Program-made: the position numbers and the translations under genes
From: an uncultured Gammaproteobacteria bacterium
Lineage (GTDB): Bacteria; Pseudomonadota; Gammaproteobacteria; JAADHQ01
Reading direction: 5' to 3'
Assembly: GCA_947258755.1 (NCBI GenBank)
Contig: CAMYJO010000012.1
Span: 2,743 to 63,950 of the forward strand
Length of the DNA stretch: 61,208 nucleotides
In this document: positions 1-61,208 of the stretch, in pieces
Numbering within the stretch: position 1 is the first letter of the stretch
How the letters are laid out: each line of letters opens with the position of its first letter
The notes under the pieces: generated by a model
Told to the model about the DNA's origin: nothing
What the model saw: only the letters and a program-made list of their open reading frames with translations
The model's database searches: none

Positions 1-1
1 G

Positions 2-94
2 ACGGAAGGTGCCGAGCAGATCTCTACTGCCAGTGGTGACCTGGAACAATTGTCAGAACGACTGCAGAGTATTGTCGGTAGTTTCAAGGTCTGA
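2..94 (+). CDS. Methyl-accepting chemotaxis protein, C-terminal end (partial)
   Basis: The open frame entering from the window edge ends in LEQLSERLQSIVGSFKV and a TGA at 92-94. This is the typical end of a chemotaxis receptor: the last part of the cytoplasmic signalling coiled coil with a short hydrophobic tail. Only about 30 residues are visible, so the ligand and sensor domain are unknown. A terminator-like hairpin follows at once, so this is probably the last gene of its transcript. The family call rests on the residue pattern only. Confidence 0.6.
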   Translation, partial: TEGAEQISTASGDLEQLSERLQSIVGSFKV

Positions 95-115
95 CGTCAA
101 TGCGCATACTTCAGT

Positions 116-144
116 AATAAGGGGGCTTTAATAGCCCCTTTATT
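116..144 (+). terminator. Terminator-like hairpin after the chemotaxis receptor
   Basis: A 12-bp stem (AATAAGGGGGCT against AGCCCCTTTATT, one G:U pair) encloses a 5-base loop, 22 bases after the receptor stop codon. The A-rich and T-rich ends of the stem would give a U-rich 3' side on both strands, so it may work in both directions. Confidence 0.7.
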
Positions 145-395
145 AATGCCTAAAACACCGGCTTATCTGTTTACGCTGCTGCTGTCTGTCAACAAACTGA
201 GCCCAATAGCTTTACATTTATCGTGAGAAAATGAGCGGATGGTAGACAAAGGGTTGCCGCTGTTACATCCAGGCATAGCCTAAAATGACAGCTTGTATAA
301 AAAAATACCAATATATTTATCCAGTTATTGGATCAAGAAGGTAACAGCTTGAGGACAGTGAAGTGCCCTTCGTCAGCGTGACAGGTAGTTTAAAA
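145..395. other. Intergenic region, no gene seen
   Basis: About 250 bases between the receptor terminator and the 3' end of the minus-strand tRNA-Leu. I see no reading frame with coding character and no strong repeat. The AT-rich run around 295-325 could hold a promoter, but nothing decisive is visible. Confidence 0.4.
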
Positions 396-482
396 TGGTG
401 CCGAGGAGAGGACTTGAACCTCCACGGGGTTGCCCCCACTAGCACCTGAAGCTAGCGTGTCTACCAATTTCACCACCTCGGC
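396..482 (-). tRNA. tRNA-Leu(CAG)
   Basis: Read on the minus strand this folds as a class II tRNA with acceptor stem GCCGAGG paired to CCTCGGC, discriminator A and an encoded CCA (396-398). The anticodon stem CTAGC/GCTAG encloses loop TTCAGGT, giving anticodon CAG. A long variable arm (GGGGGCAACCCC region) and a GGTTCAAGTCC T arm are present. It is divergent from rnr; tRNA-Leu next to rnr is a common gammaproteobacterial arrangement. Confidence 0.96.
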
Positions 483-594
483 ATTGAGTGGTTGTGTGGG
501 CCAGCAGGCCCTCAAGAGAGGCGAAATTTACCTTTTACTGCTAAAAATGTCAATTAATTCTGCGTAAGTGATAGCAGTCGTGTAAAATACCTGG

Positions 595-3252
595 ATGACT
601 AAAAAATCGAAAAAGGGGTCTCCGTACGAGGCAGATCCACAAGCGGCCAGTGAGGCCGAAAAATACGACAACCCGGTTCCCAGTAGAGAATATATCCTGC
701 AATGCCTGGAAGATCATGGCAAGTTGCTGAGTCGCGAACAACTAGGTGAGATCTTTGAACTCACTGATGATGAGGACAGGGTCGAGGGCCTGCGCCGACG
801 TCTACGCGCAATGGAACGCGATGGTCAGATCATCTATACCCGCCGCGGATTTGCCCCGGTCAGCAAGCTGGACCTAATTCGCGGTCGGATCATCGGCCAC
901 CCGGACGGCTTTGGATTCCTGACGCCGGATGAGGGTGGTGATGACCTGTTTCTGTCCGCACGGCAGATGTCAACGGTGATGCATGGCGACCGCGTGGTCG
1001 CTCATGTTGTTGGCTACAATCGCCGCGGCAAGGCCGAGGGCGCTATCGTCGAAGTGCTTGAACATGCCCATCAACAGGTAGTCGGGCGCTTTTTCTCTGA
1101 ACACGGCGCTTGTTTCCTGGTCCCGGATAACAAACGCATGAGTCAGGATATCATCATACCCTGCGATAAAACCCATGACGCCAGTAATGGCCAGTTCGTG
1201 GTGGTGGGCATCACCCAGTACCCGAGCAAGAAACGTCAGGCCATCGGTGAAGTGGTTGAGATACTCGGTGATCACATGGCCCCGGGTATGGAAATCGATG
1301 TTGCGATTCGTTCATACGGACTGCCATCGGATTGGCCGCAACCGGTTGAGGAAGAGATCGCTGACCTGAAGCCCGAGGTCTCTGAGGATGCCAAGCAGGG
1401 TCGTCTGGATTTACGGCAGATGCCGCTGTTGACCATTGACGGCGAAGACGCGCGTGACTTCGATGATGCGGTTTACTGCGAACCCAAGGGTGATGGTTGG
1501 AAGCTGTTTGTTGCCATCGCCGATGTCTCTCATTACGTGACCCCAAAGTCGGCACTCGATACTGAAGCGGAAGATCGTGGTAACTCGGTTTATTTTCCCG
1601 AGCGTGTTATCCCGATGCTGCCCGAGATCCTGTCTAATGGCCTATGTTCATTGAACCCTGAAGTCGATCGCCTGTGTATGGTTTGTGAAATGCATATCGA
1701 TAAGGCCGGTGAGATTGCGAGTTATCAGTTTCATGAAGCCGTGATGTGTTCACATGCGCGTCTGACCTATAACAAGGTCGCCGCGATGCTGGTCGATATG
1801 GACATCGAGCTACGCGAGCAGTATGCGAAACTGGTACCGCATCTGGAAGACCTCTATGACTTATACAAGGCACTGCGGCAACAACGCAGTGCGCGCGGTG
1901 CGATCGACTTTGATACACCTGAAACCCGAATTGTTTTTGGTGAAACACGCAAAATAGAAGAAGTCGTCCCGGTACATCGAAACGACGCGCACATGTTGAT
2001 CGAAGAATGCATGATAGCGGCCAATGTCTGTTCCGCGCGCTTCCTGTTGAAAAACAAAATACCGGGCCTGTTTCGCGTACATGACAAGCCCGACACCGAG
2101 AAGGTCGGTGCCTTGCGTGAATTCCTGGGCGAGTTTGGCTTGCAACTGAAAGGCGGTGAATTGCCGGATGCCAAACACTATGCTGAATTGCTGGTGCAAG
2201 TGAAAGGTCATATTGATTATCATTTAATACAGACGGTGATGTTGCGTTCATTGAAACAGGCGCAATATCAACCCGAAAATTTCGGCCATTTTGGTCTGGC
2301 ACTGGATGCCTATTCGCATTTCACGTCACCGATCAGGCGCTATCCTGATCTGCTGGTGCATCGAGCGATCAGGCATGTACTGCGCACCAAGAGTGCGAAA
2401 AAATTCCCTTATAACAAAGATGATATGTTCCAGATCGGCGAGCATTGCTCGATGACTGACCGGCGCGCCGATGAAGTGACCCGAGATGTCGTCAGTTGGC
2501 TGAAATGTGAATTCATGAATGACAAGGTTGGTGATGAATTCGTTGGCGTCATCTCGTCGGTGACCTCGTTCGGCCTGTTTATTGAGCTGGATGATATCTA
2601 TGTTGAAGGTCTGGTGCATGTCACCGAACTGGATAATGATTATTACCACTTCGAGGCCAAGGGCCATCGGCTGGTGGGTGAACGCTCGGGTCATATCTAT
2701 CGACTGGGTGATCCGGTGCGTATCCGTGTCGTCAGGGTGGACCTGGATGAGCGCAAGATGGACTTTTCCTTGCTCGAACATACCTCGGCAAAAACAGGGC
2801 ATCAGGTCATCACACCGGCATCCGACGACGATGGCGGTAAAAAGAAGGGTGGCAAAAAACGCTCTTCATCAAGAAAGTCATCAGCAAAGAAAAAGAAGAC
2901 GGCCAGGCGCGACGACGGTAAGAAGCCATCCAGGAAAAAGACCTCGACAAAGGCAGGCAAATCGGCAGGCGGCGGCAAGAAGAAGCAGGCGCATAAAAAG
3001 ACATCAACAAAGAAGAAAACTGATGGCAGGAAAACCTCGGCGTCGAAGAAAAAGTCGACTACTGGGAAGAAGGCAGCCAAGAAGAAAAGCGCCACTAACA
3101 AGAAGAGAAGTACCCAGACTAGCAGGGCTAAAAAAGCAGCCGTTAAGAAAACAGCGACAAAGGCCCCGGCGAAGAAAAAGTCACTGGTTAAGCGAATTGC
3201 CGGCGCAATTAAAAAGAAAGTCAGCAAAAAAAAAGAAATAGATAGTTCATGA
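595..3252 (+). CDS. rnr: Ribonuclease R
   Basis: 3'-to-5' exoribonuclease of the RNB family that degrades structured RNA and takes part in rRNA, tmRNA and mRNA quality control in the cytoplasm. An N-terminal winged-helix region is followed by cold-shock OB folds (GHPDGFGFL near residue 105), the RNB catalytic core with the metal-binding aspartates in DGEDARDFDDA (about residues 281-292), and an S1 domain at about 645-728. From about residue 742 to 885 there is an unusually long, almost purely Lys/Ser/Thr/Ala tail with many KKK blocks, longer than the basic tail of the E. coli enzyme (813 residues in all). The start is the first ATG in frame, with a weak ribosome site. Its stop overlaps rlmB by 4 bases. 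Confidence 0.97.
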   Translation: MTKKSKKGSPYEADPQAASEAEKYDNPVPSREYILQCLEDHGKLLSREQLGEIFELTDDEDRVEGLRRRLRAMERDGQIIYTRRGFAPVSKLDLIRGRIIGHPDGFGFLTPDEGGDDLFLSARQMSTVMHGDRVVAHVVGYNRRGKAEGAIVEVLEHAHQQVVGRFFSEHGACFLVPDNKRMSQDIIIPCDKTHDASNGQFVVVGITQYPSKKRQAIGEVVEILGDHMAPGMEIDVAIRSYGLPSDWPQPVEEEIADLKPEVSEDAKQGRLDLRQMPLLTIDGEDARDFDDAVYCEPKGDGWKLFVAIADVSHYVTPKSALDTEAEDRGNSVYFPERVIPMLPEILSNGLCSLNPEVDRLCMVCEMHIDKAGEIASYQFHEAVMCSHARLTYNKVAAMLVDMDIELREQYAKLVPHLEDLYDLYKALRQQRSARGAIDFDTPETRIVFGETRKIEEVVPVHRNDAHMLIEECMIAANVCSARFLLKNKIPGLFRVHDKPDTEKVGALREFLGEFGLQLKGGELPDAKHYAELLVQVKGHIDYHLIQTVMLRSLKQAQYQPENFGHFGLALDAYSHFTSPIRRYPDLLVHRAIRHVLRTKSAKKFPYNKDDMFQIGEHCSMTDRRADEVTRDVVSWLKCEFMNDKVGDEFVGVISSVTSFGLFIELDDIYVEGLVHVTELDNDYYHFEAKGHRLVGERSGHIYRLGDPVRIRVVRVDLDERKMDFSLLEHTSAKTGHQVITPASDDDGGKKKGGKKRSSSRKSSAKKKKTARRDDGKKPSRKKTSTKAGKSAGGGKKKQAHKKTSTKKKTDGRKTSASKKKSTTGKKAAKKKSATNKKRSTQTSRAKKAAVKKTATKAPAKKKSLVKRIAGAIKKKVSKKKEIDSS

Positions 3253-4001
3253 AGCCGGAATCCGAACTTATTTTTGGCTTACATGCCGTTGAGGCCGCAC
3301 TCAAATATCAAGCGCAGGATGTCGAGCAGATCTGGCTGGATAGTCAGCGCCGTGATGCGCGTATAAAAACGATTGCCAGCCTGGCAAAGAAATCAAACGT
3401 CAGGATCAACAAGGTTAGCCGTGATTATTTGCAGGAGCATTTCGGTGACCAACGTCATCAAGGCGTGGTCGCTAGTACCGTAGCCGGCAAGGCAGGCAAC
3501 GATATCGATCTGCAACAGATTCTACAGCAACAACAGCAGCCCTTCTTGCTGGTGCTGGACGGCGTCCAGGACCCGCATAATCTCGGCGCTTGTCTGCGCA
3601 GTGCCGATGCCGCCGGAGTACATGCGGTTATTGTGCCGCGTGATCGTGCGGCCGGCCTGACCGCGACGGTCAGAAAGGTTGCCAGCGGCGCTGCCGAAAG
3701 CGTGCCCTTGATCCAGGTCACCAATCTGGCCCGAACCCTGCGTGAATTGAAAGATGCAGGTGTTTGGTTGGTCGGCCTCGCCGGTGAATCCGACCAGGAC
3801 CTGTACGCGACCGACCTGAAGGGGCCGCTGGCCGTTGTCATGGGAGCGGAAGGTGAGGGTATGCGTCGTCTGACCAAGGAGCATTGCGACTTTTTGGTGC
3901 GCATACCGATGGCCGGTATTGTCAGCAGCCTGAATGTGTCGGTCGCGACCGGCATCTGTCTGTTTGAGGTAGTGAGGCAGCGGGCAGGGGCTAATAGCTA
4001 G
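3249..4001 (+). CDS. rlmB: 23S rRNA (guanosine-2'-O-)-methyltransferase RlmB
   Basis: SpoU/TrmH-family SAM-dependent enzyme that methylates the 2'-O of G2251 in the 23S rRNA P loop. An N-terminal substrate-binding region (EPxSELIFGLHAVEAAL type) precedes the knotted SPOUT domain with its three motifs: NLGACLRSADAAGVHAV (near residue 110), VMGAEGEGMRRL (near 196) and IPMAGIVSSLNVSVATG (near 218). The 250-residue length is normal. It is translationally coupled to rnr through an ATGA overlap, a standard rnr-rlmB pair. Its last codons, AAT AGC TAG, lie in a short repeated sequence that continues into a REP-like palindrome, so the C-terminus GANS may be element-derived. Confidence 0.97.
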   Translation: MKPESELIFGLHAVEAALKYQAQDVEQIWLDSQRRDARIKTIASLAKKSNVRINKVSRDYLQEHFGDQRHQGVVASTVAGKAGNDIDLQQILQQQQQPFLLVLDGVQDPHNLGACLRSADAAGVHAVIVPRDRAAGLTATVRKVASGAAESVPLIQVTNLARTLRELKDAGVWLVGLAGESDQDLYATDLKGPLAVVMGAEGEGMRRLTKEHCDFLVRIPMAGIVSSLNVSVATGICLFEVVRQRAGANS

Positions 4002-4003
4002 TG

Positions 4004-4060
4004 GTGGGAGCGGCCCTTGGCCGCGATTTATATATAATCGCGGCCAAGGGCCGCTCCCAC
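4004..4060. repeat. REP-like perfect 24-bp inverted repeat
   Basis: GTGGGAGCGGCCCTTGGCCGCGAT (positions 4004-4027) and its perfect reverse complement (4037-4060) are separated by a 9-base AT loop, 2 bases after the rlmB stop. The same core (GGAGCGGCCCTTGGCCGCGA) recurs at 14220-14241 and inverted at 14343-14366, with a degenerate half near 17538-17562. This is the behaviour of a REP-type extragenic palindrome. In RNA it would form a very stable hairpin that could protect or end the rnr-rlmB transcript. Confidence 0.9.
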
Positions 4061-4295
4061 ATTAATTGTAGCCCACTTAAGATATTGTATTTTATATATA
4101 ATTATTGTTTTGTTTGATGTGCTTGCTGAAACCAGCACTATTCTGCGCCAGCTTGCTAATCTGATGATTGCATTAGTATTTCTACTTCAGTAGAATACCC
4201 GGTCTTGTTAGCCGGTTGTCGGCTTTCATTAACTCCTTGCCTTACCCGGTAGCCACATTGTTATCAGGGGAGGCTTGAACCCGTAGGGAGATACA
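4061..4295 (+). promoter_or_regulatory. Leader and promoter region of the rpsF operon
   Basis: 235 AT-rich bases without a reading frame separate the REP hairpin from rpsF. The 3' part contains several short inverted repeats (CCGGT around 4199-4215, CCCGTAGGG at 4280-4288) just before the ribosome site. The S6:S18 complex is known to repress its own operon by binding a leader hairpin with a CCG bulge in many bacteria, and such a site would be expected here. I could not fold it with confidence. Confidence 0.35.
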
Positions 4296-4766
4296 ATGAG
4301 ACACTACGAAATTATATTTCTGGTTCATCCGGACCAGAGTGAGCAAGTGCCTGCGATGCTGGAACGTTATCGCGGTACAATCGAATCCAATGGTGGCAGT
4401 ATCCACCGCCTCGAAGACTGGGGACGCCGTCAACTGGCTTACCCGATTCAAAAACTTCATAAGGCCCATTACATTCTGATGAATATCGAATGTGAAGCCG
4501 ATACGCTTGAAGAACTGACCAGTGCTTTCCGTTTTAATGATGCGGTACTGCGTAACATGGTTGTCAAAATGAAAGAAGCGGTGACCGAGCCTTCGTTGAT
4601 TGCCAAGGCAAGAGATGAGAAAGACAGTCGTAGTTATCGTGATGATTCTGCTTCTACGGAGAGTAGAGATACTCCGGCAGCAACTGAAGAGCCTGCTGCA
4701 GAGGAAGCGCCAGTCGCCGTTGAAGCTGCTGATACTGCAGAAGTATCAGAATCGACTGACGCCTGA
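4296..4766 (+). CDS. rpsF: 30S ribosomal protein bS6
   Basis: Small-subunit protein that binds 16S rRNA together with bS18 in the platform. The fold is recognisable from [19 protein letters not shown], the [16 protein letters not shown] segment and HYILMNIE. After about residue 110 there is an acidic, Glu/Ala-rich extension to residue 156, longer than usual. S6 tails in gammaproteobacteria can be glutamylated by RimK. It is the first gene of rpsF-priB-rpsR-(DUF2232)-rplI. The ribosome site AGGGAG precedes the ATG. Confidence 0.97.
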
Positions 4767-4775
4767 AGCGCTTGA

Positions 4776-5099
4776 GTGAATCAAACTGAAGAGGGCGTTA
4801 ATCGACTGATATTGTCAGGTGAGGTTGTTTCCGAGCCAGCGAGTCGAAAAACGCCAGCCGGTATATCCATTACACGCTTTACCCTGCAACATCAATCCAT
4901 ACAGCAGGAAGCGGGCAATCCGAAAAAAGTAGATTGCCGCATTATGGTTACCGCCTTCGGCGATGTTTTTCATCACAGTATTGGTAAGGGTGCGCAAATA
5001 GAGGTTCAGGGTTTTCTTAGCTATGAAAGCAGACAGAAAATGGAAACTCGACTGATTGTTCACGCGCAATCCATTAAAGAATTGAAGTACAAGGATTAA
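4776..5099 (+). CDS. priB: Primosomal replication protein N (PriB)
   Basis: Dimeric OB-fold protein that binds single-stranded DNA and joins PriA to DnaT and DnaB during replication restart. The frame starts at GTG 4776, 9 bases after the rpsF stop, giving 107 residues (family about 100-105). The N-terminus [19 protein letters not shown], followed by [10 protein letters not shown] and IMVTAFGDV, is the typical PriB pattern. Its place between rpsF and rpsR is diagnostic. Initiation is probably coupled to rpsF because the upstream ribosome site is weak. Confidence 0.93.
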
Positions 5100-5110
5100 G
5101 AGGAAATATT

Positions 5111-5335
5111 ATGGCTCGTTATTTTAGACGAAAAAGGTTTTGTAAGTTCACCGCAGAAGGTATCACCGAGATCGATTACAAAGATCTGGCGACACTGCGT
5201 AATTATATTACCGAGACTGGCAAAATTGTTCCCAGTCGTATTACCGGAACCAAGGCCAGGTATCAGCGTCAGTTGTCGACTGCAATCAAGCGCGCACGTT
5301 ATATTGCCTTGTTGCCCTATACAGATCAGCATTAA
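5111..5335 (+). CDS. rpsR: 30S ribosomal protein bS18
   Basis: 74-residue partner of bS6 in the 30S platform. [25 protein letters not shown] and [28 protein letters not shown] are family hallmarks. The ribosome site AAGAGGAAA lies 5-10 bases before the ATG. It sits 11 bases after priB in the conserved S6 operon. Confidence 0.98.
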
Positions 5336-5375
5336 TTCTGTAGCCGGGTATTAACGGACTAGGCTGGGTGTCAGG

Positions 5376-6317
5376 ATGCGTGCAATAGCATCTTATATCC
5401 TAAAAGGTCCGTTGCAGGCGGGGCTCTCTGCAGCAGTGCCCGCCGCCATCAGCGTCGGCGCACCGTTTGTGCTGAAGCTGTTACTGATTTATTTTAGCGG
5501 TATCGTTGTTGCCTTGGTGAGTTTACGCCTTGGTGGACGTAAGGGTCTGATTATACTTGCCGCCGCAGTGCTTGCTGCACTGCTGACTGGGCAGTTGTTA
5601 GGGCTCAAGGAGATAGCCCAGCTCGATCTATGGAGCGCAGTATTTTTTTGGGCGTTGTTGTGGCTGGCAGCCAGTGTATTACAAGTCAGTCGTTCGTTGT
5701 CACTGGCGTTTGAAACGATCGGGTTTGTTGCCATCAGCATGCTTGTTGCGTTTTATTTGTTGGTCGATGATTCGGTAAAGTTAGGATTGCAGTTGCTTGA
5801 ACCGGTCGGCAGTCTGTTAAGGCAGCCGGGTAGCGGGATAAGTAGCCAGGAAGTCGATAGTGTGTTGTTGTCGTTTGCCAAGCTGTTGCCGGGCAGTATT
5901 GTCACCTACACAACCGTTGGCGTGATTATTTGTCTGTTGGTCGCGCGTTCATGGCAGGCCCGGATATTTAATCCTGGGGGTCTGCAACAAGAGTTCCGCG
6001 CTTTGCGAATGGGCAAAAAAGCGGGACTGTTTGCCATGCTGGTTATTGTAGGTCTGATGTTCTCGCATAATCTGGGTGAATCCTGGGTACTGATGCTGAT
6101 GAATATCAGTATGGTGCTGGGTCTGGTATTTGTGATTGTCGGTCTGGGGCTTGCACATGCACTGATCGCCATGAGGAACAATTCGGGATTTTGGCTGGTT
6201 GGCTTATATGTGTCGTTAATCGTATTGGGTCAGCTGGTAGCACCGTTATTAATGATGCTGTCCTTGACGGATATATGGTTCGATTATCGAACCCGGTTTG
6301 CAAAGAAGATGCATTAA
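5376..6317 (+). CDS. DUF2232 family membrane protein
   Basis: A 313-residue, strongly hydrophobic protein with about seven to eight predicted membrane spans (for instance residues 24-45, 52-72, 85-105, 118-132, 180-196, 220-237, 247-268 and 280-303). It lies between rpsR and rplI, the place where many gammaproteobacteria carry a YybS/DUF2232 inner-membrane protein. I see no catalytic motif and the function is unknown. Operon position suggests co-expression with ribosomal proteins. Confidence 0.8.
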   Translation: MRAIASYILKGPLQAGLSAAVPAAISVGAPFVLKLLLIYFSGIVVALVSLRLGGRKGLIILAAAVLAALLTGQLLGLKEIAQLDLWSAVFFWALLWLAASVLQVSRSLSLAFETIGFVAISMLVAFYLLVDDSVKLGLQLLEPVGSLLRQPGSGISSQEVDSVLLSFAKLLPGSIVTYTTVGVIICLLVARSWQARIFNPGGLQQEFRALRMGKKAGLFAMLVIVGLMFSHNLGESWVLMLMNISMVLGLVFVIVGLGLAHALIAMRNNSGFWLVGLYVSLIVLGQLVAPLLMMLSLTDIWFDYRTRFAKKMH

Positions 6318-6367
6318 TTGCAGTTTGAAGATATTGGTTAAATTTAAGCAAGAATAGGGTGGAAGCG

Positions 6368-6814
6368 ATGGAAGTAATACTGCTAGAAAAAGTTGAGAAT
6401 CTCGGAGATCTGGGTGATAAGGTCAATGTAAAGCCTGGTTATGGGCGTAATTTCCTGATCCCCGGCGGAAAGGCAACAGCTGCTACGGCTGCCAATATTG
6501 AGGCCTTCGAGGCGCGTCGTGCTGAACTCGAAAAGATTGCAGCAGAGTCGCTCGCTGCGGCTGAGACAAGAAAAACAGCACTGGAATCTGTCGCAATAAC
6601 AATCACGGCCAAGGCTGGTGAGGAAGGTAAACTGTTCGGTTCCATCGGTCCTGCCGATATTGCTGATGCAGTCAGCGCTGCCGGTGTTGCGATCGAGAAG
6701 AAAGAAGTGCGCATGCCAGAAGGGCCATTACGCACGATCGGAGAATTTGAGGTGGGCATCCATCTGCATACCGATATTAATACCAGCCTGAATGTGGTTG
6801 TCGAGGCGGAATAA
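6368..6814 (+). CDS. rplI: 50S ribosomal protein bL9
   Basis: Large-subunit protein at the base of the L1 stalk that affects reading-frame maintenance. [19 protein letters not shown] followed by [14 protein letters not shown] is the L9 N-terminal RNA-binding domain. A long connecting helix (residues 40-75) and the C-terminal domain with [18 protein letters not shown] follow. I chose ATG 6368 because the family begins MEV or MQV; a GTG 9 bases upstream would add three residues. A clear terminator follows. Confidence 0.97.
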
Positions 6815-6857
6815 CACCCTCGTCGTCATCCTGTCTAGCACGGGAATCAGCTGTCAG

Positions 6858-6886
6858 AATGCCGGAAATTTTTCCGGCATTTTTTA
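6858..6886 (+). terminator. Rho-independent terminator of the rpsF-rplI operon
   Basis: The stem AATGCCGGAA/TTCCGGCATT with a short T loop is followed by a run of T residues, 44 bases after the rplI stop. It has the classic intrinsic-terminator shape. Confidence 0.92.
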
Positions 6887-7113
6887 TTGCTCCAGGTCAT
6901 TATCAGCACGTTTTGATTAGCCATTGATTTTAAAAAATAAACTTTTTTATAAGCGAGATCGACTGTGGAAAAAATAGCCACATGCCCGAAAGTTTGGGTC
7001 GATCGCCAGCATAAATATCATGGGTGGCTATTGAGTCTAGTGTCCATGCAGGGCATTATAGTCATTCATCCTAATAAAGAATTATTAACCCCGTCAGCCG
7101 TGTCATTATAGTT

Positions 7114-8508
7114 ATGCCAGACCCAATGATTACTACAAATGTAAGCGATAGCGAGACGGCAAGGCTGAAAGTCCCGCCGCATTCGCTCGAAGCAGAACAG
7201 GCCGTGCTAGGTGGACTAATGCTGGATAACAGCGGCTGGGACAAGGTGGCTGATATCGTTGTTGCTGAAGACTTCTACCGACAAGATCATCGCCTTATCC
7301 TGACCGCTATTATCGCCCTGTCTGAATCGAGCAAGCCCTTCGATGCGGTGACCGTATCGCAGTGGTTGAAAAATAATGAAGAGCTGGAGGATGTCGGTGG
7401 GCTCGCTTATCTGGGCCAGTTGGTGCGTGATACGCCCAGTGCTGCGAATATCAAGGCCTATGCCGAGATAGTGCGTGAGCGTTCGGTATTACGTCAGTTG
7501 ATTGGTGTCGGTACGAAGATTGCCGACAGTGCGTTTAACCCTGAAGGGCGTGAGAGCAAGGAATTACTCGATTTTGCCGAACAACAGGTATTCAGGATTG
7601 CAGAACAGGGTACGCGTGGCAAGACTGGCATGCAGAGTATCAAAAATCTGCTGGCCGATGCCGTTGATCGTATTGATACCTTGTATCAACAGGACGATCC
7701 CATCACCGGGGTGCCGACCGGCTTTGCCGATTTCGATGAGCAGACCTCAGGGATGCAGAGTTCGGACCTGATTATTATTGCCGGCCGACCTTCCATGGGT
7801 AAGACCACCTTCGCCATGAATATAGCCGAACATGCAGCCATCAAGCATCAGAAGCCGGTCGCCGTATTCAGTATGGAAATGTCCGGTGAGCAGTTGGCCA
7901 TGCGTTTAATGGCATCACTGGGTCGCATTGACCAGGGTCGCATTCGCACAGGTAAGCTTGATGATGATGACTGGCATCGGCTGACTTCATCAATGGGCAT
8001 ACTGGCCGATGCGCCGTTGTTTATTGATGATACCCCTGCACTCAGCCCGACAGAATTACGTGCGCGCGCCAGACGTATGGCGCGCGAGCATGGACTGGGT
8101 ATGATCGTGATCGATTACCTGCAGTTAATGCAAACAGGGGGCAGTGAAAACCGTACTGCCGAGATCTCCGAGATTTCACGGTCCCTGAAAGGGCTGGCCA
8201 AAGAATTGAATGTGCCCGTTCTGGCCTTATCGCAGTTGAATCGTAGCCTTGAGCAGCGCCCGAATAAACGCCCGGTCATGTCGGATTTGCGTGAGTCTGG
8301 TGCGATCGAGCAGGATGCCGATGTCATTGTCTTTATATACCGTGACGAGGTCTATAATCCTGAAACCACGGACAAGGGCGTCGCTGAAATTATTATAGGT
8401 AAGCAACGTAATGGCCCGATTGGCACCACACGCCTGACCTTCCTCGGCCAGTTCACACGTTTTGAAAACTTCACCCCGGATTTTTACAGTAATGATGGCC
8501 TGGATTGA
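7114..8508 (+). CDS. dnaB: Replicative DNA helicase DnaB
   Basis: Hexameric 5'-to-3' helicase that unwinds DNA at the replication fork. The N-terminal domain (PPHSLEAEQAVLGGLMLD, residues about 20-40) binds primase and the loader. The RecA-like C-terminal domain carries Walker A GRPSMGKTT (about 224-232), Walker B MIVIDYLQLM, and the SRSLKGLAKELNVPVLALSQLNR region with the helicase motifs. The C-terminus KQRNGPIGTTRLTFLGQFTR is typical. The length of 464 residues is normal and no intein is present. It lies in the conserved order rplI-dnaB-alr-radA. Confidence 0.98.
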   Translation: MPDPMITTNVSDSETARLKVPPHSLEAEQAVLGGLMLDNSGWDKVADIVVAEDFYRQDHRLILTAIIALSESSKPFDAVTVSQWLKNNEELEDVGGLAYLGQLVRDTPSAANIKAYAEIVRERSVLRQLIGVGTKIADSAFNPEGRESKELLDFAEQQVFRIAEQGTRGKTGMQSIKNLLADAVDRIDTLYQQDDPITGVPTGFADFDEQTSGMQSSDLIIIAGRPSMGKTTFAMNIAEHAAIKHQKPVAVFSMEMSGEQLAMRLMASLGRIDQGRIRTGKLDDDDWHRLTSSMGILADAPLFIDDTPALSPTELRARARRMAREHGLGMIVIDYLQLMQTGGSENRTAEISEISRSLKGLAKELNVPVLALSQLNRSLEQRPNKRPVMSDLRESGAIEQDADVIVFIYRDEVYNPETTDKGVAEIIIGKQRNGPIGTTRLTFLGQFTRFENFTPDFYSNDGLD

Positions 8509-8548
8509 TGGCGATCCTGCGCTTCGCCGTAGAGATCTAAATTAATAC

Positions 8549-9616
8549 ATGCGAGCCCATGCGCGAATTAGCCTGCAAGCCCTGAGGCATAATCTGCAGC
8601 AAGTCGGGGAGCTGGCACCCGCTGCGCGCATCATGTCTGTTATCAAAGCCAATGCCTACGGCCATGGTATGGTCGAAGCGGCGCAGGCATTGGCGGATAG
8701 TGACAGTTATGCCGTCGCCACAGTCTATGAGGCAGTGACACTGCGTCAGGCCGCTATCGATAAAAAGATCATTGTTCTGCAAGGGGCCAGTAGTCGGGAA
8801 GAATTGCTGTTGGCTACTGAGCATAAACTTGACCTCGCCGTACATAACCACAATCAGTTGCATCTGCTGGAGTCGGCCGAACTGACAGCGGGGATGGATG
8901 TATGGTTAAAAATCGATACCGGCATGCATCGTCTGGGATTTGCCATCGACGATAGCCATGAAGTCATGGCGCGCCTGCAGCAATGTCCGCAGGTGGGTGC
9001 GATCCGTATCATGAGTCATTTTGCCAATGCGGATGATCCCGGTGATGAACTGAATGACAAACAATGGCGGGATTTTCTTCAGGTAACGACAGGTCACGCT
9101 GCCGAGCGCAGTATTGCCAACTCGGCGGCTATCTGTGCAAGCAAGGACTATCATCTGGATTGGGTGCGGCCGGGTATTATGCTCTATGGGGTTAATCCGT
9201 TTCTGCCCGGCAAGGGAGAAACCCCCTCACTGCAAGCGGTGATGACCCTGTCTTCACGCCTGCTATCTGTACAGCAGCATCGTCGTGGCGATACGATTGG
9301 CTATGGTGCCTCCTGGGCATGCCCCGAGGACATGCCGGTGGGTGTGGTATCAATAGGCTATGGTGACGGTTATCCACGCCATGCCAAACCAGGCACGCCG
9401 GTTTTAATCAATGGCATCAAGCTGCCATTAGTTGGGCGCGTATCGATGGATATGATTTGTGTCGACTTGCGTCAATGTCCACAAGCCGCCATTGGTGATG
9501 AGGTGATCTTATGGGGTGATGGCCTCGCAGTTGAGGACGTTGCCCTGCATGCGGACACCATTGGCTATGAATTATTATGCAAAGTAACATCGCGTGTGGA
9601 ATTCAGCTATGTCTGA
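8549..9616 (+). CDS. alr: Alanine racemase
   Basis: PLP enzyme that interconverts L- and D-alanine for peptidoglycan precursors in the cytoplasm. The PLP lysine is in SVIKANAYGHG (about residue 33) and the second catalytic tyrosine in IGYGASW (about 252). RPGIMLYGVNP and VSMDMICVDL are further family blocks. The length of 355 residues is standard. It starts 40 bases after dnaB and is probably co-transcribed. Confidence 0.97.
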   Translation: MRAHARISLQALRHNLQQVGELAPAARIMSVIKANAYGHGMVEAAQALADSDSYAVATVYEAVTLRQAAIDKKIIVLQGASSREELLLATEHKLDLAVHNHNQLHLLESAELTAGMDVWLKIDTGMHRLGFAIDDSHEVMARLQQCPQVGAIRIMSHFANADDPGDELNDKQWRDFLQVTTGHAAERSIANSAAICASKDYHLDWVRPGIMLYGVNPFLPGKGETPSLQAVMTLSSRLLSVQQHRRGDTIGYGASWACPEDMPVGVVSIGYGDGYPRHAKPGTPVLINGIKLPLVGRVSMDMICVDLRQCPQAAIGDEVILWGDGLAVEDVALHADTIGYELLCKVTSRVEFSYV

Positions 9617-9645
9617 AAAAACACTGACGTCGGAAGGGAACGCTC

Positions 9646-11010
9646 ATGGCGCGTGAAAAAATCACCTATACCTGTAATCAATGTGGCGCGCAGTCACCCA
9701 AATGGGCCGGACAATGCGGCGATTGCGGTGCCTGGAATTCGATGTCTGAGTCGGTGACCAGCAAGGTTAGTACCCATCCACGATTTACCAGTTACGCCGG
9801 CGATGCCAGTGGATCACAACTGGAGTCGTTGTCCGATGTCGTCTGTACGGATCAGGAGCGCATCGGCTCTGGCCTGAATGAACTGGACCGGGTGCTGGGG
9901 GGTGGCTTGGTGCCCGGCTCGGTGACCTTGATCGGTGGTGACCCCGGTATCGGTAAGTCGACCCTGTTATTACAGAGCCTGGCCGTGTTGTCCGGACGTA
10001 TGCCGACGCTGTATGTGACCGGTGAGGAATCCAAACAACAAGTCAGTATGCGCGCGCACCGCCTCGGCCTTCCAGGTGATGACCTACAATTGCTTACCGA
10101 GACCTCGATCGAAAGAATGTTGACGATAGCATCCCGGGAGAAGCCAAAAATTCTGGCCGTGGATTCCATTCAGACCGTTTTTACCGATGCCTTGCAGTCG
10201 GCGCCCGGCTCGGTAGCGCAGGTCAGGGAAAGTGCTGCGCAATTGGTGCGTTATGCCAAGCAAACCAACACCTCCTTATTCCTGGTCGGGCATGTGACCA
10301 AGGAAGGTACGCTGGCCGGTCCACGGGTACTGGAACACATGGTCGACACGGTATTGTATTTCGAAGGTGAATCCAGCAGCCGTTACCGTGTTATCCGTGC
10401 GATCAAGAACCGCTTCGGTGCCGTCAATGAGCTCGGCGTATTCGCCATGACCGAAAAGGGGCTGCGCGAAGTCAGTAACCCATCGGCGATATTTCTGTCG
10501 CGGCATGATGAGCCGGTCCCGGGTAGTGTGATCCTGGTGACCTGGGAAGGCAGTCGACCAATGCTGGTCGAAGTGCAGGCACTGGTTGATGAGAGTCATG
10601 CCGCTAACCCGCGAAGAGTGACCCTGGGTCTGGAGCAGAATCGCCTGGCCATGTTGTTGGCGGTATTGCATCGTCATGCCGGCATCGCCATGTATGACCA
10701 GGATGTGTTTGCCAACGTGGTTGGCGGTGTCAGGGTCAGTGAAACCGCATCGGACCTACCGGTGTTGTTGGCCATTCTATCGAGCTTTCGTAATCAGAAT
10801 CTACCGCAGGACCTGGTTTGTTTCGGTGAGGTCGGCCTGGCTGGCGAAATCCGCCCGGTGCCGAATGGTCAGGAGCGCATACGTGAGGCGGCCAAGCACG
10901 GCTTTAAAAAGGCCATTGTGCCGGCGGCCAATGTGAATAAAAAAGACATGATAGAAGGCATGGAAATCATCCCGGTTCATCGCCTCAGTGAGGCCATCGA
11001 TAGCCTCTAA
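9646..11010 (+). CDS. radA: DNA repair protein RadA
   Basis: RecA-related branch-migration helicase for recombination intermediates. An N-terminal C4 zinc finger (CNQCGAQSPKWAGQCGDC, about residues 10-27) precedes the RecA-like core with Walker A GGDPGIGKST (about 95-104), the RadA-specific KNRFG motif (about 253) and a Lon-protease-like C-terminal domain ending in AKHGFKKAIVPAANVNKK. The length of 454 residues is normal. It is separated from alr by 29 bases. Confidence 0.98.
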   Translation: MAREKITYTCNQCGAQSPKWAGQCGDCGAWNSMSESVTSKVSTHPRFTSYAGDASGSQLESLSDVVCTDQERIGSGLNELDRVLGGGLVPGSVTLIGGDPGIGKSTLLLQSLAVLSGRMPTLYVTGEESKQQVSMRAHRLGLPGDDLQLLTETSIERMLTIASREKPKILAVDSIQTVFTDALQSAPGSVAQVRESAAQLVRYAKQTNTSLFLVGHVTKEGTLAGPRVLEHMVDTVLYFEGESSSRYRVIRAIKNRFGAVNELGVFAMTEKGLREVSNPSAIFLSRHDEPVPGSVILVTWEGSRPMLVEVQALVDESHAANPRRVTLGLEQNRLAMLLAVLHRHAGIAMYDQDVFANVVGGVRVSETASDLPVLLAILSSFRNQNLPQDLVCFGEVGLAGEIRPVPNGQERIREAAKHGFKKAIVPAANVNKKDMIEGMEIIPVHRLSEAIDSL

Positions 11011-11032
11011 CATATGGACTTGAAGTGGAAGA

Positions 11033-11046
11033 TTGATATAGATCAG
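11033..11046 (+). promoter_or_regulatory. FNR/Anr-type box upstream of hemN
   Basis: TTGATATAGATCAG differs from the FNR consensus TTGAT-N4-ATCAA only in the last base. The centre is about 65 bases before the hemN ATG. If it acts as a class II activator site at -41.5, the start of transcription would fall near 11081, and a weak -10 candidate TAATCT sits at 11069-11074. Oxygen-independent hemN is a classic FNR/Anr target, so site and gene agree. Confidence 0.8.
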
Positions 11047-11104
11047 TACACGCTTGAGCTATAGTTATTAATCTGTAGCATCAGACAGATATTGGCGGTG
11101 TAAC

Positions 11105-12487
11105 ATGCAAGTAGAATTCAATCCGGACCTGATCAAACGTTATGACAAGGCGGGTCCCCGATACACATCCTATCCGACGGCAGTGCAATTTCATGAAGGC
11201 TTCTCGGAAGCAGACTATCGTGAGTATGCGCAGCAGAGTAATCGCGATAATGGCGCAGGGCCATTGTCACTGTATTTTCATCTGCCGTTCTGCGATACGG
11301 TCTGCTTCTATTGTGCCTGTAACAAGGTCGTTACCAAGGACCGTAGCAAGGCTGATACCTACCTGGATTATCTTTATCGCGAAATGGCTATGCAGGCCGA
11401 ATTATTTAATCCAGAGCGACCTGTCGATCAATTGCACTGGGGTGGCGGCACACCGACCTTTATCAGTCACGCACAAATGACAACCTTGATGCATAATACC
11501 CGTCGTCATTTTAATCTGCATGACGATGATAGCGGTGAGTACTCGATTGAAATCGACCCGCGCGAGGCACGTCCTGAAACCATTGCCTTGTTACGTGAGC
11601 TTGGTTTCAATCGCCTCAGTCTGGGTGTGCAGGACTTTGACCCGGCCGTGCAAAAGGCCGTCAATCGAATTCAGCCTGAACAACAAACCCTGGATACTAT
11701 CAATGCCGCCCGACAGGTCGGGTTTAAATCGATCAGTCTGGACCTGATCTATGGCCTGCCCTTACAAACTGTCGACAGCTTTAGCAAGACCCTGGAAAGG
11801 GTGATCGAGTTGGCGCCCGAACGCCTGTCGGTGTTCAATTATGCGCACATGCCGGAGATGTTCAAGCCGCAGCGGCGTATCCACGTCGAGCAATTACCAA
11901 CGGCTGCCGAGAAACTTGAGCTGCTGCATTACACCATCGAACGTCTGACAGCGGCGGGTTATGTCTATATCGGTATGGATCATTTTGCCCGTCCCGATGA
12001 TGAGCTCGCTATCGCCCAGACCGAAGGCAGTCTGTACCGAAACTTTCAGGGCTATTCGACCCATGCCGATTGTGACCTGGTGGCCATGGGGATCACTGGC
12101 CTGGGTCAAGTCGGTAATAGTTACAGTCAAAATGTGAAAACGCTCGATGACTATTATCAGCGCCTGGATGACGGTCATTTACCGGTGTATCGCGGCCTGG
12201 GCCTGAATGCGGATGACCGTCTGCGTCGACATGTCATTAATCGCTTGATGTGTGATTTTTCCCTGGACTGGGGCCAGCTCGATGCGCAATTCGGTATACA
12301 GGCGCAGACGTATTTTGAAAGTGAGTGGTCAGATTTGCAGACTATGCAGGCCGATGGCTTGCTCAGTTTAAGTGCTCAGCGTTTACAAGTCAGTTCCGCA
12401 GGCCGGCTGCTGATCCGTAATATCTGTATGGTGTTTGATAAGTATTTACGAGATAGTCAGGAACAGCGTTTTTCAAAAGTAATATAA
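11105..12487 (+). CDS. hemN: Oxygen-independent coproporphyrinogen III oxidase HemN
   Basis: Radical-SAM enzyme that decarboxylates coproporphyrinogen III to protoporphyrinogen IX without oxygen, for haem synthesis. The [4Fe-4S] motif is in FCDTVCFYCACNKV (about residues 61-74, CxxxCxxCxC, the HemN-specific form). The N-terminal YTSYPTA and LHWGGGTPTF blocks and the C-terminal HemN domain are present. The length of 460 residues fits true HemN rather than the shorter HemW. It is preceded by an FNR-like box, so anaerobic induction is likely. Confidence 0.97.
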   Translation: MQVEFNPDLIKRYDKAGPRYTSYPTAVQFHEGFSEADYREYAQQSNRDNGAGPLSLYFHLPFCDTVCFYCACNKVVTKDRSKADTYLDYLYREMAMQAELFNPERPVDQLHWGGGTPTFISHAQMTTLMHNTRRHFNLHDDDSGEYSIEIDPREARPETIALLRELGFNRLSLGVQDFDPAVQKAVNRIQPEQQTLDTINAARQVGFKSISLDLIYGLPLQTVDSFSKTLERVIELAPERLSVFNYAHMPEMFKPQRRIHVEQLPTAAEKLELLHYTIERLTAAGYVYIGMDHFARPDDELAIAQTEGSLYRNFQGYSTHADCDLVAMGITGLGQVGNSYSQNVKTLDDYYQRLDDGHLPVYRGLGLNADDRLRRHVINRLMCDFSLDWGQLDAQFGIQAQTYFESEWSDLQTMQADGLLSLSAQRLQVSSAGRLLIRNICMVFDKYLRDSQEQRFSKVI

Positions 12488-12527
12488 TTATTATTGGCGT
12501 GTCACCGGGGCGCACAATCATATCGCT

Positions 12528-12571
12528 GGCAGGCTTAACGGCCAGCAAAGCTGGTCGATTCTATGCCTGCC
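12528..12571. terminator. Nested hairpin between hemN and the convergent small gene
   Basis: An outer 7-bp stem (GGCAGGC at 12528-12534 with GCCTGCC at 12565-12571) encloses an inner 7-bp stem (GGCCAGC/GCTGGTC, one G:T pair) around an AAA loop. It lies between two convergent genes and could end both transcripts, but it has no long T run. Confidence 0.5.
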
Positions 12572-12596
12572 GGTGGTCGCCCGGGCGTAGAAAGTG

Positions 12597-12791
12597 CTAG
12601 CTGGCCTGGCGGTAGATCAGGCCAGTGCCGAACAGTACTTCGTCTTTTTTCAACTGGTTCAGGGGATAGCCATCATCATCGCCTACGGCAATGCGATCAA
12701 AGATATATTTATGGCTGTTCTCTTCAACGGTTTCAAAGATTTCCTTGCCTAGATGTGAGCCTATTACGGCACCATATTTTCTGCGTTTCAT
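12597..12791 (-). CDS. Small conserved-looking hypothetical protein (64 aa)
   Basis: The frame begins MKRRKYGAVIGSHLG and contains VGDDDGYPLNQLKKDEV and GTGLIYRQAS. It is preceded on its strand by GAAGAGGA about 9 bases before the ATG, a good ribosome site. Composition is balanced and there is no membrane span. It lies alone on the minus strand between hemN and aroC. I do not recognise a family; the ordered alternation of hydrophobic and charged residues suggests a small folded domain. Confidence 0.6.
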   Translation of the reverse strand: MKRRKYGAVIGSHLGKEIFETVEENSHKYIFDRIAVGDDDGYPLNQLKKDEVLFGTGLIYRQAS

Positions 12792-13042
12792 GGACCGGTG
12801 TCCTCTTCAAGAATAAGTGAGTCGATTATTTGCTGTTTTTGTGACAGTGTATAAATAATTAACGGCTGTCACCTCCCTATCTTTAATACCCGTTTTGATA
12901 ATTTGACCTAGCGCACAAAAATACGGGTGAAAGCATTGTAGATGACAAAAATATCGACCAGTAAGCGGGCCAGGAGTTCCTTTTGCAGTGTTAGGGATAA
13001 ATTAAGAGGAATTATTTTACGGATATCGCTACAATAGCGCCT

Positions 13043-14152
13043 ATGTCAGGAAATTCATTTGGAAAATTATTCACCGTGACCGGTTTTGGTGAGAGCCATG
13101 GGCCGGCATTGGGCTGTATTGTCGATGGTTGCCCCCCTGGGTTGGCATTATCCGAGGCCGACCTGCAGGGCGATTTGGACCGGCGCAAGCCGGGCCAATC
13201 GCGCCACACCACGCAGCGCCGCGAGGGTGATCAGGTGCGCATCCTGTCCGGGGTCTTTGAAGGCAAGACCACCGGCACGCCGATCGGATTGATGATCGAG
13301 AATACCGACCAGCGCTCCAAGGACTACTCCGAGATCATGGATCGTTTCCGTCCGGGGCACGCCGACTACACCTATCAGCAGAAATACGGCTTCCGTGACT
13401 ATCGTGGTGGTGGTCGCTCATCGGCGCGCGAGACCGCGATGCGTGTGGCCGCTGGCGCTATCGCCAAGAAATACCTGCAACAGCACTATGGCATCCTGAT
13501 CCGTGGTTATCTGGCGCAGATCGGCCCGATCGCGATCGACAGCATCGACTGGGATGTGGTCGAAACCAACCCATTTTTCTGCCCGGATGCCAGCAAGGTG
13601 GCCGAGCTCGAGGCCTACATGGATGCACTGCGCAAAGAGGGCAATTCGATCGGTGCCCGTGTCAACGTCGTTGCCACCGGCATGCCGCCCGGATGGGGCG
13701 AGCCGATCTTCGACCGCCTCGATGCCGATATTGCCCATGCACTGATGTCGATCAATGCGGTCAAGGGCGTTGAGATCGGCGCCGGTTTTGCATGCGTCGA
13801 ACAGAAGGGCACCGAACACCGCGATGAAATCACACCCGAGGGATTCCTGTCCAATCATGCCGGTGGCGTGCTCGGTGGCATCTCCAGTGGCCAGGATATT
13901 GTCGCCTCGATCGCGTTGAAGCCGACCTCGAGCATGCGTCTTCCTGGCAGGAGTATTAATGTCAAAGGTGAGCCTGTCGAAGTCGTGACCAAGGGCCGCC
14001 ATGATCCCTGTGTCGGTATCCGTGCGACGCCGATTGCTGAGGCCATGTTGGCAATTGTGCTAATGGACCATATGCTGCGGCATCGAGCGCAAAATATCGA
14101 TGTCGAGCTGGCTACACCCGTGGTGCCGGCGGGGAAGGGCAGTAGCGAGTAG
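13043..14152 (+). CDS. aroC: Chorismate synthase
   Basis: Converts 5-enolpyruvylshikimate-3-phosphate to chorismate, the last step of the shikimate pathway, using reduced FMN. The family signatures [18 protein letters not shown] (near residue 15), [18 protein letters not shown] (near 125) and the C-terminal [17 protein letters not shown] are intact. The length of 369 residues is normal. The last codons, AGT AGC GAG TAG, are part of a repeated hairpin sequence also found at leuD and leuB, so the C-terminus GSSE may be element-derived. Confidence 0.98.
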
Positions 14153-14368
14153 CTAGTGGCTAGGGTAATGAGAATTGAACTATCCCATTCCAGCTACCGA
14201 CGACAAATTATCTGCATTGTGGGAGCGGCCCTTGGCCGCGATAAAACAGTGGCTAGTGGCTAGTAGCTAGTAGCGCAGTAAAACAGATTTCAGGTCTTAG
14301 TCTTTTACTAGCCACTAGCTACTCGTCCCTAGCTACTCGAATATCGCGGCCAAGGGCCGCTCCCACAG
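14141..14368. repeat. Composite nested palindromic element (REP arms outside a TAG-repeat hairpin)
   Basis: The REP core TGTGGGAGCGGCCCTTGGCC begins at 14218 and its inverted copy ends near 14367 (26-bp arms). Between them sits a second palindrome: CTAGTGGCTAGTAGCTAGTA at about 14251-14274 against TACTAGCCACTAGCTACTCG at about 14306-14325, with a further CTAGCTACTCG at 14330-14340. A first half-copy of the TAG repeat (AGTAGCGAGTAGCTAGTGGC, 14141-14160) carries the aroC stop codon. The second palindrome type recurs after leuD and leuB. It looks like one repeat family inserted in another. Confidence 0.85.
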
Positions 14369-14513
14369 TTCCCTCAGCTCCCGAAACTCCCACAGAAAAT
14401 CAATATATAAAGTATCGTTACTGCAAGTGCGATCCATAAGCTACTGATACCATTTGATTTAAAAATCCTTAATTCCCTCATGATTTCCAATGTTGTGCCG
14501 AAATAGATACTAG

Positions 14514-14855
14514 CTTCGCAGCTACGATGGTGAATTGGCCGAAGCCTATACAATCATTAATGTCTGGAATCAGGAAAAAGCCGCTGCCGCTTTGGCAATC
14601 CTGGATAAAGATATCGCCACGGTCACTAACGCGCGTGCAACCTTCGGTGCATTACAGAACCGCTTCGAGGCCGTGATTTCCAATCTGCAGGCCAACTCGG
14701 AAAGCTATACGGCCGCCCGCAGCCGCATTCAGGACGACGATTTTGCCACCGAGTCGGCCAACCTGCCCCGTAATCAGATAATGCAACAGGCCAGCATCTC
14801 GATCCTGTCACAGGCCAATTCAGCGCCGCAGATTGCGTTGAGTTTATTGCAGTAA
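14514..14855 (+). pseudogene. Flagellin C-terminal remnant
   Basis: From about residue 40 the frame reads ARATFGALQNRFEAVISNLQ, then SRIQDDDFATESANLPRNQI and ILSQANSAPQIALSLLQ, which is the conserved C-terminal domain (D1/D0) of bacterial flagellin. The N-terminal D0/D1 half and the central domain are absent: the frame is closed by a TAG at 14511 and no ATG or good ribosome site exists (only TTG 14535). The family normally has NLTRNQI and ANQAP, so substitutions have accumulated. It is best read as a decayed gene fragment next to the composite repeat. Confidence 0.8.
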
Positions 14856-14911
14856 AAAACCATCTCGCAAGTTAATAGCGACGCATCCTGCGATCATACC
14901 GCAGTATCGTT

Positions 14912-15994
14912 TTATTCTGGTGTCTCGATCTCATCGGTGCGGCTGAAGCTCTGCCAGAGTTCTGCACTCATGCCAGCAAAGGCCGCGTTGAAACGGTCGT
15001 CGCTATTATTTTCTCCGACCTTGCGAATCAGGATACGAGTTATCTGCGTGGGGTACTTGCGTGCCAGCTTGGCATAGACCTCAGGATCTTTTTCACCGGA
15101 ATCACCCACCAGAATAAATTGTCGTTGTGGGTAACGTTTCAGGATGGATTCAAGAATGTTCATTTTGTATTCGACCGGATCAGCAAACAGATTCAGAAAG
15201 CTGCTATCTTTCCAGCGAAAGTCTTTCATGTAAAACAAGCCACGCGGAAATCCGGCCTTGTCCATAAAGTCTTTGAGTTCCGGGTACAGTTGCCAGGGGC
15301 TGGCCGATACATAATGGAAAACGGTCGCTGGTGTTCGTTGCCATCGCCGATATATCGTCGCCATGCCGGGTGCCGCCTTGAATGGACGTAAAAAGGTATT
15401 CCTGATCAACTCTTTTTTATCACTGACATTGCTGATCTTGATGGTATCGTCGATATCGGAAATAATGCTCAGTCCTTTACGTGGGACCAACAGCAGGTCT
15501 CCCTGGAAAGATCGTTTGTCCTTTTTGGGTAATTGCGCATGAAATTGAATCGGATATTCGTTGTTTGCTGAGAGCAGGGACATGATCTGTGTTTCGGTGG
15601 TTTGCGCCTTAGTAGAAAAATGTCCGTTGGCTGTCGATTTTTTCATGGCATGGGTCTTGTTGCCCAGCTTGATTGTGATGCGTTTGCCGCGTTCATTATC
15701 GACCTTGAACCAGTGTGTTCTTTGTTGCAGCAGGTTTTTATGTTCAGTTGCGTTTTCGGTAGGGAGCGCCAATGCTTTGCGTAGCACGCTGTTGATCTCT
15801 CCCAGGGTTTCAGGTTCAAAGATCCAGCCATGGAAGTGCAGTGTCCATGTGTCCTTGTCGATAGCTTGGCTGGCTTCGGCTGGAAAAAAGATGACTTGTT
15901 CATCGTCTTTAATTACAGACGATGAAAACCAGTCCCATCCCGAGTAGGCCGAGGACGACATTAGCATCGCGACGAACGTTGTCAGTATCTTCAT
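14912..15994 (-). CDS. Exported App1-like phosphatase domain protein (DUF2183)
   Basis: A 360-residue protein with a signal peptide (MKILTTFVAMLMSSSAYSGW). Its C-terminal half carries the HAD-like motif SDIDDTIKISNV, HYVSASPWQLYPEL and FILVGDSGEKDPEVY, which match the App1/DUF2183 domain related to yeast phosphatidate phosphatase App1. The N-terminal half resembles the region usually paired with it in bacteria. I chose the second of two adjacent ATGs (15994), 6 bases from AAGGA; the longer frame to 16081 lacks a signal at its start. The substrate is unknown; lipid phosphates are a reasonable guess from the family. Confidence 0.8.
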   Translation of the reverse strand: MKILTTFVAMLMSSSAYSGWDWFSSSVIKDDEQVIFFPAEASQAIDKDTWTLHFHGWIFEPETLGEINSVLRKALALPTENATEHKNLLQQRTHWFKVDNERGKRITIKLGNKTHAMKKSTANGHFSTKAQTTETQIMSLLSANNEYPIQFHAQLPKKDKRSFQGDLLLVPRKGLSIISDIDDTIKISNVSDKKELIRNTFLRPFKAAPGMATIYRRWQRTPATVFHYVSASPWQLYPELKDFMDKAGFPRGLFYMKDFRWKDSSFLNLFADPVEYKMNILESILKRYPQRQFILVGDSGEKDPEVYAKLARKYPTQITRILIRKVGENNSDDRFNAAFAGMSAELWQSFSRTDEIETPE

Positions 15995-16124
15995 CATGGG
16001 TCCTTTTGCTAGATTTATATAATCCTTTAGCGCATTCTTGCATAATTGACATGATATGTCTCCGCTGTGCCATGCAGGCAATCATTGATCCCTTCAGCGC
16101 ATGGCTTTATCATGCCTGACTCCT

Positions 16125-17294
16125 ATGAGCAAAAAGTACAGCCAACTGCCACCTTGTTCACCGCCTTACTGGCGTTTGTCCGGGTTCTATTTCTTTTATT
16201 TCGCCAGCCTCGGCGCGTTATTACCTTACTGGAGCCCCTATCTGAAAACCCTGGGCTTCAGCAGTTTCCAGATCGGTTTACTGATGTCGATTGTGCTGGC
16301 AACCAAAATCGTTGCCCCGAATGTGTGGGGCTGGATTGCAGATCATACCGGCCAACGCATGATCATTGTGCGTCTGGCATCATTGCTCAGCGCCGTATGC
16401 TTTGCCGGGGTCTTTATCGATTCCGGTTTCTGGTGGCTGGTGATTGTCATGGTCTGTTTCAGTTTTTTCTGGAATGCCTCTCTGCCGCAGTTTGAAGCGA
16501 CGACCATGAATTTTCTCGGCTGTGAAACCCATCGCTATAACACCATCCGCATGTGGGGTTCGATCGGTTTTATCGTCACCGCCATCGGTGTCGGCTGGTT
16601 GGTTGAATGGCGCGACCTGTCGGTAGTACCGGTGGTCATATTGCTGGTGTTCTTTACCATCTGGATCAGTAGCCTGGCCGTGCCTGAATGCGCCGTCGAT
16701 CATCCGCATATAGAACATGAATCTTTGCGCCAGGTGTTGAAGCGCAAGGAGGTTGTCGCCTTGTTACTCAGTTGTATGTTGATACAGGCCAGCCATGGTG
16801 CCTATTATACTTTTTACAGTATTTATCTACAGGATCTGTCTTACTCAAATACAGTTATCGGTCAGCTCTGGGCACTGGGTGTGATTGCCGAGATCGTGTT
16901 GTTCGTGTTGATGTTTCGTCTGATGCCGCGCTTTGGTCCACGCCAGTTATTCTTGTTGGCCTTGCTATTGTCGGCACTACGCTGGTTGTTGATCGCGCAG
17001 TGGCCGGAGTCAATATTCTGGCTTGTCGTTGCACAACTGCTGCACGCAGCCAGTTTTGGTGTTGTGCATGCCGTGGCCATACATTTGATCCACCAGTTCT
17101 TTACTGGCAAACACCAGGGGCGCGGACAGGCTTTATATAGTAGTACCAGTTTTGGTGTCGGCGGGGCATTCGGTAGTTTTCTTAGTGGCGCCTTGTGGCA
17201 GGGCCTGGGAGGGCAGAATGTATTTTTATTGTCAGCCCTGTTTGCCGTTCTGGCTTATCTCGTCGCCTTGTGGGGCGTCAGGGAACGTGTTTGA
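16125..17294 (+). CDS. MFS transporter, 3-phenylpropionate/nucleoside-type (MFS_1-like)
   Basis: About 390 residues with twelve predicted membrane spans. The start SGFYFFYFASLGALLPYWSP followed by YLKTLGFSSFQIGLLMS is typical of the HcaT-like branch of the major facilitator superfamily. WGWIADHTGQR is the loop 2-3 signature and FWNASLPQFEATTMNFLG follows in span 4. I chose ATG 16125 because the preceding residues of the longer frame are not conserved in character. It is divergent from the App1-like gene. The substrate is not predictable. Confidence 0.82.
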   Translation: MSKKYSQLPPCSPPYWRLSGFYFFYFASLGALLPYWSPYLKTLGFSSFQIGLLMSIVLATKIVAPNVWGWIADHTGQRMIIVRLASLLSAVCFAGVFIDSGFWWLVIVMVCFSFFWNASLPQFEATTMNFLGCETHRYNTIRMWGSIGFIVTAIGVGWLVEWRDLSVVPVVILLVFFTIWISSLAVPECAVDHPHIEHESLRQVLKRKEVVALLLSCMLIQASHGAYYTFYSIYLQDLSYSNTVIGQLWALGVIAEIVLFVLMFRLMPRFGPRQLFLLALLLSALRWLLIAQWPESIFWLVVAQLLHAASFGVVHAVAIHLIHQFFTGKHQGRGQALYSSTSFGVGGAFGSFLSGALWQGLGGQNVFLLSALFAVLAYLVALWGVRERV

Positions 17295-17676
17295 AAGTAT
17301 TTTTTTATTGAAAATATTAAGCGCGAAGGCACGAAGAAAAAAGAATAGGTCATTGCACGACAGCGAAGCAATCTATCAATGCTTGCATCTAATAGCTGTA
17401 CAACATAGGTGACAGATCGCCGCAGTCATTCTCGTTCCTTCGCGATGACAAATCTTATAAATACTAAAAGCCCGTCTTTGATTAATTCGGTTTTCTCAGT
17501 GCCTTTGTGCTGCTACGGGTGCCAGAATTCGTTGTCTCGTGGCCAAGGGCCGCTCCTGCAGGAGCTTATTGAACGATTGTTATTCTTTGTACTTTCGTGC
17601 CTTCGTGGCAAGTTTTTACACATTTCAAATCACTCGCGTTGTTTATGGCTTTTAAGAAACAGAATGCGCTGGATGA
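17295..17676. repeat. Repeat-rich gap between the MFS gene and lysR
   Basis: No gene is seen in these 382 bases. It contains a degenerate palindrome at 17349-17449 (GTCATTGCACGACAGCGAAG at one end, TTCCTTCGCGATGAC at the other), a common proteobacterial intergenic repeat type. A 12-bp inverted pair CGAAGGCACGAA (17324-17335) and TTCGTGCCTTCG (17594-17605) is present, as is one degenerate REP half (GTGGCCAAGGGCCGCTCCTG, from 17539). These look like accumulated mobile palindromes in a gap between convergent genes. Confidence 0.7.
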
Positions 17677-18559
17677 TTAGATGTCGTCTTGCGCTACCAA
17701 AAGTGTACGGATCAACGCATTCGCTGCATTCGACAGCGTGCGTTCGGTATGGGTGACGATGCCGAGCATGCGTTCCATATTGATCTTACTGTTTTTCAGT
17801 TCACAAATTCCATCATCCAGCCAGCATCGCCCTCGGTAGAATACTCCAACCCATGCCTACCGATACCAGCATGCGAATGGTTTCCAGGTAGTTACTGGAC
17901 ATGCTGACTTGTAATTCGATACCGAGCGGCTCCAGCGTACGTTCAAGGACCTCGCGCGTGAAGGTACCAGTGGCCGGCAGTATCGCATTATGTTCACCGA
18001 GTTGTTGTAGCTGAATACTTTTCTTTTTGCTTAATGGATGCCCTGTGGGTGCGACCAGCACCAGCGGGTCATGCCAGATTGGTAGCAGCGCTAAGGCCGG
18101 GTCGGGTGATAATGGCAAGGTCACAATGCCGACCTCCAACTCACCATGCAGTACCGCCTGACAAGCCTCTTCGGAGTCCATGAACTGGATATTCATTTGC
18201 ACCTCCGGGTATTCACGATTGAATTGGCGCAGCACCGGGGGTAGGCGATGCAGACCGATATGATGACTGGTGCCAATGGCCAGGGGGCCCTTGATGCCCG
18301 TGCTCAGGTTGGCCACGGCGCGCTTGCTGTCCTCAAGCTCCAGTAAAATATGTTGCACGCGCGGCAGCAAGGTGCGGCCTGACTCGGTGAGCATGATGTT
18401 GTGGCCGATACGATCAAACAGCTTGCTTTGCAGCTCTGCTTCAAGACCAGCCACCCGTTTACTGACCGCGGGCTGGGTGATGAATAGTCTCTCGGCGGCG
18501 CGAGAAAAAGAGCCTTGTTCAGCTACACTGATAAAGGCCTTGAGGTTATCGATATCCAA
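17677..18559 (-). pseudogene. LysR-family regulator, frameshifted near the C-terminus
   Basis: The first 248 codons encode a normal LysR regulator: a winged-helix DNA-binding domain (MDIDNLKAFISVAEQGSFSR, ITQPAVSKRVAGLE) and most of the effector-binding domain (GTSHHIGLHRLPPVL, GMGWSILPRAML). It then stops early at 17813. The other frame continues with DDGICELKNSKINMERMLG and VTHTERTLSNAANALIRTLL to a TAA at 17677-17679, clearly the missing C-terminus. The break is a tandem CCAG CCAG at 17817-17824 (plus strand); one copy fewer restores a single frame of about 293 residues. It is divergent from leuC, so it is the likely regulator of the leucine genes. The truncated protein may still bind DNA. 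Confidence 0.85.
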
Positions 18560-18708
18560 TGGTCTGTCCTCAGTTCGTATAACTATCAGGAATAGTTTAT
18601 ATTAAAATAATGAATTTGTGTAATATATACGCGTGCACTATGATTGGCCCATAGCCCACTGGGTGATACGCATGGCAATAGGCCGATAGGAAAGCAGGGG
18701 ATACAGCA
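18560..18708. promoter_or_regulatory. Divergent lysR-leuC control region
   Basis: 149 AT-rich bases separate the lysR start from the leuC start. LysR regulators usually bind T-N11-A dyads in such divergent regions and several weak candidates are present, for example in the AT-rich stretch around 18590-18620. I cannot assign a specific operator. A ribosome site AGGGGA precedes the leuC ATG. Confidence 0.4.
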
Positions 18709-20109
18709 ATGGCGAAAACCTTATATGACAAACTCTGGGATGATCATGTCGTCCATCAGGACGAAGACGGTACGACTCTGTTATATATCGATCGACATCT
18801 AGTACACGAGGTCACCTCACCGCAGGCCTTTGAAGGTTTGCGCATCGCGAATCGCAAGCCCTGGCGCACCGGTTCTGTGTTGGCCTCTCCCGATCACAAT
18901 GTGCCGACGACTGATCGGAGCCAGGGCATCAGCGATGAAATTTCACGTATCCAGGTCGATACACTCGATCAGAATTGCGCTGATTTTGGTATTACCGAAT
19001 TCAAGATGGACGATATTCGTCAGGGGATTGTGCATGTTATTGGCCCTGAAGAGGGCGCAACCCTGCCTGGCATGACCGTGGTCTGTGGTGATTCACATAC
19101 CTCGACCCACGGCGCCTTTGGTGCACTCGCTTTTGGCATTGGCACCTCCGAGGTCGAGCATGTGTTGGCGACCCAGTGTTTGATCCAGAAGAAATCAAAG
19201 AACATGTTGATCAAGGTCAACGGTAGTATTCCGTATGGCATCACCGGTAAGGATATTGTGTTGGCCATCATCGGCGAGATTGGTACTGCAGGTGGCACCG
19301 GCTATGCGATCGAGTTTGGTGGTCAGGCTATTCAAGAGTTATCGCTCGAGGGTCGCATGAGTCTGTGTAATATGGCGATCGAGGCCGGAGCACGTGCGGG
19401 CATGGTGGCAGTGGATGAAAAAACCATCGACTACGTCAAAGGCCGTCCGTACGCCCCGCAAGGGGATGACTGGGATAAAGCCGTACAGTATTGGCAAACA
19501 CTGCATACCGATGCAGGCGCGCATTTTGATACCATGGTTGAATTGGATGTAGCCGATATACAACCCCAGGTGACCTGGGGCACATCGCCTGAGATGGTTG
19601 TTACGGTCACGGATCGCGTGCCGGATCCGACTAAGGAAGCAGATGCGGTCAAACGCGAAGGTATGCAGCGTGCGCTGGAGTATATGGGGCTTGTTGCCAA
19701 CACACCGATCAGCGAGATTGCCCCCGACAAGGTGTTTATCGGCTCCTGCACCAATTCCCGTATCGAGGACCTGCGTGCGGCCGCGGCCATCGCCAAAGGT
19801 CGCAAGGTTGCGGATACGATTAAACTGGCGATGGTAGTGCCGGGATCCGGTTTGGTTAAAAAGCAGGCTGAAGAAGAAGGGCTAGACAAGATTTTTATCG
19901 ATGCCGGTTTTGAATGGCGTGAGCCTGGCTGCTCGATGTGCCTGGCCATGAATGCCGATCGTCTTGAGCCCGGTGAACGCTGCGCGTCGACTTCCAACCG
20001 AAACTTTGAAGGCCGACAAGGGCAGGGCGGGCGTACACACCTGGTCAGCCCGGCGATGGCAGCGGCGGCCGCAGTTAACGGACGTTTTGTTGATATACGA
20101 AATATGTGA
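18709..20109 (+). CDS. leuC: 3-isopropylmalate dehydratase, large subunit
   Basis: With LeuD it isomerises 2- to 3-isopropylmalate in leucine synthesis. It is an aconitase-family [4Fe-4S] protein: the three cluster cysteines are in GSCTNSR (about residue 347) and GCSMC (about 408 and 411). [20 protein letters not shown] is a further signature. The length of 466 residues is normal and nothing is broken. It heads leuC-leuD-leuB, divergent from the frameshifted lysR. Confidence 0.98.
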
Positions 20110-20161
20110 TTAGTTTTTTCCCTGTCCCTCCGGGAAGGGGATTAATGCAAGAGGAATTGGT

Positions 20162-20809
20162 ATGGAAAAATTTAATAAAATTACCGGTATTGTCGTGCCA
20201 TTGGATCGTGCTAATGTCGATACCGATGCGATTATCCCAAAGCAATTCCTGAAATCCATCAAGCGATCAGGGTTTGGCCCCAATTTGTTTGACGAATGGC
20301 GTTATCTGGATCACGGTGAACCGGGTATGGACAATAGCCAGCGCCCGGTGAATCCGGATTTCGTTCTGAACAAGCCTGTCTACCAGGGTGGATCGATATT
20401 GCTGGCGCGCAAAAACTTTGGATGCGGTTCCTCGCGTGAGCATGCGCCGTGGGCATTGGAGGATTATGGTTTTCGTGTAATCATAGCGCCCAGTTACGCC
20501 GATATCTTTTTTAATAATTCATTCAAGAATGGCTTATTGCCTATCGTCCTGCCTGAAGCCGTCGTTGATCAATTATTCAATGAGGTGGAAGCACAGCAAG
20601 GCTATCAACTGACGATTGATCTGCAACAGCAGAGCATTACAAAACCTGATGGTAGTGCCATTGAGTTTGACGTCGATGCCTTTCGTAAACATTGCCTGCT
20701 GAATGGTTTGGATGATATCGGTTTGACCTTACAGAAGACCGATCAGATTCGTGCCTATGAAAGCAAACGTAAAAACGAAGCGCCCTGGCTTTTTGACAGT
20801 GGCGAGTAG
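20162..20809 (+). CDS. leuD: 3-isopropylmalate dehydratase, small subunit
   Basis: Swivel-domain subunit that completes the LeuCD active site. [20 protein letters not shown] at the start and [20 protein letters not shown] in the middle are diagnostic. The length of 215 residues is normal. The ribosome site AAGAGGAATTGGT lies before the ATG. The last codons AGT GGC GAG TAG are the 5' arm of a repeated hairpin. Confidence 0.98.
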
Positions 20810-20877
20810 CTAGTGGCGAGTGGCTAGGTATATCTTCTTGTGCCTCGCTACTAGTAACTAGCCACTAGCTACTTGTG
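20799..20877. repeat. TAG-repeat hairpin between leuD and leuB
   Basis: The arm AGTGGCGAGTAGCTAGTGGC (with GAGTGGCTAG following) pairs imperfectly with CTCGCTACTAGTAACTAGCC and ACTAGCTACTTG on the other side of an AT-rich centre (about 20829-20842). It is the same element type as at 14141-14340 and 21856-21935. The leuD stop codon is inside the 5' arm. The hairpin lies inside the leuCDB operon and could alter expression of leuB relative to leuD. Confidence 0.85.
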
Positions 20878-20923
20878 AAAAAGAACAGTAAAAATTAAGA
20901 GTTATAAACCAAGTGGAAAAAAC

Positions 20924-21864
20924 ATGAGCAATAAAATTTTAGTTCTCCCCGGAGATGGTATCGGTATAATGAGGCCGATGCCATCCTGCTCGGTGCTGTC
21001 GGCGGTACCCAGTGGGAATCGCTGGATATCTCCATGCGCCCGGAAAAAGGCTTGTTGGGCATACGCGCCGGACTCGAACTGTTTGCAAATCTGCGCCCAG
21101 CCATTCTCTATCCACAGCTCGCCGATGCCTCGACATTGAAGCCCGAGGTGGTATCCGGGCTGGACATTATGATTGTGCGTGAACTGACCGGTGGCATCTA
21201 CTTTGGTCAGCCACGCGGCGTACGTACACTTGAGAATGGTGAACGCCAGGGATTCAATACACTGGTTTATAGCGAGTCCGAGATTGAGCGTATTGGTCGT
21301 GTCGCCTTTGAAACCGCAATGAAACGTGACAAGCGCCTGTGTTCGGTCGACAAGGCTAATGTGCTCGAGTGTACCGAGTTATGGCGTGAAGTCATGATAG
21401 GATTGGCGGCTGATTACCCTGAAGTGGAATTGTCGCATATGTATGTGGATAACGCTGCGATGCAATTAGTCAGGGCGCCCAAGCAGTTCGATGTCATGGT
21501 CACGACCAATATGTTTGGCGATATCCTGTCCGATGCAGCAGCCATGTTGACCGGCTCAATCGGCATGTTGCCATCGGCATCACTGGATATTAACAGCAAG
21601 GGTATGTATGAGCCCATCCATGGGTCGGCACCGGACATTGCCGGCAAGAATGTCGCCAATCCGTTGGCGACCATCTTGTCACTGGCAATGATGCTACGTT
21701 ACAGCCTGAATCAGGCCGACATGGCTGACAGGATCGAGCAAGCAGTTAATGTGGTACTCGACCAGGGTCTGCGAACCGCTGACATTATGTCCGCCGGTGC
21801 AAGCGAAGTTGGCACGGCGGAGATGGGTGATGCTGTCGTTTCGGCTTTACAGAAAAGTAGCTAG
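20924..21864 (+). pseudogene. leuB: 3-isopropylmalate dehydrogenase with internal out-of-frame deletion
   Basis: The gene starts normally ([14 protein letters not shown]) and then jumps at about 20966 to the sequence normally found near residue 66: [33 protein letters not shown], and so on. About 50 codons are missing and the frame changes by one, so translation from the true ATG ends at 21139 as nonsense. The remainder is open in the other frame to 21864 with intact catalytic blocks ([41 protein letters not shown]). A product from ATG 21034 would lack the first part of the dehydrogenase fold. Either leucine synthesis is broken, another leuB exists, or the sequence is wrong here. Confidence 0.92.
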
Positions 21865-21935
21865 TGGCTAGTAGCGCGTGGCGAGGACTAAATTCTTTTA
21901 CCTAGCTACTAGCAACTCGCCACTCGCTACGTGAC
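21856..21935. repeat. TAG-repeat hairpin after leuB
   Basis: AGTAGCTAGTGGCTAGTAGC and CGTGGCGAGG on one side face CCTAGCTACTAGCAACTCGC and CACTCGCTACG on the other, around an AT-rich centre near 21888-21900. The leuB stop codon TAG (21862-21864) lies inside the first arm. It is the third full copy of this element in the window. Confidence 0.85.
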
Positions 21936-21986
21936 CCATGAACGGCACAGAACCTTAAAACATATAGATTGATAGAAGGTGTAAAA

Positions 21987-23099
21987 ATGAAAAAAGTTGG
22001 GTTGGTCGGTTGGCGCGGCATGGTCGGCTCGGTATTGATGGAACGTATGCAGGCCGAGAAGGATTTTGATTTGATCGAGCCGGTCCTGTTCACCACATCG
22101 CAGCAGGGTCAGCAAGGCCCGGATATCGGCAAGGACATACCGCCGTTGCAGGACGCCATGGATATCGATGCACTCAAGGCCATGGATGTCATCATTTCCT
22201 GTCAGGGGGGTGATTATACCAATGAGATATATCCCCGATTGCGTAATAGCGGCTGGCAGGGTTATTGGATCGATGCAGCCTCGACACTGCGTATGACTGC
22301 CGACAGTGTCATTATTCTCGATCCGGTCAACTTGAATGTTATTAAGGATGCCTTACACAACGGCGGTAAGACTTTCATTGGTGGTAACTGCACGGTCAGT
22401 CTGATGCTGATGGCCCTGGGTGGTTTGTTCCAGCAGGATGAAGTCGAGTGGCTGACGGCGATGACTTATCAGGCCGCCTCCGGTGCAGGTGCCAGAAACA
22501 TGCGTGAATTGGTGCAGCAAATGGGGAGCATTCGTGATGCGGTTGCCGATGAGCTGGCCAATCCTGCGGCGGCGATCCTCGATCTGGACCGCAAGGTCGC
22601 TGAACATATTCGTAGCGATGCCTACCCACATGACAATTTCGGTGCGCCCCTGGCGGGCAGTCTGATCCCGTGGATCGATAAGCAACTGGGCAGTGGACAA
22701 AGCAAGGAAGAATGGAAGGCCGAGGCCGAGACCAACAAGATACTGGGCAGAAGTGATCGACCTGTACCGATCGATGGTACCTGCGTGCGCATTGGTGCAA
22801 TGCGTTGTCACAGTCAGGCCTTGACGATTAAATTGAAACACAACATCCCGCTCGATGAGATCCACGATATGCTTGATCAGGCCAATGAATGGTCGAAGGT
22901 CATCGCCAATGATCGGGATATCACCGTACAGGAGCTGACCCCGGCGCGGGTCACCGGTACTTTATCGGTGCCGGTAGGCCGTTTAAGGAAGCTGTCGATG
23001 GGTGATGATTACCTGAATGCCTTTACCGTGGGTGATCAGTTGCTCTGGGGCGCCGCGGAACCGTTGCGCAGGATGTTGCGTATCGTCCTTGAAAAATAG
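21987..23099 (+). CDS. asd: Aspartate-semialdehyde dehydrogenase
   Basis: Reduces aspartyl phosphate to aspartate semialdehyde for lysine, threonine, methionine and diaminopimelate synthesis. [20 protein letters not shown] is the NADP-binding start, and the catalytic cysteine is in [10 protein letters not shown] (about residue 135, as in the E. coli enzyme). The length of 370 residues fits the gram-negative type. I chose ATG 21987 (MKKVG) with ribosome site GAAGGTG rather than the in-frame codon 18 bases upstream. The order leuCDB-asd-fimV-truA is conserved in pseudomonads. Confidence 0.97.
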
Positions 23100-23519
23100 T
23101 TCGCTCCCGCATTATTTTTAATAAGATACAGAGACTTATCTGCGCAACGCCGGGCAAATTCATGGTCCAGGCTGGCGTTTGCTTTGGCCTGGGTATTGGC
23201 GCGTCAGTGAGCTTAAAAATTGTATAGCCCATGCTGACTGTTAAGTAATATTATACAAGTAATATCACAAACCAGAAAAAATGATCGGTAAGGGTATAGA
23301 ATACATGCAAGTGGTCGATATGCTTTCAAGTAAATGAAATATCAATAAATAGTATTCAAATGGACTAAATTTTGGTAAAAGGGTATTTGTACTTGATAGT
23401 TTCGTGACGATTTAGTGCATCTTATTAAAGATTATTCTGTCATACTGATGGCAACATTTTGTTATAACAATTAAATTATATAATTAATATAATTAAGAGT
23501 GACCTCAAAGGGAGTAAGC
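23100..23519 (+). promoter_or_regulatory. asd-fimV intergenic region
   Basis: 420 bases without a gene. The first part carries a 6-bp inverted pair CCAGGC/GCCTGG (23166-23191) that could end the asd transcript, without a T run. From about 23280 the sequence becomes strongly AT-rich, as expected for the fimV promoter. I see no clear -24/-12 or -35/-10 pair. The ribosome site AAGGGAG lies before the fimV ATG. Confidence 0.4.
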
Positions 23520-26306
23520 ATGGTTCGTAAACTGGCCTCTGTTCTGGTATCGCTGGCCGTCATATCGCCAGCTTGGGTGCACGCCCTGGGTTTAGGAGGA
23601 ATTGAATTAAATTCTTTTCTGAATCAGCCGCTCGATGCACAAATTGAAATCTTATCCTCGAAGAAAGGCGAAACGGACGGACTGCGTGTTGGCCTTGCCT
23701 CTCAGCAGGCCTTTGCAAACGCGGGTCTGGATTACAATGATACGATACGCAAGCTTAAATTTAATATCGTCAAAAAATCCAACGGCAAGCACTATATCAA
23801 GGTCAGCACACGTAAGGGCTATCGCGAACCGTTTCTGAATTTCCTGTTGGAAGTGAATTGGGCCAATGGCCGCATACTGCGCGAATACGCAGAGCTGGTT
23901 GACCCTCCTGCCTTGGTGCGTTCCAGTCAGTCCAGTAACCAGGCAGCAGCCATTTCCCGGCCAGCAACTTCAACTAGCAGTCAAAGCCGCAGTCAACAGG
24001 TACAGGCGCCGACTTATAGACCCGCTGTCAGTGCCAGTGCTGGTGGTTATGTCGGTGACACCTATACGACACGACGTAATGACACCGCCTGGAAAATAGC
24101 CAAAACTGTCAGGCCTGATGATCAGGTGACAGTAGAACAATCAATGATGGCCTTATTGCGTGCCAATCCCAATGCCTTTATTAAACAGAATATTAATCGT
24201 CTTAAGGCCGGCTATACACTGAATATTCCTGACCGCGAGACCATGTTACAGCAGTCGCATTCCGATGCGCGTGCTGATGTTCGCCGCCAGACACGCGAAT
24301 GGCGAAATCGTCGTCGTCCTGTCGCTGCAGCGCCAAAAGGCCGATTAGAGATTTTACCTCCCAAGGCTGACGCCGGTACTGATGACAAAGCCGCGACTTC
24401 AAGTGAAGGCACTGGAACAGAAACAAGTCGCGAAGCAATGCTGGCACGTGAGTCTGCTGAGGCCCAACGACAGGAAAATGCTGAGCTGAAGTTGCGCGTA
24501 TCAGAACTGGAAGAGCAGATTGCCAACGCCAAACGACTGACCGAGCTCAAGGCGGACCAGATGGCGGCATTGGAGAAAAAACTGGCTGAAGTCAATGCCG
24601 CTGCGGCTGCCGCAGCAGCTTCGACTACAACTGATGCACCTGCAGAGGCCGCTGCCGCTGAACCTGCCGCTACAGAAACCCCTGCTGAGCCTGCGGCTGA
24701 AGAGGCCGTGGCCGCTGAACCTGAAACACCTGTTGAAGAGGAAGCTACGCCTGCAGCGCCAAGTGAGGTTGTTGAGGCAGTCACCGCCAAGCCAGGTACG
24801 CCGATTAATCAACATGTTGTAACAGGTTTTGAGCCGGTTGATGTTGACAGTTTGCCAAAATCCGAATTACCTGAAGAACCATTCAAGACTACTGAGACTG
24901 TAGTCGCCGATGAGCCGGCAGAAGCTTCAGTCGGCATCATTGAGCGCGTCATTGAATACTTCAAGCAAAATCCTCTGGTCAAATGGATAGCTGCTGCAGT
25001 AGGCGGATTGCTGGTATTGATTCTGGGTATGATGATGGTCAGACGCGGACGCGGTGACGAACAGTTCGAAGAAAGTATCCTGCATGAACAGCCGGTTGAA
25101 GAAACCCGAATAGTAGAAGAAGAGCCGTCTATGCTCAGCGAAGCTGAGCCTGTAGCGGAAGCGCCCGAATCCGTCGACATGGATGATCAGGCAGAGGGAG
25201 CGACAAAGGAAATTACCGACACCTCATTCATGAGTGACATGGTTCTCAGCGATATGAGTGACCTTGAAGGTGAAGGTGGTGGCTCGGATCCGCTGACTGA
25301 AGCGGATGTGTTCCTGGCCTATGGTCGTTTTGACCCGGCTGAGAATATGATCAAAAGTGCTATTGCCAAGGAGCCCAATCGCAATGACCTGAAATTAAAG
25401 CTGCTGGAAATTTATTATTCATCCAAGAACAAGGATGCCTTCGAAAGTGAAGCGGCGGCATTAAAGGCTGAGCTGGATAATAATCCTGACCCAGAAACAT
25501 GGGAGAAAGTGGTTGAAATGGGTGAGGATCTTTCACCAGGGAATAATCTGTTTGCCGGCGCCGGTGCAATTGCTGCGGCAGCCGCGACCACGGCCCTGGT
25601 AACAGGAGATGATGAAGATACGGAAGCCATGGATTTTGACCTTGGCGAATTTGAAGACAAGATTGATGACATGAGCAGTGATGCGAGTGTGGTCGCTGAA
25701 AATACGCTGGATGATGATCTTGATCTCGATCTGGATAAGATGCTTCTAGAAGGCAGTGCGGATGATGATATGGCTGATACACTGGAGTTCTCCACTGAAC
25801 TCGATAGCCTGAAAGGTACTTCTGATGGCAATACAACAGAGATCACCAAAGAAATGGATGGCATCGCCGAAATCGATTCTGCTAATAGGGATCCGGATAT
25901 AACTCGCCGTATAGTTACCGATCAGGCCCCGATCAACGATGAAATTACGGCAGAGCTGGAAGACATTGCCGGTGTATTAAAATCCGATACCAGTGAGAAG
26001 GAAGAGATCACTCGCAAGATTGTCGCGGACTCTGAGACCCTGAGTAACGAGATTACCCAGGAACTGGAAATGCCTGATCTGAGCGGTGATGATACGCCAG
26101 ATGATAGCTTATCGATGGATGAAGACCTGGACCTGGACGACGATTCATTGGCCGATATCGATGAGGTCGGCACCAAGTTGGATCTGGCCCGTGCCTATAT
26201 CGACATGGGTGATCCAGAGGGTGCGCGCAGTATCCTTGATGAAGTCGTTGAGGAAGGCAATGAAATCCAGAAGAATGAGGCCGAAGAGTTGCTGACTCAA
26301 ATCTAG
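23520..26306 (+). CDS. fimV: FimV/HubP-type polar peptidoglycan-binding protein
   Basis: Inner-membrane polar hub protein that binds peptidoglycan and organises type IV pili, chemotaxis or flagellar factors at the pole. A signal peptide ends at VHA; the conserved N-terminal domain follows (LGGIELNSFLNQPLDAQIEI). A LysM-like segment with the DTAWKIAKTVRP motif lies at about residues 180-236, a coiled coil at about 300-355, and an Ala/Glu-rich stretch to about 430. One membrane span lies at about 488-507, then a very acidic region with repeated DxDLDLDD blocks and the C-terminal FimV TPR (LDLARAYIDMGDPEGARSIL). I chose ATG 23520 on the AAGGGAG ribosome site. Confidence 0.95.
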   Translation: MVRKLASVLVSLAVISPAWVHALGLGGIELNSFLNQPLDAQIEILSSKKGETDGLRVGLASQQAFANAGLDYNDTIRKLKFNIVKKSNGKHYIKVSTRKGYREPFLNFLLEVNWANGRILREYAELVDPPALVRSSQSSNQAAAISRPATSTSSQSRSQQVQAPTYRPAVSASAGGYVGDTYTTRRNDTAWKIAKTVRPDDQVTVEQSMMALLRANPNAFIKQNINRLKAGYTLNIPDRETMLQQSHSDARADVRRQTREWRNRRRPVAAAPKGRLEILPPKADAGTDDKAATSSEGTGTETSREAMLARESAEAQRQENAELKLRVSELEEQIANAKRLTELKADQMAALEKKLAEVNAAAAAAAASTTTDAPAEAAAAEPAATETPAEPAAEEAVAAEPETPVEEEATPAAPSEVVEAVTAKPGTPINQHVVTGFEPVDVDSLPKSELPEEPFKTTETVVADEPAEASVGIIERVIEYFKQNPLVKWIAAAVGGLLVLILGMMMVRRGRGDEQFEESILHEQPVEETRIVEEEPSMLSEAEPVAEAPESVDMDDQAEGATKEITDTSFMSDMVLSDMSDLEGEGGGSDPLTEADVFLAYGRFDPAENMIKSAIAKEPNRNDLKLKLLEIYYSSKNKDAFESEAAALKAELDNNPDPETWEKVVEMGEDLSPGNNLFAGAGAIAAAAATTALVTGDDEDTEAMDFDLGEFEDKIDDMSSDASVVAENTLDDDLDLDLDKMLLEGSADDDMADTLEFSTELDSLKGTSDGNTTEITKEMDGIAEIDSANRDPDITRRIVTDQAPINDEITAELEDIAGVLKSDTSEKEEITRKIVADSETLSNEITQELEMPDLSGDDTPDDSLSMDEDLDLDDDSLADIDEVGTKLDLARAYIDMGDPEGARSILDEVVEEGNEIQKNEAEELLTQI

Positions 26307-26325
26307 TCGAGTCTCTTGTTCTGAT

Positions 26326-26353
26326 AAAAAACCGCCATTATGGCGGTTTTTTT
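26326..26353 (+). terminator. Rho-independent terminator after fimV
   Basis: AAAAACCGCCA, loop TTA, TGGCGGTTTTTTT, 20 bases after the fimV stop. The A run before and T run after make it potentially bidirectional. Confidence 0.95.
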
Positions 26354-26432
26354 GTATCCGTATATCTGCACGCTATAGAGAAGCAATCAAAACACGATAT
26401 AATTCAAATCTGAATTTTATAAGGTCGAGCAT

Positions 26433-27212
26433 ATGAGAGTTGCCCTTGGAGTGGAATACGATGGAACTGATTTTTGTGGCTGGCAGTCACAGGACGGCAG
26501 TCGTACTGTTCAGGATGAAGTGCAGAAGGCAATTTCCTTTGTGGCGGACGAAGATTTACAGGTCATCTGTGCCGGACGCACCGACTCCGGGGTCCATGCG
26601 CTCGGTCAAGTAGTACATTTTGATACCGAGGTACAACGCAGTGAGCGTTCCTGGGTGCTCGGATGTAATTCCAATTTGCCAAGGGATGTCAGTATCAGTT
26701 GGGCGCGGGTGGTCGATGATGATTTTCATGCGCGTTTTGCTGCGGTGGCGCGTAGTTATCGTTACGTCATTATGAATCGTATGACACGTTCAGGGATAAA
26801 CAGGTATCGTGTCTGCTGGCACCATCAGGCCCTGGATGAGAAGCGCATGGCGCAAGCGGCTGAATTTTTTATAGGTGAACATGACTTCACCTCGTTTCGT
26901 GCGTTGGCCTGTCAGGCCAAGCATGCAGTACGCAACATGCATAAGCTGGATGTCAGCAGGCAGGGTGATTATATTATTATTGATGTGCAAGCCAATGCCT
27001 TTCTGCATCATATGGTCAGAAATATCGCCGGCACCCTGCTGGCCGTTGGTGAAGGTGAGCAAGAACCCGACTGGGTGCAATCCCTGTTGCAGCTCAAGGA
27101 CCGTTCGGTCGCCGGTATTACCGCACCCGCGCAAGGCCTGTATCTGGTGAGTGTGGACTATGCCGACAAGTTCGCCTTACCCACAGCGCCGACACCGCCG
27201 TGTTTTGCATAA
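26433..27212 (+). CDS. truA: tRNA pseudouridine(38-40) synthase TruA
   Basis: Makes pseudouridine at positions 38-40 of tRNA anticodon arms. The start RVALGVEYDGTDFCGWQSQ and the catalytic aspartate in CAGRTDSGVHALGQVVHF (about residue 51) are diagnostic. HHMVRNIAGTLLAVGEG closes the second half. The length of 259 residues is normal. It follows fimV after a terminator and has its own promoter region. Confidence 0.97.
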   Translation: MRVALGVEYDGTDFCGWQSQDGSRTVQDEVQKAISFVADEDLQVICAGRTDSGVHALGQVVHFDTEVQRSERSWVLGCNSNLPRDVSISWARVVDDDFHARFAAVARSYRYVIMNRMTRSGINRYRVCWHHQALDEKRMAQAAEFFIGEHDFTSFRALACQAKHAVRNMHKLDVSRQGDYIIIDVQANAFLHHMVRNIAGTLLAVGEGEQEPDWVQSLLQLKDRSVAGITAPAQGLYLVSVDYADKFALPTAPTPPCFA

Positions 27213-27394
27213 TAATTTAGCCTGTCTGTTTTAAGCGTCAAGCCGCATTTTAGTGTCGCTAAGGCTTACGCTGCTAGAATCGAGTGTATATATAAAGCCT
27301 TATCTATCCTTGGAATAAACCCTTAATAATAATGCTAAAAAGCCAGCTTAATAGATTGCTGGAATAGCCTGTCTTGAAGGCCATAGTGATGACA

Positions 27395-27408
27395 TTGACT
27401 TGGATCAA
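27395..27408 (+). promoter_or_regulatory. FNR/Anr-type box upstream of ppk2
   Basis: TTGACTTGGATCAA has both half-sites of the FNR consensus with a single T-to-C change in the first. Its centre is about 65 bases before the ppk2 start, the same distance as the box at hemN. For a class II site at -41.5, a -10 hexamer is expected near 27431-27436, and TATGTT is found at 27432-27437. This suggests induction of polyphosphate kinase 2 at low oxygen. Confidence 0.78.
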
Positions 27409-27466
27409 TATACCTTCTATATATTATTTGGTATGTTATTAATTATTAATACTTCAGGGGGTTAAT

Positions 27467-28396
27467 GTGGCCAAAGACGCAGATTTCTCAATGCCGAAGG
27501 TGGGCGAAGGTAGGCAAGACCAGACCCTGGCGTCAGCTAAAAAGGTGGTCAAACTGGGTAAGAAAAAAATATTTTCTGATGCTAATTACCCCTATAAAGA
27601 CAAGATGAATCGGGACGAATATGAGGACCTGAAAACGGAATTGCAAATAGAATTACTGAAAATGCAAAACTGGGTCAAGGATACCGGGCAACGAATTCTT
27701 ATTCTCTTCGAAGGTCGGGATGCAGCCGGTAAAGGCGGCACGATCAAGCGGATGATGGAGCACATGAATCCACGTGGTGCGCGTGTGGTTGCATTAGAAA
27801 AACCCAGTGAAGAAGAAATGGGGCAATGGTATTTTCAGCGCTATATTGATCATTTGCCTAGTAAAGGCGAGATCGTCATGTTCGACCGCTCATGGTATAA
27901 CCGCGCCGGGGTTGAACGGGTCATGAAGTTCTGTCCATCCAGTGATTACCTTGAATTTATGCGCCAGGCCCCTGAGCTTGAACGAATGCTGGTGCGCAGT
28001 GGTATTACTTTGTTCAAGTTATGGTTCTCGGTCAGTCGTAATGAGCAGTTTCGTCGATTTCAGCAGCGCAAACATGATCCACTAAAACAGTGGAAGCTCA
28101 GTCCGATCGATCTGGCGTCATTGGATAAATGGAATGATTATACCGAGGCCAAGGAGGCCATGTTTTTCTATACCGATACGGCTGATTCACCCTGGACGGT
28201 GATCAAATCTGATTGTAAAAAACGTGCGCGTATCAATGCCATGCGTTTTATCCTAAATCAACTGGATTATGATTCGAAGAATACAGATGTTGCTATTCCT
28301 CCTGATGAATTGATCGTTGGCTCGGCGAAAAATATATACGAAAAAGGCGAGAACATTCTTGATAAAGCCCCTTATAGAGACAAAAGGAAGAAGTAA
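27467..28396 (+). CDS. ppk2: Polyphosphate kinase 2 (PPK2 family)
   Basis: Transfers phosphate between polyphosphate and nucleotides; class I members mainly phosphorylate NDPs. The Walker A motif is FEGRDAAGKGGTIKRM (about residues 80-95), the lid and second motif LEKPSEEEMGQWYFQRYIDH, and Walker B region MFDRSWYNRAGVERVM (about 138-153). The C-terminal PLKQWKLSPIDLASLDKW block is typical of one-domain PPK2. The length of 309 residues is normal. The start is GTG with a strong CAGGGGG ribosome site. It shares TAATG with the next small gene, so the two are coupled. Confidence 0.93.
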   Translation: MAKDADFSMPKVGEGRQDQTLASAKKVVKLGKKKIFSDANYPYKDKMNRDEYEDLKTELQIELLKMQNWVKDTGQRILILFEGRDAAGKGGTIKRMMEHMNPRGARVVALEKPSEEEMGQWYFQRYIDHLPSKGEIVMFDRSWYNRAGVERVMKFCPSSDYLEFMRQAPELERMLVRSGITLFKLWFSVSRNEQFRRFQQRKHDPLKQWKLSPIDLASLDKWNDYTEAKEAMFFYTDTADSPWTVIKSDCKKRARINAMRFILNQLDYDSKNTDVAIPPDELIVGSAKNIYEKGENILDKAPYRDKRKK

Positions 28397-28611
28397 TGAA
28401 GCATACGAATCATGCTGAAGAAGTTGCCAAGCGTTTTCGCGAGTTGGTTGAAGATGCCGGTGATACATTGGCTGATAGTCACTATAATGAGCTGTCCTTG
28501 CTGATCGAGGCCAGTATTGATACCGCCTTGGTTGAAAGGTTGGAAAAGATGGCCGACAGAATGGAAAAATTTGCGCGTGAAATACGCCATGATGCTGAAT
28601 TTTTTGAATAA
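28396..28611 (+). CDS. Small helical protein coupled to ppk2 (71 aa)
   Basis: The ATG shares a base with the ppk2 stop (TAATG), so translation is coupled. The protein is almost wholly helical and amphipathic (EEVAKRFRELVEDAG, LVERLEKMADRMEKFAREIR) with no signal or membrane span. I do not recognise a family. Position suggests a partner or regulator of PPK2. It is followed by an 8-bp palindrome (TTGGTAA/TTACCAA, 28619-28635) without a T run. Confidence 0.72.
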   Translation: MKHTNHAEEVAKRFRELVEDAGDTLADSHYNELSLLIEASIDTALVERLEKMADRMEKFAREIRHDAEFFE

Positions 28612-28797
28612 GATACATTGGTAATTTCTTACCAACTCGACCGGCTATTTCCTATCAAAGGTAAGATTCACTCGCCATAGAGTGCGTACCTGAATTTTAT
28701 ATCCGACTTGTCTGATATATTGTATGATCAGATTATAATTATTGACTGTGCCTGATTTACGCTTGCGAGTGTTCGCTATTGAATGACTGAGGTAATC

Positions 28798-29931
28798 ATG
28801 ATGCCAGTTCGGATATTTCCCCTGTTTATGCTACTCGCGCTTGTGCCTGTTCAGGTACAAGCCGCTGAAAAACGCATTGTCGAGACGAGTAATTTCACCT
28901 ATGAAGAAATTGTAGACGGGCTCGGTGTGCCATGGGGCATGACCTTTTTATCTGCTGACGAGCTTTTGGTTACCGAGCGCGCTGGCACGATCAAGCTTAT
29001 CAATACCACTAGCGGTCAGCGGAAAAAATTGACAGGAGTGCCCTCGGTTTATGCCGATGGCCAGGGCGGGCTGTTAGATGTAGCGGTGCCCTCAGATTAT
29101 AAGGCCGGCAGCTGGATTTATTTTACTTTTGTACGTGAGCAGGAGGGCGATGGCGTTACAGTGTTGGCGCGTGCCCGTTTGCAAGCCAAGGCCTTGGTTG
29201 ACTGGCAGGATCTACTGGTGACTCGATCGGCATCCTCTACCGGTCGCCATTTTGGTAGCCGCATTACCTTCGACGATAAAGGCCATGTCTTTTTTACTGT
29301 GGGTGATCGGGGTGTGCGCAAGAATGGTCAGATTCTATCCAATCATGCCGCTACAGTCATACGCTTGCAACGTGATGGCACGCTGCCAAAGGATAATCCC
29401 TTTGCCGGCAAATCCGGCGTCCTGCCTGAGATATGGAGTTATGGGCACCGCAATCCGCAGGGCATCGTCTTTGACCGACAACGACAAATGCTGTGGCTTA
29501 TCGAGCATGGACCACGTGGCGGCGACGAGATCAATCGGGTATTGGCCGGGCAGAATTACGGCTGGCCGGTGATCACTTATGGTAAGGAATACTGGGGTCC
29601 AGTCGCGATCGGAGAGGGCACGCATAAAAAAGGTATGCAGCAACCCGTCAAGCAGTACACACCGTCTATTGCTCCCGGTAGTTTGCTGCTGTATACCGGC
29701 AAGGCTTTTCCAGCATGGCAGGGGAATCTGTTTGCCGGGGCATTGAAGCTGCGTCACCTGAACCGGGTGGTTATTGATGCCAACGGCAATGTAGGCGCTG
29801 AACAGCGTCTGCTGCAGGATCTGGATGAGCGTATCAGGGCACTGGCGCAGAGCCCGCAAGGCTGGATCTATTTTTCCACTGATAGCGGTAAAATATTCAG
29901 ACTTAAGCCTGGCGGAGCTGCAGGTAGCTGA
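28798..29931 (+). CDS. PQQ-dependent aldose sugar dehydrogenase (YliI/GSDH type)
   Basis: Exported beta-propeller quinoprotein of the soluble glucose/sorbosone dehydrogenase family. A signal peptide (MMPVRIFPLFMLLALVPVQV, ending VQA) is followed by the propeller blades: GLGVPWGMTFL, GQGGLLDVAV, HFGSRITFDDKGHVFFTVGD, IWSYGHRNPQGIVFD, HGPRGGDEINRV and NYGWPVITYG, which contain the usual catalytic His and PQQ or calcium sites. ATG 28798 follows GAGGT. The sugar is unknown. No PQQ synthesis genes are in the window. It sits with ppk2 between truA and trpF, which are closer neighbours in pseudomonads. Confidence 0.88.
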   Translation: MMPVRIFPLFMLLALVPVQVQAAEKRIVETSNFTYEEIVDGLGVPWGMTFLSADELLVTERAGTIKLINTTSGQRKKLTGVPSVYADGQGGLLDVAVPSDYKAGSWIYFTFVREQEGDGVTVLARARLQAKALVDWQDLLVTRSASSTGRHFGSRITFDDKGHVFFTVGDRGVRKNGQILSNHAATVIRLQRDGTLPKDNPFAGKSGVLPEIWSYGHRNPQGIVFDRQRQMLWLIEHGPRGGDEINRVLAGQNYGWPVITYGKEYWGPVAIGEGTHKKGMQQPVKQYTPSIAPGSLLLYTGKAFPAWQGNLFAGALKLRHLNRVVIDANGNVGAEQRLLQDLDERIRALAQSPQGWIYFSTDSGKIFRLKPGGAAGS

Positions 29932-30163
29932 TCGACGGCTAATTCTTTCAATGCTGGCTTGTTTTTCGGTCAAAGGTCTATTTCCATTGGTAATTTGTGT
30001 GCCTCCCGTCTTTGCCTGTCAAGATAAGCCCTGTAGAATAGGCTGTAGGCAGTTTCGTTTGATTGAGCGTTGCAGCTAACATTTTCGTCAGGGATAAAGG
30101 CCCTGCTGAATACATGTTAATGTGATGGCGAGAGCTCAAAAACAGGCCTGGAGGCGGTCAAGC

Positions 30164-30841
30164 ATGGCCGCTAGTGTAGCGAAACAGAAAAGTCAGCAAA
30201 AAAGAGGCCAGTCATTGCGTACGCGTGTTAAAATTTGCGGTATCACCTCGGTAGCGGATGCTCGTCTGGTGGTCAACAGCGGTGCAGATGCGCTTGGCCT
30301 GGTATTTTATGCAGACAGTCCGCGTTGTGTATCGATTGAACAGGCACGTGCCATCGTTGATGCTGTGCCTGCCTTTGTCAGTACCGTGGCCTTGTTTGTT
30401 GATGCAGAACCCGCCTATATCGATACCGTTCTGGAACATGTCAATGTCGACATGATTCAGTTTCATGGTCTTGAATCGGCGCAGGACTGCAGTCGCTATG
30501 GTAAACGATTTATCAAGGCCATCAGCATGCGAGATGATGTGGATCTGCAAGCGATGAGCGAGCAGTATGCGCAGGCATCGGCTCTGCTGGTGGACAGTTA
30601 TCGTCCAGGGGTTCCTGGCGGCACCGGCGAGGTGTTTGACTGGGAGCGCATTCCCGCTGATCTGGGCAAGACAATTATTCTGGCCGGCGGATTGGATGAC
30701 AGCAATATTGAGCGTGCCATCCATAGCGTGCAGCCCTATGCCGTGGATGTTAGCAGTGGTGTTGAACGCACCAAGGGTGTTAAAGACGAAGGTAGAATCG
30801 AGTCCTTCATGCGAGGAGTAGACAGTGTCAAAAGCAAGTGA
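30164..30841 (+). CDS. trpF: Phosphoribosylanthranilate isomerase
   Basis: Amadori isomerase of tryptophan synthesis, a TIM barrel. [17 protein letters not shown] starts the barrel with its catalytic cysteine; [34 protein letters not shown] with the catalytic aspartate, and [15 protein letters not shown] complete it. Start choice is uncertain: ATG 30164 has GGAGG 9 bases upstream, TTG 30215 lies next to the conserved core with AAGAGG before it, and ATG 30122 is further out. trpB begins 17 bases before the trpF stop, so the two are coupled. Confidence 0.93.
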
Positions 30842-32057
30842 ATTAAATGGCGCAACGGCAAACTTTAATGATATGCCGGATGCGCAAGGGCATTTCGGTG
30901 TTTATGGAGGCATGTTTGTCGCCGAAACCCTGATGGCGCCACTACTGGAATTACGCCAGGCATATGAGCAGTACAAGGACGATAGCGAGTTTCTGGCCGA
31001 GCTGGATTATGATTTGACCCATTTTGTCGGTCGACCCTCACCGTTATATTTCGCAAAAAGCTGGACAGAGAAACTGGGTGGCGCGCGTGTCTACCTCAAA
31101 CGTGAAGACCTGAATCATACCGGTGCGCACAAGATTAATAACACCGTCGGCCAGGCCTTGCTGGCCAAGCGCATGGGCAAGAAAAGGGTGATTGCCGAAA
31201 CTGGTGCCGGACAGCATGGGGTGGCGACAGCCACCATTGCTGCACGCTTGAATATGGACTGTGTTGTGTACATGGGTTCCGAGGACATCAAACGCCAGGC
31301 GATCAACGTTTATCGGATGCGCCTGCTCGGTGCCGAGGTCGTGCCGGTAGAGTCGGGTTCGAAGACATTAAAGGATGCATTGAACGAGGCCATGCGAGAC
31401 TGGGTCACCAATGTCGATGATACCTTCTATATTATCGGCACGGTCGCAGGACCGCATCCGTACCCGGCCATGGTGCGCGACTTTCAGGCCATCATTGGTC
31501 GTGAGACGCGCGAGCAAATCATGGACATGGAAGGGCGTTTGCCGGATGCCCTGGTCGCCTGTGTCGGCGGTGGTTCGAATGCGATCGGTTTGTTCCACCC
31601 CTTTCTGGAAGATCGCGATGTGGCCATTTATGGGGTTGAGGCGGCCGGCGACGGGCTTGACAGTGGCCGCCATGCTGCGCCCTTATGTGCTGGCGAGCCA
31701 GGTGTGTTGCATGGCAACCGTACCTATTTGATGGAAGATCATGATGGTCAAATAACCGAAACCCATTCCATTTCTGCCGGCCTCGATTATCCAGGAGTCG
31801 GTCCGGAACATAGTTGGTTGAAGGATATCGGTCGTGCGAACTACGTGGCCGTTACCGATGACGAAGCCTTGCAGGCATTTCATGATGTCACCCGAACCGA
31901 GGGTATTATGCCGGCTCTGGAATCAAGCCATGCACTGGCCTATACCGCCAAACTGGCGCCGAGCATGGATCGAGATCAGATTATCGTTGTTAACCTGTCC
32001 GGGCGTGGCGACAAGGATATCCATACTGTTGCGACGCTGGAGGGTATAAGCGTATGA
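30825..32057 (+). CDS. trpB: Tryptophan synthase, beta subunit
   Basis: PLP enzyme that joins indole and serine. It starts at GTG with GAGGAG 7 bases upstream, inside the end of trpF. The PLP lysine is in [16 protein letters not shown] (about residue 102). [32 protein letters not shown] and [15 protein letters not shown] (phosphate loop) are intact. The length of 410 residues is normal. It overlaps trpA by 4 bases. Confidence 0.98.
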
Positions 32058-32857
32058 GTCGTATCAAGGCCTGTTTTGACAGGTTAAAACAGCATGATCG
32101 CACAGCGCTGATACCGTATATCATGGCCGGAGATCCAGGCCCTGCAGTGACAGTGCCGCTCATGCATGCAATGGTTGAGGCCGGGGCGAACCTGATCGAA
32201 CTGGGCGTGCCATTTTCCGATCCGATGGCGGACGGTCCCGTGATTCAGGCTGCCAGTGAGCGTGCGCTTGAGCATCACATTGGCATTCGTACCGTGATCG
32301 ACATGGTACGTAGCTTCCGTGAACGGGACAGTGAGACGCCCGTGATTTTGATGGGTTATCTTAATCCGGTCGAGGTGATGGGCTATGCGGACTTCGCCAG
32401 CACTGCAGCTGAAGCCGGTGTGGATGGTATTTTGACCGTGGATATCCCGCCAGAAGAATCGCATGACCTGATCCTGGCATTACGCAATCAGCAGCTCGAC
32501 CCGATTTATCTGATCGCACCGACCAGTACCGAGGACAGGATTCAATCGATATGCGCAAATGCCAGCGGATTTGTCTATTATGTATCCCTGAAGGGCGTCA
32601 CCGGCGCAGCCAACCTGCAGGTGCAATCCGTTGAAGACAAAATAAACGAGATCCGTGCTTATACCGATTTACCTCTGGGAGTTGGTTTTGGTATCAGTGA
32701 TGCGGAACGAGCAGCACAGGTCAGTCAATGTGCCGACGCGGTTGTGGTTGGTAGTGCTATTATTAAAAGAATGGCGGCTAATATCGGTGACCAGGCCAGT
32801 ATGACTAAAGAAGTAACAGCCCTGTTGCGTTCCATGCGCGAGGCCATGGACGCTTAA
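32054..32857 (+). CDS. trpA: Tryptophan synthase, alpha subunit
   Basis: Cleaves indole-3-glycerol phosphate and channels indole to TrpB. The catalytic glutamate and aspartate are in [19 protein letters not shown] (about residues 49 and 60). The phosphate-binding end reads [10 protein letters not shown] and [11 protein letters not shown]. The 267-residue length is standard. The ATGA overlap with trpB indicates coupled synthesis in equal amounts. No trp leader or attenuator is visible ahead of trpF. Confidence 0.98.
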
Positions 32858-32915
32858 GCAATCATGGATGATCTATATTGCAAACATCAACGATAAAATG
32901 ATAAGTGGTTAAGAT

Positions 32916-33779
32916 ATGAGTTGGTTTACAAAAATCATGCCTTCCCGAATCAGTAAAGACGGGAATGCTGCGGAAAAGAAGACAGTGCCTGAAGGTCTGT
33001 GGACCAAGTGTGAGATGTGTGATGCCATCCTGTATCGTGCTGAACTGGAACGCAATCTGGATGTCTGTCCGAAGTGTGAACATCATATGCGCATTGGTGC
33101 GCGCCGACGTTTGGATATTTTTCTGGACACGGAAGGACGTGAAGAAATTGGTGGTGACGTAGAACCTATTGATGTGCTCAAGTTCCGTGACAGCAAAAAA
33201 TATAAAGATCGCATCACTTTGGCGCAAAAGAAGACCGGTGAAAAAGATGCACTGGTCGTCATTAAGGGCAGCCTCAAATTACGCCCAGTGGTAGCCGCTG
33301 CGTTTGAGTTTGGTTATATGGGTGGCTCCATGGGTTCGGTCGTCGGTGAGCGATTTGTACGCGCCGCGAATATTTGTCTGGCAGAAAAGATTCCATTGGT
33401 GTGTTTTACTGCCAGTGGTGGCGCGCGCATGCAGGAGGCCTTGATTTCACTGATGCAGATGTCGAAGACCAGTGCGGTGCTCGCGCGTATGGCCGAGCAG
33501 GGTATACCGTTTATTTCGGTCATGACCGACCCAACCATGGGCGGCGTGTCGGCCAGTTTGGCCATGCTTGGTGATATTAATGCCGCGGAGCCCAATGCCT
33601 TGATCGGTTTTGCCGGTCCACGTGTTATCGAACAAACTGTGCGTGAAACCCTGCCGGAGGGCTTTCAGCGCAGTGAATTTCTGCTTGAGCACGGCGCGAT
33701 CGATATGATCATAAGTCGTAGTGATTTGCGTGACAGGTTGGCCAACGTGCTGTCGATACTGCAAAAGCAACCTGGCTAA
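32916..33779 (+). CDS. accD: Acetyl-CoA carboxylase carboxyltransferase, beta subunit
   Basis: With AccA it moves the carboxyl group from biotin to acetyl-CoA, the first step of fatty-acid synthesis. The N-terminal zinc ribbon has Cys32, Cys35, Cys51 and Cys54 (KCEMC and CPKCEHH). The crotonase-like core includes [34 protein letters not shown] and [16 protein letters not shown]. The length of 287 residues is normal. It lies between trpA and folC as in pseudomonads. Confidence 0.98.
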
Positions 33780-33867
33780 CGATTGTTGATCGGATTAATC
33801 ATAGCTGCTGACCAATGTATTTGATTGTCTGCGGGTGGTTCTGGTATCCAGGGCATAATACTCACTG

Positions 33868-35142
33868 ATGCGATTCAACAAACTTAGCGATTGGCTTAGT
33901 TGGCAGGAAAGCTTGCATCCTGCCGAGATAGAAATGGGTCTGGAGCGTATCCTCCAGGTGTGGCAGCGATTGTATTCTGGGCCATTCCGGCCCATTGTTA
34001 TCAGTGTTGCCGGTACCAATGGCAAGGGCTCCTGTTGTGCCATGCTTGAATCTATTTACCGACATGCGGGTTACCGTGTCGGTAGTTACTCCTCCCCGCA
34101 TCTACTCCATTACAATGAACGCATCCAAATGGATGGCGAGATGGTTGAAGATCTGGCTTTATGCGAGGCCTTTGAGGCCGTTGATCAGGCGCGCGTCGAG
34201 ATCTCATTGACCTATTTCGAGTTTGGGACCTTGGCGGCCTTGTATCTGTTTAGTCGTGCTGACCTGGATGTCGTTATCCTCGAAGTGGGTCTGGGCGGGC
34301 GACTGGATGCGGTCAATATTATCGATGCCGATGTTGCCCTGCTGACCTCGGTGGGCCTCGATCATCAGGACTGGCTGGGTCATGACCGTGACACGATTGG
34401 TCTTGAGAAGGCCGGTATTTTTCGACAGGGCAAGCCGGCGGTATGTGCCGAAGCAGAGCCGCCGACCAGTGTACTTGCTTACGCACAGTCTAACGCGGTG
34501 CCGACACTGGTCTACGGTCAGGACTTTCGACTAACGCAGGCGCAGGGCACCTGGTCGTGGTTCGGACCCGATAATCAGTCACGCAACAGTCTGCCCATGC
34601 CGGTATTGCGAGGCCCTAAACAGTTGCAGAATGCCGCCGCCGTGATCATGGTCCTGCAGACCTTATCGCGGCAACTGCCGGTGAGTCAGGATCATCTCCG
34701 CCAGGGCCTATTGGATGTCCGCTTGCCGGGTCGATTCCAGGTCATTGCCGGCAACGTGCCAATTATTCTCGATGTCGCCCATAATCCGCAGGCAGTCGCG
34801 GTGTTGTATGACAATCTGCAGGCCTATGCCTGTCAGGGACGCATTTTCGCCGTACTCGGCATGCTGCAAGACAAAGATGCCGGCGCCGTCGCCGGCCTGC
34901 TCGATAGCATCGTCTATCAATGGCAATTGTGTGGAATCAGCGCAGCACGGGGTCAGGATGCCGGTCAATTAGGCCAGCAATTGCAGGCCGCCGGGGTGAC
35001 AAACTATGAGCTCAATCAGGATGCGGTGGCGGCCTTTGAGCGTGCCTGTGCACAGGCTGCGGAAGGGGATTGCATCCTGGTTTTCGGCTCATTTTATATC
35101 GTCGCCGATGTGCTACGGCAATTATCGAAATCCGGGCAATAA
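33868..35142 (+). CDS. folC: Bifunctional folylpolyglutamate/dihydrofolate synthase
   Basis: Adds glutamate to folates and makes dihydrofolate from dihydropteroate. The Mur-ligase-type P loop is VAGTNGKGSCCAM (about residues 48-60). YSSPHLLHYNERIQMDGEMV, VILEVGLGGRLDAVN and SVGLDHQDWLGHDRDTIGLE are family blocks, with DVAHNPQAVAVL in the C-terminal domain. The length of 424 residues is normal. It is 88 bases after accD. Confidence 0.97.
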   Translation: MRFNKLSDWLSWQESLHPAEIEMGLERILQVWQRLYSGPFRPIVISVAGTNGKGSCCAMLESIYRHAGYRVGSYSSPHLLHYNERIQMDGEMVEDLALCEAFEAVDQARVEISLTYFEFGTLAALYLFSRADLDVVILEVGLGGRLDAVNIIDADVALLTSVGLDHQDWLGHDRDTIGLEKAGIFRQGKPAVCAEAEPPTSVLAYAQSNAVPTLVYGQDFRLTQAQGTWSWFGPDNQSRNSLPMPVLRGPKQLQNAAAVIMVLQTLSRQLPVSQDHLRQGLLDVRLPGRFQVIAGNVPIILDVAHNPQAVAVLYDNLQAYACQGRIFAVLGMLQDKDAGAVAGLLDSIVYQWQLCGISAARGQDAGQLGQQLQAAGVTNYELNQDAVAAFERACAQAAEGDCILVFGSFYIVADVLRQLSKSGQ

Positions 35143-35226
35143 ATCCTGCACCGATGTGCACGTGTTCTTGGTTGTCGATGGTTTAATCATGTAGAATAAG
35201 GCCCTGGCGGAACAAATGAGGCACAT

Positions 35227-35904
35227 GTGGAACAGGCATTAAAACAACGATTGGTCGGTGCAGGGGTCATTATTGCATTGGGGGTTATTGTTATTCCTGT
35301 CGTGCTGGATAGTGCCGGCGAACGCCAGTTACGGAAAATCCCGGATGCCCCCAAGCCGAGATTACAATCCAGGCCGGGCTTTGTCATTGAGGAGAAAATA
35401 GAGCTCCCATCCGAGGAAGGCAAGGGACAGATCGTTCTGGCAATGCCAAAAGCCAAAAAAGAGACTAGCCCTGCCGCCAAGGTATCCAAGCCGGTCAGCA
35501 CTACCACCACAAAAAATAAAGTGGTCAAAAAAACACCTGCAGCCAAGCCAGTACAGCGCAAAACAACCCCTGAGAAGAAGCCAGTCGTTAACAGCAGCAA
35601 GTCGAAGGCCAGCACAAGTACGGCATCTAAAAGCAAGACCAGCACTGTCAGCAAAGCCGCCCCTGTGACCTCTGTTTGGGTAGTGCAGGTGGGTAGTTTC
35701 ACTGATGCCCAAAAGGCGATTAAATTTCGTGAGCAGCTGCTGAAGAAAAAGCACAAGGCCTTTGTTGAGAAGGTTAGGGGTCGTAGTGGACAAAACCTGT
35801 ATCGCGTCAGGGTCGGGCCGGTACCAACCAATGAGCAGGCCAGTGCCTTGTCGGATAAGTTAAAGAAACAGGGCATCAAGGGTTATGTGACTCGGCACCC
35901 ATAA
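35227..35904 (+). CDS. SPOR-domain cell division protein (DedD-like)
   Basis: Single-span inner-membrane protein. It starts at GTG with a short cytoplasmic head (EQALKQRLVGAG) and a membrane span (about residues 10-27), then a long Lys/Thr/Ser/Pro-rich periplasmic linker. A C-terminal SPOR domain follows at about 150-225 (VWVVQVGSFTDAQKAIKF, LYRVRVGPVPTNEQAS). SPOR domains bind denuded septal glycans. Its place between folC and cvpA is that of DedD. Confidence 0.88.
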   Translation: MEQALKQRLVGAGVIIALGVIVIPVVLDSAGERQLRKIPDAPKPRLQSRPGFVIEEKIELPSEEGKGQIVLAMPKAKKETSPAAKVSKPVSTTTTKNKVVKKTPAAKPVQRKTTPEKKPVVNSSKSKASTSTASKSKTSTVSKAAPVTSVWVVQVGSFTDAQKAIKFREQLLKKKHKAFVEKVRGRSGQNLYRVRVGPVPTNEQASALSDKLKKQGIKGYVTRHP

Positions 35905-36081
35905 ACTTGTTGCTCGATTATTATCTATATAATTTATATGCTTATTGATTAAGGTGCTTGGCGCTGCTGATCAGAACACTGCAGCCGCCCATGGCTATTG
36001 TTTTGATGTTAGTGAGACCTTGGGTCTGATAGAATTAGGGCCTTTCTACCAGTTTTTTTTGAAATAAGGGTTGTACTGAAT

Positions 36082-36570
36082 ATGAATTGGGTCGATGTTG
36101 CTATACTCGTTATAATCTCCTTATCTGCTGTTATCAGTCTTTTTCGTGGTTTTGTTCGTGAAGCGGTATCGCTGGCAGCATGGATACTAGCTTTTTGGGT
36201 GGCCATCGGTTTTTCAGACAAGCTTGAACCCATGCTACGAGGTAGCATCGATTCATCCAACATACGCCTGGTTGTGGCTTTTGTGGTGTTGTTTCTGATC
36301 ACGCTAATTGTTGGCGCGATGGTTAATTATCTCATAGGGCAGTTGGTGCGTAAGACCGGTATGAGTGGAACAGACAAGATGCTGGGTATTATTTTTGGTA
36401 TTGGGCGCGGTATAGCACTCGTCGGCGTCCTCGTATTACTTGCCGGTATACCCCAGCTATCGCAGGAGAGCTGGTGGCAGGAGTCCTTATTACTGGGGCA
36501 TTTTCAGGAAATGGCGATCTGGATGCGTGATTTTCTGCCAGAGGATATGGCCAAGAATTTTGTATTTTAA
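36082..36570 (+). CDS. cvpA: CvpA family membrane protein
   Basis: A 162-residue inner-membrane protein with four predicted spans (about 5-22, 28-46, 65-85 and 105-122). MNWVDVAILVIISLSAVISL and FRGFVREAVSLAAWILAFWV are the family hallmark. It is needed for colicin V production in E. coli and is linked to bile or envelope stress; the molecular role is unclear. It lies directly before purF, as usual. Confidence 0.93.
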   Translation: MNWVDVAILVIISLSAVISLFRGFVREAVSLAAWILAFWVAIGFSDKLEPMLRGSIDSSNIRLVVAFVVLFLITLIVGAMVNYLIGQLVRKTGMSGTDKMLGIIFGIGRGIALVGVLVLLAGIPQLSQESWWQESLLLGHFQEMAIWMRDFLPEDMAKNFVF

Positions 36571-36633
36571 TCAGTATTGTCAGCAAGGATGCGGACAGGC
36601 TAAGATTTTCATTCTTTCATTTTAGGTGTAGCT

Positions 36634-38169
36634 ATGTGTGGGATTGTTGGTATTGTCTCTCAGAAGCCAGTAAATCAGGATATCTATGATGCCTTGACTG
36701 TTTTACAGCATCGCGGACAGGATGCGGCAGGTATCATGACCTGTGATGAAGATAACCGTCTGCATTTGCGTAAAGACAACGGCCTCGTACGAGATGTTTT
36801 TCATACGCGGCATATGCTGAAATTAACCGGTAATGTTGGCATTGGACATGTGCGTTATCCGACTGCGGGTTGCTCCAGTTCTGCCGAAGCGCAACCCTTT
36901 TATGTTAACTCGCCCTACGGTATTTCACTGGCCCATAATGGTAACCTGACCAACGCCAAAGCACTTAAAGAGAGCCTGTTTCGCGAAGACCTGCGTCATA
37001 TTAATACCGAATCAGACTCTGAAATACTGGTGAATATTTTTGCTCACGAGATGCATCAGGGCAAGCACCCGATTAATGAAAATGATATCTTTGATGCGGT
37101 GTCTTCTGTTCATCGACGCTGTATTGGTGGCTATGCCGTAGTTGCCATGATCACGGGTCTAGGCATTATCGGTTTTCGTGATCCACATGGCATTCGCCCC
37201 GTAGTCTTTGGCAAGCGCGAAAGTGCTAGCGGTACTGAATACATGATTGCCTCTGAGAGCGTGGCCCTGGATACCTTAGGCTTTGAGTTGATCCGAGACA
37301 TAGAGCCCGGTGAAGCTGTCTTTATCAGTAATAAAGGCGAGCTGTTTACCCGTCAGTGCTCTGACAAACCGATGCATTCACCCTGTCTGTTTGAGTATGT
37401 CTACCTGGCCAGGCCGGATTCCATTATCGATAACATATCAGTGTACAAGGCACGTTTACGTATGGGCGAGGTGCTAGCCGACAAGATCATGCGTGAATTT
37501 CCTGAGCATGACATTGATGTGGTCATACCGATTCCGGATACCAGCCGTACTTCTGCATTGCAGCTGGCCAACTCGCTCGGGGTCAAGTACCGTGAAGGTT
37601 TTATTAAAAACAGATATATCGGCCGTACCTTTATTATGCCGGGCCAGACACAGCGAAAAAAATCAGTCAGGCAAAAGCTGAATGCCATTGAGCTCGAATT
37701 CAAAGGCAAGAATGTTTTACTGGTGGATGATTCGATTGTCAGAGGGACGACATCACAACAGATCGTACAGATGGCCCGTGAGGCCGGTGCCAACAAGGTC
37801 TATTTCGCCTCGGCATCACCGATGGTGCAATACCCGAATGTCTATGGTATCGATATGCCCTCAGCCCATGAGCTGGTCGCACACGACCGTAGCGTTGAAG
37901 AGGTCAGCAAACTGATTGGTTCGGATTGGTTGGTTTTTCAAGACCTGGAAGCGCTGGAAGATTCGGTCCGCCGTGGTAACCCGAAAATCAAACGTTTTGA
38001 TGCCTCGGTCTTTAATAATGATTATGTTACCGGCGATGTCACCCCGGAATACCTTGATCTACTTGAGCAGAAACGTAATGATTTTGCCAAAAGCGGCGAT
38101 AGTGGTGAAGCGGACGACTCTCAGGCCAGTGAAGAGCCGGCTCCGATTGATATGCATAACTCCAGGTAA
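36634..38169 (+). CDS. purF: Amidophosphoribosyltransferase
   Basis: Commits PRPP to purine synthesis by transferring ammonia from glutamine. The N-terminus [12 protein letters not shown] exposes the nucleophile Cys2 with no propeptide, as in the E. coli enzyme. The glutaminase domain has [12 protein letters not shown] and [13 protein letters not shown]; the PRPP loop is [17 protein letters not shown] (about residues 360-376). The length of 511 residues is normal. The last 30 residues are an acidic tail. Confidence 0.98.
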
Positions 38170-38270
38170 TAGGGCGGCGGCCTTTTTTCAGTTGACAAGT
38201 CCGCAGACTTTACCTAGTCTTAATACAGCGCCGATTTGAGCTTCAGCTTGCGGGCGCTTAACAAATACAG

Positions 38271-38325
38271 CTAAAGCGTGTCAGACCTGCTTTAGTATAA
38301 CTAATGCGGGTTTTTTTGTACCCGC
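38271..38325 (+). promoter_or_regulatory. Two hairpins between purF and metZ
   Basis: CTAAAGC (38271-38277) pairs with GCTTTAG (38289-38295). GCGGGT (38306-38311) pairs with ACCCGC (38320-38325) around a loop that is mostly T. The first may end purF transcription or the second may be a decayed terminator, since the T run is in its loop. They lie 43-97 bases before metZ. No known SAM-riboswitch core was recognised. Confidence 0.45.
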
Positions 38326-38367
38326 CTGAGAATCAATGAAGTAATACAGATACAGAGGAATGCAGGC

Positions 38368-39549
38368 ATGTCTGATGACCGCAATAGTAACTACTTTGCT
38401 GACACCATAGCGGTAAGGGAAGGGCAAACACGCACGCCAGAAGGTGAGCACGCTGAACCGATCTTCCCTACATCCAGCTATGTGTTTGACAGTGCGGCCG
38501 CAGCAGCGGCACGTTTTTCGGGTGAAGAGCCAGGCAATATTTATTCGCGCTTTACCAATCCGACCGTGCGTACCTTCGAACAACGGCTGGCTGCCCTGGA
38601 AGGTGGAGAGCGTTGTGTCGCCACCGCCTCTGGTATGTCGGCTATTTATGCGACCTGCGCCGGCATTCTGCGTGCGGGTGATCATATCGTTTCATCGCGC
38701 AGCATTTTTGGCAGCACCGTCATCCTGTTTAATAATTTCCTGGAAAAATTCGGTGTTGAGATCAGCTATGTTGACCAGACCGATATGCAGGCATGGACTG
38801 ATGCCCTACAGTCGAATACACGTTTATTATTTCTGGAAACCCCGTCCAATCCGCTGACCGAAATTGCCGATATACGCAAACTGTCAACGCTGGCACATGA
38901 GCATGACTGCCTGTTGGTAGTCGATAACTGTTTTTGCACGCCGGCATTACAGCGGCCACTGGAGCTGGGTGCGGATATCGTCATCCAGTCGGCGACAAAA
39001 TATATCGATGGTCAGGGTCGCTGTGTAGGGGGTGCCGTCATTGGTTCTGAACAATTGGTGGGCACGGATGTCTATGCCTTTTTGCGTACCGCAGGGCCGA
39101 GCATGAGTCCATTTAATGCCTGGGTCTTTCTGAAAGGATTGGAGACACTTAGTCTGCGCATGCAGCGACATTGTCAAAGTGCGATGGATGTCGCCGAATG
39201 GTTGCAACAACAGGACAATGTAACCCGGGTCTGGTATCCAGGGCTGCAGTCACATCCACAACATCAGCTGGCTAAGGAGCAGATGCAGGACTTCGGTGGC
39301 ATTGTGTCGTTTGAGCTCAGTGGTGGTCAAGAAGCGGCCTGGCGTTTAATCGATGCAACACAAATGTTGTCGATAACGGCCAACCTCGGCGACACCAAAA
39401 CAACCATTACCCATCCGGCAACGACAACACATGGCCGTTTATCAGTAGAGGAGCGTCATCAGGCGGGTATCAGTGATGGCCTGATTCGTGTTGCCGTGGG
39501 CCTGGAAGATGTCAGGGATATCAAGAATGACCTGGCGCGTGGACTTTGA
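38368..39549 (+). CDS. metZ: O-succinylhomoserine sulfhydrylase
   Basis: PLP enzyme of the Cys/Met metabolism family that makes homocysteine from O-succinylhomoserine and sulfide. The PLP lysine is in QSATKYIDGQGRCVGGAVIG (about residue 210). PTSSYVFDSAAAAAARF, YSRFTNPTVRTFEQRLAALE and GDTKTTITHPATTTHGRLS are typical of MetZ. The length of 393 residues is normal. The purF-metZ order is the pseudomonad one and indicates direct sulfhydrylation. Confidence 0.95.
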   Translation: MSDDRNSNYFADTIAVREGQTRTPEGEHAEPIFPTSSYVFDSAAAAAARFSGEEPGNIYSRFTNPTVRTFEQRLAALEGGERCVATASGMSAIYATCAGILRAGDHIVSSRSIFGSTVILFNNFLEKFGVEISYVDQTDMQAWTDALQSNTRLLFLETPSNPLTEIADIRKLSTLAHEHDCLLVVDNCFCTPALQRPLELGADIVIQSATKYIDGQGRCVGGAVIGSEQLVGTDVYAFLRTAGPSMSPFNAWVFLKGLETLSLRMQRHCQSAMDVAEWLQQQDNVTRVWYPGLQSHPQHQLAKEQMQDFGGIVSFELSGGQEAAWRLIDATQMLSITANLGDTKTTITHPATTTHGRLSVEERHQAGISDGLIRVAVGLEDVRDIKNDLARGL

Positions 39550-39596
39550 AGGCGATGACAACAGCGCCCAACAAGTCGCATGGTTTGGATAGATAA

Positions 39597-40415
39597 ATGG
39601 AAATGATTACTTCATTGTTTGTTGCAGCAAAGCGTTGTCTGGACTGTACTGAGCCTGGGCAAAAGGTGTCGCTGACGAATTATTATGTACGTCAATGGCG
39701 CGATGGCTTGCTTGACTTGCAAGACCAGCAGCCGGTCTTGGCGATAGCTGAAGCCGGGCGCCCGCAAACACCAGCATTGGTCCCGCCCAATCAGCTTAGC
39801 AGACGAAAAATTGGTACGGAGCAGGGACGCCAGGCGCTGGTACATGCGATTTGTCATATTGAATTCAATGCAATTAATCTGGCCTGGGATGCAGTCTACC
39901 GTTTCCGTGATATGCCGCGAGAATATTATAGTGACTGGTTACAGGTAGCTGAAGAAGAGGCGTATCATTTTTCCCTGTTGCGCGAGCGACTGCAACAACT
40001 GGGTTGTGATTATGGCGATTATGATGCCCACAACGGACTGTGGGAAATGGCCTGCAAGACCGATCATGATGTGTTGGTGCGTATGGCCCTGGTACCCAGG
40101 GTGTTGGAAGCAAGAGGACTGGATGTGACTCCCGGTATGATACAGCGCCTGCAAGGCGCAGGTGACGCGCGTACCGTGGCTTTGTTGGAGATAATCCTGC
40201 GCGATGAGATTGGTCATGTTGCCATTGGTACACGCTGGTTCCAGTTTCTATGTCAGCAACGAGGACTTGATGCCGAGTCCACCTTTGCGGCATTATTACA
40301 GGAGTATATGCAGGGCCATGTAAAAGCGCCTATTCATGAGCAGGCGAGGCGCGCAGCAGGATTCTCGGACGACGAATTAACAATGTTAAAGCAACAAGCA
40401 GGTATATATGAATAA
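39597..40415 (+). CDS. Ferritin-like DUF455 family protein
   Basis: A 272-residue, mostly helical protein. HAICHIEFNAINLAWDAVYR, EEEAYHFSLLRERL and ILRDEIGHVAIGTRWF supply the ExxH-type carboxylate and histidine ligands of a di-iron ferritin-like four-helix bundle. This pattern is that of DUF455 (YP_/MiaE-like annotation is common in databases, but no reaction is established). It has no signal peptide. Its stop overlaps the next gene by 8 bases, so it belongs to the chain that runs to about 42423. Confidence 0.82.
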   Translation: MEMITSLFVAAKRCLDCTEPGQKVSLTNYYVRQWRDGLLDLQDQQPVLAIAEAGRPQTPALVPPNQLSRRKIGTEQGRQALVHAICHIEFNAINLAWDAVYRFRDMPREYYSDWLQVAEEEAYHFSLLRERLQQLGCDYGDYDAHNGLWEMACKTDHDVLVRMALVPRVLEARGLDVTPGMIQRLQGAGDARTVALLEIILRDEIGHVAIGTRWFQFLCQQRGLDAESTFAALLQEYMQGHVKAPIHEQARRAAGFSDDELTMLKQQAGIYE

Positions 40416-41145
40416 AATGACTGGACTACCCGTGTTTTTGATTGCATGTATTGCTTTTTTAGCAGCATGTAGTGATGACAAGCAGCAAACGCAGGCTGAT
40501 TTAATGTTGATGTATCAGGAGTCGGAGCCAGGTCTGGATCCCTATATGACGCGTGTACTGGTTAATAAACAATTCATGCGCCTGGATGAAGGTGGGGACG
40601 ATAGTAATTTCACCTTGTATGATCGTGATAAGAACCTTGTTTATACCGTGTCGCATGAAAATCGAACGGTGATGCAGGTCAAAGCAGTCAAGAGTCAACA
40701 TAAAATTGAACGTCCATTGACCCTGGACGCAAAAAAAATGGACGTTAAAGAGCTGCCTGCCATAGAAGGAAAACAACCAACCCATTACCAGTTGCTGGTC
40801 AATGATAAGTCTTGCGCAGATGTATATGTGATCAAAGATTTACATGAAGATGCAGTGCAGGCGATGACCGGCTTCAAACGAATTCTGGCCAGTATTCATC
40901 TTAGTACCATCAATAATACGCCGGCAGATATGCAGGATGAATGTTTTCTTGCGCATGATATTTTAGCGCCTACGCGCACAATGCAGTTTGGCTTTCCAAT
41001 TATGGAGCAGGGCGCGAACGGGGTAGGACGGCTACTGACAGATTTTGACCGCAACTACAAGGCTGCGCCTGATATTTATAAGTTGCCTCAGGGCTATCGT
41101 GTCATTGATATGGCTGGTAACGCTTTGGATGCAGAGTCGTTGTAA
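40408..41145 (+). CDS. Putative lipoprotein, unknown function
   Basis: A 245-residue protein with a lipoprotein signal (MNKMTGLPVFLIACIAFLAA, then C at the lipobox LAAC), so it is probably membrane-attached in the periplasm. The mature part has alternating strands (MTRVLVNKQFMRLDEGGDDS, FTLYDRDKNLVYTVSHENRT) like outer-membrane or beta-sheet lipoproteins, and three further cysteines would allow a disulfide. I do not recognise a family. It overlaps the ferritin-like gene by 8 bases. Confidence 0.75.
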   Translation: MNKMTGLPVFLIACIAFLAACSDDKQQTQADLMLMYQESEPGLDPYMTRVLVNKQFMRLDEGGDDSNFTLYDRDKNLVYTVSHENRTVMQVKAVKSQHKIERPLTLDAKKMDVKELPAIEGKQPTHYQLLVNDKSCADVYVIKDLHEDAVQAMTGFKRILASIHLSTINNTPADMQDECFLAHDILAPTRTMQFGFPIMEQGANGVGRLLTDFDRNYKAAPDIYKLPQGYRVIDMAGNALDAESL

Positions 41146-41155
41146 AACCAGGTAT

Positions 41156-41800
41156 ATGCGCACGCTACTCATCGCTATCTTTTCAATTATGCTGCTGGCG
41201 TGCACTCAGCCGTCAGTGCATGGCTTGAGTACGCATGAGCAGGCCCTGGCAGAGAATATCGGTTTTGATCCGCTTATTCTGAAAAAGGTAAAGGCATCCG
41301 GGTTCAAGATTGAGGCACTGACCGGTGTCAGCCGAACCGGTAATAGCTTTATAGCAAACGGCCTGTCATTCAAAACTCCTGAACAGAAATCACATGCAGT
41401 GGTAAAACAACTAGATGCCGAAATGACCTCATTGGGATACAGGATTTATATTCAGGAATTGGGTTATGGCTATTTACCGGATCGTGTTGCCATCATTAAA
41501 AGCCAGGATCCGTTTGATATACTGCGAACGAGAAAAACGCATGCCTACACTGCGGATCTGGACACTGAGCAAATTATTGCCAGGTTAAGGGAGTGGGACA
41601 AGCGTTTTGGATTGAAACTGATGGGTGCGGGTTATAACTGGGTCAAGACCGAATTTGAGCGTGTGCCCGAGGACGTAACTTCCTTTAGCCGCGAGGTGCT
41701 GCAATTCTGTCCGGATGTTTTGTTGTTCAGCTCGGGCACGCTGGCACAGTTGTCACGTGATATCACATCGGAGCGCAGCCTGTTTCTGCAATGGAAATAA
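41156..41800 (+). CDS. Putative lipoprotein with DUF4253-like C-terminus
   Basis: MRTLLIAIFSIMLLACTQPS is a lipoprotein signal with lipobox LLAC. The C-terminal part (LREWDKRFGLKLMGAGYNWV, VPEDVTSFSREVLQFCPDVL, SSGTLAQLSRDITSERSL) resembles DUF4253, a domain of unknown role. I chose ATG 41156: the longer frame upstream is the shadow of the preceding gene. It overlaps the next gene by 10 bases. Confidence 0.7.
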   Translation: MRTLLIAIFSIMLLACTQPSVHGLSTHEQALAENIGFDPLILKKVKASGFKIEALTGVSRTGNSFIANGLSFKTPEQKSHAVVKQLDAEMTSLGYRIYIQELGYGYLPDRVAIIKSQDPFDILRTRKTHAYTADLDTEQIIARLREWDKRFGLKLMGAGYNWVKTEFERVPEDVTSFSREVLQFCPDVLLFSSGTLAQLSRDITSERSLFLQWK

Positions 41801-42423
41801 ATAAAGGCATGGGTAAGCTATGGTACCTGATCTATTTCGCGGTACTGGTCTGGTCTGTTATTCATCCCAAAGATTATCCTACCTGGGTACTTGAAGTCTT
41901 CCCGGCACTGCTCGGATTTGTACTGCTGGTGTGGACCAGAAAACGATTTCCATTTACCCCGCTTGCCTACATGCTCATTCTTGTGCATTGCATAGTATTA
42001 ATGGTGGGCGGTCATTACACCTATGCCGAGGTACCGCTATTTGATTATCTCGGAGAGTTATTCGATTGGAAACGTAATCATTATGATAAGCTCGGTCACC
42101 TTGTGCAGGGTTTTGTACCCGCCATTATTGCCCGTGAAATCCTGCTACGATTGCAAATTGTAGCTGGTGGCGGCTGGTTGTTTTTTATCATTGTCTGTAT
42201 TTGTCTGGCGATCAGTGCCTTTTACGAAATGCTGGAGTGGTGGGTCGCCCTGTACTCGGAAGAAGCGGCCGATGCCTTTCTCGGTACCCAGGGTTATATA
42301 TGGGATACACAGTCGGATATGGCCTGGGCGATGCTCGGCGCCGTGATTGCCTTGCTGCTGTTAAAGCGAATACATGATCGGCAAATATTTAGACTGACCG
42401 GAATGTCGTTTGACGGTGCGTGA
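41791..42423 (+). CDS. YjdF/DUF2238 family inner-membrane protein
   Basis: A 210-residue protein with about six membrane spans. The charged centre WKRNHYDKLGHLVQGFVPAI, the segment AISAFYEMLEWWVALYSEEA and LGTQGYIWDTQSDM are the conserved blocks of DUF2238 (E. coli YjdF). The role is unknown; the conserved His, Glu and Asp residues at the membrane face suggest an enzyme or metal site. It is translationally linked to the lipoprotein before it. Confidence 0.85.
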   Translation: MEINKGMGKLWYLIYFAVLVWSVIHPKDYPTWVLEVFPALLGFVLLVWTRKRFPFTPLAYMLILVHCIVLMVGGHYTYAEVPLFDYLGELFDWKRNHYDKLGHLVQGFVPAIIAREILLRLQIVAGGGWLFFIIVCICLAISAFYEMLEWWVALYSEEAADAFLGTQGYIWDTQSDMAWAMLGAVIALLLLKRIHDRQIFRLTGMSFDGA

Positions 42424-42453
42424 TGGTGTACGACAGCTTAACAGGTTGGGCCT

Positions 42454-43020
42454 ATGAATTATTGTAGTCACTGCGGCAAGGTAGTTAAAGTGATTATACC
42501 TGAGGGTGATAATTTGCCGCGTCATGTCTGCAGCGATTGCGGTATGATTCATTATCAGAACCCGAAAATTGTCACCGGCTGTATCCCTGAGTGGCAGGAC
42601 AAGATCCTGCTATGCAAAAGGGGCATAGAACCACGCCATGGTCTGTGGACATTGCCGGCAGGTTTCATGGAGAATAATGAAACCACGGCCGAAGGCGCTG
42701 CGCGGGAAACACGCGAGGAGACACTTGCCGAAGTCGAGATCGTCGAACTCTATTCCTTATTTAATATTCCCCATATCAGCCAGGTGTACCTGTTGTTCCG
42801 CGCACGCATGAACGACCTCGATTTTGGCCCTACCCATGAAAGCCTGGAGGTCGCGTTGTTTGCCGAAGATGAAATACCCTGGGAGGAACTAGCCTTTCCG
42901 GTGATACGTGAAACCTTGCTTCGTTATTTTAATGATCGCAGCAATGGCGAATATAAATTACAGCTTGGGGATATTACCCCGGCGATGAAAAAGCAGATGG
43001 GCAAGCCATGGCCGGGATGA
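42454..43020 (+). CDS. Nudix hydrolase with N-terminal zinc ribbon
   Basis: An N-terminal zinc ribbon (Cys4, Cys7, Cys26, Cys29) is followed by [14 protein letters not shown] and the Nudix box [20 protein letters not shown] at about residues 70-90. The family Gly after REUxEEx is replaced by Leu (EETLAEV), a change found in some members. This layout is like NADH pyrophosphatase-type or ADP-ribose-type Nudix proteins with a zf-Nudix domain. The substrate is not known. It starts 30 bases after the YjdF-like gene. Confidence 0.88.
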
Positions 43021-43399
43021 AGTGGAATTCTGTGAATTCTGGCTATGAAGCCACCGAAACCTGACTGTATCATGACTCGCGTAAGCTTATGCTATTAATC
43101 GTTAATGGCCAAGTGCCTGCCTACGACCTAAAGCGGACGCTGACCGTCATCCCCGAGCGCCTTTGTCGGGGATCCATTAGTCACACGATTGCAGAAAGGG
43201 GCCTGATACCTTTAAGGCCATGGATCCCCGACTAAAACATTCGGGGGCTTGTGGCCGTAAGCGGAAATCTGGCTAATGTTGTCTGAATGTCTGTATCATA
43301 TTCAGAAAATAAAATCCCTTTAAGAATGCTTAAGGAAGCATCGTGTGACCCTATGTTACTGCAGCACTGCTGCCGGGAAACATAAAACTTATGCGCTAG
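43021..43399. repeat. Compound palindromic repeat in the nudix-lpxH gap
   Basis: This gap lies between convergent genes. A perfect 13-bp inverted repeat GTCGGGGATCCAT (43165-43177) and ATGGATCCCCGAC (43220-43232) is nested inside CCCCGA (43151-43156) and TCGGGG (43241-43246). The form GTCATCCCCGAG...TCGGGGATCCAT is like a widespread class of intergenic repeats in proteobacteria. The rest of the gap shows nothing clear; it may act as a shared terminator. Confidence 0.75.
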
Positions 43400-44137
43400 T
43401 CAGGACTGTTCCCTGCTTAATGTTTGCAGTTGATAACCATCCTTGCTCCAGCGTAATACACTGCCTTGTGCATGCCAGTCACCTAGCACGATGCGTTTCC
43501 TGTCATCACTGTTATGCTTCCATTTGTGAATATCGGGGCGATGGGTATGGCCGTGTATTAATATATACACATTGTGTTGCTGCATGTATTGATCCACAGT
43601 AGATTGGGTGACGTCCATGATCTCTGTCGTTTTAGCCTGGGTTTCCTGCTGGCTTTTTTGTCGCAGACCTTCGGCTATTTGTTTACGTTGAGCCAGTGAT
43701 TGCTGTAGAAACTGTGCCTGCCATTCCGGTTTGCGTACTTGCTGGCGAAATGCCTGGTAGTCGGCATCATCGCTACATAACAGGTCACCATGCATGATCA
43801 GAACTTGTTCGCCATACAAATCGATGACGCTGGGATCGTCAAGTATTGTGCAACCGGCCTGTTGGGCGAAGTGCTGGCCAAGGAGAAAATCCCGATTGCC
43901 GTGTTGGATATAGATCGGTGTACCCTGGGAGCTTAGTTCTTTCAGGTTGCTAATGATCTGCTGGTGATCGGGATTGTCATCATCGTCACCAAGCCAGACT
44001 TCAAACAGATCACCGAGGATGTAAAGCGCATCACAGCGCTTTGCATCCTGTTGCATGAATTCGAGAAATTGCTGCTGAATTTCAGGGTGATCTGAGTCCA
44101 GGTGTAGATCGGATATAAACAGGGTTTCTCCCTGCAT
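43400..44137 (-). CDS. lpxH: UDP-2,3-diacylglucosamine diphosphatase
   Basis: Calcineurin-like metallophosphoesterase that makes lipid X in lipid A synthesis at the inner membrane. The metal ligands are in FISDLHLDS, ILGDLFEVWLGDD, HGNRDFLLG, MHGDLLCSDD and HGHTHRPDIH. The length of 245 residues is normal. It lies directly after a cyclophilin gene with the start and stop codons touching, the same arrangement as ppiB-lpxH in E. coli. Confidence 0.97.
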   Translation of the reverse strand: MQGETLFISDLHLDSDHPEIQQQFLEFMQQDAKRCDALYILGDLFEVWLGDDDDNPDHQQIISNLKELSSQGTPIYIQHGNRDFLLGQHFAQQAGCTILDDPSVIDLYGEQVLIMHGDLLCSDDADYQAFRQQVRKPEWQAQFLQQSLAQRKQIAEGLRQKSQQETQAKTTEIMDVTQSTVDQYMQQHNVYILIHGHTHRPDIHKWKHNSDDRKRIVLGDWHAQGSVLRWSKDGYQLQTLSREQS

Positions 44138-44778
44138 TACTCGCTGGCATCCTCGACGAGCTTAACTTCCTCGATCATGACATCATCAACTGGGACATCC
44201 TGGTGCATGCCGGCTGAGCCAGTAGCGACTTTTTCAATGGTCTTGACGGTATCCATACCGTCGATGACTTTACCGAACACGCAGTAACCCCAGCCTTGTG
44301 GACTTGGTGAGCTGTAATTCAGGAAGTCATTATCCTTGGCGTTGATGAAGAACTGTGCTGTGGCCGAATCCGGGTCAGGCGTGCGCGCCATGGCGATGGT
44401 GCCTTCATCGTTGGTAAGACCGTTATCGGCTTCATTCTTGATTGCTGCGTTTACGTCTTTCTGGGTCATGCCGGGAACAAAGCCGCCACCCTGGATCATG
44501 AAGCCGGGTATCACGCGGTGGAAAATAGTGCCATTGAAATGGCCGGATTCTACATAATCAATGAAGTTTTTAACTGTATTAGGGGCCTTGTCTGGGTACA
44601 GTTCCAGCGTAATCGTGCCGTAATTTGTCTTCATGGATATCTTCATGTTCTTTGTTCCTGTTGGTTGTTGGTTCACTGCGGGTTCGGGTGTAGCGCTTGG
44701 TTTTTGCTGTTTTTGCACAGTAATCACGGCAAAAATGACCAGCATGATTACAATCGCCAGACTGATATAGCGAGACAT
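44137..44778 (-). CDS. Membrane-anchored cyclophilin-type peptidyl-prolyl isomerase
   Basis: Residues 1-21 (SRYISLAIVIMLVIFAVITV) form an uncleaved signal anchor, followed by a Pro/Thr/Gln linker and a cyclophilin domain from about residue 45: FHRVIPGFMIQGGGF, GTIAMARTPDPDSATAQFFI and WGYCVFGKVIDGMD. It therefore probably acts in the periplasm, unlike E. coli PpiB which is cytoplasmic. An internal ATG (residue 45) could give a soluble form. It is divergent from cysS by 163 bases and precedes lpxH. Confidence 0.93.
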   Translation of the reverse strand: MSRYISLAIVIMLVIFAVITVQKQQKPSATPEPAVNQQPTGTKNMKISMKTNYGTITLELYPDKAPNTVKNFIDYVESGHFNGTIFHRVIPGFMIQGGGFVPGMTQKDVNAAIKNEADNGLTNDEGTIAMARTPDPDSATAQFFINAKDNDFLNYSSPSPQGWGYCVFGKVIDGMDTVKTIEKVATGSAGMHQDVPVDDVMIEEVKLVEDASE

Positions 44779-44941
44779 GTCTGTCTACCTCCAATTTTTA
44801 AGCCTGTATCATATAGCTTTTTTGGATCCGCTACAAAAGCTGCAGGCAGAGGGTGGGCGCAGGTTTTCGGATGCCAGGCTTGCTGTTAAACTAGGCGGCA
44901 TCTAAATAAGCCCTGAGAAAAATAATGACCGGTACCCGTAA

Positions 44942-46339
44942 ATGTTAGCGATTTATAACAACCTGACCCGTAAAAAAGCGCCATTTGAGCCAATTAATCC
45001 TAAAAATGTAAGGTTATACGTTTGCGGCATGACAGTTTACGACCTATGCCATCTGGGGCATGCCAGGGTATTGGTGGTTTTTGATGTGGTCTACCGTTAT
45101 TTGTGCCATATCTATGGAAAGGATCATGTGAATTATGTGCGCAATATTACTGATATTGATGACAAGATCATTCAGCGCGCGAATGAAAACGGCGAGGCCT
45201 TTACTGAGTTAACTGAACGTTTCATTGAGGCCATGCATGAAGATGCCAAGGGTCTGAATATCCTGCCACCGACCATGGAACCGCGCGCAACCACGCACAT
45301 GACCGAGATCATAGCCATGATCCAGGCCCTGGTCGACAAGGGTTTTGCCTATGCGGCTGATAATGGTGATGTCTATTATGATGTCAGTCGTTTTCAGCAC
45401 TATGGCCAACTGTCCGGTAAAAAACTGGAAGACCTGCAGGCGGGCGCACGGGTGGCAGTGGACCAGGCCAAGGATGATCCGCTGGATTTCGTACTATGGA
45501 AATCGGCCAAGCCGGATGAGCCACACTGGGACTCTCCCTGGGGTAAGGGTCGGCCGGGTTGGCACATCGAATGTTCGGCGATGTCGACGCACTGTCTCGG
45601 TAATCATTTTGATATTCATGGCGGCGGCATGGATTTGCAATTCCCGCATCATGAAAACGAAATTGCACAATCAGAGGGAGCGACGGGCGAAAAATTCGTT
45701 AACGTCTGGATGCATAACGGTTTTGTGCGTATTGATGATGAAAAGATGTCAAAATCACTCGGTAATTTTTTTACCATCCGTGAAATACAGGCACGTTATC
45801 GCCCCGAGATCATCCGGTATTTTATATTAAACAGTCAGTACCGCAGTCCATTGAATTATTCCGATGCGCAGCTTGACAGTGCCTATGCAGCGCTGGAAGG
45901 GTTTTATACCGCATTGCGTGGACTCGAGCCGATGGACGCGGATGACTATGGTGATTATGGCAAAGAGTTTTTTCACGCTATGGATGATGACTTTAATACT
46001 GCCGGTGCCATCGCGGTATTGGCGGAATTGCGTAAGGACATCAACCAGGCGAAAACTGCCGACATCGAAAAAGCTAATCATCTGGCGGGTATTCTGAAGT
46101 CACTGGCTGATCTGTTGGGTATTCTTCAAGATGATGCAGAGCATTTTCTGAAACAGGGCGCCAAGCCCCAGGCAGAGAGTGCTCTCAGTGATGAAGCCAT
46201 CGATGCACTGATCGAACAACGCGATGCGGCACGTGCCAGTAAAAACTGGGCCGAATCCGATCGTATCCGAGACCTGTTCAAGCAAGAGGGCATTGTCGTT
46301 GAAGACGGCGCCGGCGGCAGCACCTGGCGTCGGCAATAA
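44942..46339 (+). CDS. cysS: Cysteinyl-tRNA synthetase
   Basis: Class I synthetase that charges tRNA-Cys. Zinc ligand Cys28 is in [11 protein letters not shown]; the HIGH motif is HLGHAR (about residues 37-42), [11 protein letters not shown] holds further zinc ligands, and KMSKS occurs at about 268. The length of 465 residues is normal. No T-box or tRNA-like leader is seen. It is divergent from the cyclophilin-lpxH pair, the conserved order. Confidence 0.98.
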
Positions 46340-46693
46340 TCGTTGTTACTCAAGTTGCCAAACCATCCTAACCACTTCTTTGTATTCGTCCGCTACTGAC
46401 AGCCGCCTGCAGGATAGCGCCCAGCCAAATGCTTTTATCAGGGCCCGTTCCAACCTGCAACCGAGGCGGTGTTCGCATCAGGGACAAGATTGTAGTCCCC
46501 CCTGCATAGACACTAAGCCTCTGAAAAAAGGGAATAAAACGCATACTAACGATTAACATTGGTTAGTTTATATTACGTCAATGTCGAGTAGGTCACAAAA
46601 TATTGGGAAAATAATCCTAAATATTTGACAGGCGCTGTATTTGGGTTAATAATCCCAATTGTAAATTATATACAACAGCGTAGGAGCAAGACA
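46340..46693 (+). promoter_or_regulatory. Upstream region of the DUF5666 gene with two candidate operator repeats
   Basis: 354 bases without a gene. Two copies of TTGGGNNAATAATCC (46603-46617 and 46641-46655, 13 of 15 bases equal) lie 38 bases apart, 91 and 53 bases before the DUF5666 start. The second extends into a dyad TTGGG/CCCAA. Direct repeats spaced by nearly four helical turns suggest binding of a dimeric regulator. The sequence around 46380-46560 shows nothing I can name. Confidence 0.45.
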
Positions 46694-47947
46694 ATGAATA
46701 GATCAGGTTTGGGTCAGATTGGATGGGCTGTGTTGGCAGCCTTGATGGTATCGGCATGTGGCGGAGGCGGTGGCTCCTCTCCATCATCGACGAGCTCCTT
46801 TGACGGCACGATTACCGGTTTTGGTAGTGTCTATGTCAATGGTGTGAAATTCGAGACTGATGGCTCAAGCTTCTCGATCGATGGTGAGCATGGTAGTGAG
46901 GACGACCTGAAAGTCGGTATGCGAGTCAGGGTCGAAGGTAGTGTCAACGGCGAGCACGGTAGCGCCAGTTCAATCAGTTATACCGATGAGCTTGAGGGGC
47001 TGGTGATTAGTAACAGTATCGCTAGCGGTGCAGACGTCGGTAACATGAATATTATGGGACAAACCGTGAGTGTTACTGCGGAGACTGTATTTGAAAGCAA
47101 GGTGATGACGGTAACGATGCCCGACCAGATCGCGGCAGGTATGATTGTCGAGGTCAGTGGTTATTCTTCAGGGATGGGTGAGATCCAGGCAACTCGTATC
47201 GAGGTTAAGGCCAGTGATTTGACGACTTATCTCGCATTGCATCCAAACGGTATCGAGGTCAAAGGCATCGTTGCCAATCATGATGAGCAAAATATGAAAT
47301 TCGACCTGGGTAGTATGACCATCGATTACTCGTCTGCAATACTGGATGATATGCCGAATGGCAATTTTGATATGCTGTATGTAGAGGTTAAAAGTACGGC
47401 AGGTATCGACAGTAATACTTCGGAGCTGATCGCCAGCAAGGTTGAGCTCGAGAATCATGGTGATATGGGTCATGATGGACATGATGATGACGAGATGGAA
47501 ATCAAGGGTATGATCACATCGGCCATCGAAGGTGACAGTTTTGCAGTTAATGGACAAATGATTACAGTCAATGACAAGACCGAATTTGATGACATCAGCA
47601 AAGCAGAGCTGCTTGTTGGCGTCATGGTTGAAGTCGAAGGCTATTATCGGGATGGTGAATTTATAGCAGAAGAAGTGGAAGCCAAGGAGGAATCCAGTGA
47701 TGAGATTGAAGGTATCATTGCTGCTATTGAGAGCGGAGAAATTAACACCGGAACAGTGACCTTGAACAACGGTATGGTTTTCTCGATTACCAATGAAACG
47801 ATCATGGAAGACAGTCGCGACGACGGCTTTATTGCTGATCAAAAATTCAACCTGCAAGCACTAATGGAAGGTGACTATGTCGAGATCCATTACTACGATG
47901 ACAACGGCACCTTGGTCGCCACCAAGTTGGAGCGTGACGATAACTGA
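46694..47947 (+). CDS. DUF5666 repeat lipoprotein
   Basis: A 417-residue exported protein with a lipoprotein signal (MNRSGLGQIGWAVLAALMVS, then AC) followed by a GGGGGSS linker. The mature part consists of repeated 60-80 residue beta domains of the DUF5666 type: ITGFGSVYVNGVKFETDG and LKVGMRVRVEGSV, then later copies with GIVANHDEQNMKFDLGSM, IKGMITSAIEGDSFAVNGQ and IEGIIAAIESGEINTG. It is acidic, with a His/Asp patch HGDMGHDGHDDDE that could bind metal. AGGAG lies 7 bases before the chosen ATG. The function of the family is unknown; surface or periplasmic binding is likely. Confidence 0.82.
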   Translation: MNRSGLGQIGWAVLAALMVSACGGGGGSSPSSTSSFDGTITGFGSVYVNGVKFETDGSSFSIDGEHGSEDDLKVGMRVRVEGSVNGEHGSASSISYTDELEGLVISNSIASGADVGNMNIMGQTVSVTAETVFESKVMTVTMPDQIAAGMIVEVSGYSSGMGEIQATRIEVKASDLTTYLALHPNGIEVKGIVANHDEQNMKFDLGSMTIDYSSAILDDMPNGNFDMLYVEVKSTAGIDSNTSELIASKVELENHGDMGHDGHDDDEMEIKGMITSAIEGDSFAVNGQMITVNDKTEFDDISKAELLVGVMVEVEGYYRDGEFIAEEVEAKEESSDEIEGIIAAIESGEINTGTVTLNNGMVFSITNETIMEDSRDDGFIADQKFNLQALMEGDYVEIHYYDDNGTLVATKLERDDN

Positions 47948-47967
47948 TTAACCCACTCCTGGAAAAC

Positions 47968-47999
47968 AAAAAAAGCCGCAATACACTGCGGCTTTTTTT
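47968..47999 (+). terminator. Rho-independent terminator after the DUF5666 gene
   Basis: AAAAGCCGCA, loop ATACAC, TGCGGCTTTTTTT, 21 bases after the stop codon. Strong stem and T run; the preceding A run makes it possibly bidirectional. Confidence 0.95.
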
Positions 48000-48168
48000 G
48001 TGGCCATTCAATATCAGCTTTGCTGAAATGGAATAAAAGATATGCATAAAATGGAATAAAAACCTGTCCTGAAGCGTTTACTATACAAGGGGGCATATTC
48101 ATGAAGGTATCTTAGTTATCTATCGTTGCTGGATATACGGTATACTCGATCGCAATTAAAAATAAATA

Positions 48169-49155
48169 ATGGGTCATCACATGTCAGAGAACGATAATAC
48201 TCAGGCCTCTTTCCGCCAGCTACGCAAACACCTTGAAAGTATTATTGTCGGTCAGGCCGTGATGCTGGACCGGTTGATGATTGCCCTGCTGACCGGCGGG
48301 CATGTATTGCTTGAAGGTCCACCTGGGCTGGCCAAGACTACCGCGGTCAATGCTCTCGCCAGTGGCGTGCATGCGAGTTCGCAACGGATCCAGTTCACCC
48401 CGGACCTGATGCCGGGCGATCTGACCGGGACCGAAATCTACGATGCCAAGTCCGGTGAATTTCGTTTCGTTGCCGGACCGGTATTCCATGAAATTGTACT
48501 CGCTGATGAAATCAATCGAGCACCGCCCAAGGTGCAATCGGCCTTGCTCGAAGCCATGGCAGAGCACCAGGTGACCGTCAATGGCATCACACGGCCATTG
48601 CCGGACCTGTTTATTGTCATGGCAACCCAAAATCCCCTGGAACAATCCGGTACCTATCCGTTACCCGAGGCCCAGCTGGATCGTTTCCTGTTACATATTG
48701 AGCTTGACTACCCTGAGCCGGAAGAAGAACTGGAAATATTGCGTCGCGACCGCCAACGTCACTTTGGCGAAGACGCGGCAACGATTGAATCGCCTATTCA
48801 ACCAGACACTGTATTGCAGGCAAGGCACCAGGTGGCCGCTATCCACATCGATGCCAAAATCGAGGAATATATTGTCAGGCTGGTCGGTGCGACACGGGAG
48901 CTGGGTCGTTATATTCCGACATGGGATGACTATATCGAAGTAGGGGCATCGCCGCGCGCCTCCCTGGCCCTGGCACGTGCTGCCAGTGCCCTGGCTTATT
49001 TGCATGAACGTGAATTCGTGACCCCGGAAGATGTGATCGAAGTGCTGGCCGATGTATTTCGTCACCGTATCATTACGTCGTTTGCCGCCCAGGCCCAAGG
49101 TGTGGGTAAGAACGAAATCCTGCAGGCCATTATCGAGCAGGTGCCAATGCCCTGA
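48169..49155 (+). CDS. MoxR-family AAA+ ATPase
   Basis: Chaperone-like ATPase that acts with von Willebrand A proteins. Walker A GGHVLLEGPPGLAKTT (about residues 43-58), Walker B VLADEINRAPPKVQSALLEA and sensor 1 MATQNPLEQSGTYPLPEAQL are intact. The C-terminal lid has the usual ASPRASLALARAASALA. ATG 48181 (MSEND) is an alternative start. It heads a six-gene Bat operon in which neighbouring genes overlap by 1-16 bases. Confidence 0.94.
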   Translation: MGHHMSENDNTQASFRQLRKHLESIIVGQAVMLDRLMIALLTGGHVLLEGPPGLAKTTAVNALASGVHASSQRIQFTPDLMPGDLTGTEIYDAKSGEFRFVAGPVFHEIVLADEINRAPPKVQSALLEAMAEHQVTVNGITRPLPDLFIVMATQNPLEQSGTYPLPEAQLDRFLLHIELDYPEPEEELEILRRDRQRHFGEDAATIESPIQPDTVLQARHQVAAIHIDAKIEEYIVRLVGATRELGRYIPTWDDYIEVGASPRASLALARAASALAYLHEREFVTPEDVIEVLADVFRHRIITSFAAQAQGVGKNEILQAIIEQVPMP

Positions 49156-50105
49156 TGAAGTCGAGAACGAGCAGATCGTCCCGGCGTAAGCTGGATCCAG
49201 TAACACAGCCGCTAATGACGCGCGACCAGGTCCAGCAGTATATGAACAAGGGTCTGTCCCATGTTGTTAAAGTTGAAAATGGGCGCCTGAGCAAGCAGGT
49301 GCGTAGTGGCTCTCATCAATCTGCCTATCGTGGCGGTGGTTTCGATTATGATGACAGTCGTGAATACCAGGCAGGTGATGAACTCAGAAATCTAAACTGG
49401 CGCCTGCTGGCACGGACGGCGCAATTATATACCAAGGTTTTCCTGGAAGAACGCGAAGCCAGTGTGACCATCGTCGTTGATCGCCGCGCCGGCATGCGTT
49501 TTGGTACACGTAAACACCTGAAGGTGACACGCGCTGTACAGCTCGCCTGCTACCTGGCGGGACGCTACCTCAGGCAGTCCTGTTCGGTAGGCATCACGCT
49601 GTTGGAAAAAGAGGGTATGCAATTTCAGGCGCAGCGTTCGCAAACGCGGGTGCGTGATGGTCTGCTGGCAGCAGCAGCTGCCTGTCCTCCTGTGACAGAG
49701 CCTGAAGAAAGCCTCACACTGTCGTTGTTGTTGTCACAGTTGCAACATAGCTGCAATGCCGGTAACAGGATTGTCCTGATCAGTGACTTTCATGATCTTG
49801 ATGAGAATGACAGTGTGCTGTTGACGCAATTGTCCAGGCAACACCCAATGCAGGCATTGCAGGTGCTGGATCCGATAGAGCTGGCATTGCCGGCGGCCGG
49901 TATATGGCAAATAGAAGATTATGGCCACACGTCTGCCATCAAGATAAATGCCAACGATGGTCAGTTAAAACAGCAGTATGCCGAAGCGATGAAGCTTAAT
50001 CTGCAGCGGCTTGACGCCATTTTTTCTGACTGTCGTGTGCCCCGTCAGCGTGTGTTTACCGATCAGAATTTCGATGTTGTGCTGAGGCAATGCGGTTATG
50101 CCTGA
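49155..50105 (+). CDS. DUF58 domain protein (Bat operon)
   Basis: Partner of MoxR ATPases, 316 residues, cytoplasmic. The domain hallmark is REYQAGDELRNLNWRLLART followed by VFLEEREASVTIVVDRRAGM, a degenerate vWA-like fold. The start overlaps the moxR stop by one base (TGATG). Such genes occur in nearly all moxR-bat operons, but the exact role is not known. Confidence 0.92.
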   Translation: MKSRTSRSSRRKLDPVTQPLMTRDQVQQYMNKGLSHVVKVENGRLSKQVRSGSHQSAYRGGGFDYDDSREYQAGDELRNLNWRLLARTAQLYTKVFLEEREASVTIVVDRRAGMRFGTRKHLKVTRAVQLACYLAGRYLRQSCSVGITLLEKEGMQFQAQRSQTRVRDGLLAAAAACPPVTEPEESLTLSLLLSQLQHSCNAGNRIVLISDFHDLDENDSVLLTQLSRQHPMQALQVLDPIELALPAAGIWQIEDYGHTSAIKINANDGQLKQQYAEAMKLNLQRLDAIFSDCRVPRQRVFTDQNFDVVLRQCGYA

Positions 50106-50526
50106 GACACATGGCAAGCTCGAAGGTCTGCGCGATATTATACCGCCGGATATGCCTGTACTGGAGTACCAGCTACCCTGGATGTTGATATTGATGATCC
50201 TGGCCGTGTTGATACTGGTTTTTATAGGGCTCAAGCATTATCGTCAAGATCCGTTGCGTAGCGCACGTAGGCAATTTCGGCAGTTACTGAAAAAGAGTGT
50301 AGGCCAGGACCCGGTTGCTACCGGTGAGGCTATCACCTCGATACTACGTACGTATTGCAATACGCATAATCTGGCAAACGTTGACCTGCACGGGATTGAA
50401 CGGCGGGATTGGCTCAAGCTGCTGGATGATTGCAATCACTTGCGGTTCTCGGCACGGGATGACAAGTCCGGGTCTATCCAACGGGCGCTGGAGAAAACAC
50501 AACAGTTGCTATGGCGGACGGCATGA
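50098..50526 (+). CDS. DUF4381 membrane protein (Bat operon)
   Basis: A 142-residue protein with one membrane span at about 22-42 (LPWMLILMILAVLILVFIGL), preceded by a short periplasmic part (IIPPDMPVLEYQ) and followed by a cytoplasmic helical domain. LRGIxxPxxxxxxP-like starts and this position between DUF58 and the first vWA gene are typical of DUF4381. It overlaps both neighbours (8 and 16 bases). Confidence 0.82.
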   Translation: MPETHGKLEGLRDIIPPDMPVLEYQLPWMLILMILAVLILVFIGLKHYRQDPLRSARRQFRQLLKKSVGQDPVATGEAITSILRTYCNTHNLANVDLHGIERRDWLKLLDDCNHLRFSARDDKSGSIQRALEKTQQLLWRTA

Positions 50527-51575
50527 GCACAATGCTGCAAGACTGGCAGTTTCATTTTGCTCAATGGCCATGGTTGCTGCTGCCGTTGGCGTTGTTAGTA
50601 GCTTATCTGCTGCTGGGTTTATTCCTTAAAAACAGATTGCGTTGGCAATTTCCCGGTGCGTTGATCAGTCTTGGCCAATCCTATGTTCATCCGCGTCATG
50701 CATTATTAAGAGAGATATCGCTGCAAAAGGTGCGTCGTACAGGTTTATTGACAAACTTACATTCAGTCCTGGTATGGGTATTTATTGCATTATGTTGTGT
50801 CGCGCTGGCGCGACCCGAGTGGGTACGCCAGGAAATGCAGGAGCCGCGTGAATACAGGGACATTGTGTTTGTTGTTGATACATCCATCAGTATGATGCAG
50901 AGAGACTATCTGTTACAAGGTGAGCGCGTCGATAGAATGACCTTGCTCAAGGGCGTGTTGTCCAGATTTATCGGTCAATTACGCGGTGATAATGTATCTA
51001 TCGTGGTGTATGCCGACTCCGTGTATACACTGGTGCCATTGACGCCGGACCACGAGCTGGCAAAGACCATGTTGGCGCGTATACATACCGGTCTAGCAGG
51101 CCGCACATCGTCGTTGGGTAATGCATTGGCACAGGCCGTTTATGAAGCGGAGCAGTCCAGTAATCGACAGCGTGTACTGGTTCTGTTTACCGATGCCACC
51201 CGGCAGACAGGAAAAATCGACACCGATGTCGCGACAGAAATGGCACGTCAGGCAGGGTTGCGTATTTATACGGTGGCGATCGGTGCACGTAGCCATGAGG
51301 CAGAGGAGAAACGCCTGTCGGGTTTAATCTACGAACCGGCGGACATCAGTAAAATGAAGGCCATTGCCGAGCATACTGGTGGCAAGTTTTATTGGGCCGG
51401 TGATACCGACACGCTGGGTCAAGCTATCAAGGATATTGAACGAGCTGAACAGCGCCAGGAAAAACCGCAAATACTTTATTTACGCCAGCCGCTTTATCAA
51501 TGGCCGTTGCTGTTGGCTATTATGGTATTCAGCTTTTTGCAGTTCAGCTATTTGCGACAGCAGGCACAGGTCTGA
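50511..51575 (+). CDS. von Willebrand factor A protein, BatA-like
   Basis: Inner-membrane protein of 354 residues with N-terminal spans (about 18-37 and 82-100), a vWA domain exposed to the periplasm or cytoplasm, and a C-terminal span (about 330-348). The MIDAS metal site is VVDTSISM (about residue 122), with LFTDATRQTGKI as the later motif. BatA proteins work with MoxR in aerotolerance and envelope functions in Bacteroides and other bacteria; the ligand is unknown. Confidence 0.9.
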   Translation: MADGMSTMLQDWQFHFAQWPWLLLPLALLVAYLLLGLFLKNRLRWQFPGALISLGQSYVHPRHALLREISLQKVRRTGLLTNLHSVLVWVFIALCCVALARPEWVRQEMQEPREYRDIVFVVDTSISMMQRDYLLQGERVDRMTLLKGVLSRFIGQLRGDNVSIVVYADSVYTLVPLTPDHELAKTMLARIHTGLAGRTSSLGNALAQAVYEAEQSSNRQRVLVLFTDATRQTGKIDTDVATEMARQAGLRIYTVAIGARSHEAEEKRLSGLIYEPADISKMKAIAEHTGGKFYWAGDTDTLGQAIKDIERAEQRQEKPQILYLRQPLYQWPLLLAIMVFSFLQFSYLRQQAQV

Positions 51576-53404
51576 TGACGGTTACCTGGGACATGCTGCA
51601 ATTAAGAGAGCCGCTGTGGTTGTTGTTGGCGTTGCAACCAGTGCTGCTGTCTTTGTATGTTAGTCTGCAGTATCGGCGTCAGAACAACTTGTATGCTGAT
51701 GCGATGTTGTTGCCCTGGGTGATTACGCGGACACAGCAAGGCTCAAAGGGTATGTTGTGGCTGCGATTTTTATTGTTGCAGTTATGCTGGATTCTGATTG
51801 CAGTGGCCATGGCGGGCCCCCGTTATCCGGATCCGCCTCGAGATGCAGATCGCGCGGGGGCTGCCGATGTGATGCTACTGATCGACGTGTCTCGCTCGAT
51901 GACAGCGACGGATGTCACGCCGGATCGTTTGCAACGGGTAAAAACCGAAGTGTTTCGTTTCCTGTCGGAAAACCGCTCGGACCGTATTGGTATTATACTG
52001 TTTGCCGGTCATGCTCACTTACTAAGTCCATTGACCTGGGACCATAAAGCCCTGCGTTTTTATGCCAAAGGTATCGAGGCCGGCCTATTGCCGACCGCAG
52101 GCAGTCATCTGGCCGAAGCCATAACATTGGCCAATCAACAGTTGGCTGGCAGCAATGCACCGGCAATATTACTGTTAACAGACGGTGAGACGCATACACC
52201 CATCGACACCACTCCTGACATCATACAAACGCCGTTATATATTATGGGCGTTGGTAGTCATGCCGGTGCCACTATCGCGGCGTCGGAAGGGGGGTGGTTG
52301 ATGCACGAAAACAAACCAGTGCGCACGCGCTTGCAGGATACCCAGTTGCAAGCACTGGCCAGTTCGAGTGGAGGAGCCTACAGTGAATTGAATAATGAAC
52401 CCGGCGGCTTGAACGCACTCTATCATCGCTCGCTAGTTGCCAATGCTTTCAAGCAGGCGACAGCATCAGCAGACCAGTCCTGGATCGAGCTCTATCACTG
52501 GCTGCTGTTACCTGCATTACTGCTTCTGCTGTTGATGTCATTGCCGCTGCCATTGTTATCGGCACGACTTGCAAACTTAGGTGTGGTTTGTCTATTGGTT
52601 TCAGCCGGTCTATTGCAGCCTATGGATGCGGGCGCGCAAGGTATGAGTATTGAAAGCGAAAGCGCAGCCTATGCAGCCTACCAGACACAGGATTATCGCA
52701 AGGCAATGGATATCTATGCCGTACATAGCGGCTATGTTGCCAGAATGGGCGAAGGTAGCAGCGCCTATCAGCTGAAGGATCACGCACGCGCGATTACCCA
52801 GTTTACCCGAGCCTTTCTTGTCGCTGACGATGACCGCTATAGAGCCAAAGCACTTTATAATCTCGCCAATAGTTATTTCCAGGTCGAGAATTATACATCG
52901 GCCATCGCTGTTTACACAGACGTGTTGCAATACGACCAGCAACATCAGGAGGCGCAGGCCAACCTGGACTTCGTCAAATCGGTGCTGGCTTCGAAATCAC
53001 AGGATGCCTTTGCCAGTAGCGCGCGGGCGCAACGCGCCGGTAAAGGTCCGCGCAGTTTGAAGACAGATGATAATACACGCGGGGGTGGCGATTTTAGTCT
53101 TGATGACGAAGAAGTGGCGTTGACGCCGTCGGCGCGTGCTGATCGTCAACTACAGGATACTCACCTGCTTGAAAGAATTGCCAGTGGTAAAGAACGCGTG
53201 CAGGTAGCGGGCGAGGCAGCTCATGTGCAGGTGCCTGCAGGTGTCGCTGTCGTTAACGCCAGTCAATTGTTGCAGGCGCGCCGGCTGATCACCGAGGGTA
53301 AACGCGATCAGTCGCGTTTATGGAAGTCATTATTCGAGGAAGAGGAAGGTTTCCCTGCGCCGTTACAGCAACCCGTCAGTGAAGCCGGTGTGCCGCCATG
53401 GTAA
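51575..53404 (+). CDS. vWA-TPR protein, BatB/BatC-like fusion
   Basis: A 609-residue protein whose ATG overlaps the BatA-like stop (TGATG). Two N-terminal spans are followed by a vWA domain with MIDAS LLIDVSRSMTATDVTPDRLQ (about residues 101-120) and LLTDGETHTP. Two further spans lie at about 310-350. A C-terminal TPR region then carries QDYRKAMDIYAVHSGYVARM and RAKALYNLANSYFQVENY. It thus joins BatB and BatC in one chain, as in other proteobacteria. The last part is low-complexity and charged. Confidence 0.9.
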   Translation: MTVTWDMLQLREPLWLLLALQPVLLSLYVSLQYRRQNNLYADAMLLPWVITRTQQGSKGMLWLRFLLLQLCWILIAVAMAGPRYPDPPRDADRAGAADVMLLIDVSRSMTATDVTPDRLQRVKTEVFRFLSENRSDRIGIILFAGHAHLLSPLTWDHKALRFYAKGIEAGLLPTAGSHLAEAITLANQQLAGSNAPAILLLTDGETHTPIDTTPDIIQTPLYIMGVGSHAGATIAASEGGWLMHENKPVRTRLQDTQLQALASSSGGAYSELNNEPGGLNALYHRSLVANAFKQATASADQSWIELYHWLLLPALLLLLLMSLPLPLLSARLANLGVVCLLVSAGLLQPMDAGAQGMSIESESAAYAAYQTQDYRKAMDIYAVHSGYVARMGEGSSAYQLKDHARAITQFTRAFLVADDDRYRAKALYNLANSYFQVENYTSAIAVYTDVLQYDQQHQEAQANLDFVKSVLASKSQDAFASSARAQRAGKGPRSLKTDDNTRGGGDFSLDDEEVALTPSARADRQLQDTHLLERIASGKERVQVAGEAAHVQVPAGVAVVNASQLLQARRLITEGKRDQSRLWKSLFEEEEGFPAPLQQPVSEAGVPPW

Positions 53405-54672
53405 TTATTATCAGGACCCTTTGCGCTTTGATGATGGCAGTCTTGTTACCCTTTATTGCCTACGCTGCTACTGTCGATCAGCAAGACGTTGTAGACAGTA
53501 TACGTGTTATAGACGTTGACAAGGCAGGGCAGTTGCAATTCAGTGGCCCGATCGCCATACGCTATGATCTGTCTGCCGATTCTGTGTATACACAGCAACT
53601 GATGGCGATTCAGTTCCAGCTCGATAGTAATGATGCCTATATCAGTCTGCGTATCGATATTGAACCTGAGGCCGACGAAAGTTATCGTTTATTGGGCATC
53701 CGCAAGACGGTATTGCCGGAAACGTCAAGACACCGTTATCGTTATCTGTTCAAGGTGCTGTATAAAACTGCTCAAAGCGGCGCGCTGGCATTAACCATAC
53801 CCGACCTGATTTACAGTGAAGGCGGCAGGGACAACTACCGTCTGCGTTTTGCCAGTCAACGATTGCAGGTCAAGCCATTGCCGGAATACTTGCCGCCTTA
53901 TATTACAATGTCTGCTGTCGATCTGGAGTCGTCGATATCGACACCCGCGACATGGTATCGACCGCTTGACACGGGTAGGGTTTATTACTGGAACATTGTG
54001 ATCACGGGCATTGGTCTGGATGCGCAGTCGATGCCTGATATCCGACAACAAATTAATAATAAGCCAGGCCTGCGATTTTTACCGCCGATACTGTCGGCAG
54101 CAACAGAGGTCAGTCCCGATGACTCGGTGCAAAAAATACGCTACAGCATCCCGTTTATTGCCGACAGCAGCGGTTTGTTGCAGTTGCCCGATATCCGCTT
54201 GCACTATTTCGATACCGGCAAGCAACGACTGGTATCAAAACATTATGTGCAGGAGCGCCTGACAGTCCTATCTGCAACTATCTTTTGGTTGCTGATACTT
54301 GTTATCGCTGCGATCGTTGTGATGTTGTGGCGGCGTCTGAGGCAGCCTGTGTCCAGGGCTTGCAGGAATATATATGATCTCTATCATGCGCGTCGGCAAC
54401 TACAGCACGCACAAACCGGGCAGCAAATGCGGGCGGCCATGAACAGGCTGGGCGAGTCATTGGGCTGGCCGGCAAATCCTACCCTGAGTGAATGGTTGCA
54501 ATACTGGCGTCAGGATATTCACCTCGATGGGTCTATCGCTGATCATGTGCATGCGCTCAGTGCACAACTGTACGGGCCTGCAAGTAAGTCAGATGATGTC
54601 GGCGAGTTGCGTGCGTTACTACTATCCACACTTCCTAAGCAGTTCTGGCGCTGCATTAAGGCCTCCTTATAA
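53398..54672 (+). CDS. BatD-like periplasmic protein
   Basis: A 424-residue protein with a signal peptide (MVIIIRTLCALMMAVLLPFI, ending AYA), a large beta-rich periplasmic domain, one membrane span near the C-terminal third (about 300-318), and a cytoplasmic helical tail. IxVxVxDVDK-like starts and position after the vWA-TPR gene match BatD. It overlaps the previous gene by 7 bases and ends the operon. Confidence 0.82.
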   Translation: MVIIIRTLCALMMAVLLPFIAYAATVDQQDVVDSIRVIDVDKAGQLQFSGPIAIRYDLSADSVYTQQLMAIQFQLDSNDAYISLRIDIEPEADESYRLLGIRKTVLPETSRHRYRYLFKVLYKTAQSGALALTIPDLIYSEGGRDNYRLRFASQRLQVKPLPEYLPPYITMSAVDLESSISTPATWYRPLDTGRVYYWNIVITGIGLDAQSMPDIRQQINNKPGLRFLPPILSAATEVSPDDSVQKIRYSIPFIADSSGLLQLPDIRLHYFDTGKQRLVSKHYVQERLTVLSATIFWLLILVIAAIVVMLWRRLRQPVSRACRNIYDLYHARRQLQHAQTGQQMRAAMNRLGESLGWPANPTLSEWLQYWRQDIHLDGSIADHVHALSAQLYGPASKSDDVGELRALLLSTLPKQFWRCIKASL

Positions 54673-54804
54673 GTATGCTATCAGTGATATTGGCAGCGAA
54701 TAGCTGGAACTCGGGGCGATCTTGATGGTCGCATCAACTGAGGCCTGGCGTTTAAAAAAACAAATGTATAAATGTTACCATGGCAATAAAACAGGAGTTG
54801 AACC

Positions 54805-55500
54805 ATGTTGCAAAAGTCTACTGCGCTAATCATTCTATCCATGTTGCTGACGATCAACGCACCCGTATGGGCTGCTGATGGTGCTGGACGAATGCAGGTC
54901 GATAATGATCACGTGAGTTCATGGAATACCTTCGCCGATCAGATATTGGCGCTGCATAAGAAACAGATTGAAGGCAGAGCGATTAAGGAAACTGCAGTCA
55001 CTGGTGGCTATCGTGATAATCCGGATTATTATCGTCAAGTCACCTACACTGATCAGAAAACAGGTAAAGTCCTGAGTATTGTTCAATGGCAAACAGATGA
55101 TCCCGAAGTCGTCCACAGTATTGAGGCCTTTGTTTATGATGCCAAGGGCAGGGTTATCCGGGACTACAGCGCTTCTTATCTGCCTGGTTCACGTAATGCG
55201 CCCGTTCAAACTCTTATTAACCTTCATCATTATAACGGCAGTCTGCATGCCTTCCGCCAATTTGATGCCAGTAAGGATATTATCTATGAATACTGCCAGG
55301 GCGAGTTCAATGGCCAACAACATGAGTTACGCTTGTTTGAAGATGATCTGGCGGCTGTTGAATACGATTCGCGTCAGGTATTGAAATCTCCATTATATAA
55401 GGCGTGCTTCAAGGGCTTGCGAACATATATCGGCAGGGGTATTCTTCCCATTAATAATGGAGGGAATGACCGAACTACCTCCACATTGAGCCGATCCTGA
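54805..55500 (+). CDS. Exported protein with an unrecognised domain (paralogue 1)
   Basis: 231 residues with a clear signal peptide (MLQKSTALIILSMLLTINAP, cleaved about VWA/AD) and AGGAG 7 bases before the ATG. The mature protein is one domain of about 180 residues: VSSWNTFADQILALHKKQIE, GGYRDNPDYYRQVTYTD, IEAFVYDAKGRVIRDYSASY, LPGSRNAPVQTLINLHHYNG, FRQFDASKDIIYEYCQGEF and LYKACFKGLRTYIG. I do not recognise a family. The same domain occurs in the gene at 56911, where both cysteines (YEYC and KACF here) are kept, so a disulfide is likely. It follows the Bat operon by 132 bases. Confidence 0.8.
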   Translation: MLQKSTALIILSMLLTINAPVWAADGAGRMQVDNDHVSSWNTFADQILALHKKQIEGRAIKETAVTGGYRDNPDYYRQVTYTDQKTGKVLSIVQWQTDDPEVVHSIEAFVYDAKGRVIRDYSASYLPGSRNAPVQTLINLHHYNGSLHAFRQFDASKDIIYEYCQGEFNGQQHELRLFEDDLAAVEYDSRQVLKSPLYKACFKGLRTYIGRGILPINNGGNDRTTSTLSRS

Positions 55501-55833
55501 GGAAGTGGTACGTGGTGAACTATTTTTCACCATTGTATAAGTCCACACCATCGGCTGCGAAAAGCGGTCCAAGATTCTATCAATTATTGATAAGCGGACA
55601 TGCTATTCTATCTGGCTGTGCCAAGAAACGTAAATTTGCTAAAAAGGAATTGAAAAAAGCGACTTGAACAATTTAGCTAGCGACCAGAATTCCAAATTAG
55701 GAATATTCGGTTTAGCCGTAGAACAGCCGGGTAAACTGGTGGCTAAAAGCTAGCGTATATTAAAACGATATTTATACGAAATAAATAAGAATTACAGTGG
55801 GTGTTGGGTATTATTATTGATACTATATTTACT
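55501..55833. other. Intergenic region with no supported gene
   Basis: 333 bases. A possible frame around 55590-55667 (HAILSGCAKKRKFAKKELKK) looks like the start of a lipoprotein, but it has no proper start codon or ribosome site. From about 55740 the sequence is strongly AT-rich and may hold the rhodanese promoter. I see no repeat shared with other gaps. Confidence 0.4.
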
Positions 55834-56508
55834 ATGATAAAACACATAAAATTCTACAAGGCGATTATATTTATCAGTATGTTGGTGCTTGGATCTGCTA
55901 TGAGTGCAGACGAAAGCGTAGACAATCCGGGTGCTGTGAACATAACCGCTGATATCGCCTATGTAGATGTCAAACATAAGGGTAAAATTGTTCGAATTGA
56001 GCGCGAACAGGACAATGATGCGCTCATTGATCCAGACTATGCGCAGACCTCACGTCCGTGCCCTCCCTACTGTATACATACAATGCAGTTAGCGACTGGA
56101 GTCGAGACCATTGGCGAGCTTGAATTATTGCAATACCTGGTCAGCTACACCAAGGGTGAAGAAGTAATGGTGATTGATTCGCGCGAGCCGGAATGGTTGC
56201 TAAAGGGTATGATACCGGGTGCTGTCAATATCCCCTGGAATAAACTCTATAACAAGACCACTAGCAATAGGGAGATTGCAGAATTATTGGAATTCAGGTT
56301 TGGTGCTGTAAAAACAGGAGTTCTGTGGAATTTTGAAGATGCAAAAACACTGGTTTTTTATTGCAATGGACCATGGTGCGGGCAATCGCCGACAAATATT
56401 CGTGCCTTACTGGCCTTGGGTTACCCTGCCCATTTACTAAAGTGGTATCGTGGCGGCATGCAGAGCTGGAAACAATTTGGCCTGACAACAATAACTCCTC
56501 AACAGTAA
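55834..56508 (+). CDS. Exported rhodanese-domain protein
   Basis: About 224 residues. A signal peptide (MIKHIKFYKAIIFISMLVLG, ending MSA) is followed by VNITADIAYVDVKHKGKIVR and the motif RPCPPYCIHTMQLATGVETI, then a rhodanese domain: VMVIDSREPEWLLKGMIPGA, VNIPWNKLY and the active-site loop FYCNGPWCGQSPTNIRALL. The catalytic cysteine and nearby second cysteine are intact, so sulfur or redox transfer in the periplasm is plausible. The start is uncertain: GTG 55801 is also in frame and neither has a strong ribosome site. It lies between two paralogous exported proteins. Confidence 0.85.
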   Translation: MIKHIKFYKAIIFISMLVLGSAMSADESVDNPGAVNITADIAYVDVKHKGKIVRIEREQDNDALIDPDYAQTSRPCPPYCIHTMQLATGVETIGELELLQYLVSYTKGEEVMVIDSREPEWLLKGMIPGAVNIPWNKLYNKTTSNREIAELLEFRFGAVKTGVLWNFEDAKTLVFYCNGPWCGQSPTNIRALLALGYPAHLLKWYRGGMQSWKQFGLTTITPQQ

Positions 56509-56910
56509 TAAAATAGACAATAATTTCATAGGCACTGATACTGGTAAACGGGCTTCCACTATCAGTTTAGGCTTATTCTAAGCATCATGATGATGTTGTT
56601 ATCGCTATAAGCGTCTGTTTGTCAGTTAGATTTACCTTCTATGCATTGTTGATTGACTTTACGGAAAATCCCTATTATTCATGAGTCTACGCGTAATATA
56701 AATCTAAAAGTACACCCTCGAGTAATCACTGTTCAGTGAACACTCTCGAGGAACTGGAGGATGATCCGTGGTCAGGAATCTGTAAAATTGATATATTAGT
56801 GATTGTTCGGTTCATTATTACAGAAAAGATATATATTTCAGTACCTCGGACCTCTGAAAGCGTCGGGGCTGATTGAATATGAGGCAAAATGATTCCGGAA
56901 GGGAGTTGCT
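56509..56910. promoter_or_regulatory. Gap with a palindrome upstream of the TPR paralogue
   Basis: 402 bases without a gene. CCTCGAG (56716-56722) pairs with CTCGAGG (56745-56751), and inside it CACT GTTC AGTG (56727-56738) forms a second small stem, giving a two-tier hairpin about 160 bases before the next start. It lacks a T run, so an operator or leader structure is as likely as a terminator. The rest is AT-rich. Confidence 0.45.
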
Positions 56911-58347
56911 ATGAACATGCGCCGGTCTAATAAACCACAGATAATTATTATGAAAACATCAATACTTTTGCTGAACACTCTATTTCTGTCTGTATTGACT
57001 TTTACAGCAATGGCAGTCTTTGCAGAAGATAAGGAGAACAAACTTGAAGTCGATCATGATCAGGTACATGGCTGGAACCAGTTTGCTGATCGCATATATG
57101 AATTACACAAATGGCGCATCAATAGGGTCAAGACGATAAAAAAAGTAAGTTCTGGCGGCTACGATCAAATGGAAAATTTCTACCAGCAAGAGAATTTTTA
57201 TCATGTAGAGAATGGACAATTGCTAAGCCGCATAAAATGGGAGGCGGATAATCTTGATAAGATTCATGAAATTGAACTATTTATCTATGATGCAAATGGA
57301 AAGTTGATTGTCGATTATCTTGCAGCATATTTGCCTGTCACACGTAATGCGCCGATTCAGACATTGATAAACTTCCATCATTATGAACAGTACCTGCATG
57401 GATTTCGACAATTTGATGCGGATGGGGAGCGTATATATGAGCAATGCAAGGGTGTGTATTTTGGACGAGATTTGTTCCTGTATCTAGATGATGATGCCAT
57501 ACCATATGGCGAACCCGATTTCGAGGATCCGCTGGATAATGAAGCCTATCATTCTTGTTTTGGGTTTCTGGTTACGGAAGTAGGAGAACTGATCAATCCA
57601 CTAAATGCGAAAAAATATCTGACTGATTCAGCTGAGATAATTGAAACGGCCATCGTCGTGCCCAGTGAGTTGCTTGTCCTTAACAAGGCGGTAAACGAAA
57701 ATCTCGATAGTGAAGATGCCTTTACCAAGCGCGGCATCTATTATTTCAATAAGCAGGAATTTCCCAAGGCGATAGATGATTTAACTAGGGCGCTAAAATT
57801 GAAGCCTGGTTATGACGATGCACTGTATTGGCGTGGTTTGGCCTATGGTAGAAATAAACAGATCGCTTTGGGGATTGCGGATTTAAGCAGTTATCTTGTG
57901 AAAAACCCGAGTGATTCTCTCGCCTGGACTAAACGTGGCGTCAGATACATTTGGCAGGGTGATCTGATTAAAGCAAAAAAAGATTTATTAAAGGCAGTAG
58001 AAATTGATGCAACCAATTCAGAGGCGCATGATGATCTTGGCGTTATATACGCACAAGAAAAGCAGTATCAAAATGCGCTCAAACATTTTGCGCTTTCCTT
58101 GAAACATGATCCAAGTTATCAAAAAGCGTGGCATAATACGGCGATGGTCCACTTTTTACATGGGGATCATGATCGAGCCATGAAATTTGTCAATAAATCA
58201 TTAAATCTTCAGCATACAAAGGATTCCATGTTGTTGAAGAGTCTGATACTGGAAGCAACGGGATTTCGTGATGAAGCGAACAACACCAGGGCGGCCGCAC
58301 AGGCACTGCCTGACAGCAATTGGAATGAGTCATTCAGTATTCAGTAA
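56911..58347 (+). CDS. Exported protein: unrecognised domain fused to TPRs (paralogue 2)
   Basis: 478 residues. The ATG has AAGGGAG 6 bases upstream; ATG 56950 would give a more usual signal peptide (MKTSILLLNTLFLSVLTFTA). The mature N-terminal half is a paralogue of the 54805 product: VHGWNQFADRIYELHKWRIN, IELFIYDANGKLIVDYLAAY, LPVTRNAPIQTLINFHHYEQ, FRQFDADGERIYEQCKG and AYHSCFGF. From about residue 260 there are five or so TPR-like units, for example AFTKRGIYYFNKQEFPKAID and AHDDLGVIYAQEKQYQNALK. The domain is unknown; the TPRs suggest it binds a partner protein. Confidence 0.82.
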   Translation: MNMRRSNKPQIIIMKTSILLLNTLFLSVLTFTAMAVFAEDKENKLEVDHDQVHGWNQFADRIYELHKWRINRVKTIKKVSSGGYDQMENFYQQENFYHVENGQLLSRIKWEADNLDKIHEIELFIYDANGKLIVDYLAAYLPVTRNAPIQTLINFHHYEQYLHGFRQFDADGERIYEQCKGVYFGRDLFLYLDDDAIPYGEPDFEDPLDNEAYHSCFGFLVTEVGELINPLNAKKYLTDSAEIIETAIVVPSELLVLNKAVNENLDSEDAFTKRGIYYFNKQEFPKAIDDLTRALKLKPGYDDALYWRGLAYGRNKQIALGIADLSSYLVKNPSDSLAWTKRGVRYIWQGDLIKAKKDLLKAVEIDATNSEAHDDLGVIYAQEKQYQNALKHFALSLKHDPSYQKAWHNTAMVHFLHGDHDRAMKFVNKSLNLQHTKDSMLLKSLILEATGFRDEANNTRAAAQALPDSNWNESFSIQ

Positions 58348-58549
58348 TGCATATTCATGATTGGCTATGATCCAGGTAGATCAGGTCGGTCCGGACATCT
58401 ATGCTAGTTGGCTTCGGGTCTAGTTAATAGCTGCCATATTTTTCAGGTTATAAAGAAAAATATGTTTAAGGCTTGTGTAAGCAGTATTCATCTTTCAAGC
58501 ACGGTATTATAACTATTATCAATAAAAGGCAGTATTTCTGGATTATCCG

Positions 58550-59041
58550 ATGTTTAAGAAAAAAACATATAATGCATTAAAATATGCGGCAGGTATTACA
58601 GCTTTGACCTGTTCACTAAATCCACATTCCATTCATGCCGATGATGAATTATTTATGATGAATGAAGTAGCCCGGGAATACTGGCTGCATGGTAAGGTAG
58701 GAGAGGGTTTGTGTGGTGCGCGCATGAAGCCCGATATTGAGGAACTGATTGCAGCAGCTGAAGAAGGTAACGCGCGCGCAGCATATCATCTTGGACAACT
58801 TTTCGAGGATGGAACATGGGGTATTGAAAAAAATAGTGAAAAGGCGGTCAAGTGGTATGAGGTTGCTGCACGTGGGAAAATATATAATGCTATAATTAAC
58901 CTGGCTACCATATATGAATTGGGTAGGGGGGCACCACAGGATTCTTCAAAAGCGAACTATTGGTTTATGGAAGCGCAAAAAATCATGCATGATGAATACA
59001 TTGCAGAAAAAATAAAGCGATTTCAAGATGAGTTAAAATAA
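58550..59041 (+). CDS. Exported Sel1-repeat protein
   Basis: 163 residues with a signal peptide (ending SIHA/DD). The mature part has Sel1-like repeats: GNARAAYHLGQLFEDGTWGI and KNSEKAVKWYEVAARGKIYN, then AIINLATIYELGRGAPQDSS. Sel1 repeats are helical protein-binding scaffolds. A single cysteine (GLCGAR) precedes them. It follows the TPR paralogue by 202 bases and may be part of the same exported group, though no shared transcript can be shown. Confidence 0.82.
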   Translation: MFKKKTYNALKYAAGITALTCSLNPHSIHADDELFMMNEVAREYWLHGKVGEGLCGARMKPDIEELIAAAEEGNARAAYHLGQLFEDGTWGIEKNSEKAVKWYEVAARGKIYNAIINLATIYELGRGAPQDSSKANYWFMEAQKIMHDEYIAEKIKRFQDELK

Positions 59042-59613
59042 TAACCTAACTATTTTATAGCATATCCTTCGTAGTGTAAGCTTTGCTCATCCATTTGACC
59101 GTGCCGACTCCTTAATGAGTTAACGTATATTGCATCTCTGCTTCCTGCTATCTCCTCGGCTTGGGCTCGGTCTCTGTTCCTGATTCGACTGTACCCTTAC
59201 GTCCATGGAATCACTCTGTATTGCCTTACTGCAAGCATCCATGAGCACTTACCGATTCCATCCAAGGAGTGGAGCAGGAAGGAGAGGGAGTTTTTGGGGC
59301 AGGAATGAGGAACTAACCAGCGTTTACTTGAGTATCACAATCCGGTTTTCTGTGGCTAAATGAATAGTATCCAGTACAGGTTGCGAGTGAAAGCTCAGGA
59401 TGATGGTCAAAATTAACAGGAACAGTTGCCGCTGCCTAAGATCGGTGGCAGCGGCAACGATCGGGCAATTGACAGGCTCCAGAAGTGCATGGGTGGTAGT
59501 TAACGAGGAAAGAATCAATGGGGTTACCCATAAGTCGTCGCTTCCCCTGCGGAGGCATCCAGAGATAAATTCGAATGGGCTTAGCTTTTACAAAGGAGGA
59601 CGACTTGTGATTC
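59042..59613. other. Gap between the Sel1 gene and folD
   Basis: 572 bases without a convincing gene on either strand. One 12-bp perfect inverted repeat, GTTGCCGCTGCC (59425-59436) with GGCAGCGGCAAC (59447-59458), stands out. The base composition changes from AT-rich to mixed near 59090, so part of this may be a decayed insertion or gene remnant, but I could not identify it. Confidence 0.45.
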
Positions 59614-60477
59614 TCAGCGTTGGATTATGCGGCGTGCGCAGGCGGCCTCAAGTGTGTTTTGCATTAAGGTTGCAACGGTCATTGGTCCAACACCGCCGGG
59701 TACCGGGGTAATCCAGGCCGCCCGTTCAAAGGCGCTATCAAATTCCACGTCTCCAACCAGTTTACCTTCCGCGGTACGATTGATGCCGATATCGATAACG
59801 GTCGCCCCTGGTTTTATCCATTCGCCCTTGACCAGCCCGGGTTTACCGACGGCAACGATGAGGATATCCGCTCGTCCGACCCAGCCGGCAAGGTCACGTG
59901 TGAATCGATGACAAGTGGTTACGGTGCAGCCGGCCAATAATAATTCCAGGCCCATGGGTCGGCCTACATGGTTGGATGCGCCGACAATAACGGCCTCTCG
60001 ACCGTAGAATTCCTCACCGATACTTTGTAATAACTTTATCACCCCGAACGGCGTGCATGAGCGTAGCGTTGGCAGGCGTACCGCGAGACGGCCGATGTTA
60101 TATGGGTGAAAACCGTCGACGTCCTTATCGGGTCGGATGCGTTCAATAACTGTTTCGCTATTGATTTGATCTGGTAAGGGGAATTGGACCAATATGCCGT
60201 CGATATCTTCATCTTCATTGAGCTGGTCAATCAGTGCCAGTAGATCCTGTTCAGTTGTCTCCGCCGGTAAATCATAGGCCCTGGAATGTATGCCAACTTC
60301 CTCACAGGCATTACGTTTGTTCCTGACGTAGACCTCCGAGGCCGGGTCTGCGCCGACCAGGACAACTGCCAGGCCTGGTGTGAAGCCATGCTGCTGATCC
60401 ATTGTTGCGATAACAGATGCGATTTCTGCTCGCTGTTCGGCGGCAATTTTTTTGCCATCTATAATGTTTGCACTCAT
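59614..60477 (-). CDS. folD: Bifunctional methylenetetrahydrofolate dehydrogenase/cyclohydrolase
   Basis: Interconverts methylene-, methenyl- and formyl-tetrahydrofolate. [17 protein letters not shown] holds the catalytic lysine region; [35 protein letters not shown] and the NADP-binding [20 protein letters not shown] follow, with [20 protein letters not shown] at the end. The usual SxxVGxP reads SNHVGRP. The length of 287 residues is normal. It is on the minus strand, divergent from tRNA-Pro. Confidence 0.97.
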
Positions 60478-60695
60478 GAAGGGTCAAATCCTGTAAAATC
60501 AACATGTATTTTCTCACGCTTGACGCCTTCGAGAAAGTGAATTTTGCAAGCAGGAGCTGAGTCGACTGGATAAAATCAGATCTACGTTGATAACTTTTAG
60601 GAAAACGCTGATTTTAGCCAAAAAATCGGGCTGAATATTTGACCTGAACGAAGCCAAGTCGTATTATCCCTGTCCTTGCCAGCGATGGCATATAT

Positions 60696-60772
60696 CGGGG
60701 TATAGCGCAGTCTGGTAGCGCGCCTGCTTTGGGAGCAGGATGTCGGGAGTTCGAATCTCTCTACCCCGACCA
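60696..60772 (+). tRNA. tRNA-Pro(UGG)
   Basis: A 77-base tRNA with acceptor stem CGGGGTA/TACCCCG, D arm GCGCAGTCTGGTAGCGC, anticodon stem CCTGC/GCAGG around TTTGGGA (anticodon TGG), T arm GGGAGTTCGAATCTCTC, discriminator A and encoded CCA. Its 3' part is repeated directly and in inverse orientation just downstream. Confidence 0.97.
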
Positions 60773-60981
60773 AATTGAGTAATCTGGGTAAAATGGTTCC
60801 CAGGGTAGAGAGGTTCGAACTCCCGACGTATAAAACAGGCAGTTCGACGAGCAGCGATAGCTGCGAAGAGCGTTGGCGCGCAGCGACAACGACCCCGAAG
60901 GGGTGAGGGTGAAACCCGAATAATCTCTCTACCCCGACCAAATTTGAGTAATCTGGGTAAAATGGTTCCCAGGGTAGAGAG
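60754..60981. repeat. Direct and inverted duplication of the tRNA-Pro 3' end
   Basis: A 59-base segment starting in the T arm of tRNA-Pro (60754-60812) recurs almost exactly at 60922-60981 with one extra T. Inside the first copy and just after it, GGGTAGAGAGGTTCGAACTC (from 60803, 25 bases in all) is the reverse complement of the tRNA T arm and acceptor strand (60742-60766) with one mismatch. A smaller palindrome CTGGGTAAAATGGTTCCCAG lies between. The 109 bases between the copies carry no gene. Confidence 0.88.
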
Positions 60982-61130
60982 CAGTCTTCTCTATACTATA
61001 TATGTTGTTAGAACAGAATACTGTGACCAATGAGATGGCTGTTATATTCATCCATCAGACACCCAAATAGTACAAATAGAGTTACTATTGCTCTGAAACG
61101 GTCATAATATTGTTCAGGCAGACGAGATAT

Positions 61131-61207
61131 GCGCCCGTAGCTCATCTGGATAGAGCATCGGCCTTCTAAGCCGAGGGTAGCAGGTTCGAGTCCTGCCGGG
61201 CGTACCA
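61131..61207 (+). tRNA. tRNA-Arg(UCU)
   Basis: A 77-base tRNA with acceptor stem GCGCCCG/CGGGCGT (first pair G:U), D arm GCTCATCTGGATAGAGC, anticodon stem TCGGC/GCCGA around CTTCTAA (anticodon TCT), T arm GCAGGTTCGAGTCCTGC, discriminator A and encoded CCA at the window edge. It follows tRNA-Pro on the same strand; a Pro-Arg-His-Leu tRNA group is common near folD or tig in related genomes. Confidence 0.96.
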
Positions 61208-61208
61208 T

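Follow-up and report, generated by a model that had tools for sequence, protein, structure and literature searches.

An exported protein domain and its TPR partner as a predicted part of an ECF sigma factor response in sulfur-oxidising Gammaproteobacteria

The window analysed here (the whole stretch of 61,208 nucleotides from an uncultured gammaproteobacterium) encodes two proteins, A and B, which belong to a conserved, hitherto unannotated exported protein family with two ancient branches that we define in this work. We propose, with a probability of roughly 60%, that the A-type domain and a TPR protein together form an exported module of an ECF response in Dsr-type sulfur-oxidising Gammaproteobacteria, and that A has joined this response via the Bat operon that precedes it. 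The family, its two orthologous groups, its fused and split forms, its gene neighbourhoods, a promoter motif and co-occurrence with dsrA can all be read directly from the sequences. It is the promoter signal, as an independent line of evidence, that gives the family a regulatory home. The features of the window that bear on this proposal are as follows.

44942..46339, + strand: cysS, upstream border of the variable site; adjoins A in most genomes
48053..48080, + strand: predicted ECF promoter (GGAATAA-N15-CGTTTA, 22.9 bits) ahead of the MoxR-Bat-A run
48169..54672, + strand: MoxR and Bat-type genes as overlapping or abutting ORFs (MoxR AAA ATPase, DUF58-like, two VWA, BatD-like; names other than MoxR and VWA assigned by inspection)
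54805..55500, + strand: gene A, apparently exported, uncharacterised domain of a helix and a nine-strand meander (ORF, BLASTP, AlphaFold)
55837..56508, + strand: apparently exported rhodanese (PF00581, 9.4e-13), best read as a local addition and no conserved partner
56950..58347, + strand: gene B, A-type domain and TPR solenoid in one protein; lacks an upstream ECF site
58550..59041, + strand: apparently exported Sel1-repeat protein (PF08238, 1.4e-14)
59614..60477, - strand: folD, convergent, downstream border of the variable site; adjoins A in most genomes

A domain of about 180 residues common to A and B had been noticed in the initial annotation of this DNA, and BLASTP bears this out (39% identity over 221 aa, E 9e-56, or about 215 residues including the signal region), with the size of the common region after the signal corrected to about 190 residues. 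Two cysteines, C164 and C201, are invariant across the family and probably form a disulfide, while the motifs GGY, FYxE, RNAPxQTL and FRQFDA are nearly so. In the AlphaFold models the core of the A domain (pLDDT about 97) consists of one helix, nine antiparallel strands and short C-terminal helices, and in B a long helical solenoid of TPRs comes after this domain, consistent with the fusion to TPRs originally claimed for B (Pfam TPR_2, 2.3e-24, 83.9 bits vs a cut-off of 27). The N-termini of A, B and the intervening rhodanese and following Sel1 protein all look like signal peptides by eye, as had been stated, such that the A/B domain is apparently an uncharacterised exported one.

The earlier description of this domain as unrecognised also stands. 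The A domain has nothing above the curated cut-offs of Pfam or NCBIfam, most members of a 46-sequence set of the A/B domain lack a Pfam match at E 1e-3, and comparison of the domain with PHROG families and PDB sequences gave none above threshold, as searches for viral or plasmid copies likewise gave no match. Solved structures, in a PDB search, offered no clear match; the resemblance to LolA/RseB-like or BLIP-like folds is weak (best Z 7.4, Foldseek E at best 3e-3), that to RseB or LolA being at background level only. LIX1, DUF6443 and PatF were considered as identities of the domain and rejected, their sequence matches falling below any useful threshold. B resembles NlpI-, MamA- and PilW-like TPR proteins in having a TPR solenoid in an exported protein, but its matches to them are far below the family cut-offs and its N-terminal domain is unlike any of theirs.

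Whole-genome searches of 369 genomes of the class found the A/B domain in 29, and a scan of named genomes places it in MAGs of Gammaproteobacteria (Acidiferrobacterales, Ectothiorhodospiraceae, Chromatiales and others) as well as a few labelled alphaproteobacterial; for the genome scan, the full set of 35 aligned domains proved too diverse. A tree of 70 domains separates two groups, each with moderate support (SH-aLRT 80): one of 25 rows including window A, 24 of which lie in the interval between cysS and folD, and a second, mostly TPR-fused, which contains window B. A and B are thus old out-paralogues rather than products of a local duplication, and the tree rules out a recent tandem duplication as their origin. 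In nearly all genomes the B orthologues lie outside the cysS–folD interval, fused or adjacent to one particular TPR protein, with the TPR half fused in 25 loci and encoded by a separate nearby gene, in either order, in nine. Such alternation between fused and split-adjacent forms indicates that the domain and the TPR protein work together.

The constancy of the A position might instead reflect a function shared with CysS and FolD, such as one in cysteine or one-carbon metabolism, as 24 of the 25 A-group members lie between these two genes, on the cysS strand and at a median gap to cysS of about 70 nt. We consider this highly improbable, as A looks exported whereas CysS and FolD are cytoplasmic, and in the window genus the Bat operon parts A from cysS (by 8.5 kb in the window). 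Furthermore, the block around cysS-A-folD, including PpiB-like and LpxH-like genes, has been kept together as a unit; this points to plain vertical inheritance and argues against a joint function.

Around the B-type genes, an ECF sigma/anti-sigma pair is a neighbour in five lineages, where about 0.1 would be expected. In L080 sigma, anti-sigma and B form a single same-strand run, and in L091 and L092 a DsrE-like gene is followed by B. The sigma factor matches Sigma70 regions 2 and 4 (PF04542 and PF08281) above cut-off. The anti-sigma is RseA-like or zf-HC2-like at its N-terminus (weakly), and its C-terminal half is related to exported DsrE-like proteins (BLAST E 1e-9 to 1e-14) and has an invariant cysteine. 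Against PF02635 (cut-off 22.7 bits) this C-terminus scores 22.0 bits in the window genome copy and gives no match in L092, hence we call it DsrE-like only; the exported DsrE neighbours score 37.2 (L092) and 40.9 bits (L103), with the window genome copy below cut-off at 14.6. About 65 of the 369 genomes have a full-length relative of the anti-sigma; among the 11 B-type genomes of the class sample the figure is only six. The typical neighbour of such an anti-sigma gene encodes an exported DsrE-like protein, and a porin gene is often close by as well.

This arrangement recalls RseA/RseB control in its membrane anti-sigma with a weakly RseA-like or zf-HC2-like N-terminus, but differs in that the periplasmic end is DsrE-like. 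Likewise, the exported neighbours and the anti-sigma end share with DsrE/TusD proteins a related domain with a conserved cysteine, but are exported or membrane-bound where the DsrEFH complex is cytoplasmic. A search of the open-access literature found no DsrE-linked ECF system, which does not in itself prove absence, and the anti-sigma with a DsrE-like end is a sensor type that we did not encounter in the literature so searched.

The promoter motif was learnt from 12 sigma/DsrE-type intergenic regions that lack A or B and is therefore independent of the B-type genes. In these training regions it reads GGAATAA-N15-CGTCTA, often on both strands, and the consensus for sites is GGAATAA-N15-CGTC/TTA. 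Sites above a 1% null threshold precede 14 of 31 B-type genes, as compared with seven of 519 control neighbour genes and two of 23 cysS–folD A genes, where loci are counted singly, irrespective of relatedness, and the 14 positives represent about nine lineages; about half of the B-type genes have no detectable site. Of the seven control positives, two (in L099 and L085) themselves encode separate TPR partners, and the two top scores belong to MoxR genes, one in the window and one in its congener G002. The window site (48053-48080) is the best in 61 kb at 22.9 bits, where shuffled windows average 0.07 sites of at least 20 bits, and its counterpart upstream of MoxR is present in G002; an exact search of the window for the CGTC pattern found none, and this CGTT-type site surfaced through the weight matrix. 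The original remark that the gene group follows directly on a MoxR/Bat operon is thereby not only borne out but acquires relevance, given the predicted ECF site before MoxR.

The whole window genome contains four strict sites. Two lie in the sigma/DsrE-porin intergenic region (contig C6, on both sides), one upstream of MoxR, and one on contig C32 before the gene for an exported stand-alone TPR protein, a homologue of the TPR half of B. Four hits are likewise obtained with a reversed control pattern, so the argument for a regulon rests on where the sites lie. The stand-alone TPR protein was found in seven of the 18 domain carriers searched, in one of 16 genomes with the anti-sigma only and in none of 16 others, and four of the eight copies found have the site. 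In a further congener (G003, 79% complete) the anti-sigma is absent, as is the site at both the MoxR and the TPR genes. Taken together, these placements suggest that many B-type genes, several TPR partners and the MoxR-Bat-A operon are driven by the ECF sigma factor, a prediction made from sequence.

The inclusion of A in such a regulon would depend on the Bat genes. A starts 132 nt after the last of them with no terminator-like site found in between, making co-transcription with the Bat genes plausible. As just two of 23 A genes have a site of their own, control of A would be at best genus-specific and would act through the 6.5 kb operon. Gene content and order before A are those of MoxR-Bat operons, with the order identical in congeners L066 and L067, but here A follows the operon, and the predicted control is by an ECF sigma whose anti-sigma is of DsrE type.

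The connection to sulfur is suggested by co-occurrence, in that dsrA is present in 24 of the 29 domain carriers vs 95 of the 340 other genomes (p 7e-9), or, counted by family, in 14 of 15 carrier families vs 45 of 165, although phylogeny confounds part of this link. Among genomes that have dsrA, domain and anti-sigma remain associated (p 0.01). The window genome itself carries dsrA (615.7 bits vs a cut-off of 392.85), and its assignment to the Dsr-type class rests on that presence. A role in sulfur or thiol chemistry had been put forward at the outset; the sulfur link has gained support from dsrA, the DsrE-like neighbours and the ECF regulon, while the biochemical role is one that we infer.

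Having TPR and MoxR-Bat partners is characteristic of proteins with an assembly or chaperone role. It is thus conceivable, though in our view unlikely, that the family is a generic envelope maintenance or assembly protein without a direct tie to sulfur, that its occurrence in sulfur oxidisers reflects phylogeny, and that the ECF response is a generic stress response. The partners just named would fit such a role, the fold weakly resembles generic periplasmic beta-meander proteins, and five carriers have no detected dsrA. However, a DsrE-like domain is seen both at the anti-sigma end and in the exported protein that is most commonly co-regulated, the dsrA association stands when counted by family, and the promoter resembles that of the sulfite-responsive ECF26 factors. 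In Sinorhizobium meliloti, the ECF26 factors RpoE1 and RpoE4 respond to sulfite-generating compounds (PMC3511301, PMC6180224). The likeness lies in an ECF sigma paired with an anti-sigma and, by comparison of the promoter consensus, in the -35 GGAATA and -10 GT elements; the S. meliloti factors differ in controlling a sulfite dehydrogenase operon, and neither a DsrE-like anti-sigma nor an A/TPR module is reported there (PMC3511301, PMC6180224).

Under the preferred reading, that of an exported module within an ECF response, the A/B domain would work with one TPR protein, whether fused to it as in B or separately encoded. A periplasmic sulfur or thiol signal, itself presumed, might act on the DsrE-like part of the anti-sigma, which would then free the ECF sigma to bind GGAATAA-N15-CGTC/TTA. 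This would lead to production of the Bat proteins, A and the TPR partner, together with a porin and the exported DsrE protein. A and the TPR partner may in turn act in the periplasm by binding and retaining sulfur carriers or partner proteins. A bolder version, which we offer tentatively and at somewhat less than even odds, is that these genes constitute a new envelope stress pathway, in which an anti-sigma senses periplasmic sulfur species through a DsrE-type cysteine and releases an ECF sigma that induces an exported DsrE protein, a porin, the MoxR-Bat complex and an A/TPR module, the last of which would protect or service those envelope proteins that reactive sulfur can reach. With one sigma factor, four promoters and a few genes, it would become testable how reactive sulfur in the periplasm is sensed and survived by sulfur oxidisers.

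The genes that lie between and beyond A and B in the window had been drawn into the initial annotation as well, which placed a rhodanese between the two and a Sel1-repeat protein after them and took all four genes for one periplasmic system. The domains are as described (PF00581 at 48.9 bits vs a cut-off of 22.2; PF08238 at 54.4 vs 30.7) and the ORFs lie where they were placed, with the likely true starts at 55837 for the rhodanese and at 56950 for B, whose ORF spans 56911-58347. A four-gene sulfur-handling system encoded together has in its favour that the genes share one strand and one interval and all look exported, that an exported rhodanese is next to a family member in L064/L065 and L089/L101, and that L075 has B with a related Sel1 gene in the same interval. 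We nevertheless judge it very unlikely. Congeners G001–G003 keep A but lack both a second copy of the domain and a relative of the rhodanese, and their best Sel1 matches are generic only; the gaps among the four genes (about 200 to 440 nt) are not those of operon-like packing; and in G002 the place between A and folD is taken by an unrelated ORF, methyltransferase-like by eye. Nor do the four genes share an ECF site, there being none above threshold upstream of B, the rhodanese or Sel1, or directly before A. The congener comparison, the long gaps and the lack of recurrence rule out a single operon of the four.

In a survey of neighbourhoods, about three lineages, the window included, have a rhodanese gene immediately next to a family member. 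Measured against the roughly 17 rhodanese domains that a genome carries, this excess is weak (p about 0.01), and the rhodanese was set aside as a conserved partner. L075 is the one other genome in which a related Sel1 gene accompanies B. The rhodanese family occurs in 90 of the 369 genomes, mostly without A or B. Our preferred view of the stretch between cysS and folD is that of a variable site to which the rhodanese, B and Sel1 were added; in this window these three are outside the predicted ECF control. By inspection, the rhodanese carries a cysteine-containing loop, FYCNGPWCG, for which sulfurtransferase activity would be a prediction.

Within the genome that holds the window, an ECF sigma gene and a gene for an anti-sigma factor whose C-terminal half is DsrE-like occur on contig C6 (L182), and two divergent copies of the predicted ECF promoter motif, GGAATAA...CGTCT, lie between the genes of this locus. 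The locus further holds a porin of the Porin_O_P type and a gene of the PEGA/SHOCT lipoprotein-like kind, together with an exported DsrE-like gene in divergent orientation. A second such pair (L183) lies 30 kb past the window. Next after it comes a gene whose exported product has about 420 aa. Upstream, no clear motif copy was seen.

Contig C6, about 96.3-100.4 kb: L182 gene set
Contig C12, about 93.0-94.3 kb: L183 ECF sigma/anti-sigma (DsrE-like) pair

In the window itself, the second-best ECF-like site (15882-15909; 18.4 bits) falls within a coding ORF or antisense to one, and is probably a chance match.

Several genes adjoin family members or occupy the cysS-folD region:

Window 46694-47947, between cysS and MoxR: DUF5666 protein
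L106:11426-11941 and L111:11335-11871, convergent to B: exported DUF411 proteins
L064:7723-8631 and the matching L065 locus, same strand as the preceding family member: exported two-domain rhodanese
L066, about 10780-11550, between A and folD in congener G002: unrelated ORF

The window DUF5666 protein has a 48% identical relative (L079:11505-12827), whose gene adjoins a B-type gene. The genome concerned is from Ectothiorhodospiraceae and has the order cysS-A-B-Sel1-folD (L075) as well. The exported DUF411 proteins, from two Acidiferrobacteraceae genomes, have a glutaredoxin-like stretch. The rhodanese gene directly succeeds the family member at both loci, with 11 nt between them in L064. The G002 ORF, judged by eye, looks like a TylF-type methyltransferase; with this unrelated ORF in place, the stretch from A to folD varies among members of the genus.
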